This document shows, piece after piece, positions 1 to 43,316 of a DNA stretch of 43,316 bases (positions within the stretch are counted from its first letter, which is position 1; the number at the start of each line of letters is the position of its first letter). Origin of the DNA: Nevskia sp. (GTDB lineage: Bacteria > Pseudomonadota > Gammaproteobacteria > Nevskiales > Nevskiaceae); assembly GCF_023266035.1 (NCBI RefSeq), contig NZ_JAHFRY010000008.1, positions 1 through 43,316 on the forward strand, given 5' to 3'. Made by a program: the position numbers and the translations under genes. A model generated the notes under the pieces. The model was given only the letters and a program-made list of their open reading frames with translations. It ran no database searches and was not told where the DNA came from.

Positions 1-1665
1 CAGCGCGGCCCCGAGAATGATCAGGTTGTAAGTCGCCCAACCCATGTTCAGCCAGACCGTGTTGGTCATATCGAGGTCGGCGTAAAACAGCCGCACACAA
101 CCGATGACGATGCCGATGACGTTCAGCAGGTAGAGGAAGAAATACGGTCTGGCGATGTCGCCGTCGAAGTAGTCGCGGTCGACGATGCCGCCCTTGGCGG
201 TGACGTTGAACTTGCCGAGCTTCGGATTGATCAGCGCCAGGGTGGTCGGCAGGATGATGAAGGTGGCCAGCACCGTCTCGTAGACTTCCGCCCACCAGGA
301 ATGGCGGTGCTTGCCCTGGACCCGCGAATTGGTCAGCACCGCGAGCGCCAGATGCGGCAGCGCGTAGACGACTATCATCAACGCCTCGGCCTTGATGATC
401 TGGGCACCGAACATCAGGAAGGCCAGCGGGCTGGTCAGGAACACCAGCCGCGGAATGCCGTAGAAGAAATGCGCCATCGCGTTCGAGTAGCACAGCCGCT
501 GGCCGAAGCTGAGGCCCTTGGCGAGCAGCGGATTGTCGAGCCGGAAGATCTGCGCCATGCCGCGCGCCCAGCGAATGCGCTGACCGATGTGGGCGGACAG
601 CGATTCGGTGGCCAGACCGGCCGCCTGCGGGATATTGATGTAGGCCGAATTCCAGCCACGTTGATGCAGACGGAGCGCGGTGTGAGCGTCCTCGGTGACG
701 GTTTCCACCGCGATGCCACCGATCTCGGCCAGCGCGGTGCGCCGGATCACCGCGCAGGAGCCGCAAAAGAAGGTCGCGTTCCACAGGTCGTTGCCGTCCT
801 GCAGCAGGCCGTAGAACAGTTCGCCCTCGTTCGGCACCTTGCGGAAGGTACGCAGGTTGCGCTCGAACGGGTCTGGCGAGAAGAAGTGATGCGGCGTCTG
901 CACCAGCGCCATGCGCGGATCGCTGAGCAGGGTGCCCAGGGTCAGCTGCAGGAAGGAGCGGGTCGGAATGTGGTCGCAATCGAAGATCGCGATGAACTCG
1001 CCCTTGGTCTTGAGCAGCGCGTGATTGATGTTGCCGGCCTTGGCGTGGTTGTTGTCGGGCCGGGTCATGTGGATCGCGCCGACCTGCTTGGCAAAGGTCG
1101 CGAACTCCGGCCGCCGGCCGTCGTCGAGCAGGTAGATGCTGATCCGGTCCTGCGGCCAGTCGATTTCCAGCGCGGCGAGCACCGTCGGCTTCACCACCGA
1201 CAGCGGTTCGTTGTAGGTCGGAATGTAGACATCGACCATCGGCCACAGATCGCTGTTTTCCGGCAGCGGAATCGGCCGCCGCTGCAGCGGCCACATGACC
1301 TGGAAGTAGCCGAGCACCAGGATCAGATAGGCATAGGTTTCCGCCGCCAGCAGGCCGCTGGCCAGGAACAGATCGAAGCCGGTATGGCCTTCACCGATCG
1401 GCAAGGTTTCGGTGTAGCGCCAGTACAGGTAGCGAGTCGAGAACGCGACCGACAGGCCCATCATCACCAGCAGCACCGCATGGGAGCGGCTGCGCAGCAT
1501 CAGCGCCACCAGCACCGCCAGCGTGCCGGCGATCAGTTGCCAGTACAGCGTCATCGGCGTCGCAGCAAAACCCCAGAGCGCAGCCGCGATGACCGGCAGA
1601 CACAGCATCAGGATCGCGGTGCGGAGCAGGCTGCCGGCGTCGCGATCGTGCTTCGCTGAGGTCAC
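1..1665 (-). CDS. bcsA: Cellulose synthase catalytic subunit BcsA, C-terminus beyond the window
   Basis: This is the inner-membrane glycosyltransferase (GT2) that polymerises UDP-glucose into beta-1,4-glucan and extrudes it. 555 residues are visible. N-terminal hydrophobic segments precede the GT-A core, which carries LLDDG (D181), the DCD motif (D229, D231), TED (catalytic base D326) and QRIRW (Q362-W366), followed by further membrane segments. The c-di-GMP-binding PilZ domain expected downstream lies outside the window. The start is a GTG at 1665, chosen because it overlaps the TGA of the upstream gene as GTGA, a typical translational-coupling arrangement, and because it is in frame with all these motifs. 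The ATG at 1669 belongs to another frame. It is the third gene of a bcsD - bcsP-like - bcsA operon. Family assignment is firm; the exact N-terminus is slightly less so. Confidence 0.96.
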   Translation of the reverse strand, partial: MTSAKHDRDAGSLLRTAILMLCLPVIAAALWGFAATPMTLYWQLIAGTLAVLVALMLRSRSHAVLLVMMGLSVAFSTRYLYWRYTETLPIGEGHTGFDLFLASGLLAAETYAYLILVLGYFQVMWPLQRRPIPLPENSDLWPMVDVYIPTYNEPLSVVKPTVLAALEIDWPQDRISIYLLDDGRRPEFATFAKQVGAIHMTRPDNNHAKAGNINHALLKTKGEFIAIFDCDHIPTRSFLQLTLGTLLSDPRMALVQTPHHFFSPDPFERNLRTFRKVPNEGELFYGLLQDGNDLWNATFFCGSCAVIRRTALAEIGGIAVETVTEDAHTALRLHQRGWNSAYINIPQAAGLATESLSAHIGQRIRWARGMAQIFRLDNPLLAKGLSFGQRLCYSNAMAHFFYGIPRLVFLTSPLAFLMFGAQIIKAEALMIVVYALPHLALAVLTNSRVQGKHRHSWWAEVYETVLATFIILPTTLALINPKLGKFNVTAKGGIVDRDYFDGDIARPYFFLYLLNVIGIVIGCVRLFYADLDMTNTVWLNMGWATYNLIILGAAL

Positions 1666-2147
1666 GCATCACCCCGCTGGCGGATCAGGCTGACCTTCGA
1701 GGAGGCCCCCAGGCGATAGAGACGGTTCAGCACATCGGCCAGCAGCAGTTCGCCGCTGGCTACCGGCGTCAATTCCGCGATCCGTGGCAGCACCGGCAGA
1801 TCGAGCCGGAACATCGGCGCGCGCTTGGCGCGCGGCTCTGTCTGGCGGATCAGACGACCGAAGGCTTCATCGACGGGCGCCGCATCACGCACCTGCTGCT
1901 GCGTGACGGTTGGGCGAGCCACCTTCGCCGGAGCAGCCGCCGCTACCAGAGGCGGCGACGGAACCGGCGGCTGGCGCGGTGCCACGGGTGCTTCGATCGC
2001 TTCGGCCGGAGCAGTGGCATCGTAGGCAGAGCCATCTTCCGGATCGTCAGTGCGATCGAAGCTCTTGAAGCGGAACGCCGCCATGTTCATCTGCTTCAGC
2101 AAGCGCTGGACATCGTCTTCGGGCGGGGTATTCGGGGCTGAGCTCAT
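1662..2147 (-). CDS. Small cellulose-biosynthesis accessory protein, BcsP/BcsR-like
   Basis: A 161-residue cytoplasmic protein without signal peptide or membrane segment. Residues about 11-30 (DDVQRLLKQMNMAAFRFKSF) resemble the short N-terminal motif of BcsR/BcsP proteins, which regulate or assemble the cellulose synthase complex. The middle (about 45-90) is a Pro/Ala-rich, probably disordered linker. The C-terminal part (about 110-155, including LLLADVLNRLYRLGA) looks like a short folded helical element. It lies between bcsD and bcsA, 37 bp after bcsD, and overlaps the bcsA start by 4 bp, so co-translation with bcsA is likely. The assignment rests on the N-terminal motif and position, not on strong full-length similarity. 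It could instead be a lineage-specific bcs accessory protein. Confidence 0.65.
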   Translation of the reverse strand: MSSAPNTPPEDDVQRLLKQMNMAAFRFKSFDRTDDPEDGSAYDATAPAEAIEAPVAPRQPPVPSPPLVAAAAPAKVARPTVTQQQVRDAAPVDEAFGRLIRQTEPRAKRAPMFRLDLPVLPRIAELTPVASGELLLADVLNRLYRLGASSKVSLIRQRGDA

Positions 2148-2184
2148 GATCTGTATTTCTCGGACACAGTTCTTTCAGGCGCGC

Positions 2185-2673
2185 TTACTGGAAGCGGCTT
2201 TCGTGGGTCAGTCGGTAGCGCAACTCGCCCGCCGGGCGATCGGCGAGACGGATCTGGCGCAGCTGCAGGCGATCGTCGGCGCCGAGCTGGCGGATCCAGG
2301 TCGCGTACAGACCTTCGAACAGCGACGAGGACCAGGCCAGGCCGGCTTTGCCGAACCAGGCTTCGAGCGGCGAATCGCCATGGATGAAGTCGACGGCATC
2401 GTCGTGATGCTCGATCTTCAACCAGCCCCAGTCGTTGACCGCCAGCCACTCGCGCGCCAACTGTTCAAGTTCGCCGAGACGTTCGATCTTCTCGACCGGA
2501 TAGGTCTCGCCGAGGCGTACCCCGGCGGCATGGAACAGCGAGCGCAGCTGCTCTTCACCGACATGTCCGTGCAGCTCCAGAGCGATCGCCTTGAGCACCG
2601 GCAGCACCGCCGTGATCCGCGGCCGGGTCTGGCCGAAGAACTGTTCGGCTTCCTGAATATTTTGCATTTCCAT
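2185..2673 (-). CDS. bcsD: Cellulose synthase subunit BcsD
   Basis: A 162-residue homologue of BcsD (AxCesD of Komagataeibacter), a periplasmic octameric ring protein that guides and aligns glucan chains so that they crystallise. The family signature is visible: NDWGWLKIEHHDDAVDFIHGD around residues 80-100 matches the INWGYVKLD...I.H region of AxCesD. It is followed by a W...LFEGLYATWIRQLG segment matching LEGLYGRWI. No signal peptide is visible, as in known BcsD. The ATG at 2673 has AGGA about 8-9 nt upstream; the ATG two codons later is the alternative. It is the first gene of the operon. Its presence suggests ordered cellulose rather than only amorphous biofilm cellulose, but this is inferred from the family. 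Confidence 0.88.
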   Translation of the reverse strand: MEMQNIQEAEQFFGQTRPRITAVLPVLKAIALELHGHVGEEQLRSLFHAAGVRLGETYPVEKIERLGELEQLAREWLAVNDWGWLKIEHHDDAVDFIHGDSPLEAWFGKAGLAWSSSLFEGLYATWIRQLGADDRLQLRQIRLADRPAGELRYRLTHESRFQ

Positions 2674-3676
2674 TCAACTGGCTTCCTGTGCGCGCGCGTC
2701 AAAATCCAAGCCGCGTCGGTCAATAGCGCGCTGAAGAAATGGATGGAGATTTCCACAGCGGCCTGCGCCAAATGACGACTGGGTCACACAATAAGAATGC
2801 CAGCCGTGGTCTTGCTTGTATTCCAGCTTGGGGGGAATAACCGCGAGCATCGGGGACAGCCTCGAGACTGACAGGTGGTATCGGTCGGCACCGATGACAC
2901 GGGCGCTCGACCGTGCCTCGACAAGATTCATGGCTCTGCATCAATCATCGACAATGTGATGCTTCAGACGAGCCGCGCCCGGGGAAACGGACAAGGAGCT
3001 TTTCCGTATCAACAGTTTGCCGTAGTACACAACTGTTCCGAAACTCGCGAAAACTCAACCTTGCCACCCTCGAACGTGGACGGAAACCTTTGAAAATTTT
3101 GATGACAATCTGATCCTGCGCCGCTCTCGCCTGCCCTGCCGGGAATTGATTCAGGCCGCCGAGGGGCGCTTTCTAGGGTCGTTTTTACTACTCAGATTTA
3201 CTGTGTTTTCAGCCTGTTCCCGGATCTGACGCGCAACTTCAAATCTTCATCGCTGCCAACAGCCTCAAACGACCCGATTGAATGAATTATCGGGAATGAC
3301 TACGGCAGTCCAGTGCAAACAGATGCACGCTTTCAAAGCCGTGAAAAAAAATCTGAACTCCCGGGAAAGTATCGTTGCTCGCGCTGACCAGAGATCGCCG
3401 TTCATCCCCGTTCAACATGCCTCCTGACGGCGCCAGCCCAGCAAGGCCTGAAGCGCTGCCGATTTTTTCGTCCCACCGCACAGACCCTCCCATGCCCAGG
3501 GGTCCCGATTCCATACCGACATGACTGGCCATTGAACAACCGACCGCATCGAAGGCGAAAGCCTGTCGTCGCCGAACGCGCCGTGCGCCGAGACTGGGAA
3601 AGAGCCCGCACCCTGATGCGTCTGCTGCTCACCGCGCGGTTGCAGGTGCTCGATGCGGAATCCGCCGCCCACGAAA
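2674..3676. other. Gene-free upstream region of the bcs operon
   Basis: About 1 kb with no credible gene. The open frames here are short, lack recognisable domains and are poorly supported by start sites. The stretch about 3040-3360 is visibly richer in A+T than the surroundings. A 7-bp inverted repeat AACAGTT/AACTGTT (3011-3017 and 3031-3037) could be an operator. The bcs promoter must lie here because the preceding gpmA operon ends at its terminator. I could not place a convincing -35/-10 pair. Confidence 0.5.
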
Positions 3677-3702
3677 AAGGCCCGGTCGCAGGACCGGGCC
3701 TT
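3677..3702 (-). terminator. Rho-independent terminator of the gpmA operon
   Basis: A perfect 11-bp stem AAGGCCCGGTC / GACCGGGCCTT with a 4-nt loop, followed on the minus strand by a run of T (complement of A at 3674-3678). It begins 18 bp past the gpmA stop codon, so it ends the hydrolase - carbonic anhydrase - gpmA transcript. Confidence 0.9.
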
Positions 3703-3719
3703 GATGCCCTGCGAAGAAA

Positions 3720-4472
3720 CTAGTGCTTGACCTTCGCCTGATTGGCCACCGCTTCGGCAGCGCGCTTCGCCGCTTCCGGATCGCCGAGGTAACGATGGCT
3801 GACCACCTTCAGCTGGTCGTCCAGCTCGACCAGTAACGGGATGCCGGTCGGGATGTTCACTTCGAGGATTTCGGCTTCGCCGAGGCCCATCAGGTACTTC
3901 CACAGCGCCCGCAGGCTGTTGCCGTGCGCGGCAACCAGCACGGTCTGGCCGGCCAGCAGTTGCGGGGCGATCTGGTCATGCCAGTAGGGCAGCACGCGGT
4001 CGAGCGTGGTGGCCAGCGATTCGGTGCCCGGCAGCGCGTTGATGTCGAGCTTCTTGTAGCGCGCATCGTTGGCCGGATGGCCGGCGTCGCTGAGTTCCAT
4101 CGCCGGCGGCGGGATGTCGTAGCTGCGGCGCCAGATCTTGACCTGCGCCTCGCCGTGCTTGGCGGTGGTCTCGGCCTTGTCCAGACCCTGCAGCGCGCCG
4201 TAGTGGCGCTCGTTCAGGCGCCAGGACTTGGTCACCGGAATCCACTGCTGGTCCATCGCGTCGAGCGCGATGTTCAGGGTGCGCAGCGCGCGCTTCAGCA
4301 CCGAGGTGTGGGCGCAGTCGAACTTCAGGCCTTCGGCGAGCATCAGTTCGCCGCCAGCTTTCGCTTCGGCGCGGCCCTGCTCGGTGAGGTCGACATCGAC
4401 CCAGCCGGTGAAGCGGTTTTCGAGGTTCCACTGGCTCTGGCCGTGGCGCAGCAGCACTAGCTTGCGAGTCAT
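3720..4472 (-). CDS. gpmA: 2,3-bisphosphoglycerate-dependent phosphoglycerate mutase
   Basis: A cytoplasmic glycolytic/gluconeogenic enzyme interconverting 3- and 2-phosphoglycerate through a phosphohistidine. The 250 residues match the usual length for GpmA. The catalytic motif LRHGQSQWN places the phosphorylated His at residue 10; the second histidine is in AAHGNS (His183); [13 protein letters not shown] is the conserved substrate-loop region. The C-terminal tail (about 225-250, Ala/Lys-rich) is the flexible lid seen in dimeric and tetrameric enzymes. It is the last gene of a three-gene minus-strand operon, 47 bp after the carbonic anhydrase and just ahead of a strong terminator. Confidence 0.97.
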
Positions 4473-4519
4473 GTCTGACGGGGCTCTTGGGTTGGGTTGC
4501 GATCGATGCGGGCCGAGCT

Positions 4520-5047
4520 TCAGCCCTGCAGGTAGTTGTTCTTGACTCTGACGTAATGGGCGGCCGAATAGGCCAGGTTCGACAGTTCCTGCTCACTCAG
4601 CCGGCGCGCCTGCACCGCCGGGCTGCCGCGATACAGCCAGCCGGATTCCAGACGCTTGCCGGGGCCGACCAGCGCACCGGCGGCGATGAAGACATCGTCC
4701 TCGATCACCGCGCGGTCGAGGACCTTGGCGCCCATGCCGATCAGGCAGCGGTTGCCGACCGTACAGCCGTGCAGGATCGCCTGATGGCCGATGGTGACGT
4801 CGTCGCCGACGATCAGGCCCATGCCGCCCGGCAGCAGCGGACCGTCGTGGGTGACATGCAGCACGGCGCCGTCCTGGACGTTGCTGCGCGCGCCGATGCG
4901 GATGAAGTTGACGTCGCCGCGGATCACCGCCATCGGCCAGACCGAGGCATCGTCGCCGAGTTCGACATCGCCGATCACGCAGGACTGCTCGTCGATATAG
5001 ACGTTCTGGCCCAGCCGCGGCAGTGCGCCGCGATACGCACGGATCAT
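4520..5047 (-). CDS. Gamma-carbonic anhydrase family protein (YrdA-like)
   Basis: A 175-residue left-handed beta-helix protein of hexapeptide repeats, residues about 15-150 ([21 protein letters not shown] and following). The three metal-binding histidines expected for the gamma class are present: one in VLHVTHDG and two in [10 protein letters not shown]. The family binds Zn or Fe as a trimer; many YrdA/PaaY members have weak or no hydratase activity, so the reaction here is not certain. The gene starts 19 bp after the hydrolase stop and is 47 bp before gpmA, so all three are probably co-transcribed. Linkage to prlC just beyond the hydrolase resembles Pseudomonas, where a YrdA-like gene adjoins prlC. 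Confidence 0.92.
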
Positions 5048-5066
5048 GGGCGGATCACGGCGAAGA

Positions 5067-6002
5067 TCATGGTGTCGGGACGATCGTCTGCAGGCCGCCC
5101 GGTGCTTCCTGGCGCGGCTTCGGCGCGTTGGCGCCGGTGTTGCGCTTGATGAAATCGTTGACGTAGAACATCACGTCGCTCTGGCCGACGGCGAGCTTGA
5201 TCAGCGAAGAGGTCGCCAGGGTCGCGATGATCTTGCGATGGCTCATCTCCGGATAGATCACCGTCTCCACCGGCCCATTGGCCCTCTGGATGCGCGCCGC
5301 CAGATGTTCGGTGTTGGTCGAGAACACCGTCTTGTCGTCCTGGCCGTGCATCAGCAGCATCGGCGGATTGCTGCCGTCGGCGTACATCATCGGCTGGGTC
5401 CGGTCGTAGTTCTCCGGCGCGCCGAACAGATCGCGCAGATCCGGATCGGTGAGCGGCAGGAAATCGTAGGGGCCGGCGAGGCCGATCATCGCGCGGATCC
5501 AGGCGCGATCACCGCCCACCGATTTCATCAGCGCCGGATTCAGGGTCAGCATCGCCGCGTTGTAGGCACCGGAGGAATGGCCCATTACCACGATCTTGGC
5601 CGGGTCGCCGCCGTACTGGGCGATCTGGCTGTGCACCCACTTCACGGCCTTGGCGTTGTCGGTCAGGAAGCTCGGGTAACGCACCTGCGGATACAGGCGG
5701 TAGTTCGGCAGCACGGCGACGAAGCCGCGCGCCGCCAGCGCCTGGCCGACGAACTTGTAGGCTTCCTTGCTGCCTTCCTGCCAGCGGCCGCCGAAGAAGA
5801 ACACCACCACCGGCGCATTGGCGACGCCGTTCGGGCTGTAGACATCGAGCTGCAGGCCGGAGGCGGCATCGAAGCCGACGTTCGACGACAGTCGATAGCC
5901 CTTGTCGGAGGTCAGGTCATTGGTCAGCTGCTGGCCGCTACAGGCGCTCAGCAACAGCAGGGCAGCGAAGAAGCTCAGGATCAGACTTGAGATAGGGCGC
6001 AC
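5067..6002 (-). CDS. Lipoprotein alpha/beta hydrolase (BD-FAE/esterase-like)
   Basis: A probable membrane-anchored esterase of the alpha/beta-hydrolase fold. From a GTG start at 6002 it has an ideal lipoprotein signal of 20 residues ending in the lipobox LLSAC, with Cys21 as lipidation site. An upstream GTG at 6062 would add 20 residues before the signal and is less likely. The nucleophile elbow is GHSSG, the acid is in HGQDDKT and the histidine in MSHRK. The oxyanion region reads FFFGGRW rather than the usual HGGG, a variant shared with the giant proteins between 10930 and 33912. It is the first gene of the operon with the carbonic anhydrase and gpmA. The substrate is unknown; BD-FAE relatives act on carbohydrate esters and carboxylesters. 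Confidence 0.85.
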   Translation of the reverse strand: MRPISSLILSFFAALLLLSACSGQQLTNDLTSDKGYRLSSNVGFDAASGLQLDVYSPNGVANAPVVVFFFGGRWQEGSKEAYKFVGQALAARGFVAVLPNYRLYPQVRYPSFLTDNAKAVKWVHSQIAQYGGDPAKIVVMGHSSGAYNAAMLTLNPALMKSVGGDRAWIRAMIGLAGPYDFLPLTDPDLRDLFGAPENYDRTQPMMYADGSNPPMLLMHGQDDKTVFSTNTEHLAARIQRANGPVETVIYPEMSHRKIIATLATSSLIKLAVGQSDVMFYVNDFIKRNTGANAPKPRQEAPGGLQTIVPTP

Positions 6003-6231
6003 GGAAACGGGTCTCTCGATGGGCAGCGGGAACCGGCCTGCATGATACCGCGACCGCTTCACTGCTCTCGCAGGAAGCGGGCCCGCTCGATCATCGCGAT
6101 CAGCATTTTCGATTGTCGTAGCAGCGCCCGGCCGTGCGACGATCCTCGCTCCCAGCTTCGAACCTCGCCCTTGAACCAGGCGCCTGCAGCCTGCATCTCT
6201 TCAACTGATCAGAATTTTTCCGGCATTCCCC

Positions 6232-8280
6232 ATGACCAATCCGCTGCTCGCCCCCGTCGCTCCCAACACCCTGCCCGCGTTCGACGCGATCCAGCCCGAG
6301 CACGCCGAACCGGCGATCGATGGCGTGCTGACCGACAATCGCGCCGCGCTCTAAGCGCTGCTGGCTGGCGGCAAGGCCACGAGCTGGGAAGGTCTGATCG
6401 AACCGCTGGAAGACTTGAGCGATCGCATGAGCCGCGCCTGGGGGCCGATCCAGCATCTGTTCGGTGTCACCTCGACCAGCGCCTGGCGCAAGGCCTTCAA
6501 TGCGGTGCAGCCGAAGATCACCGAATACGGCCTGGAGCTGTCGCAGAACGAAGCGCTGTTCCAGGCTTACGAGCAACTCGCCGCTAGCCCGGCGGCCGCC
6601 TCGTTCTCACCAACCCGCAAGAAGGTGCTCACGGACGCGATCCGCGACTTCAAGCTGTCCGGCATTGCGCTGCCAGCCGAGCAGAAGGCGCGCTACAAGG
6701 TGATCGCGCTGCGCCTGTCCGAGCTGCAGACCAAGTTCGAGGAAAACCTGCTCGACGCGGTGCAGGCCTGGTCGAAGCACGTCACTGACGAAGCGCTGCT
6801 GGTCGGCATGACCGAGGAAGGCAAGGCTCAGGCCGCCGAGAAGGCGAAAGCCAAGGAACTCGACGGCTGGCTGCTGACTCTGGACTTTCCGAGCTACGAC
6901 GCCGTCATCTCCTACGCCGACAACCGCGAGCTGCGCCACGAGCTGTACGAGGCCTATGCGACCCGCGCCTCGGAACTCGGCCCGCAGGGTGGCCAGTTCG
7001 ACAACACGCCGCTGATGCAGGAAATCATCGCGCTGCGCGACGAGGAAGCGCGCCTGCTCGGCTTCAACAACTTCGCCGAGCTGTCGCTGGCGACCAAGAT
7101 GGCCGAATCGCCGGATGCCGTCGAAGCCTTCCTGCTTGATCTGGCGGTCAAGGCCAAGCCGTTCGCGCTTGCCGAACTCGATGAGCTGCGCGCCTTCGCC
7201 AAGGCCCGCGACGGCCTGAGCGATCTCGCGCCCTGGGATATGGCCTATTACTCCGAGAAGCTGAAAGAACAGAAGCTCGGCTATTCCGAAGAAGAACTGC
7301 GCCCGTACTTCCCGGCGCAGCAGGTGATCGCCGGCATGTTCGAAGTCGTCGAGCGCATGTACGGCGTGCGCATCGAAGCGGCGGCCGATATCAAGACCTG
7401 GCACAAGGACGTCACTACCTGGCGCCTCGCGGAAGCCGATGGCAGCGAAATCGGACTGTTCTATCTCGATCCCTACGCCCGCCAGGACAAGCGCGGCGGT
7501 GCCTGGATGGACGAATGCCTGGTGCGTCGCCAGACCGCGACCGGCCTGCAGCGTCCGGTCGCCTACCTGACCTGCAACTTCACGCCGCCACTCGGTGGTG
7601 CGCCGGCACTGCTGACCCACGACGAAGTGGTGACCCTGTTCCATGAATTCGGCCACGGCCTGCATCACCTGCTGACCCGGGTCGATGAAGCTTCGGTGTC
7701 CGGCATCCGCGGGGTCGCCTGGGATGCCGTGGAGCTGCCCAGCCAGTTCATGGAGAACTGGTGCTACGACCGCGCCACACTCAATGGCTTCGCCCGCCAT
7801 TACAAGACCGGCGAAACCATCCCCGACGCGCTGCTCGCCAAGCTGCAGGCCGGCCGCGGCTATCAGGCCGGACTGATGACCCTGCGCCAGGTCGAGTTCT
7901 CGCTGTTCGATCTGCGCCTGCATCGCGATACTGCCAAGGGCGTCGGCATTCTCGACACCCTCAACGCGGCGCGCGCCGAGGTCAGCGTGTTCCCGCCGCC
8001 GGCCTGGAACCGCATGCCGAACTCCTTCGGCCACATCTTTGCTGGCGGCTACGCGGCCGGCTACTACAGCTACAAGTGGGCCGAAGTGCTGTCCGCCGAT
8101 GCCTTCGCGGCGTTCGAGGAATCGAACTTCTCGCCGGACACCGGCCGCCGCTTCCGCGACACCGTGCTGGCCAACGGCGGCTCGCAGGACGCGATGGATC
8201 TGTTCGTCGCCTTCCGCGGCCGCAAGCCGGAAGTGGAAGCGCTGCTGCGGCATTCGGGCCTGGTGCCGAACGCAGTCTGA
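6232..8280 (+). pseudogene. prlC: Oligopeptidase A (prlC), interrupted by an in-frame stop
   Basis: A cytoplasmic M3-family zinc metallopeptidase that degrades short peptides, including cleaved signal peptides. The frame from ATG 6232 (MTNPLLAPV..., very like E. coli PrlC) to 8280 would be about 682 codons, the family length, but codon 41 (6352-6354) is TAA. Everything else is well conserved: the zinc site HEFGH (codons 471-475), GVAWDAVELPSQFMENW, and the C-terminal HIFAGGYAAGYYSY region. TAA is one base from GAA, CAA or AAA, so a single substitution explains it. A shortened protein could restart at TTG 6415 or ATG 6427, losing about 60 N-terminal residues, but I see no strong ribosome-binding site there. 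It could be a recent pseudogene or a sequencing error. Confidence 0.85.
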
Positions 8281-8286
8281 AACCTG

Positions 8287-8313
8287 CCTCGCCGCCGAGC
8301 ATCGGCGGCGAGG
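8287..8313. terminator. Bidirectional hairpin between convergent genes
   Basis: A perfect 12-bp inverted repeat CCTCGCCGCCGA / TCGGCGGCGAGG with a 3-nt loop sits between the stop codons of prlC and the nucleotidase. There is no T-tract, so it is a candidate rather than a certain intrinsic terminator; it can also protect both mRNA ends. Confidence 0.6.
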
Positions 8314-8322
8314 TCAGCTCCA

Positions 8323-10137
8323 TCAGTCGAGGCGACGAATGCGGCCGAGCTTCGGTGACGGCACCGGCTGCGCGGCCAGATAGTCGATCAGCACGTCGCG
8401 ATCGACGCCGAACTCGACCCGCTCGGTGCCTTCCAGCAGCACCCGGAACCCGTCACCACCATTGGCCAGAAAGGCATTGACGTTGACCCGGTAGCGGCCG
8501 GTCGGCGACAGCGGCTTGCCGCGCAAGCGGATGCTGGCGGGATCGATGCGCGCCCCGAGCGGCGCGCTCGCCTTCCACGCGTACTCGAAACCCTGGGACG
8601 GCAGCAGGATCGCGTAGCGGCCATCGGCACGCCATTGCTGTTCGAGCAGGGCGTCGATCTGCGCGCCGGTCAGCGTCATCGTCATCAACGCGCCGCCGAA
8701 CGGCTGCACCGTGTAGACCTGCCCGTAAGTGACCGTGCCGGCCGTATCGAGCGGCGCCAGTTCGGCGCGCACGCCGCCGGGATTCATCAGCGCGAAATCG
8801 GCGCGGCGATCGCCCTGTTTCACTGCCGCCGCGAGTTGGGCATCGGCGATCACATAGCCGAGCGGCATTTCGCCAGCCGTGTCCTGTTGCCGTGACAGCG
8901 CGCTGGCGATGCGTCCCACCGGCTGCAAGCTGCGCTCGCGGGAACGGCGATCGAACTCGGCGACGATCGCCGCAACTTGTCGCGACGGCGCCAGCGGCGG
9001 ATAGCGATCGGGTCGCGCGTTCGCGGCGCTGTCGTTGACGATCGGCACATTGCGCGCCGCCGTACTCAGCACGTCGCCGGTGTCGGCAGCGAGCTGGAGA
9101 TCGATATCGGTGAGGTAACGGCCGGCCGAACCGGCGCTGGTCACCAGGATGCTGCGCGCCGGGTCCGACGTCGGCAGCCGGCAGCGATAGACGCGATGGG
9201 TATGGCCGCTGATCACCAGATCGATCGCCGGATCGAGCTTGGCAACGATACCGGTGATCGCGCCGGCAAAACCGGGGCAGCTTTCGTCTTCGAGATCCGC
9301 GCCCACCGGCGGTTCGCCGCCTTCGTGGATCAGCACCACGATCGCCCGCACGCCTTGCTTGGTGAGTGCCGCCGCTTCGCGATTGATCGTCTCGGCTTCG
9401 TCGAGAAAGCGCAGGCCGGCAATGCCGGTGCGGTTGACCAGTTCCGGCGTGCCTTCCAGTGTCAAACCAATGAAGCCAATGCTCAACGGCATGCGGCCGT
9501 CGACGAGGAAGGTCTTGACGCCCACCGCCGGCAGCAGCGGCACGCCGGCCTCGTCGACGACATTGGCCGCCATGTAACGGAAAGCGGCGCCCGGGAATGG
9601 CCCGTTGACGCAGGTGTCCTGACCTGGCTTGCCATCCGGCGCGCAGCCGCCGTGTTGCATCCGCAGCAGCGCGGCACGGCCGCGATCGAACTCGTGATTG
9701 CCGACGGCGCTGAATTCCAGGCCGATGTCGTTCATCACCGCGATCGCCGGCTCGTCGTGAAATAGCGAGCTTTGCAGCGGGCTGGCGCTGATCAGGTCCC
9801 CGGCGGCGACCACGACATTGCGCGGGTTCGCCGCCTTGAGCTGGGCGACCTCTGTCGAGATATAAGACGCACCACCGAGTGGCACCGGAATATCCGGCTG
9901 GCCGGGCCGATCGGGCAACAGGGTCGGATCGCGCGGCGGCAGCAGATTGCCGTGAAAATCGTTCAGCGCGATCAGCTTGACCGCAATGGTCGGCGCGGGC
10001 TGAGCGGCTGCATCCGGCAGTGTTGCGGGCGACTGGCAGGCGGCCAGCAGCAGCGCCGCGGCGAGCGTGCTCAGGCTGCGGCCCGGCTTGAGACCGGGCT
10101 TGGGGAATGAACGGGCGCTGACGGTTGGATTTCGCAT
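8323..10137 (-). CDS. Lipoprotein 5'-nucleotidase / bifunctional metallophosphatase
   Basis: An exported two-metal phosphoesterase of the UshA/CpdB family that releases phosphate and nucleosides from nucleotides in the periplasm. From ATG 10137 it has 604 residues with a lipoprotein signal ending LLLAAC (about residue 34), so it is probably anchored in the outer membrane. Metallophosphatase motifs appear in order: LNDFHGN, AAGDLIS, VGNHEFD, and SGHTHRVYRC. The C-terminal 5'-nucleotidase domain (about 400-600) includes NPGGVRAEL, YGQVYTVQPFGG and NAFLANGGDGF. An in-frame start 7 codons upstream is possible but would lengthen the signal's n-region unusually. It is a single gene, convergent with prlC and divergent from exbD. 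Nucleotide specificity cannot be read from the sequence. Confidence 0.93.
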   Translation of the reverse strand: MRNPTVSARSFPKPGLKPGRSLSTLAAALLLAACQSPATLPDAAAQPAPTIAVKLIALNDFHGNLLPPRDPTLLPDRPGQPDIPVPLGGASYISTEVAQLKAANPRNVVVAAGDLISASPLQSSLFHDEPAIAVMNDIGLEFSAVGNHEFDRGRAALLRMQHGGCAPDGKPGQDTCVNGPFPGAAFRYMAANVVDEAGVPLLPAVGVKTFLVDGRMPLSIGFIGLTLEGTPELVNRTGIAGLRFLDEAETINREAAALTKQGVRAIVVLIHEGGEPPVGADLEDESCPGFAGAITGIVAKLDPAIDLVISGHTHRVYRCRLPTSDPARSILVTSAGSAGRYLTDIDLQLAADTGDVLSTAARNVPIVNDSAANARPDRYPPLAPSRQVAAIVAEFDRRSRERSLQPVGRIASALSRQQDTAGEMPLGYVIADAQLAAAVKQGDRRADFALMNPGGVRAELAPLDTAGTVTYGQVYTVQPFGGALMTMTLTGAQIDALLEQQWRADGRYAILLPSQGFEYAWKASAPLGARIDPASIRLRGKPLSPTGRYRVNVNAFLANGGDGFRVLLEGTERVEFGVDRDVLIDYLAAQPVPSPKLGRIRRLD

Positions 10138-10232
10138 CGCATCGGGCCTCGCAAGCAATGGACCAGAGCATGGCCGGCGCCGATGAAATCGGCTTGACGA
10201 CGAGGCGCGAACGGTTGCTTGTCGCCAACCTT

Positions 10233-10250
10233 CACGAAATCGTCATGAAA
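10233..10250 (-). promoter_or_regulatory. Weak Pho-box-like direct repeat upstream of the nucleotidase
   Basis: On the minus strand, TTTCATG-ACGA-TTTCGTG gives two 7-bp half-sites at an 11-bp period, the geometry of a PhoB box, about 100 bp before the nucleotidase start. The half-sites are poor matches to CTGTCAT, so this is tentative. Confidence 0.2.
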
Positions 10251-10398
10251 ATAAGGCCTTCCGGGCTCAGGAAACGGCATTAGACGGTTCGGGAGGCTGC
10301 GCGATAAACTCGGACCCACTCTCCTGGCACCGATCCTGCTCAGCGTAGCCCCACTACGCCCCGCGGCGTGCCCATTCCGAATCAGGACTCAAGACAAG

Positions 10399-10875
10399 AT
10401 GGCCAAGAAGCGTGTCCACGCAGAAGCCGACCTTTCACCGGTCGCCGAGATCAACATCACCCCGATGGTCGACGTGATGCTGGTGCTGTTGATCATTTTC
10501 ATGGTCACCGCGCCGCTGATGATGTCGCAGCTGCCGGTGACGCTGCCGAAAGCCAGCTCGGCGCAGAGCGACAAGCCCAAGGAGCCGACCGTGGTGTCGA
10601 TCGATTCCAACGGCAACTATTTCATCGACGCCGGCGACGGCCTCGGCCCGCTGGCCACCGCGCCGGACGCACTGCAGCCGCGGCTGATCGAACTGTCCCG
10701 CCAGGACCCGGACACCTTGGTGTTCGTGCAGGGCGATTCGAAGATCCCTTACGGCCGCGTGGTCGATCTGATCGGCCTGGTCAGCCTGTCCGGCTTCAGC
10801 AAGGTCAGCCTGAAATCGAGCAAGGTCGATGGCGGCTTCGGTGGTGACGGCGCCGGACTGACGCCGGTTCCCTGA
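10399..10875 (+). CDS. exbD: Biopolymer transport protein ExbD/TolR family
   Basis: A 158-residue inner-membrane protein with a short cytoplasmic N-terminus, one membrane helix (about residues 22-42) and a periplasmic domain. The signature INITPMVDVMLVLLIIFMV includes Asp25, the proton-coupling residue of ExbD/TolR. ExbD normally works in a complex with the five-subunit ExbB motor to energise TonB or Tol, but no exbB, tolQ or tonB is next to it. The upstream neighbour is divergent and the downstream one convergent, so it is transcribed alone. The C-terminus is extended and Gly-rich. It could be the second or third ExbD of a TonB system whose other parts lie elsewhere. Confidence 0.92.
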   Translation: MAKKRVHAEADLSPVAEINITPMVDVMLVLLIIFMVTAPLMMSQLPVTLPKASSAQSDKPKEPTVVSIDSNGNYFIDAGDGLGPLATAPDALQPRLIELSRQDPDTLVFVQGDSKIPYGRVVDLIGLVSLSGFSKVSLKSSKVDGGFGGDGAGLTPVP

Positions 10876-10885
10876 TTCCGCTTCG

Positions 10886-10915
10886 GCGGGTCCGGCCAAA
10901 GGCTAGACCCGCTTT
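10886..10915. terminator. Probable terminator between exbD and giant protein 1
   Basis: GCGGGTC (10886-10892) pairs with GACCCGC (10906-10912), with an inner GCC/GGC helix, followed by TTT on the plus strand. It lies between two convergent stop codons and most likely ends exbD transcription. Confidence 0.6.
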
Positions 10916-10929
10916 CAGTCCTGGGAAAC

Positions 10930-13900
10930 TCAGGGTCTGACGGCAGGCAGCACGCCCTGTTGCAGCAGGAACTCCGCCACCTGATTGTCGTTCTGCGCGA
11001 ACGATTCCGGCACGTCGCTGAAGCTGTGGCTGGCGCCGGCCACATTGTGGAATTCGCAGACGTTGTTGCCGGCCACCAGGGCATTGCACAGTGCCACCGA
11101 GCGCGACTGGGCAACGGTCACGTCGAGATCACCGTGGTGCACGATCACCGGTGGCATGCGGACATCGAGATGAGAAACCGGTGACAGCGCCTCGGCATTG
11201 ACGCCGAAGCGGTCCGGCCGATAGCCGAGCGCCGGGGAGCTATCGGACACCGGACTCGACAAGGTCAGCGCCGCCGGCGGATACAGCGGCGCAGTCGCCG
11301 CTTCCGAGCCGACGGGCGTCATGCCGATGGCCGTCCACAAGGCCAGATGTCCGCCGGCCGACGAGCCACTGACGACGATCCTGGCCGGGTCGATGCCGAA
11401 CTCGTCGGCGTGATCCTGCACCCAGCGCAGCGCAGCGCGGGCATCGGCCACCGCTTCCAGCGGCGTGGTACCGAAGCGCTGATTGGTGCGGTAGTCGATC
11501 GCGAAGCCGACCATGCCTTGATCGGTCGCGAAGCTCATCCGCGACGTCGACGGCGTACCGGTCACCCAGCCGCCACCGAAGAAGAACAGATAGGCCGGAC
11601 GCTTGATCTCGGCTCGCCAGCCCACCGGCTTGAACACGTGGATGCGCAACGGCACGTCCGGCAGGTTCGAGTTCCGGTAGATATAGGTTTCGGCACCGGA
11701 CAAGGTGGTGGGCGTGGTGCTGAGCGCGTTCGAGGTGGCCTTTTCGCTCAGGGTCGAGCTGACGTTGCCGACCACCAGACGGGCCGTCGTCGTGGCATTG
11801 AACAGCGGCCCCAGGACCATCTGCACGGTGACTCGCGCACCGTTGCCGACGGTGCCGGAGGCCGAGGTGTAGGGTCCGCCGTCGATGCTGTAGGTGCCGC
11901 CGGTGATCGAGATCGGGACCGGCGCATCGACGTTGGACAAGGTCACGGTGTTGCTGGTGATCACGGTGCCGGGCAGCGAATAGCTCAGATCGACGTTGTT
12001 GTCCGGCGACGAAACCCGCGTCAGCGCGAAAGGCGCGGGACGGGTTGTCGGACTCGGCACGGTGGTCACCGAGAACGCGGCACTGACGCCGCTGACCGTC
12101 AGGGTTGCCGTTGCGCGGGCGTTGAAGTTCCGCGAAGCGATGACTTTCACGCTGAGCTGGTCGCCGGCAAGAATGCTGCCGGCATCGGCCACGTACGGAC
12201 CGCCGTTGATGCTGTACTGGCCGCCGACGATCGATACCGGGCTGGGGCTGCTGTTGCCGAACAGCGTGATCGGCGCGCTGACCTGCTCGCTCTGCAGGGC
12301 GACGCCGAACAATGCGGTGAAAGCGAACGGATCGGGCACCGTATCGACCGGCGCGGCGGCGGTCACGCTGTACGCCGCCGAGACCGAGGACGCGCCGGCA
12401 CCGACCACGATCGTCACCGTTGCGGACCGCCCGACGATCGCCGGGGCCTTCACCTGCACTGCCAGCGTGTCGCCGCTGTTGATCATGCCGCCAGCCGTCG
12501 TGAACGGCGCCCCGTTGCGGCTATAGCTGCCGCCGGATATCGACACCGGCACTGCCGTGTTGATGCCGCTGACCACCATCGTGTTGCTGGTCTGGGCCAG
12601 CACCGGGAACGTCGTTGCCGGCCCGAAAAGGACCAGCGGGTCCGGCATTGCATCGGCGGCTTCCGTCGAAACGACGAAGCTGGCGCTGAGGCTGCCGACC
12701 GTCAGCGTCGCCTGGGTCTGGGCATCGGCATCGGGCGCCGCGACCACTTGCACGACGACGCTGGCCCCGTTCGACACCAGCCCCGCCACGCTGGTGAACG
12801 GCGCGCCATTGATGCTGTAAAGGCCGCCGACAATGCTGATCGCGGCAGGGGTGTTGATGCCGCTGATGGTCACCGCGTTGCTGGTCTGGATCGAGCCGCG
12901 AACCACGCCGGCCAGGCTGTTGAACAGCAAAGCATCCGGTGTCGTATCCGGCGTCAGCGTGGCGACGAAGAACGAGGCGCGCGTTGCCCCGGCGCTGAAC
13001 TTGGCCGATATCGTGGTCGACGGACTGGCCGAGGCCTGCACCCGCAGCCTAATCACATCACCCGATATCGCCGTGCCCTTGGCGCTGGTGAACGCGCCGC
13101 CGTTGACGCTGTACTGCGCGGAAGCGTCGCCGCTGATCGAGATCGTGACCGCGGCGGCAATGCCGCTGATGGTGATCGGGTTGCTGATCTGCAAGCTCGA
13201 TGGCAGCGCGCCGTCGATGGCAGCGAACGCGAACGGATCCGGCGCGGTGCCCGGTGCCGACGAACTGGTGGCCACCGTGAACGCGGCGCTGACGCCGCCG
13301 ATCGTCAGGCTCATCGAAGTGCCGCTCGCGGCCGTTGCCGGTGCCCGCAGCCGGACATCGACGGTATCGCCGTTGCGCACGGTGCCGGGGCTGATCGTGT
13401 AGGCACCGCCGTTGATGCGATAGGCAGCCGAAGAATCGCCGCTCAACGAAATCGCCGCCGGCGCCTCGATGCCGCTGACGACGATCACGTTGCTGAGCTG
13501 TACCGCTCCTGCGACCGCGTTGACCACCGGCGCGAAGCTGAACGGATCGGGCACCGTGTCGGCACTGCGGGTGATCACCGTGAACGCGCCGCTGCGGTTG
13601 GCCACGGTCACGGTCGCCGTGCGGCTGGCGCCGAAGTCCGGTGCCGCCGTCAGCCTGACGACGATCGCATCGCCGGGATTGACGGTGCCGGCGTCGCTGC
13701 GGAAATCACCGCCGTTGATGCTGTAACTGCCACTGACGATGCTGATCGGCGATTGCACGGTGATGCCGGTCAGCATCACCGACTGGCTGGACTGGACACT
13801 GCCCGGCGCCACAGCGGAGACGACGCCGAAAGTGAATGGGTCCGGCTGACTGTCGGCGGCGACGGTCACCACGGTGAAGCTCGCCGAAGCATCGCCGATG

Positions 13901-16900
13901 GTCAGCGTCGTGGCGCTGCTGGAGCTGTAGGCGGTCGAGGCGATCACCGCGACGCGGACGCTGTCGCCGGCCCTGACCTGGCCCGCCACCGACGTGAACT
14001 CGCCGCCGTTGATGCTGTAGCTGCCGCTCAGCACCGAGATCGGCGTCGGAATATTGATGCGCATCACCACGATGGCGTCGCTGACCTGGGTCCTGCCCGG
14101 CTCGACGTTGTAGCGGCTGGCGAACGAGAACGGGCTCGGCGTCGAATCGGCCGCCTCGGTGGTCACCGTGAAGGTGCCGGGCACACCGCCGATGGTCACC
14201 GTGGCAATGGTCATCGTGCTCGGCTGGTCCGAGGCCAGGGCCCGGACGCCGACCGTATCCCCGGGCATCAGCGTGCCCGGCTCGGTGGTGTAGCCGCTGT
14301 CGTCGTGCACGCCATCGACCGGCGGCGGCGCGTTGATGCGATAGCTGCCGCCGACGATGGAAATCGGTGTCGGCACGTTGTAGCCGGTGATCAGAGTCGG
14401 GCCGCTGAACCGCACGGAACCTAACAAAGCCTTGTTCGCGGAACGGAAGGAGAATGGGTCCGGGCTGCTGTCCGATCCGGCAGCCGTCACCGTGAAGGCA
14501 CCAACGACATCGCCGATGGTCAGACTGGCGACGCGGCTTTCGCCGCCCACCGAAGACGCCTGCACTTGCACGGCCACGGTATCCCCGGCGTAAACGGTGC
14601 CGGCTGCTGCCGTGAACAGGCTGCCGTTGATGCTGTAGGTCGCCGTCGGATCGCCGGAGATCGAGATGGCGGCAGGTGCATTGATGCCGGTGACGGAGAT
14701 GCTGTTGCTGGTCTGGGTGGATCCTGGCGCGGCGTTGGTGACCGGCGTGAAGCTGAAGGCATCCGGTGTGGTGTCGACGGCCGTGGCGACGGTGGTCACC
14801 GTGTAGCCGGCGCTGATACCGCCGACCGTCACCGTCACCGTGGTGCTAGTGCCGTTGGTGGCTGAGGCCGTCTGCCGCACTTTGAGCGTCTGGCCAGCGC
14901 TGATCGTGCCCGGCTGGTCGGTGTAGACGCCGTCGTTGATGCTGTAGCTGCCGCCGGCGGTGATCGACACCGGGCTGGCGCTGTTGATGCCGCTGATGGT
15001 CACCGCGTTGCTGGTCTGGATCGAGCTCAGCGGCGCATCGGTGACGGGCGTGAAGCTGAAGGCATCCGGGGTGGTGTCCGCGGCCTGGGTGGTGACGGCA
15101 TAAGCAGCGCTGACGCCGCCGATGCTCAGCATCGCCGTGGTCGTGGTGCCATAGCTGGCCGAGGCGGTCTGCCGCACGGTGACGCTCTGGCCGACGGTGA
15201 CCGTGCCGGCCAGGGTCGTGTAGGCGCCGCCGTTGATGTTGTAGCTGCCACCGGTGACGCTGATCGGGCTGGCGGCGTTGATGCCGGCAACGGTGATCGC
15301 GTTGCTGGTCTGCACGCTGTTCGGGGCGACGTCGGTCACCGGCGTGAAGCTGAACGGATCCGGGGTGGTGTCGCTGGCGGCATCGTCGTTGACGATGGTG
15401 CCCGTCGCCTGGGCGCGGCCGATCACGGCGCCGCCGGTCGGAGCGGTGAGATTGACGAAGAAGGTTTCGTCCGGTTCGACGACGGTGTCGCCGCGAATGC
15501 TGATGCTGGCGCTCTTGCTGGTTTCGCCCGGCGCAAACGTCAGGGTCAGGGCACCCCCGGTGTAGTCGCTGCCGCTGGTCGCGGTACCGTTGGCGGTGGT
15601 GGCGCGGACGGTGACGGGGGTCGTGGCGGCCGGGCTCAGGGTGGCGGTGAAGGTGAGGGCCTTGGTACCGCTGTTGCCTTCGGTGGTCGAGGCGTCGCTG
15701 ATGCTCAGGGTCGGACCGGCGAGGTCGTCGCTGACGATGGTGCCCACGCCTTGCGGGTCGGCCAGGCTGGCGCCGACCGGGTTGCTCAGGTTGACGAGGA
15801 CGGTTTCGCTGGGCTCGACGACGGTGTCACCGAGCACCGCAACGGTGATCGTCTGGCTGGTGGTGCCGGCCGGGAAGCTCAAGCTGCCGCTGCCGGCGGT
15901 GTAGTCGCTGCCCGCCTGGGCGGTGCCGTCAGCGGTGGCGTAGTCGACCGTGACCAGCGTCGGGGCGGCACCGTTCAGGCTGACCGTGAACACCATGTTG
16001 GTGATGCCGCTATTGCCTTCGGCGATCGAGACGTCGTCGATCGACAAAGCAGGCAGCTGGGTGGTGACGTTGAACGGGGCGCTGACGCCGCCGATGGTCA
16101 GGGTGGCCGTGGTGGTGGTGGCCAGACTGGTCGACGCGGTCTGCTGGATGCGGACGGTCTGGCCGGCCAGCACGGTGCCGGCGGCGGTCGTGTAGTCGCC
16201 GCTGTTGAGGCTGTAGCTACCGCCGACGATCGAGATCGGGCTGCCGGTGTTGATGCCGCTGACGGTGATCGCTTCGCTGGTCTGCACGCTGCCGGCGGCC
16301 ACACCGGTCAGGGCACCGAAGCTGAAGGCGTCCGGTGTCGTGTCGGCAGCCAGTGTCGTCACGGCATACGGGGCGCTGACGCCGCCGATGGTGACCGTTG
16401 CCGTGGTCGTGGTGCCGAAGCTCGCCGAGGCGGTCTGCTGCACGGTCACCGTCTGGCCCACCGTCACCGTGCCCGCTGCCGTCGTGTACGCCCCGCCGTT
16501 GAGGCTGTAGCTGCCACCCGCCACGCTGATCGGGCTCGCCGCATTGATCCCGCTCACCGTGATCGCGTTGCTCGTCTGCACGCTGCTCAGCCCAACGCCA
16601 TTCGCCGCCGTGAAGCTGAACGCGTCCGGTGTCGTGTCCGTCACAACACCGTCGTCGTTGAGGATCGTCCCCACCGCCTGTGCACGGCCAATCACCGCCC
16701 CACCCGTCGGACTCGACAGATTCACGTAAAACACTTCGTCAGCCTCCGAAACCGTGTCCCCGCGAATGCCGATGCCGACCATCTTGGTGGTTTCGCCGGC
16801 CAGGAACGTCAGGGTCTGACTGCCGCCATTGAAATCTGATCCGCTGGTCGCGGTGCCGTTCACGGTTGCCGCCCGCACCGTCACGGTCACCGTTGCCGCC

Positions 16901-18237
16901 GGGCTCAAGGTAGCGGTGAAGACCAGATTCTTGGTGCCACTGTTGCCTTCGGTGATCGATACATCGCCGACGCTCAAGGTCGGCGTTTCCGCCGCCGTGG
17001 TGGCGTCGCTGCTTCTGCTCTTCGAGATGCTGCGTCCGTCACCGGCGTCCGGCGCCGTGGTCACCGCGTACACGCCAAGCTTGCCGTCGATGTCGATCAA
17101 GCTACGCGTCGTGGTCGACGCCGCCGATGCGGCGACCACCTGCAGGCGCAGCGAATCGCCGGGCATCACCGAGCCGGTTCGCGCGGTGAACGCGCCACCA
17201 TTGATGCTGTAGCGGCCACCGGTCACGGCAATCGTTGCGGGGCCAGCCAGCTTGCCGACGGACAGGGTGCGGGAAACCTTGCTGCTGCCCTGGGTAGCAC
17301 CGGCGACGCTACCGAACTCGTAAGCCGGACGATCGACGGTACAGCCCAGCGGCAGGCGGCCGGCATCGCGCTCGGCAGCCGGCCAGCTCAAGGCGTCATA
17401 GGGGCAGAGATATTCGATCTCGGTCACATCAGCCTTCCAGCCGCCGCCCGGCTGCAGCAGCACGATGGAGCTGCGGTTGGTCGAGGTCGCGAGATCGCTG
17501 CGGACGTTGAGCAGCGCGTCGGCGGTGGACAGCGGATCGCGAATCACCAGCAGGCCGCGGCCGCTACCGTCGTCATTGGCAAACCAGCGACCGTTCCAGT
17601 CCACCTGCTCGCAGTCGTAACCGCAGGCGCGCGCGTCGACGGCATTGACGGCCGAGCCGGCCGCATTGGGAATCAGCACCTTGCCGTACGGCACCAGCGG
17701 CATCGCCGGCACATAGGCGCGCAGGCCGTGGCCGTTGAAGACCGGCGTGCTCGCCGAGAAATGGAAAGAGCGGATGATCCGCAGGATGTCGCCCTTGCCG
17801 ACGATGCCGGGGAAAGTCCGGTAATCGGTCTGTGCCGTGGTGTCGTTGGCGGTCTGGCAACCGGATTGAGATCCGGTCTGGGAGCCGATCGAACGCAGCG
17901 TGCTGCCGGTGACATCGGCGGCGATACTGGCGGCGCCAGGGCCGACGGCGAGCGGCGCCGTGCCCTCGGGCTCGCCATAGGCCTGGCCGAAGAAGATTCG
18001 GGCGTCACCACAGGCCGAACCGCTGTTGGCAACGAACCCGGAGACGACGTTGCCGTTGCTGTCGACCCACTCCAGCCGGTCGAGACGATCGGTATTGCCG
18101 GCCGACCAGCCTGTCGATGAATCTCCAAACTCCGCCCGAAGATTCGAACCCGACAGCAGTTGTCCGCCGCCGTGAGCGACGAATGCCGTCAGACCACATA
18201 GCAGCGCGCCGGCAAGGCTCGGTTTGATCGTGCTCAT
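10930..18237 (-). CDS. Giant exported repeat protein 1 with C-terminal esterase-like domain
   Basis: About 2435 residues from ATG 18237, which opens a plausible Sec signal (MSTIKPSLAGALLCGLTAFV). The frame stays open to 18447, and a double ATG near 18273 is an alternative. Order of parts: unknown cysteine-containing domain (about 25-310); one degenerate repeat; a Calx-beta domain (about 440-550; SITEGNSGT...ADEVFYVNL); two repeats; two more Calx-beta domains; then about twelve beta-sandwich repeats of about 95 residues (DTTPDxFSF...QTSNAITVSGIN...GGSYSINGGxYT...AGTV...LTIGGVSA). Last comes an alpha/beta-hydrolase (from about 2170) with FFFGGGW, GSSAGG (Ser2293), HHGDLDV, ASHSF and a cysteine pair. 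No RTX, LPXTG or PEP-CTERM signal is visible. Part of the gene (14652-16769) is duplicated in giant protein 2. Substrate and anchoring are unknown. Repeat counts are by eye. Confidence 0.85.
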   Translation of the reverse strand: MSTIKPSLAGALLCGLTAFVAHGGGQLLSGSNLRAEFGDSSTGWSAGNTDRLDRLEWVDSNGNVVSGFVANSGSACGDARIFFGQAYGEPEGTAPLAVGPGAASIAADVTGSTLRSIGSQTGSQSGCQTANDTTAQTDYRTFPGIVGKGDILRIIRSFHFSASTPVFNGHGLRAYVPAMPLVPYGKVLIPNAAGSAVNAVDARACGYDCEQVDWNGRWFANDDGSGRGLLVIRDPLSTADALLNVRSDLATSTNRSSIVLLQPGGGWKADVTEIEYLCPYDALSWPAAERDAGRLPLGCTVDRPAYEFGSVAGATQGSSKVSRTLSVGKLAGPATIAVTGGRYSINGGAFTARTGSVMPGDSLRLQVVAASAASTTTRSLIDIDGKLGVYAVTTAPDAGDGRSISKSRSSDATTAAETPTLSVGDVSITEGNSGTKNLVFTATLSPAATVTVTVRAATVNGTATSGSDFNGGSQTLTFLAGETTKMVGIGIRGDTVSEADEVFYVNLSSPTGGAVIGRAQAVGTILNDDGVVTDTTPDAFSFTAANGVGLSSVQTSNAITVSGINAASPISVAGGSYSLNGGAYTTAAGTVTVGQTVTVQQTASASFGTTTTATVTIGGVSAPYAVTTLAADTTPDAFSFGALTGVAAGSVQTSEAITVSGINTGSPISIVGGSYSLNSGDYTTAAGTVLAGQTVRIQQTASTSLATTTTATLTIGGVSAPFNVTTQLPALSIDDVSIAEGNSGITNMVFTVSLNGAAPTLVTVDYATADGTAQAGSDYTAGSGSLSFPAGTTSQTITVAVLGDTVVEPSETVLVNLSNPVGASLADPQGVGTIVSDDLAGPTLSISDASTTEGNSGTKALTFTATLSPAATTPVTVRATTANGTATSGSDYTGGALTLTFAPGETSKSASISIRGDTVVEPDETFFVNLTAPTGGAVIGRAQATGTIVNDDAASDTTPDPFSFTPVTDVAPNSVQTSNAITVAGINAASPISVTGGSYNINGGAYTTLAGTVTVGQSVTVRQTASASYGTTTTAMLSIGGVSAAYAVTTQAADTTPDAFSFTPVTDAPLSSIQTSNAVTISGINSASPVSITAGGSYSINDGVYTDQPGTISAGQTLKVRQTASATNGTSTTVTVTVGGISAGYTVTTVATAVDTTPDAFSFTPVTNAAPGSTQTSNSISVTGINAPAAISISGDPTATYSINGSLFTAAAGTVYAGDTVAVQVQASSVGGESRVASLTIGDVVGAFTVTAAGSDSSPDPFSFRSANKALLGSVRFSGPTLITGYNVPTPISIVGGSYRINAPPPVDGVHDDSGYTTEPGTLMPGDTVGVRALASDQPSTMTIATVTIGGVPGTFTVTTEAADSTPSPFSFASRYNVEPGRTQVSDAIVVMRINIPTPISVLSGSYSINGGEFTSVAGQVRAGDSVRVAVIASTAYSSSSATTLTIGDASASFTVVTVAADSQPDPFTFGVVSAVAPGSVQSSQSVMLTGITVQSPISIVSGSYSINGGDFRSDAGTVNPGDAIVVRLTAAPDFGASRTATVTVANRSGAFTVITRSADTVPDPFSFAPVVNAVAGAVQLSNVIVVSGIEAPAAISLSGDSSAAYRINGGAYTISPGTVRNGDTVDVRLRAPATAASGTSMSLTIGGVSAAFTVATSSSAPGTAPDPFAFAAIDGALPSSLQISNPITISGIAAAVTISISGDASAQYSVNGGAFTSAKGTAISGDVIRLRVQASASPSTTISAKFSAGATRASFFVATLTPDTTPDALLFNSLAGVVRGSIQTSNAVTISGINTPAAISIVGGLYSINGAPFTSVAGLVSNGASVVVQVVAAPDADAQTQATLTVGSLSASFVVSTEAADAMPDPLVLFGPATTFPVLAQTSNTMVVSGINTAVPVSISGGSYSRNGAPFTTAGGMINSGDTLAVQVKAPAIVGRSATVTIVVGAGASSVSAAYSVTAAAPVDTVPDPFAFTALFGVALQSEQVSAPITLFGNSSPSPVSIVGGQYSINGGPYVADAGSILAGDQLSVKVIASRNFNARATATLTVSGVSAAFSVTTVPSPTTRPAPFALTRVSSPDNNVDLSYSLPGTVITSNTVTLSNVDAPVPISITGGTYSIDGGPYTSASGTVGNGARVTVQMVLGPLFNATTTARLVVGNVSSTLSEKATSNALSTTPTTLSGAETYIYRNSNLPDVPLRIHVFKPVGWRAEIKRPAYLFFFGGGWVTGTPSTSRMSFATDQGMVGFAIDYRTNQRFGTTPLEAVADARAALRWVQDHADEFGIDPARIVVSGSSAGGHLALWTAIGMTPVGSEAATAPLYPPAALTLSSPVSDSSPALGYRPDRFGVNAEALSPVSHLDVRMPPVIVHHGDLDVTVAQSRSVALCNALVAGNNVCEFHNVAGASHSFSDVPESFAQNDNQVAEFLLQQGVLPAVRP
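14652..16769. repeat. 2118-bp identical direct repeat, copy A
   Basis: This block is the same as 25367-27484, offset 10,715 bp, with no mismatch found in the stretches I compared, and the flanks diverge abruptly (mismatch at 14651/25366 and 16770/27485). It lies inside giant gene 1 and encodes part of the first Calx-beta domain, repeats 1-2, Calx-beta 2-3, repeats 3-4 and half of repeat 5. It has no terminal inverted repeats or transposase, so it is not a mobile element. Confidence 0.92.
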
Positions 18238-18430
18238 CTGTCGTGCGGCCGAATGCGAAAAGAAGTCAAGCATCATCGGCCCTGCGATGATCAGCGTCTT
18301 GTCGTCAAACAACGACAGACTGACGGCCTGGTGACAGAAACTTGCTGCCTCGAAGCGCTGAATCCATGAGCGCACAGAAGCGGCTCCAGACCTGTTTGGC
18401 GGCACTTGCTTAGAATTTCTGGAATGAACT

Positions 18431-18447
18431 TTGCAGCGAGACTGCAA
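18431..18447. promoter_or_regulatory. Inverted repeat in the giant 1 / propeller divergent region
   Basis: TTGCAG-N5-CTGCAA lies in the roughly 290-bp region between the divergent starts at 18237 and 18529. The size and placement suit an operator or a transcription-start-proximal element. No regulator can be named and no clear -35/-10 pair was found nearby. Confidence 0.25.
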
Positions 18448-18528
18448 GAATCAGTCACTACGCTGTTTAAAATGGACTAGCAGCAGGCCTCGGATGGGTC
18501 GGCAAAGATTGATCAGGGGATGGTTGCA

Positions 18529-21816
<3,288 letters not shown>

Positions 21817-21827
21817 TCCCCTTGCTG

Positions 21828-21872
21828 GCGCGGCGGCTGGTGCCTTTGAAGCGGCACAAGCCGCCGCCGCGC
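21828..21872 (+). terminator. Large imperfect hairpin after the propeller-cytochrome gene
   Basis: GCGCGGCGGC...GGTGCC pairs with GGCAC...GCCGCCGCGC with a 3-nt bulge, starting 12 bp after the stop codon. It is very GC-rich but lacks a T-tract, so it is either a weak terminator or an mRNA-stabilising hairpin. Confidence 0.5.
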
Positions 21873-22222
21873 ACGCCATCCCTAGGTGCCAATATCGCTG
21901 CGGGCGATCAGCGACTCGTCCTTGTGCTTCACCACGCCCGGCAGTTCAGCAACTCGTTCGTGGGATTCAGGGCGACTTTCGTTGCCGTCGGCGACTGGTG
22001 GCCAGCTAGCGTCATCGGCTCGGCACACTAGCGAGCTCTGTCAGCCGAATCGCTATCGCCAGGAATAACCGGCAGGGCGACAGCCCGACTTTGCCCGGCT
22101 TCACCACCGCCGTCGCGATGTTCACGAGCACCCGCTACGTCCGCTTGCCTCCGCTCGGACAGCGGTAGCAAGGCTGCCACTTTGCGATCCGTTCACGACT
22201 CAGTTGTCAGCGCCTGAAACGT
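21873..22222. other. Intergenic region without recognisable gene
   Basis: About 350 bp between the convergent propeller-cytochrome and giant 2 genes. Open frames here are only continuations of out-of-frame reading from the propeller gene. I see no domain, RNA gene or repeat. Confidence 0.5.
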
Positions 22223-22250
22223 GAAAAGCCGGGGTTTCCCCCGGCTTTTC
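22223..22250. terminator. Strong intrinsic terminator of giant protein 2
   Basis: A perfect 12-bp stem GAAAAGCCGGGG / CCCCGGCTTTTC with a 4-nt loop, 24 bp past the giant 2 stop codon. The A/T ends of the stem supply a short U-run in either direction, so it can serve both convergent genes. Confidence 0.85.
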
Positions 22251-22274
22251 ATCAACGGCTCGCCGAACCCTGGG

Positions 22275-25200
22275 TTAAGGCTTGACCGAAGGCAGAATGC
22301 CGATGGAGGTCAGGAAATCGACTTCGATCGTCTGGGACTCAGCGTTGTTGGCAGGTTCCCTGTACCAATCATGACCAAGCCCCGGCTCATTCTGGAACCT
22401 GCAGTTTCGGCCGAAGCGAAGGATGTCCGAACACATCTTGACGTTCACCGTCTGGGCAAAGGTCGTGTCTTCATCGGCGTGGAAGATCATGGTCGGCGGC
22501 ATCTTGTCATCCAGATGCCGGGCACCGCCGATGTCATTCGCGTAATCACCGAAGCGGGCACGCTGACCATCCGAAATCGCCGATTCCTCGGAGGTGTCGG
22601 TAACGCCAGAGCGCAATACCAAGGCACCTGGACGGAACAATGGCGTGCTCGCCGGATCCGAAGTCACCGGCGGATCGAGGATCGCCGCCCAGGTTGCCGC
22701 ACCGCCACCGGAGCTGGTTCCGTGGACGACGATGCGGGTCGGATCGATGCCGAGCATTGCCGCGTTCTCCTGAACCCATTTGACCACCGCCCGCGCGTCG
22801 GTCGGAGCCACCCAGGCAAAGGTGCCGAAGCGATCGGTAACCCGGTAATCCGGCGCGATCGCAACCATGCCCTGGTTGTTCGACCAGTACTGGACGCGGC
22901 CGCCGACATTGCCCGCAGTACCGGTCAGGAAAGCACCACCGAAAAAGTCGATATAGGCCGAGCGCTTGTCGTTCGGACTCCAGCCCGCCGGGTTGAAGAC
23001 GAATACCAGCAATGGCACCGGTGTGACTGCGCTATTGAAGGTGTAGGTGGTGGCGCCACTCATGACGGTCGGTGTGACCGCCACCGGATCTCTCGTCGTG
23101 GAGACCGAGAAGCTGGCACTCAGCGTACCGATGGTCAGCGTAGCGCCCTTGGTCGTTTCGAATGGCATCGCGGCCGTGAACTGCACCCGCACTCGATCAC
23201 CGTTGTTGACCGTACCGGCAACCGCCGTGTAAGGCCCGTCGTTGACACTGTAGCGGCCGCCAACCACCGAAATCGCAGGTGGCGTCGAGAAGCCCGCAAC
23301 CACGATCGGCTTGGACTGCTGGACCGTCCCCGGACGCACCTGGCCGGTGTTGAAGATCGTTTCGAAATTGAGCGCGAACGGCTTGGGCAAGGCGGGGTTG
23401 TCCAGCGTCTTGACGGTCCAGGAACTGTTGACGACGCCGATGTACAGGGTCGTCGACGCGGTCCTGGCATAGCGACTATCGGTGACCACCCGGATCCGCA
23501 CGACGTCTTCGGCCCGAACCGTGCCCGTCACATTGGTGTAGGCGCCGCCGTTGATGTTGTAGGTGGCACCGGAGCCGACACGGACGGAAGTCGGGATATT
23601 GAAGCCGCGCACGATGATCGGCTCGCTGGTGATCGTGCTGTTGAGCGGCACGTCCAGACTAGCCGGAATTCTCGGCACATCGGGGAAATCGTCGGCCGGC
23701 GACTGGGTAGTGACCGTGTATGTCGACACCACAGTGCCGACCGTCACGCTGACCGTCGTCACGTCGCCATTGCTCGGTCCCGGGCTTGCTGCCAGCCGCA
23801 CCACATCGCCGGCCACGACGACGCCCAGGTCGCTCGTGTAGCCGCCGCCGTTGATGCTGTAAGCACCGCCGGAAACCGTGATCGGCACCGGCGCGTCGAT
23901 GCCGGTGACCGTGACCGGATTGCTGTTCACGCCGAGACGTGGATAGCCGGTCGCCAGGCTGTCAAAGATCATCACGTCCGGCACGGTATCACCGCCGGCG
24001 GTGACGGTGATGAACTTGGCGCTGATGCCACCAATGGTCAGGGTGACCAGCGAGGCGGCGCCCGGTTCGTCGCGCGCAACATCCATGACCCGCACCCGGC
24101 TGCCCGTCGACACGGTGCCCGGCGTGGTGACGAACGGACCGGAGTCGATGCTGTAGAAGCCGCCGTCAACCGAGATCGGAGCAGGCGCATTGATGCCGGT
24201 AACGACGACTTCGTTGCTGGTCCGCTCCCGCGGCCCGGCTAGCGGTACATTGAAGAGCGGCGTGAATACGAAAGGATCGGGCTTGGTGTCGATCAGCAAC
24301 GTATCGACGGAGAACGTGGCGCTGACGCCGCCGATGGTCAGGACCGCGCTGGTCGTGGTGCCGAATGATGCAGACGCCGACAGCCTAACCGTGATGACAT
24401 CCAGTGCGTTCACGGTGCCGGTGGCCGTCGTGTAGCTGCCGCCATTGACGTTGTACTGACCGCCGGTGATCGAGATCGTGCTTGGAATGTTGATGCCGCG
24501 CACTTCCAGCGGCCAGCTCACCTGGCTGCTGTTCAGCGGCACGCCATGAGTCACGCTGACCGGGAATTCGAACGGATCCGGCACCGCATCAGGGGCGTAG
24601 CTTTCGGTCGTGACGCTGTAGGTTGCCGACACGGTACCGACGGTCAGAACCGCATCCGTCCGGGTGCTGTAGCTCGCCGAAGCCGTTTGTTGGACCTCGA
24701 CCGTCTGGCCGGACGAAACCGTGCCGGCAGCAGACGTATACGAGCCCTTATTGATGCGATAGCTGCCGCCGCTGACCGAGATCGGCGTAGCGGTGTTGAT
24801 GCCGGTAACGGTGATCGCGTTGCTGGTCTGGATCGATCCAACCTCGACGCTGGTCGCTGCCGTGAAGCTGAACGCATCCGGCGTGGTATCGGCAACGAAT
24901 GCTGCGGTGGTGACGCTGAATGAGCCGGGTACGCCACCGATAGTCAGCGTGGCGGTGGTGGTGGTTGAGTTCTGAGCGGAAGCAGTGACTCGCACCGACA
25001 CCAGATCACCGTTGCGGACGACGCCGGAAGCGGCACCGAACGGCCCATTGTTGATGTTGTATTCGCCGCCGCTGACCATAATCGAGGTATCGGCATTGAT
25101 GCCGCTCACCGTGATCGTGTTCGAGGTCTGGAGGCTGTTGACCGGCGCGTTGTTCACCGACGTGAAGCTGAACGGATCGGGGGTCGTGTCGTTGGCCACC

Positions 25201-27851
25201 GGAATCGTGGTCACCGAGAACGTGCCCTGAACGCCGCCGATGGTCAGCGTCGCCGAGGTCGTCGTCGAATTGGTGAACGCGGCCAGCACCTGAACGGTGA
25301 TCGTGTCACCGACATTCGCGAAGCCGGACGCGCTGGTGTAGCCCTGACCATTCAGGCTGTACATGCCGCCGGAGATCGAGATGGCGGCAGGTGCATTGAT
25401 GCCGGTGACGGAGATGCTGTTGCTGGTCTGGGTGGATCCTGGCGCGGCGTTGGTGACCGGCGTGAAGCTGAAGGCATCCGGTGTGGTGTCGACGGCCGTG
25501 GCGACGGTGGTCACCGTGTAGCCGGCGCTGATACCGCCGACCGTCACCGTCACCGTGGTGCTAGTGCCGTTGGTGGCTGAGGCCGTCTGCCGCACTTTGA
25601 GCGTCTGGCCAGCGCTGATCGTGCCCGGCTGGTCGGTGTAGACGCCGTCGTTGATGCTGTAGCTGCCGCCGGCGGTGATCGACACCGGGCTGGCGCTGTT
25701 GATGCCGCTGATGGTCACCGCGTTGCTGGTCTGGATCGAGCTCAGCGGCGCATCGGTGACGGGCGTGAAGCTGAAGGCATCCGGGGTGGTGTCCGCGGCC
25801 TGGGTGGTGACGGCATAAGCAGCGCTGACGCCGCCGATGCTCAGCATCGCCGTGGTCGTGGTGCCATAGCTGGCCGAGGCGGTCTGCCGCACGGTGACGC
25901 TCTGGCCGACGGTGACCGTGCCGGCCAGGGTCGTGTAGGCGCCGCCGTTGATGTTGTAGCTGCCACCGGTGACGCTGATCGGGCTGGCGGCGTTGATGCC
26001 GGCAACGGTGATCGCGTTGCTGGTCTGCACGCTGTTCGGGGCGACGTCGGTCACCGGCGTGAAGCTGAACGGATCCGGGGTGGTGTCGCTGGCGGCATCG
26101 TCGTTGACGATGGTGCCCGTCGCCTGGGCGCGGCCGATCACGGCGCCGCCGGTCGGAGCGGTGAGATTGACGAAGAAGGTTTCGTCCGGTTCGACGACGG
26201 TGTCGCCGCGAATGCTGATGCTGGCGCTCTTGCTGGTTTCGCCCGGCGCAAACGTCAGGGTCAGGGCACCCCCGGTGTAGTCGCTGCCGCTGGTCGCGGT
26301 ACCGTTGGCGGTGGTGGCGCGGACGGTGACGGGGGTCGTGGCGGCCGGGCTCAGGGTGGCGGTGAAGGTGAGGGCCTTGGTACCGCTGTTGCCTTCGGTG
26401 GTCGAGGCGTCGCTGATGCTCAGGGTCGGACCGGCGAGGTCGTCGCTGACGATGGTGCCCACGCCTTGCGGGTCGGCCAGGCTGGCGCCGACCGGGTTGC
26501 TCAGGTTGACGAGGACGGTTTCGCTGGGCTCGACGACGGTGTCACCGAGCACCGCAACGGTGATCGTCTGGCTGGTGGTGCCGGCCGGGAAGCTCAAGCT
26601 GCCGCTGCCGGCGGTGTAGTCGCTGCCCGCCTGGGCGGTGCCGTCAGCGGTGGCGTAGTCGACCGTGACCAGCGTCGGGGCGGCACCGTTCAGGCTGACC
26701 GTGAACACCATGTTGGTGATGCCGCTATTGCCTTCGGCGATCGAGACGTCGTCGATCGACAAAGCAGGCAGCTGGGTGGTGACGTTGAACGGGGCGCTGA
26801 CGCCGCCGATGGTCAGGGTGGCCGTGGTGGTGGTGGCCAGACTGGTCGACGCGGTCTGCTGGATGCGGACGGTCTGGCCGGCCAGCACGGTGCCGGCGGC
26901 GGTCGTGTAGTCGCCGCTGTTGAGGCTGTAGCTACCGCCGACGATCGAGATCGGGCTGCCGGTGTTGATGCCGCTGACGGTGATCGCTTCGCTGGTCTGC
27001 ACGCTGCCGGCGGCCACACCGGTCAGGGCACCGAAGCTGAAGGCGTCCGGTGTCGTGTCGGCAGCCAGTGTCGTCACGGCATACGGGGCGCTGACGCCGC
27101 CGATGGTGACCGTTGCCGTGGTCGTGGTGCCGAAGCTCGCCGAGGCGGTCTGCTGCACGGTCACCGTCTGGCCCACCGTCACCGTGCCCGCTGCCGTCGT
27201 GTACGCCCCGCCGTTGAGGCTGTAGCTGCCACCCGCCACGCTGATCGGGCTCGCCGCATTGATCCCGCTCACCGTGATCGCGTTGCTCGTCTGCACGCTG
27301 CTCAGCCCAACGCCATTCGCCGCCGTGAAGCTGAACGCGTCCGGTGTCGTGTCCGTCACAACACCGTCGTCGTTGAGGATCGTCCCCACCGCCTGTGCAC
27401 GGCCAATCACCGCCCCACCCGTCGGACTCGACAGATTCACGTAAAACACTTCGTCAGCCTCCGAAACCGTGTCCCCGCGAATGCTGACAGCGCCAACCTT
27501 CGACGTCTGACCCGCCGTGAAAGTCACCGTCTGGCTGCCGCCGTTGTAGTCAGAACCGGTGATTGCCGTACCGTCTGCCGTCGTTGCCCGGACCGTCACG
27601 GTGCCTGTTGCAGCCGGCGACAAAGTGATCGTGAAATTCAGATTCTTGGTGCCGCTGTTGCCTTCGGTGATCGAGGCGTCGCTGATGCTCAAGGTCGGCG
27701 TGGTTTGAGCGACCGCCATTGACGGCCCACTCAGACCGGCGATCAGCAGGCAGGTCATCAACGTCCGAACTGCTGCAGTGGCGATCGAACCATGGAACGG
27801 GCGCGACGTTGCGCAGCCCAAAAGCGAAACTTTGGCGATGACTCGATTCAC
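22275..27851 (-). CDS. Giant exported repeat protein 2 with C-terminal esterase-like domain
   Basis: About 1858 residues from GTG 27851. This start has AGGAG at 27861-27865, 9 nt upstream, whereas the upstream frame to 27944 has no such site. ATG 27758 (MTCLLIAGLSGPSMAVAQ) is the other possibility and gives a more compact signal peptide. After the signal comes directly a Calx-beta domain (SITEGNSGTKNLNF), without the cysteine-containing domain of giants 1 and 3. Then follow two repeats, two Calx-beta domains, about ten further beta-sandwich repeats that diverge towards the C-terminus, and an alpha/beta-hydrolase (last about 260 residues). The hydrolase has FFGGAF, GTSSGG (Ser1713), HADEDT, GLGHDW and a cysteine pair. 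25367-27484 is identical to part of giant gene 1. Probably exported; substrate unknown. Confidence 0.85.
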   Translation of the reverse strand: MNRVIAKVSLLGCATSRPFHGSIATAAVRTLMTCLLIAGLSGPSMAVAQTTPTLSISDASITEGNSGTKNLNFTITLSPAATGTVTVRATTADGTAITGSDYNGGSQTVTFTAGQTSKVGAVSIRGDTVSEADEVFYVNLSSPTGGAVIGRAQAVGTILNDDGVVTDTTPDAFSFTAANGVGLSSVQTSNAITVSGINAASPISVAGGSYSLNGGAYTTAAGTVTVGQTVTVQQTASASFGTTTTATVTIGGVSAPYAVTTLAADTTPDAFSFGALTGVAAGSVQTSEAITVSGINTGSPISIVGGSYSLNSGDYTTAAGTVLAGQTVRIQQTASTSLATTTTATLTIGGVSAPFNVTTQLPALSIDDVSIAEGNSGITNMVFTVSLNGAAPTLVTVDYATADGTAQAGSDYTAGSGSLSFPAGTTSQTITVAVLGDTVVEPSETVLVNLSNPVGASLADPQGVGTIVSDDLAGPTLSISDASTTEGNSGTKALTFTATLSPAATTPVTVRATTANGTATSGSDYTGGALTLTFAPGETSKSASISIRGDTVVEPDETFFVNLTAPTGGAVIGRAQATGTIVNDDAASDTTPDPFSFTPVTDVAPNSVQTSNAITVAGINAASPISVTGGSYNINGGAYTTLAGTVTVGQSVTVRQTASASYGTTTTAMLSIGGVSAAYAVTTQAADTTPDAFSFTPVTDAPLSSIQTSNAVTISGINSASPVSITAGGSYSINDGVYTDQPGTISAGQTLKVRQTASATNGTSTTVTVTVGGISAGYTVTTVATAVDTTPDAFSFTPVTNAAPGSTQTSNSISVTGINAPAAISISGGMYSLNGQGYTSASGFANVGDTITVQVLAAFTNSTTTSATLTIGGVQGTFSVTTIPVANDTTPDPFSFTSVNNAPVNSLQTSNTITVSGINADTSIMVSGGEYNINNGPFGAASGVVRNGDLVSVRVTASAQNSTTTTATLTIGGVPGSFSVTTAAFVADTTPDAFSFTAATSVEVGSIQTSNAITVTGINTATPISVSGGSYRINKGSYTSAAGTVSSGQTVEVQQTASASYSTRTDAVLTVGTVSATYSVTTESYAPDAVPDPFEFPVSVTHGVPLNSSQVSWPLEVRGINIPSTISITGGQYNVNGGSYTTATGTVNALDVITVRLSASASFGTTTSAVLTIGGVSATFSVDTLLIDTKPDPFVFTPLFNVPLAGPRERTSNEVVVTGINAPAPISVDGGFYSIDSGPFVTTPGTVSTGSRVRVMDVARDEPGAASLVTLTIGGISAKFITVTAGGDTVPDVMIFDSLATGYPRLGVNSNPVTVTGIDAPVPITVSGGAYSINGGGYTSDLGVVVAGDVVRLAASPGPSNGDVTTVSVTVGTVVSTYTVTTQSPADDFPDVPRIPASLDVPLNSTITSEPIIVRGFNIPTSVRVGSGATYNINGGAYTNVTGTVRAEDVVRIRVVTDSRYARTASTTLYIGVVNSSWTVKTLDNPALPKPFALNFETIFNTGQVRPGTVQQSKPIVVAGFSTPPAISVVGGRYSVNDGPYTAVAGTVNNGDRVRVQFTAAMPFETTKGATLTIGTLSASFSVSTTRDPVAVTPTVMSGATTYTFNSAVTPVPLLVFVFNPAGWSPNDKRSAYIDFFGGAFLTGTAGNVGGRVQYWSNNQGMVAIAPDYRVTDRFGTFAWVAPTDARAVVKWVQENAAMLGIDPTRIVVHGTSSGGGAATWAAILDPPVTSDPASTPLFRPGALVLRSGVTDTSEESAISDGQRARFGDYANDIGGARHLDDKMPPTMIFHADEDTTFAQTVNVKMCSDILRFGRNCRFQNEPGLGHDWYREPANNAESQTIEVDFLTSIGILPSVKP
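25367..27484. repeat. 2118-bp identical direct repeat, copy B
   Basis: Counterpart of 14652-16769 in the same orientation and same codon phase. It starts (in coding direction) at the IRGDTVSEADEVFYV part of Calx-beta 1 and ends in repeat 5 after INAPAAISISG. Synonymous positions match too, unlike the flanking parts of the two genes, so the block was shared recently. Confidence 0.92.
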
Positions 27852-27860
27852 GAAGTGAAG

Positions 27861-27865
27861 CTCCT
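27861..27865 (-). promoter_or_regulatory. Ribosome-binding site deciding the giant 2 start
   Basis: AGGAG on the minus strand, 9 nt before GTG 27851. It is the best Shine-Dalgarno match in this leader and supports the non-ATG start. Confidence 0.6.
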
Positions 27866-28033
27866 GCAGGACATGAGGCGCTGATTGCCCCACTACGAAC
27901 GCGATGGTAAAGGACAGGTGAAATTGCAGGATCGGAATAGGCAATCTTGTCGCAAATACAAGAAAGCGCGATCGATTCAGCCGAAATCGGACAATAAGCT
28001 GCGCCTAAAGACCATTGCTTGATGTGCTGTCGA

Positions 28034-28882
28034 TCACTTAGGAACCAGTTTCCGCAGCAGTCGTTCGCTCTCGGCATCTGCCGGATAGAGCGTTTCCACC
28101 CGCAGATCTTCAGCGGTCAGGTCGCGCGGCATGTCGAAGCGAGACAGCATCGCGAACAGACGCAGATCTTGGCCGGCGATGTGGAAATGAGTCGCCAATA
28201 CCGGCGATAGCCGCGCTGAAATATCGACGTTGCGCGCGGCAGTGGCGATGCCGGGATAGGCCATCACGACCTCGCGCAACCACGCCGACGGTGGATGATC
28301 GAGCGCTTCCTGAGATAGCCGCGACAGCAGCGCAGCAACCACTTCATCGGCGTTGACGACATGCGGCAGCAGACCTTCCGGGTGCAGGCTCATCTGGACC
28401 ATGTTGCGTGATCCGGTGCCGCAGACTTTCTGCCACAGCGCATCGGGGCTGGCGTGGCCGCCGACCATACTGACCATCGCGATCATCCGTTCGGTCGCCT
28501 CGTTGGTCATCACCAGATTCCAGGCGCGGTCGATGACCATCGCCGGGAACGGCTCGTGGTGGCGCAGCATCCGGGCCAGCGCTTCGCGCACCGGCGTCAT
28601 GTCCGGCGCTTCGATCGCACGCTGCGGGTAGATCGGCGCGAAGCCGGCCGCGATCAGCCAGTGATTGCGGTCGGCCAGACCCAGGTCCAACGCTTCGGCG
28701 AGGCGCAACAGCATCGCCCGGCTCGGCTGCGATCGGCCGGATTCGAGAAAGCTCAGATGCCGCTGCGACAAGCCGGCCGACAGCGCCAGATCAAGCTGGC
28801 TGCGGCGACGGGTATTGCGCGTGCGGCGCAGCGTGTCGCCGAAACGGGACGAGGCAGCGGACGTCGGATGGATCGCGTTCAT
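28034..28882 (-). CDS. XRE-family transcriptional regulator with MmyB-like ligand-binding domain
   Basis: A 282-residue cytoplasmic DNA-binding protein. Residues about 12-70 form a Cro/C1-type helix-turn-helix (FGDTLRRTRNTRRRSQLDLALSAG, LSQRHLSFLESGRSQPSRAM). The rest (about 95-275) matches the MmyB-like PAS-type sensor domain common in this group, with MVIDRAWNLVMTN and NMVQMSLHPEG. MmyB-like domains have been reported to bind fatty-acid-like ligands; the ligand here is unknown. It is divergent from the small DUF2834 gene across about 118 bp that holds a perfect palindrome, so it may control itself and that gene. There is no sign that it controls the giant genes other than position. Confidence 0.9.
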   Translation of the reverse strand: MNAIHPTSAASSRFGDTLRRTRNTRRRSQLDLALSAGLSQRHLSFLESGRSQPSRAMLLRLAEALDLGLADRNHWLIAAGFAPIYPQRAIEAPDMTPVREALARMLRHHEPFPAMVIDRAWNLVMTNEATERMIAMVSMVGGHASPDALWQKVCGTGSRNMVQMSLHPEGLLPHVVNADEVVAALLSRLSQEALDHPPSAWLREVVMAYPGIATAARNVDISARLSPVLATHFHIAGQDLRLFAMLSRFDMPRDLTAEDLRVETLYPADAESERLLRKLVPK

Positions 28883-28934
28883 GGCAGCGATTGTGGCGAT
28901 GCGCCCACCTCAAAGCGATGACCTGCGAGGTAAT

Positions 28935-28946
28935 TGCAGCGCTGCA
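28935..28946. promoter_or_regulatory. Palindrome between the XRE regulator and DUF2834 gene
   Basis: A perfect 12-bp palindrome TGCAGCGCTGCA, 53 bp before the regulator start and 55 bp before the DUF2834 start. This is suitable placement for an operator of the XRE protein. A looser ACCTC/GAGGT inverted repeat lies beside it. No experimental support. Confidence 0.35.
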
Positions 28947-29000
28947 GCCAGACGCGGATTCTGCGCTCGCCGTCCAAACCCACTCGTCCGGAGATTCGCC

Positions 29001-29315
29001 ATGAACCTGCCCCGCCCCATCCTGTTCGCCATCCTGCTGCCGTTCTCGATCCTGTCCGCCTACGCCTTGAAGGAAGTCGGCTACCTCGGCATCTTCACCG
29101 CCCATTTCCATCCCGCCGGCCTGCAGGTGCTGACCGATCTGGTCATCGCCCTGACCCTGGTCATGGTCTGGATGGTTGGCGATGCCCGCGCCCGCGGCGT
29201 CACCGTCTGGCCGTACATCGTTGCGACTCTGGCGCTCGGCTCGTTCGGCCCGCTGGCTTATCTGCTGGTACGTGGCAGCGCAAGCAACGCCTTGCCGGTG
29301 AAAAGCTGGGCCTGA
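29001..29315 (+). CDS. DUF2834 family small membrane protein
   Basis: 104 residues with three hydrophobic segments (about 7-25, 40-58, 68-90), so an inner-membrane protein. The family pattern is visible: LTDLVIALTLVMVWMVGDARARG followed by WPYIVATLALGSFGPLAYLLVRG. The start ATG 29001 has GGAG 7 nt upstream. An open frame continues far upstream but runs across the divergent promoter region. Function of the family is unknown. It is paired divergently with the XRE regulator and convergent with giant gene 3, only 25 bp from its stop codon. Confidence 0.85.
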   Translation: MNLPRPILFAILLPFSILSAYALKEVGYLGIFTAHFHPAGLQVLTDLVIALTLVMVWMVGDARARGVTVWPYIVATLALGSFGPLAYLLVRGSASNALPVKSWA

Positions 29316-29340
29316 TCTATGCCAGGAGGCGGTCCGGCCA

Positions 29341-32300
29341 CTAAGGCCGGATCGCCGGCAACACGCCAACCTTGGTCAGGAACGCGGCGACATGGTCATC
29401 GTTGTCGCGCGTGGCGTTCGGCACCTCGCTGTAGCTGTGCGTGGCGCCGGCAACGTTGTGGAACTCGCAGACGTTCTGTCCCGCCAGCAAACGGTTGCAG
29501 AGCGAGATCGAGGTCGCTTCCGCCACCGTGACATCGCCGTCGCCGTGGTGAACGATGGTCGGCGGCATGCGCGCATCGAGTTGCAGCTGCGGAGACAGCG
29601 CCTCGGCATTGCTGCCGAAGCGATCCGGCCGGTAGCCGAACGGCTCTGTCGTATCGGAAACCGGGCTGGTCAGCGATACCGCCGCCGGCTGCATCAACGG
29701 CGCAGTCGCGGGATCGGAACCGACCGGCGTCTCGACGATCGCCTCCCACAAGGCGAGATGCCCGCCAGCCGATGAGCCGCTGACGACGATTCGAGTCGGA
29801 TCGACGCCCAGTTCCGCTGCATGGTCCTGAACCCAGCGCAGCGCCGCCCGGCCGTCGGATACCGATTCCAGCGGCGTGGTGCCGAAGCGCTGGTTGGTGC
29901 GGTAATCCATCGCGATGCCGACCATGCCCTGGCCTCGGGCCCAGATCATCCGGTTGCTGTTCGGCTCGCCGCTGACCCAGCCGCCACCGAAGAAATGGAT
30001 GAAGGCCGGGCGTCGGTCCGAGGAGCGCCAAGTCGTGGGCTTGTACACAAAGGCCCTTAATGGCACTGCCGGAAGACCGGTGTTGCTGTAGATGAAAGTC
30101 TCGGCACCGTTGAGCGCCGCCGGCGTGTTCTTGACCGCATCCGACGTGGTCGTGGCGTTCATCGACGTACTGGTGTTGCCGACCTTGATCGTCGCGCTGG
30201 TGGTGGTGTCGAACGCCGACGACAGGACCAAGTTCACGGTCAGCTTGTCGCCGTTCGCGGCGGTACCCGCGGCTGCTGTGTAAGGCCGGCCATTGAGGCT
30301 GTAGGTACCGCCGGTGATCGAGATCGGAACCGGCGCCTGGATATTGCTCAAGGTCACCGTGTCGCTGGTCGCGACCGTGCCCGGCAGCGAGTAGGTCAGC
30401 GAGATCGGATTGCCGGGCGACAGCGCCCGCTTCAGCTTGAACGGCGTGGGATGAATCGAGGGGCTGGGCTTGGTGGTGACCGTGAAGCTGCCGTTGACGC
30501 CGCCTATGGTCAGCGTCGCCGAGGCACTGGCGCCAGGATTGCCGGACGCCGTCACCTGCATCCTGACCACGTCTCCGGCGAGCACCGTCCGCGTCGTCGT
30601 CGTGAATGCGCCGCCATTGATGCTGTAGCTGCCGCCGGAAACGGAAATCGCCGTGGCTCGGCTGTTGCCGATCACCGAAATCTCGGCACTGGTCTGCTCG
30701 CTGCGCGGCTCCACGTCCGTCAGCGAAACGAATCCAAACGGATCGGGAATGATGTCGGACGGGGCGTCGGCACTGAGGCGGTAGGCGCTGCTGATGCGGC
30801 CGACGGTGAGCGTCACCGTCGCGCTGTTGCCGACGGTGGCTGGTGCGATCACCTGAACCGCCAGCCGGTCGCCGTTGTTGACGGTGCCGGCAGCGTCCGT
30901 GAACGGCGCGCCATTGCGGCTGTAAGTGCCACCGGTGACCGAGACCGGCGCCGCCGCATTGATGCCGCTGATCACCACCGTATCGCTGTTCTGCGCCAGG
31001 GCCGGGAAGCCGGTGGCAGGGCCGCTCAGCGTGAACGAATCCGGCGTCGTATCGAGATTGCCGGTCGAGACGCTGAAGTCGGCGCTGATGCCGCCGATGG
31101 TCAGGCGAGCGGTGTTGACGGCGCCATTGACCGTTGGCGCCACGACTCGCAGCTGCACCCGATCGCCGCTGAGCACAGCACCCGGATCGGTGGTGTAGCG
31201 CCCACCGTTGATGCTGTAGCGCCCCCCCGTGATCGAGACCGGCGCCGCGGCATTGATGCCGCTGACGGTGATCGTGTTGCTGGTCTGCTCGCTGCCAGGG
31301 GCGGCGCCCGAGATCGCGGCGAAACTGAACGGATCCGGTGTCGTATCCACGCCCTGGGTGGTCACTGCATAACTGCCGCTGACGCCGCCGATGGTCAGCG
31401 TCGCCGTGGTTGTGGTCGCTGCGCTGCTTGACGCCGTCTGCCGCAGGCGCAGGCTCTGGCCGGAAACGACGCTGCCGTTGCTGGTCGTGAACGGCCCGCC
31501 GTCGATGCTGTAGCTGCCGCCGACCACCGAAACCGGGCTGGCGGCGTTGATGCCGGCCACGGTGATGGCGGCGCTGGTCTGCACGCTGCCGGGTGCCGCG
31601 TCCCTGGTTGGCGCGAAGCTGAAGCTGTCCGGCACCGGGTCGACGGCGGCACCGCCGTCGTCATTGACGACGGTGATCAGCGCCTGGCCACGGCCCAGCA
31701 AGGCACCGCCGCCCGGGCTGCTCAGGTTGATGAAAAAGGTCTCGTCAGCTTCGACGGCGGTATCGCCACGGACAACGATGCCGAGGTTCTTGCTGGTTTC
31801 CCCGGCCGCGAAGCTCAAGGTCTGCGAAACGCTGTTGTAGTCCGATCCGCTGACCGCCGCGCCGTTGGCACTGGTCACCTTGACCGTCACCTTCTTGCTC
31901 GCTGCCGGGCTCAGCGTCACCGGAACCACCAGCGTCGTGGTGCCGGTATTGCCTTCGACGATCGAGGCATCGGCGATCGACAGCGTCGGGCCGAGCGTAG
32001 TCACCCGATAGTCGGCGCTGACGCCACCGATGGTCAGGGTTGCCGTGGTCGTGCGGTTGCCGCTGGTCGCGGCCGTCTGCCGCAACCGCACGGTCTGGCC
32101 GGCGGTGACGGTCTGCTTGCTGGTCGTATAGCTGCCGTTGTTGATGCTGAAGCTGCCGCCGGCCACGGAGATCGGGCTGGCGGCATTGATGCCGGAGACG
32201 GTGATCGCTTCGCTGGTCTGCACGCTGCCGGGTTCGGCCCCGGTCACAGCCGGGAAACTGAAGCTGTCCGGCGTGGTGTCGATCGCCGCGCCATCATCAT

Positions 32301-33912
32301 TGACGATGGTGCCGGTCGCCCGACCTCGGCCGATCGTGGCGCCGCCGTTGGCGCTGCCGAGATCGACGAAGAAGGTTTCGTCGGGTTCGGCCACGGTATC
32401 GCCGCGAATCTTGAAGGACACCACTTTCGAGGTTTCGCCCGGCGAGAAGCTCAGGCTGGGGCCGCCGCCGTCATAGTCCGAACCGCTCTTCGCCGTGCCG
32501 TTGGCGGTCTCGGCACGAACCGTCACCCGCGAGCTGGCCGCCGGGCTGAGCGTCACCGTGAAGATCAGGGTCTTGGTGCCGCTGTTGCCTTCGGTGATCG
32601 AGGCATCGGCGATGCTGAATGTCGGTGTCGCTACCGCCTCAGTCTGGGCCGGAGTCTTGCCGGTCGCAGCATCGGCGGCGACGTCGTGACTGGAGCTGGG
32701 CTCAGCGGTGACGACGCTGAACACTGCAAGCTGGCCATCGATATCGAGGTAACTGCGAGCAAGCCGCGCAGCCGCCACCGTCCGCAAGCGCACCGCATCG
32801 CCAGGCTGGACCCTGCCGCTCTGCGCCGTAAAAGCCTGGCCGTTGATGCTGTAGCTACCGTTGGTCACGGCGATAGTCGATGGCCCGACCAGCTTGCCGA
32901 GGGTGACTGCGCGCGAGGTCTGAGTACTGCCAGCCTTGGCGCTAATGACACTGCCGAAATCGTAGGCTGCCCGGCTGATCGTGCAACCCGAGGGCAGCCG
33001 GCCCGATGCGCGGTCTTCCGCCGGCCAGCTCAGGCTGTCGTAAGGACACAGATATTCGATCTCGGTGACCACCGTCTTCCAGCCGCTCTCCGGTTGCAGC
33101 AGCACGATCGAACTGCGGTTGGTCGCGGACAGCCGATCGCTGCGGACATTGAGCAGCGCAGCTTCGGTCGACAACGGATCGCGGATCACCAGCAGGCCGC
33201 GGCCGCGGCCGTCATCGGCGGCGAACCAGCGACCGTTCCAGTCGCTCTGTTCGCAGTCGTAGCTGCAGGTCCGGGCATCGACTGGATTGACGGCGGTGTT
33301 CGCCGCGTTCGGCACCAGCACGGTACGGTAGACGTTCAGCGGCAGCGCCGGCACATAGGCGCGCAGGCCGCGGCCGCTGAACATCGGCGTGGCGCCGGTG
33401 AACTGGAAGCTGCGCATGATCCGCAGCATGTCGCCCTTGCCAGTAACGCCGGGGAAAGTGCGGTAATCGGTCTGCGCAGTGACATCCGAACTGCCCGGAC
33501 AACCCGCTGTCGAGCCGATCGAGCGCAGGCTGCTGCCGCTGGTATCGCTCACTGTGGCAATGGCGCCTGGCCCTATCGCCAGCGGTGCCGTACCTTCCGG
33601 CTCGCCGTAGGCCTGACCGAAAAACAGCCGGGCATCACCGCAGGCGCGGCCACTGTTGGCGACGAAGTCGGCGATCGTTACGCCGGTGCTGTCGACCCAC
33701 TGCAGCCGGTCCAGACGATCGGCGTTGCCGGCCGGCAGTCCGCCCGATGAATCGCCGAATTCGGCTTCGAGATTCGATCCCGACAGCAGGTGGCCGTTAC
33801 CGGCTTCGGCGTCCGAAACCAGCCCGCCAGCCATCAGAACGACTACACAAGCGGTAGGCACCCGCCATCTGGCGACCAGTCGCCCCCTCGCCTTTCGGCT
33901 TGTCGCTGCCAT
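29341..33912 (-). CDS. Giant exported repeat protein 3 with C-terminal esterase-like domain
   Basis: 1523 residues from ATG 33912, which has AGGGAG (33921-33926) 8 nt upstream. A Sec signal (about 1-38, VPTACVVVLMAGGLVSDAEA) is followed by the same unrecognised domain as in giant 1 (about 40-320: LLSGSNLEAEFGDSS, ACGDARLFFGQAYGEPEG, YDCEQSDWNGRWF). Next come a degenerate repeat, Calx-beta, one repeat, a second Calx-beta, five more beta-sandwich repeats, and the alpha/beta-hydrolase (from about 1260). The hydrolase carries FFGGGW, GSSAGG (Ser1381), HHGDGDV, ATHSY and a cysteine pair. It is the shortest of the three and close to giant 1 at both ends, as if giant 1 had gained repeats or this one lost them. 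It lies downstream of the DcaP-like porin on the same strand but 353 bp away, so is likely transcribed separately. Confidence 0.85.
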   Translation of the reverse strand: MAATSRKARGRLVARWRVPTACVVVLMAGGLVSDAEAGNGHLLSGSNLEAEFGDSSGGLPAGNADRLDRLQWVDSTGVTIADFVANSGRACGDARLFFGQAYGEPEGTAPLAIGPGAIATVSDTSGSSLRSIGSTAGCPGSSDVTAQTDYRTFPGVTGKGDMLRIMRSFQFTGATPMFSGRGLRAYVPALPLNVYRTVLVPNAANTAVNPVDARTCSYDCEQSDWNGRWFAADDGRGRGLLVIRDPLSTEAALLNVRSDRLSATNRSSIVLLQPESGWKTVVTEIEYLCPYDSLSWPAEDRASGRLPSGCTISRAAYDFGSVISAKAGSTQTSRAVTLGKLVGPSTIAVTNGSYSINGQAFTAQSGRVQPGDAVRLRTVAAARLARSYLDIDGQLAVFSVVTAEPSSSHDVAADAATGKTPAQTEAVATPTFSIADASITEGNSGTKTLIFTVTLSPAASSRVTVRAETANGTAKSGSDYDGGGPSLSFSPGETSKVVSFKIRGDTVAEPDETFFVDLGSANGGATIGRGRATGTIVNDDGAAIDTTPDSFSFPAVTGAEPGSVQTSEAITVSGINAASPISVAGGSFSINNGSYTTSKQTVTAGQTVRLRQTAATSGNRTTTATLTIGGVSADYRVTTLGPTLSIADASIVEGNTGTTTLVVPVTLSPAASKKVTVKVTSANGAAVSGSDYNSVSQTLSFAAGETSKNLGIVVRGDTAVEADETFFINLSSPGGGALLGRGQALITVVNDDGGAAVDPVPDSFSFAPTRDAAPGSVQTSAAITVAGINAASPVSVVGGSYSIDGGPFTTSNGSVVSGQSLRLRQTASSSAATTTTATLTIGGVSGSYAVTTQGVDTTPDPFSFAAISGAAPGSEQTSNTITVSGINAAAPVSITGGRYSINGGRYTTDPGAVLSGDRVQLRVVAPTVNGAVNTARLTIGGISADFSVSTGNLDTTPDSFTLSGPATGFPALAQNSDTVVISGINAAAPVSVTGGTYSRNGAPFTDAAGTVNNGDRLAVQVIAPATVGNSATVTLTVGRISSAYRLSADAPSDIIPDPFGFVSLTDVEPRSEQTSAEISVIGNSRATAISVSGGSYSINGGAFTTTTRTVLAGDVVRMQVTASGNPGASASATLTIGGVNGSFTVTTKPSPSIHPTPFKLKRALSPGNPISLTYSLPGTVATSDTVTLSNIQAPVPISITGGTYSLNGRPYTAAAGTAANGDKLTVNLVLSSAFDTTTSATIKVGNTSTSMNATTTSDAVKNTPAALNGAETFIYSNTGLPAVPLRAFVYKPTTWRSSDRRPAFIHFFGGGWVSGEPNSNRMIWARGQGMVGIAMDYRTNQRFGTTPLESVSDGRAALRWVQDHAAELGVDPTRIVVSGSSAGGHLALWEAIVETPVGSDPATAPLMQPAAVSLTSPVSDTTEPFGYRPDRFGSNAEALSPQLQLDARMPPTIVHHGDGDVTVAEATSISLCNRLLAGQNVCEFHNVAGATHSYSEVPNATRDNDDHVAAFLTKVGVLPAIRP

Positions 33913-34265
33913 CGATACCACTCCCTAACCCGCCCCTTCGAGCATTGCGGCGTCTTGCGCGCCGCGATTGCCTTGAAGTCCCCCGAATCCGAACTGCTCG
34001 GTGCCCCATGCCGGCGACTCCGTACCGGCTCCCCGCAGCGCCGCCGTGGCAGCACTGCTTGTAGTTAGGGAAGAGTCGCCTGTTTCAGGAACATAAACAT
34101 TCCCGATGGGCAACAATCGCCCGCCGATTCTGTTGGCCGTATCACTGCAAGCTGGAATGCGGCGGCACAGACCGGCCGCGGGCGAATCGGAAACAAGGGA
34201 ATGCCACCGTGATGCCAGGGTTCAGGGGGCTGGCTTGCTGGCAGCGATAAGCCAGGTGCAAAGCC
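33913..34265. other. Leader region of giant gene 3 / porin downstream region
   Basis: About 350 bp without a credible gene. It holds the ribosome-binding site of giant 3 at 33921-33926 and a 7-bp inverted repeat CTGGCTT/AAGCCAG (34230-34236, 34249-34255) just after the porin stop codon, without a T-tract. A promoter for giant 3 is expected here, but I could not place one convincingly. Confidence 0.45.
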
Positions 34266-35660
34266 TCAGAAGTTGTACCGCGCCGAAAACTGCAGGCGGC
34301 TCAGGTCGCCAGACAGATTGCCGACAGTGTCACGCCGCGCGTAACGGTATTCGGCGCCGAAGGTGATCTTCGGGATCGGCGAATACAGCAGGTTGGCGGT
34401 GACGCTGCGGACGTTGCGGGAAACGCCGGGGCCGAAGATCGAGCCTTCGTCGATCTGCCCGGTGTTGGCGTGCAGGGCGGACAGCGCCAGGTTCGAGCGC
34501 CATTGTTCGTTCCAGGGGTGACGCCAGGCGACGAAGCCGTTGTAGACCTCGACGGTGCGCAACTTGCCGCTGGCGTCGACCACGGCATCGCCGACCGTGT
34601 TCAGCGCCAGGTAGCGGCCGAAGCCGTCGCCGCCGCTGAAGGTGAAACGCAGATCGTCGTGGCCCCAGAGCGGAATCTTGCCGGCGAAGCTCAGGCCGTA
34701 GCCGACCGAGGTGTCGTTGCCACCGACCACGGTGCCGCGATCGGCGATCTGGCGGACCACGCCGGACAAGGTGTAGTCGCCCCAGGCCGCCGTCTTCAGC
34801 GTGTAGCGCCAGACCAGGTCCGGCACCGTGTTGTCGTCGGTCACCGTGAAGGCATTGCCGCCGAGGGTGGCGACTGTCGATTCGCTGTTTTCGAGCGCGA
34901 TGGCCAGCGGGCCATAGGTGTAACGGATCATCGGCTGACGCGAGAACACCGTGCCTTCGGATGGCCAGTTGACCAGATCGACGATGTCCGGCAGCGCCAC
35001 CATGTTCTGCAAGGTGGACCAGTCCTGGCCGATGCGGAAGTTGTCGAAATCCAGATAGCCGAGGCGGAACGCCGGGTTGTACGGATTGGTCACCGCTTCG
35101 TTCGGCGCCCCGGCGATGCCCTGGCCGAGCTGGCCGCTGATGAAATCGAACTCGGCATTGATTGCCACCTTGTGGCCGTACATCAGGCCCGAGCCGCGCA
35201 GGTACAGCCGGGTTTCCTTGGCGTGCAGATCGGTATAGGTGCGGGCGTTCTCGGCGCCGGTCGCGGCTACCGGAATCGAGTTCGGGATGTAGGCATCGCG
35301 GCCCAGGCTCTGCGCCACCGCGCCATCGCTGTAGCGGGAAGTGATGAAGTCGCTCTTGATGTAGCCGCCCCAGGCCAGCTTGAAGTCGCCGCCATTGGTG
35401 ACGGCGGCCGGCGCTGGTACTGGTGCTGCCGCAGCAACGACTGGCGCAACAGCTGCGACGGCTGCCGGCGCGGCGACCTCGGCCGCAGGCTGCGCCGCCT
35501 TGGCGGAGAGCTGCTGTTCCAGCGCCTCGATGCGCCGCTTCAGATCCTGGATCACTGCGGCGGTGTCTTCATCCACCGGGGCGGCGAACACAGGCAGCGT
35601 CGCCATGCCGAATCCGGCGGCGCACAGGGCGGCGGCAAAGCGGCTGCGGGCAGGCATCAT
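34266..35660 (-). CDS. DcaP-like outer-membrane porin
   Basis: About 464 residues from ATG 35660, which has AGGAG 7 nt upstream; upstream in-frame ATGs lack a site. The signal peptide (about 1-28) is followed by a coiled-coil stretch (IQDLKRRIEALEQQLSAK), an Ala/Pro-rich linker, and then an aromatic-rich beta-barrel (WGGYIKSDF..., RLYLRGSG, GYLDFDNFRIGQDWSTLQN) ending in Phe (SARYNF), as outer-membrane proteins do. DcaP of Acinetobacter forms trimers with an N-terminal coiled coil and takes up dicarboxylic acids and other anionic compounds. Being divergent from crbR next to an acetate uptake module suggests an organic-acid or acetate entry role. Substrate specificity is inferred. Confidence 0.88.
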   Translation of the reverse strand: MMPARSRFAAALCAAGFGMATLPVFAAPVDEDTAAVIQDLKRRIEALEQQLSAKAAQPAAEVAAPAAVAAVAPVVAAAAPVPAPAAVTNGGDFKLAWGGYIKSDFITSRYSDGAVAQSLGRDAYIPNSIPVAATGAENARTYTDLHAKETRLYLRGSGLMYGHKVAINAEFDFISGQLGQGIAGAPNEAVTNPYNPAFRLGYLDFDNFRIGQDWSTLQNMVALPDIVDLVNWPSEGTVFSRQPMIRYTYGPLAIALENSESTVATLGGNAFTVTDDNTVPDLVWRYTLKTAAWGDYTLSGVVRQIADRGTVVGGNDTSVGYGLSFAGKIPLWGHDDLRFTFSGGDGFGRYLALNTVGDAVVDASGKLRTVEVYNGFVAWRHPWNEQWRSNLALSALHANTGQIDEGSIFGPGVSRNVRSVTANLLYSPIPKITFGAEYRYARRDTVGNLSGDLSRLQFSARYNF

Positions 35661-35762
35661 CTCCTCACTCCTCGTCATCGTTCGTTGCCCGGACAGGTGA
35701 TCCGGGAGCGGCATCGAAGGCCGCAGACGCAGAGTGGCGATCAGAGGAAGGCGCGACCATTC

Positions 35763-35792
35763 ACCTTAGGTCGTATCGCGACCAAGGTCGTA
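35763..35792. promoter_or_regulatory. Two candidate CrbR-binding sites between porin and crbR
   Basis: Site one ends in TAGGTCGTA (35763-35775) and site two reads GACCAAGGTCGTA (35780-35792). They are direct repeats 17 bp apart. The same motif recurs twice at 40117-40162 in the crbS/yjcH region. They lie about 100-130 bp upstream of the porin start and 44-73 bp upstream of crbR. Confidence 0.5.
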
Positions 35793-35835
35793 GGGTGTTG
35801 CAATGCCCGTACTGAATGCGCTGCCCGAGGCCGCC

Positions 35836-36528
35836 ATGTATCGCTTGCTCATCGCTGATGACCATCCGCTGTTCCGCGCCGCGCTGACCGCCGCCGTGGC
35901 CGATGCCGTGCCCGAAGCGATCGTCGAAGCCACCGCGTCGCTGATCGAACTGCTGGCCAAGCTCGATGCCCAGCCGGATTGCGATCTGGTGCTGCTCGAT
36001 CTGCGGATGCCCGGCAGCAGCGGCTTTTCCTCGCTGATCCAGCTGCGCGGCCTGCGCCCGGACCTGCCGGTGGCGATCGTCTCCGGCGAGGAAAACCCGC
36101 TGGTGATCCGCCGCGCGATCGATTTCGGCGCCTGCGGCTACATCCCGAAATCGGCGTCGCTGGCCGTCATCGGTGTAGCCGTGCGGGCGATGCTCGATGG
36201 CAACGAATGGCTGCCGGAAGGCCTGGCCGATGGCGTCGATCAGGATGCCGCCGAACAGGCGCTGACCCGGCAGATCGCCACGCTGACGCCGCAGCAGTTC
36301 AAGGTGCTGATGGCACTCGCCGATGGCCGCCTGAACAAGCAGATCGGCTACGAGCTGAGCATCACCGAAGCGACCGTGAAGGCCCATGTCACCGCCGTGC
36401 TGCGCAAGCTCGGCTTGTATCGGCGCACCCAGGCGGCGCTGCTGGCAAGACGCCTGCTCGATGCCAGCGCCGGCAGCCTGACGCCGCCGATGGACGAGCT
36501 TCAGTCCGACGTTGCCGACGAAGACTAA
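35836..36528 (+). CDS. crbR: LuxR/NarL-family response regulator, CrbR-like
   Basis: A 230-residue cytoplasmic transcription activator. The receiver domain (about 1-115) has the acidic pair in LIADDHPLF, the phosphoacceptor Asp55 in LLDLRMPG, and the Lys in YIPKSAS. The LuxR-type helix-turn-helix is at about 160-215 (LTPQQFKVLMALADG, NKQIGYELSITEATVKAHVTAVLRKLGLYRRTQA). ATG 35836 is preferred because GAGG lies 5 nt upstream and it puts Asp55 at the usual position; ATG 35803 would add 11 residues. In Vibrio cholerae CrbR, partnered by CrbS, activates acs. Adjacency to an SLC5-type kinase and the actP/acs genes makes the same role likely here. Its stop overlaps that of crbS by 4 bp in convergent orientation. 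Confidence 0.88.
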   Translation: MYRLLIADDHPLFRAALTAAVADAVPEAIVEATASLIELLAKLDAQPDCDLVLLDLRMPGSSGFSSLIQLRGLRPDLPVAIVSGEENPLVIRRAIDFGACGYIPKSASLAVIGVAVRAMLDGNEWLPEGLADGVDQDAAEQALTRQIATLTPQQFKVLMALADGRLNKQIGYELSITEATVKAHVTAVLRKLGLYRRTQAALLARRLLDASAGSLTPPMDELQSDVADED

Positions 36529-39500
36529 GCGTCGCCGTCCGCTTCGATGACATCCGCACTCTGAATGCGGATCATCCGACTCATCAAGGCCCTGAGCGCC
36601 GCAGGCTTCACCGGCTTCGGCAGCCGCGCATGGCCGGCGGCGCTGGCGGCGTTGCGCGCCGCTTCGGTGGGATCGGCGGTCAGCACGATCGCCGGCACGG
36701 CAACACCCCAGCGCCGGCGCAGCTCGGCCATCACCGCGATGCCGCTGGCGCCTTCGCCGAGATGGAAATCGATCAGCGCCAGATCGGGCACTTCCGCACC
36801 CGGCCCGAAGCAGGCGTAAGCCTCGCTGGCATTGCGGGCGACGATCACCCGACAGCCCCAGCGCGTCAGCAGCGCACCGAGCGCATCGAGCGTCGACTCC
36901 TCGTTGTCGAGACAGAACACCAGCCGGCCATGCAGGCGATCGGTCGAACGGGTCACCGGTGCCGGTCGCAGCGGCGCGATCGAACTGCGATCACCGAACG
37001 GCACCACGATCGAGAAGCAGCTGCCGCGGCCGACCGTCGACCGCAGCCTCAGCCGGTGGTGCAGCAGCTTCGAAAGACGATCGGCGATCGACAGCCCGAG
37101 CCCCAGGCCCTGATCGAAATCCTGGCCGGCTTCGAGCCGGCGAAACTCCTCGAAGATTTCCGGCTGGCGCCCGGCCGGAATGCCCGGCCCGGTATCCCAG
37201 ACGCCGATCTCGATGCCGCCGGGCAAGCGCCGGCAGCCGAGCAGCACGCAGCCGCTGCGGGTGTAGCGCACGGCGTTGGACAGGAAGTTCTGCAGGATGC
37301 GGCGCAGCAGCGAAGGATCGGTCTCGACGATCGCCGACGAGGCCACGTAGCGAAACTCCAGACCACGCGCCTGGGCCAACGCCGAGAACTCGTTGGCCAG
37401 CGGCGCCAGCACCCGATCGACCGGGAAATGCTCGCGGCGCACCGGCTGGGCGGCGGCATCGAGCCGGGAAATATCGAGCAACGCGCCGATCAGGTTCTCG
37501 GCCGCATGCAGCGAGCTTTCCACCTGGCCGACGATGCGTGCGGTCTCGGCCGGCACCGCATCGCGGTCGATCGACGTCACGAACAAGCGCGCGGCGTTCA
37601 GCGGCTGGACCAGATCGTGGGTGACGGTGGCCAGAAAGCGGGACTTCGCCCGGTTGGCGCGCTCGGCCACGCCGCGCGCTTCCTCGAGCGCGGCGGTGCG
37701 TTCCGAGACTCGCTCCTCCAATTGCTCGTTGACCACTTCCAGCGCCTGCTGCGCCTGCTTGTAGGCGGTGACATCCGAATAGCTGGTGACATAGCCGCCG
37801 CCGGACATCGGGCTGCCGCGCACTTCGATGACCCGGCCATCCGGCATCAGGCGCTCATGGCTGTTCGGGGTGCCGGCGCGCAGGTGAGCCAGTCGCCGCT
37901 CGACCTGGGACTCGACATCGCCAGGCCCGAGCAGACCCCTCTCGGCGTTGTAGCGGAACACCTCGGCGATCGGCCGGCCGACCCGGATCAGGTCGTCCGG
38001 GTAGTCGAGCATTTCCAGATAGCGGCGGTTCCAGCCGACCAGGCAGAGATCCTTGTCGACCACCGACACGCCCTGCGACAGATGCTCCAGCGAAGCGCGC
38101 AGCAGTTCGCGGTTGAACTGGATCTCGTGCGCGGTTTCGTCGAGCAGGCTGATCACGTCTTCCAGCTGCATGTCGCGGCCGCCGAGTGCCGAGCCGAGCA
38201 CCAGCCGTGCGCTCGACGCGCCGAGCGCACCGGACAGCAGATGCTCGATGTGGCGCGCCTGCTCGGACGACACCCGGTCGTCCGGCTTCGGCTCCGGCCG
38301 ACCGAGCCGGCGGGCGTGCAGTTCCAGTTCGCTGCGCGCGCGTTCGGCCCCGAAGAAGCGTTCCAGCAGTGCCACGAGATCGCCGACCGTAGCGGCGATC
38401 TTGGTTGCAGGTGCGCGCGCCGCGCGTCCGGCGGACGGTTCTTCGAGGAACCGCCCGGCCTGCAGGCGTTCGCGCAGACCGGGCTTGAACAGCAGCGGCG
38501 TCAGCAGATAGGCCAGCGTGTTGCCGCCGAGACTCCATAGCGTGCCGTGGGTGATGTCGTCGAGCCCGGTCAGCCCGAACAGCGCCTGCGGCCGCAGCCA
38601 GCCGATGCCGAGCGGGCCGTCGCTCAACAGGCTGCTGTCGCCACCGGCCAGCAGCGCCGGCAGCAGCAAGGTGTACAGCCACAGACCGAAACCGATGCTC
38701 AAGCCGGCCAGCGCACCGGCGTGACTGCCGCCGCGCCAGAGCACGCCGCCGACGATCGCCGGCGCAAACTGGGCCACAGCGGCGAATGACAAGAGGCCGA
38801 TCGCGGTCAGCGAGCCGGGCCCGCTGTAGATCCGGTAATACAGGTAGGCGGCGGCAATGATCGCGACGATCGCCGCGCGGCGGATGTTCTTCAGCAGGCC
38901 GCTCAAGTCACTGCGTTCGGCGAGCCGGAAGCGCCGCGAACGCAGCAGCACCGGTAGCACCAGCTCGTTGGAAATCATCGTCGACAGCGCGATGGTTTCG
39001 ACGATGACCATGCTGGTGGCCGCCGAGAAGCCGCCGAGATAGGCGATCAGCGCCAGCCAGCCCTGCCCCTCGGACAAGGGCAGCGCCAGCATGTAGGTAT
39101 CGCCCGAAGCATCGGCCGACAGACGATCGAGCCCGGCGCTGGCGATCGGCAGCACGAACACGCTGATCGCCAGCAGGAACAGCGGAAACACCCAGCGCGC
39201 GCGTTTGAGATCGCGGGTGTCGGCGTTCTCCACCACCGTGACGTGGAACTGCCGCGGAAGACACAGCACCGCTGCCGCCGCGAGCAGGGTCTGGGCGACG
39301 AAGCCGGCCTGCCAGCGGCCATCGCGCTCGTGCGCCTGAGTGCCGAGGCGGGTCAGCGCGTGGCTCCAGGCATCACCGAAGCCGTCGTACAGGTGGTAGC
39401 AGACGAACAGGCCGACGGCGAGAAAGGCCAGCAGCTTGACCGTCGACTCGAAGGCGATGGCCAGCACCATGCCGTGATGGTTTTCGCTGGCAACCACCTG

Positions 39501-40037
39501 GCGCGTGCCGAACAGGATCGCGAACGCGCCCAGCAGCACGGCGACGAACAGCGCGCCGTTGTCGAACAGATGGTCATCGGCACCGACTTCGCCCTGCGAG
39601 TGCGCCAGCAGCTCGAAACCGAAAGCCACCGCTTTCAGCTGCAGCGCGATGTACGGCACCACGCCAAGCACCGCGACGGCGGTGACGAACATCGCCAGCC
39701 GCTGGTTGCGGCCGTAGCGGGCGCCGATGAAGTCGGCAATGGACGTGATGTTGTAGCGCTTGCTGATCCGGATCAGCCGCTCCAGCAGGCCGCCGGCAAA
39801 CAGGAACACCAGCATCGGCCCGAGATAGATCGGCAGGAAATCCCAGCCGCTGGTCGCGGCCCGGCCGACCGCGCCGTAGAACGTCCAGGAGGTGGCGTAG
39901 ACGCCAAGGGCGAGGCTGTAGGTCCAGGGCTTGCGCGAGGAGCCGGCCACTGCCCGACGATCACCGTGCGCCGCAATCGCGAACAGCACCGCGACATAGA
40001 TCGCCGAGATCAGGAATAGCGACCAGACCTCGAGCAT
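36525..40037 (-). CDS. crbS: SLC5-type hybrid sensor histidine kinase, CrbS-like
   Basis: 1170 residues in the inner membrane. Parts in order: a sodium:solute symporter-like domain with about 13 helices (1-490); a STAC-like linker (about 550-640); PAS (about 650-770); a coiled coil; HisKA with the phosphorylated His807 in VTHDLVQPLNAAR; HATPase with NFLSNAVRYT (about 921), DTGPGIP and GLGLGLSI; and a C-terminal receiver with Asp1090 in LIDFHLGEG. This architecture is that of CrbS/MxtR kinases controlling acetate use. No Hpt domain is present, so the receiver may modulate rather than relay. The start ATG 40037 has AGGGG 8 nt upstream. It is divergent from yjcH-actP across a 201-bp region carrying two candidate operators, and convergent with crbR. 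Whether the symporter part transports is unknown. Confidence 0.92.
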   Translation of the reverse strand: MLEVWSLFLISAIYVAVLFAIAAHGDRRAVAGSSRKPWTYSLALGVYATSWTFYGAVGRAATSGWDFLPIYLGPMLVFLFAGGLLERLIRISKRYNITSIADFIGARYGRNQRLAMFVTAVAVLGVVPYIALQLKAVAFGFELLAHSQGEVGADDHLFDNGALFVAVLLGAFAILFGTRQVVASENHHGMVLAIAFESTVKLLAFLAVGLFVCYHLYDGFGDAWSHALTRLGTQAHERDGRWQAGFVAQTLLAAAAVLCLPRQFHVTVVENADTRDLKRARWVFPLFLLAISVFVLPIASAGLDRLSADASGDTYMLALPLSEGQGWLALIAYLGGFSAATSMVIVETIALSTMISNELVLPVLLRSRRFRLAERSDLSGLLKNIRRAAIVAIIAAAYLYYRIYSGPGSLTAIGLLSFAAVAQFAPAIVGGVLWRGGSHAGALAGLSIGFGLWLYTLLLPALLAGGDSSLLSDGPLGIGWLRPQALFGLTGLDDITHGTLWSLGGNTLAYLLTPLLFKPGLRERLQAGRFLEEPSAGRAARAPATKIAATVGDLVALLERFFGAERARSELELHARRLGRPEPKPDDRVSSEQARHIEHLLSGALGASSARLVLGSALGGRDMQLEDVISLLDETAHEIQFNRELLRASLEHLSQGVSVVDKDLCLVGWNRRYLEMLDYPDDLIRVGRPIAEVFRYNAERGLLGPGDVESQVERRLAHLRAGTPNSHERLMPDGRVIEVRGSPMSGGGYVTSYSDVTAYKQAQQALEVVNEQLEERVSERTAALEEARGVAERANRAKSRFLATVTHDLVQPLNAARLFVTSIDRDAVPAETARIVGQVESSLHAAENLIGALLDISRLDAAAQPVRREHFPVDRVLAPLANEFSALAQARGLEFRYVASSAIVETDPSLLRRILQNFLSNAVRYTRSGCVLLGCRRLPGGIEIGVWDTGPGIPAGRQPEIFEEFRRLEAGQDFDQGLGLGLSIADRLSKLLHHRLRLRSTVGRGSCFSIVVPFGDRSSIAPLRPAPVTRSTDRLHGRLVFCLDNEESTLDALGALLTRWGCRVIVARNASEAYACFGPGAEVPDLALIDFHLGEGASGIAVMAELRRRWGVAVPAIVLTADPTEAARNAASAAGHARLPKPVKPAALRALMSRMIRIQSADVIEADGDA

Positions 40038-40116
40038 CCCGGCGTCCCCTGCCGGACGGCGGCCGGCTGCTGAGGCTCAGCATAGATCACGAGGCGATCT
40101 CCGCCGTCGGGCCTGA

Positions 40117-40162
40117 GACCAAAGTCGCAGACCCGGGCCACCCCGCTTAGACCAACGTCGCA
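40117..40162. promoter_or_regulatory. Two candidate CrbR-binding sites upstream of yjcH-actP
   Basis: GACCAAAGTCGCA (40117-40129) and GACCAACGTCGCA (40150-40162) differ at one base and are 33 bp apart, about three helical turns, on the same face of the DNA. They lie 77-122 bp upstream of yjcH, a normal distance for an activator, and 80-125 bp upstream of crbS on the other strand. Confidence 0.55.
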
Positions 40163-40238
40163 TGGAGTGCGGACCCCATCGCCGATAGGCTCAGCCATCA
40201 GCATCGCCGTACCCATGACGCAGGTGTTAGGAGCATCC

Positions 40239-40595
40239 ATGACAACAAAACAGCATTCCGGCGACGGCAGCACGGCGTCGACCGAGGTCCACGTGGCGCC
40301 GGAGATCCTGCGCATCCTTGAAAGTCCGGCGTTCACCGAGCTGCGCGCACGCCGCGGCCGCTACTCGGCGATCCTGACCACGCTGATGCTGCTGATCTAC
40401 TACGGCTTCATCCTGGCGATCGCCTTTGCCCCGCAATGGCTGGCGATCCGCATCGACGGCGTCATCACGCTGGGCATTCCGCTGGGGCTGGGCGTCATCC
40501 TGTCGGCGATCGTGCTGACCGGCATCTACGTGCGCCGCGCCAACGGCGAGTTCGATGCACTGACGGTCAAGGCTGTCCGGAGCGCCCAGGGATGA
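40239..40595 (+). CDS. yjcH: DUF485 family membrane protein YjcH
   Basis: 118 residues with two membrane helices (about 45-65 and 75-98). The DUF485 pattern is visible: [21 protein letters not shown] followed by [15 protein letters not shown] and [12 protein letters not shown]. The start ATG 40239 has AGGAG 5 nt upstream; the longer frame starting at 40167 overlaps the regulatory sites and is unlikely. YjcH is regularly co-transcribed with the acetate permease ActP and is probably its small partner, though its biochemical role is not settled. Its stop codon overlaps the actP start as ATGA, implying translational coupling. Confidence 0.9.
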
Positions 40596-42259
40596 ATCCG
40601 ATGAACCGCATGATTCTCAAGACGCTGACCGCCACGGCCCTGCTCGCACCGCTCGCCAGCTTCGCCGCCGCCCTCGAAGGCCAGGCGGAGAAGCAGCCGC
40701 TGAACCTCACCGCCATCCTGATGTTCGTCGCCTTCGTGGCGCTGACGCTGGGCATCACCTACTGGGCGAGCCGGCGCACCCAGTCGCGCGCTGATTTCTA
40801 CACCGCAGGCGGCGGCATCACCGGCTTCCAGAACGGGCTCGCCATCGCTGGCGACTACATGAGCGCGGCTTCGTTCCTCGGCATTTCGGCGCTGGTGTTC
40901 GGCTCCGGCTTCGATGGCCTGATCTATTCGATCGGCTTCCTGGTCGGCTGGCCGGTGATCATGTTCCTGATCGCCGAGCGGCTGCGCAATCTCGGCAAGT
41001 TCACCTTCGCCGATGTCGCCAGCTACCGGCTGGACCAGACCTCGATCCGCATCCTCGCCGCCGCCGGCACCTTGACCACGGTGGCGTTCTATCTGATCGC
41101 GCAGATGGTCGGCGCCGGTCAGTTGATCAAGCTGCTGTTCGGGCTGGACTACAACATCGCGGTGGTGCTGGTCGGCGTGCTGATGATCGTCTACGTCACC
41201 TTCGGCGGCATGCTGGCGACCACCTGGGTGCAGATCATCAAGGCGATGCTGCTGCTCGGTGGCGCCAGCTTCATGGCCTTCATGGTCATGCGCCACGTCG
41301 GCTTCTCGGTGGAAGCGCTGTTCGAGCAGGCGATCGCCGTGCACAAGGACGGTCAGGCGATCATGGCGCCGGGCAAGCTGGTCAAGGACCCGGTATCGGC
41401 GATCTCGCTCGGCCTGGCGCTGATGTTCGGCACCGCCGGCCTGCCGCACATCCTGATGCGCTTCTTCACCGTGAAGAACGCCGCCGAAGCCCGCAAGAGC
41501 GTGTTCTACGCGACCGGCTTCATCGGCTACTTCTACATCCTGACCTTCATCATCGGCTTCGGCGCCATCGTGCTGGTCGGCACCGACACCTTCTATCTCG
41601 ATGACAAGGGCCTGCGCGGCGGCACCAACATGGCGGCGATCCACCTCGCTCATGCGGTGGGCGGCGATGTCTTCCTCGGCTTCATCTCGGCAGTCGCCTT
41701 CGCCACCATCCTCGCGGTCGTCGCCGGCCTGACGCTCTCCGGGGCCACGGCGGTCTCGCATGACCTGTACGCCCATGTGCTGCGCAAGGGCAAGGTCAAC
41801 GACAAGGATGAAATCCGCGTCTCGAAGTTCGCCACCATCGGCCTCGGCATTCTGGCGATCGTCCTCGGCGTCGTCTTCGAAAAGCAGAACGTCGCCTTCA
41901 TGGTCGGCCTGGCTTTCGCGATCGCGGCCAGCGCCAACTTCCCGATCCTGCTGCTGTCGATCGTCTGGCGCGGGCTCACCACCCGTGGTGCACTGCTCGG
42001 CGGCGGGCTGGGCCTTGTGTCAGCCGTGACACTGACCGTCCTCGGCCCGGCCGTCTGGGTGAAGGTGCTCGGCCATGCCACGCCGATCTTCCCTTACGAC
42101 GCACCGGCGCTGTTTTCGATGACCCTGGCCTTCCTCGGCTGCTGGTTCGGTTCGGTGACCGATCGCAGCGCGAGGGCCAAGATCGAGTCGGCACGCTATA
42201 TCGAGCAGCTGGTTCGGGCCGAAACCGGCTACGGCGCCACCGGCGCGTCGAATCACTGA
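40592..42259 (+). CDS. actP: Acetate permease ActP (sodium:solute symporter family)
   Basis: A 555-residue cation-coupled symporter for acetate, glyoxylate and related short monocarboxylates in the inner membrane. It begins with a cleavable-looking signal (about 1-27, [19 protein letters not shown]), as in E. coli ActP, followed by about 13 helices. SLC5 signatures seen are [33 protein letters not shown] (about 65-97), [17 protein letters not shown] and [29 protein letters not shown]. The start ATG 40592 overlaps the yjcH stop. A weak hairpin follows the gene, so some read-through into acs is possible. Likely controlled by CrbS/CrbR through the sites at 40117-40162. Confidence 0.95.
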
Positions 42260-42301
42260 GGGGTCATTGATGGAGCTGCCGACAATCCACTGAATCGGGT
42301 A

Positions 42302-42323
42302 GCCCGTCAGGAAGCTGGCGGGC
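42302..42323 (+). terminator. Weak hairpin between actP and acs
   Basis: GCCCGTCAG / CTGGCGGGC, a 9-bp stem with one G-T pair and a GAAG loop, followed only by TTACTGT. It may attenuate actP transcription before acs, which has its own 130-bp leader. Confidence 0.4.
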
Positions 42324-42457
42324 TTACTGTATCGGGCGCGATGTTTGCTTTAGCGCGGCACCGGCGCAAACCGCTGCGCCGCGGCTGGCACACTCCGGCC
42401 CGAGGAGACGCTCCGCCACGGAGCCCGACGACAACACTCGAACAACGAGGATCAACA

Positions 42458-43316
42458 ATGAGCAGTGACAACTTCCAATCCGTGCTGACCGAGACCCGGG
42501 TGTTCCCGCCCTCGGCCGAGTTCGCCGCCGCCGCCCGTGTCAACGCCGCGAAGATGGCCGAGCTGCGCGCCGCCGCGGCTGCCGATTTCACCGGCTTCTG
42601 GGGCGCTTACGCCAGGAGCGAGCTGAGCTGGGCCACGCCGTTCAGGACCGTGCTCGATGACAGCGCCGCACCCAACTACCGCTGGTTCCACGATGGCACC
42701 CTGAACGCCTCGTACAACTGCCTGGACCGCCATCTGGCGACCAAGGGCGACAAGATCGCCATCCGCTACGAAGGCGAGAAGGGCGACACCCGCAACTACA
42801 GCTACCGGGAACTGCACGCCGAAGTCTGCAAGCTGGCCAATGCGATCAAGGCCCGTGGCATCGTCAAGGGCGATCGCGTGGTGCTGTATCTGCCGCACTC
42901 GCCGGAAGCGGTGATCGCGATGCAGGCCTGCGCCCGCATCGGCGCCATCCACTCGGTGGTGTTCGGCGGCTTCTCGGCGACTGCGCTGCGTGATCGCATC
43001 GAAGACACCGGCGCCAAGCTGGTCATCACCGCCGACGGCAACCAGCGCGGCGGCAACATCGTCGATCTGAAGAAGGCCTGCGATGAAGCGCTGGCGCTCG
43101 GCTGCCCAACCGTGCAAGGCGTGATCGTCGCCAAGCGCACCGGCCACGCGATCACCATGAAGGACGGTCGCGACGCCTGGTGGCATGAAGCCACGGCGAA
43201 AGTTGCCGCGGATTGCGAGCCGGTGAACGTCGACGCCGAACACCCGCTGTTCCTGCTCTACACATCCGGCTCCACCGGCAAGCCCAAGGGCATCCAGCAT
43301 TGCACCGGCGGCTATC
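42458..43316 (+). CDS. acs: Acetyl-CoA synthetase, N-terminal part (cut by window edge)
   Basis: 286 codons are visible of an enzyme normally about 650 residues long. It converts acetate, ATP and CoA to acetyl-CoA through acetyl-AMP in the cytoplasm. Family features are FWGAYARSELSW and YNCLDRHL near the N-terminus, GDRVVLYLPHSPEAVIAMQACARIGAIHSVVFGGFSA (about 145-180), and the AMP-binding loop YTSGSTGKPKG at about 268-278. The catalytic lysine and C-terminal domain lie outside. The start ATG 42458 has GAGG 7 nt upstream. Downstream of actP in the same direction, it completes the uptake and activation route for acetate. No copy of the candidate CrbR motif was seen in its immediate leader. Confidence 0.96.
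   Translation, partial: MSSDNFQSVLTETRVFPPSAEFAAAARVNAAKMAELRAAAAADFTGFWGAYARSELSWATPFRTVLDDSAAPNYRWFHDGTLNASYNCLDRHLATKGDKIAIRYEGEKGDTRNYSYRELHAEVCKLANAIKARGIVKGDRVVLYLPHSPEAVIAMQACARIGAIHSVVFGGFSATALRDRIEDTGAKLVITADGNQRGGNIVDLKKACDEALALGCPTVQGVIVAKRTGHAITMKDGRDAWWHEATAKVAADCEPVNVDAEHPLFLLYTSGSTGKPKGIQHCTGGY

Follow-up and report, generated by a model that had tools for sequence, protein, structure and literature searches.

Paired ACTU-type inverted repeats as predicted CrbR sites upstream of a DcaP porin gene and yjcH-actP in an acetate module of Nevskia sp.

Dimers of phosphorylated CrbR very probably bind to four 16-bp inverted repeats in the acetate module of Nevskia sp. The proximal site of each pair would recruit RNA polymerase, a second site in a helically defined position would add to this, and acetate would turn on yjcH-actP together with a porin. 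The repeats were located in the window, by which we mean the whole stretch of 43,316 nucleotides that was analysed, and they occupy two divergent regions flanking crbR and crbS, as the preliminary description had it: one lies between dcaP and crbR, the other between crbS and yjcH. Gene order is dcaP (leftward) and crbR (rightward), then crbS (leftward) and yjcH-actP (rightward), followed by acs. The relevant features are the following.

34266-35660, minus strand: gene of a DcaP-family outer-membrane porin (PF19577, 58.1 bits, cut-off 27)
35731-35736, minus strand: predicted dcaP -10 hexamer CACTCT at a distance of 23 bp to site 1 (all 13 aligned sequences share A-11, C-8 and T-7)
35760-35775, minus strand: ACTU site 1, degenerate 7-2-7 inverted repeat, porin-proximal (matrix rank 4; 8 of 23 invariant columns)
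35777-35792, plus strand: ACTU site 2, crbR-proximal, at a distance of 17 bp to site 1 (matrix rank 3; 9 of 23 invariant columns)
35836-36528, plus strand: crbR, response regulator with receiver and GerE (NarL/LuxR-type) domains (from domains; NarL 1a04 best among solved chains)
36525-40037, minus strand: crbS, hybrid kinase with a predicted SLC5-fold N-terminus, PAS_7, HisKA, HATPase and receiver (from domains and Foldseek)
40114-40129, no strand assigned: ACTU site 3, the distal one of the two before yjcH (matrix rank 1)
40147-40162, plus strand: ACTU site 4, proximal site of yjcH-actP (matrix rank 2; 10 of 25 invariant columns)
40186-40191, plus strand: predicted yjcH -10 hexamer TAGGCT (all 8 aligned sequences share T-12, A-11 and T-7)
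40239-40595, plus strand: yjcH (DUF485; PF04341)
40592-42259, plus strand: actP, cation/acetate symporter (NF006903, 946 bits, cut-off 750)
42545-43316, plus strand: N-terminal part of acs, which runs on past the window end (TIGR02188)

The acetate module and its surroundings

CrbR is matched best by far by the ErdR family model NF041830, although its 230.6 bits stay below the exception-level cut-off of 390 for this model, and NarL (1a04) is its best match among solved structures. Its recognition helix EATxKAHVTA is common to the P. putida relative. The sensor CrbS carries PAS, HisKA, HATPase and receiver domains. Its N-terminal 580 residues presumably adopt an SLC5 fold: the predicted structure, which has helices at residues 551-577, finds SiaT, NIS and SGLT as best Foldseek matches with E-values down to 2e-8. 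A profile comparison to SLC5 gave E 5e-5 with 14 sequences but 0.086 with 8, and a Pfam search returned no SLC5 domain for this part of the protein.

The acs gene starts about 280 bp past actP. TIGR02188 matches C56:42545-44415 in two pieces, each under the whole-protein cut-off. A frameshift was considered and rejected: a run of 10 N, a scaffold gap at about C56:43317, lies at the window end inside acs, and the apparent change of frame is due to this gap at 43316. None of the twelve best matrix positions of the window (see below) falls between actP and acs, and acs is therefore probably served by the yjcH promoter.

Three further observations concern the surroundings of the module and the remaining genome. 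A direct repeat of 2.2 kb, 99% identical, is found at 14635-16802 and 25350-27517, 10715 bp apart, within two minus-strand reading frames of very large size (10930-18447 and 22275-27944); we interpret it as a recent duplication or gene conversion. Beside the acetate module, a minus-strand reading frame of 1526 aa with repeated segments extends over 29341-33921, and we take its C-terminal part to be esterase-like. Elsewhere in the genome, a second CrbR-like regulator (L151, contig C173, 2413-7126) lies beside a hybrid kinase that matches CrbS from the PAS domain on only, and the neighbouring gene presumably codes for a dicarboxylate symporter.

The repeats as candidate CrbR sites

The exact 13-mer GACCAAnGTCGyA occurs three times in the window, always on the plus strand (35780-35792, 40117-40129 and 40150-40162). 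It is thus confirmed that the exact motif is found nowhere else in the window and that both copies at 40117-40162, 33 bp apart (40117/40150), are exact. The description of two related copies at 35763-35792 is right in the distance of 17 bp (35763/35780) and in the exact copy at 35780. The stretch 35763-35775, however, is only a half-match and has the right half GGTCGTA alone in common with the 13-mer. It is part of the 16-bp inverted repeat TTCACCTTAGGTCGTA at 35760-35775, a degenerate but conserved site with only one good half.

Across the 4.5-Mb draft genome the exact 13-mer was counted 4 times against 2 for the reversed control, and the fourth copy (C189:13147), which lies inside an open reading frame, was taken as chance. 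With one mismatch the 13-mer is not enriched genome-wide (43 matches against 61 for the control); with two mismatches the window holds 9 where 6.2 are expected. Because the loose 13-mer occurs at random frequency, the case rests on clustering, full-length symmetry and conservation. A 16-bp scoring matrix built from 74 sites found outside the genus, which replaced a 17-bp symmetrised matrix that was out of register, ranked the four claimed sites as the top four of all window positions, with 18.6, 18.1, 16.2 and 15.8 bits and the next position at 13.1. In 200 simulated windows, 12 positions in total reached at least 15.8 bits (maximum 19.3). Lone sites may therefore arise by chance, four of them within two short regions hardly so. 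By counts alone, the preliminary description would thus have been refuted on its own terms (random frequency genome-wide), but the 16-bp form of the motif comes out first in the window.

Conservation in related acs/actP loci, likewise suggested as a check, was found, in that the sites stand as conserved islands in diverged intergenic regions. The porin/crbR region contains 23 invariant columns in an alignment of 13 genomes, 17 of them in the two 16-mers, 3 in the dcaP -10 hexamer and 3 elsewhere. The yjcH/crbS region has 25 in an alignment of 8 genomes, with 10 in the yjcH-proximal site and 3 (T-12, A-11 and T-7) in the yjcH -10 hexamer. Several of the aligned genomes belong to one genus, and these columns are for that reason not independent. 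Within the genus the paired motif accompanies a close crbR (at least 87%) in 6 of 7 genomes and is found in none of the 11 without one; motif and gene are linked. The yjcH pair at 33-34 bp is present in 6 of the 18 genomes of the genus, its distal site is absent in L158 and L161, and 10 of 32 regions upstream of crbS are without a site over 9 bits.

All four repeats match an element that has been in print since 2017, and the assignment to CrbR in the preliminary description, although correct as a guess, is therefore not new. Sepulveda and Lupas named this inverted repeat ACTU. As far as the accessible part of their report goes, it occupies -52 to -36 relative to the mapped acs start of P. fluorescens and was detected in 91 out of 112 promoters from 31 species (PMC5715377). 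Four point mutations in ACTU abolished induction, which makes the motif necessary for activation by CrbR (same source); the reporter work on ACTU and CrbR, again according to what is accessible of it, was done in Pseudomonas and E. coli. The regulator is the same as ErdR, which in the accessible account shifts such promoters of P. putida in EMSA experiments and does not shift the acsA-I promoter that is without the motif (PMC8402216). In P. aeruginosa ErdR reportedly shifted 13 of 15 promoters, and most of the ErdR targets tested went up after deletion of erdR (PMC9927353, in part); repression at some sites is therefore possible.

The sites of the window share with ACTU the imperfect inverted repeat GACnnnnGTC, i.e. 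the GAC-N4-GTC core, with flanking arms of the TAC/GAA type, and they have actP, acs and crbS/crbR as neighbours. The position also agrees, since the proximal site before yjcH is centred at -43.5 from the predicted start, comparable to about -44 for ACTU. Together with the adjoining CrbR- and CrbS-type genes and the conserved islands, this identity with the published element argues for the predicted role as the CrbR recognition sequence. The difference to the published system is that the accessible part of PMC5715377 gives a single site for each promoter and names no porin among the targets (the word porin occurs once, in the reference list), whereas here the sites are paired and helically phased, with one pair at a DcaP porin gene. 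Neither helical phasing of paired CrbR sites nor a porin target was found in the open-access literature searched. We accordingly regard two points of this contribution as new, namely that the pairing is quantised by the helix and that the porin is a conserved predicted target.

Promoter distance and spacing of the sites

Which genes are served was deduced from the distance between a site and a -10 hexamer. Intergenic regions with a site over 9 bits, near copies included, were searched for NAnnnT starting 22-24 bp after the 16-mer. Such a hexamer was present towards dcaP in 28 of 29 regions (L103 being the exception) and towards yjcH in 8 of 8, compared to a background of 12.6% for any position in the same regions. 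For other genes divergent from crbS the count was 10 of 14, and for acs 6 of 15. Towards crbR no hexamer was present at this distance in any of the 14 regions, and towards crbS 3 of 22 had one, which is not above background. Hand-picked deduplicated sets gave 14/14 and, for Xanthomonadales promoters, 32/32 towards dcaP, 10/10 away from crbS (some of these without a detected yjcH), and 0/11 each towards crbR and crbS. From this fixed distance the dcaP porin and yjcH-actP follow as predicted targets, and control of crbR and crbS does not. Of the four units that CrbR had been proposed to control together, the porin and yjcH-actP are thus well supported as candidates for activation, as judged from sequence; control of crbR itself and of the kinase from these sites is unsupported, which is lack of evidence and not proof of absence.

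Two related observations deserve mention. At the acs side of Xanthomonadales promoters (L174-L234), the distance between the ACTU site and the -10 hexamer takes two values that differ by about 11 bp: 12 of 43 lie at 38-40 bp in the deduplicated set, with others around 49-51, and 6 of 15 lie at 38-40 in a second count. This is perhaps another shift by one turn. In a relative without yjcH beside crbS (L162:9647-11368), the ACTU pair precedes a transporter-like gene, then acs; the gene resembles, as we presume, a major-facilitator transporter and may be an acetate carrier that was swapped in and is controlled in the same way.

Relative to the predicted dcaP start at 35724 (minus strand), sites 1 and 2 are centred at about -43.5 and -60.5; relative to the predicted yjcH start at 40198 (plus strand), sites 4 and 3 are centred at about -43.5 and -76.5. 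Whole genomes were scanned for two ACTU-like sites 14-44 bp apart. One family yielded such pairs in 67 of 198 genomes and one order in 33 of 150, each with a single control match and with nine matching genomes common to both sets. For the class, 6 of 369 genomes matched at 4 control matches, and only the gene neighbourhood separated true from chance pairs; a class-wide scan at wider spacings (1 of 369 genomes, 7 control matches) gave chance only. Of 57 loci taken from the family and order scans, 56 adjoin acs and/or a dcaP relative. Upstream of acs, 12 loci of one family (L212, L213, L216-L222 and L224-L226) have an ACTU pair 17 bp apart and no detected dcaP relative.

At the porin-divergent promoters of relatives the spacings mostly fall into classes that follow each other by one helical turn. 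Among the distinct genomes with a match, 83 of 94 have their sites 17, 18, 28, 29, 39 or 40 bp apart, and the classes 17/18, 28/29 and 39/40 account for 49 of 60 genus-by-distance events and for 39 of 44 genera. None of 5000 random sets was as periodic. The scan of 45-75 bp in the same family added 12 of 198 genomes (1 control match), eight of them at 49 or 50 bp, and even with the spacings 45, 48 and 65 kept in neither a uniform nor a jittered null (5000 sets each) was as periodic. Spacings one turn apart were observed within single genera (28/29 and 39/40 in g333; 28, 39 and 50 in g305; 28 and 39 in g184), which speaks for selection. Out-of-phase spacings of 15, 23, 24, 25, 33, 36, 37 and 41/42 bp also occur, and in some Xanthomonadaceae the two sites are far apart (50, 72, 92, 92, 96 and 129 bp), which indicates that pairing is not essential everywhere. 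The yjcH pair has 33-34 bp in this genus and one more, and a pair upstream of crbS has 43-44 bp in a third; these are about half a turn off the porin series, on a basis of three genera only.

A model of paired CrbR sites and its alternatives

We assume that the 16-bp repeats (consensus TTCGACC-WW-GGTCGAA, the 7-2-7 layout of NarL) bind dimers of phosphorylated CrbR. The proximal site at yjcH and dcaP, about 44 bp before the predicted start, would bring in RNA polymerase. A second dimer at a helically fixed distance may then contribute additional activation or cooperativity, its partner being presumably either the alpha subunit of the polymerase or the other dimer. Across 32 promoters the phase is slightly tighter from site to site (R 0.77) than from the distal site to the dcaP -10 hexamer (R 0.70), a difference that does not separate the two possibilities and is a weak hint at contact between dimers rather than with polymerase. 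CrbS would sense acetate and signal to CrbR, and yjcH-actP, probably with acs, would be induced together with the DcaP porin. The wider proposition that CrbR operates as a phase-locked two-dimer unit, with porin/acs or porin/crbR promoters of Nevskiales and Xanthomonadales holding two ACTU sites at 17 bp plus multiples of about 10.7 bp, is in our estimation evenly balanced between true and false.

Two known systems are comparable. In E. coli, NarL uses 7-2-7 sites at -44.5 and -77.5 to activate ogt according to the accessible part of PMC7419079, i.e. with the same 33 bp between sites as predicted here for yjcH. NarL is a nitrate regulator, though, and the porin pairs of CrbR (17, 28, 39 and 49 bp) are about half a turn away from this arrangement. 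CRP is unrelated in sequence. At class I promoters it is active when placed at -61.5, -71.5/-72.5 and -81.5/-82.5, whereas at -66.5 or -76.5 it has hardly any effect, as given in the accessible part of PMC6301791, and the distal sites of the porin pairs have similarly phased predicted positions of about -60.5, -71.5, -82.5 and -92.5.

The strongest competitor of this model is that all four transcription units are controlled through the motif, which would make crbR and crbS autoregulated from the same sites. The sites do sit between divergent genes, a weak ACTU match was reported for crbS of P. fluorescens (q 0.6; PMC5715377, in part), and the hexamer TATGCT towards crbS is kept in the five genomes of the genus that were compared. 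Its distance from the site, however, varies (27, 29, 29, 29 and 39 bp, counted by hand within the genus). In 3 of 11 crbR-side sequences a -10-like hexamer stands at 28 bp to the site, but another offset also scores 3. In view of the -10 counts for crbR and crbS given above we consider this extension doubtful. It is improbable, to a higher degree, that the 11-bp steps reflect shared ancestry and the crowding of two promoters instead of function. The species are related, the sites abut at 17 bp and the periodicity statistics were calculated without a species tree; against this stand the spacings about one turn apart inside g333, g305 and g184 and the persistence of periodicity in values taken one per genus.

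Another regulator with a similar motif could bind in place of CrbR, the paralogue on C173 being the obvious candidate as it is 53% identical to CrbR, and its helix-turn-helix resembles that of the window in 40 of 61 residues, compared to 39 of 61 for the P. putida regulator. Its recognition helix differs (ENTVKVHITA instead of EATVKAHVTA), however, no ACTU site occurs at its own locus (16 kb with a top score of 6.2 bits), and the co-occurrence of the paired motif with a close crbR in the genus also disfavours it, though motif and gene are linked; we judge it very unlikely to be the binding protein. Finally, the missing enrichment of the one-mismatch 13-mer would suit the view that short strings of a GC-rich genome resemble each other by chance. 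That reading is refuted by conservation, namely by the invariance across genera and the fixed -10 distance, besides the held-out ranking and the neighbourhood of acs and/or dcaP, and its probability is negligible.

If CrbR indeed acts as outlined, two dimers, each bound to a fixed face of the helix, switch on the porin and the acetate genes, with the tandem pair at yjcH half a turn away, and entry through the outer membrane, uptake across the inner membrane and activation of acetate form a single helically coded regulon. The helix-quantised spacing of the sites would offer a direct and cheap test of how activators of the NarL family work together, be it with one another or with RNA polymerase. 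In many Gammaproteobacteria a known acetate regulator appears to have a specific porin under its control, which turns a hunch from a single genome into a comparative rule.
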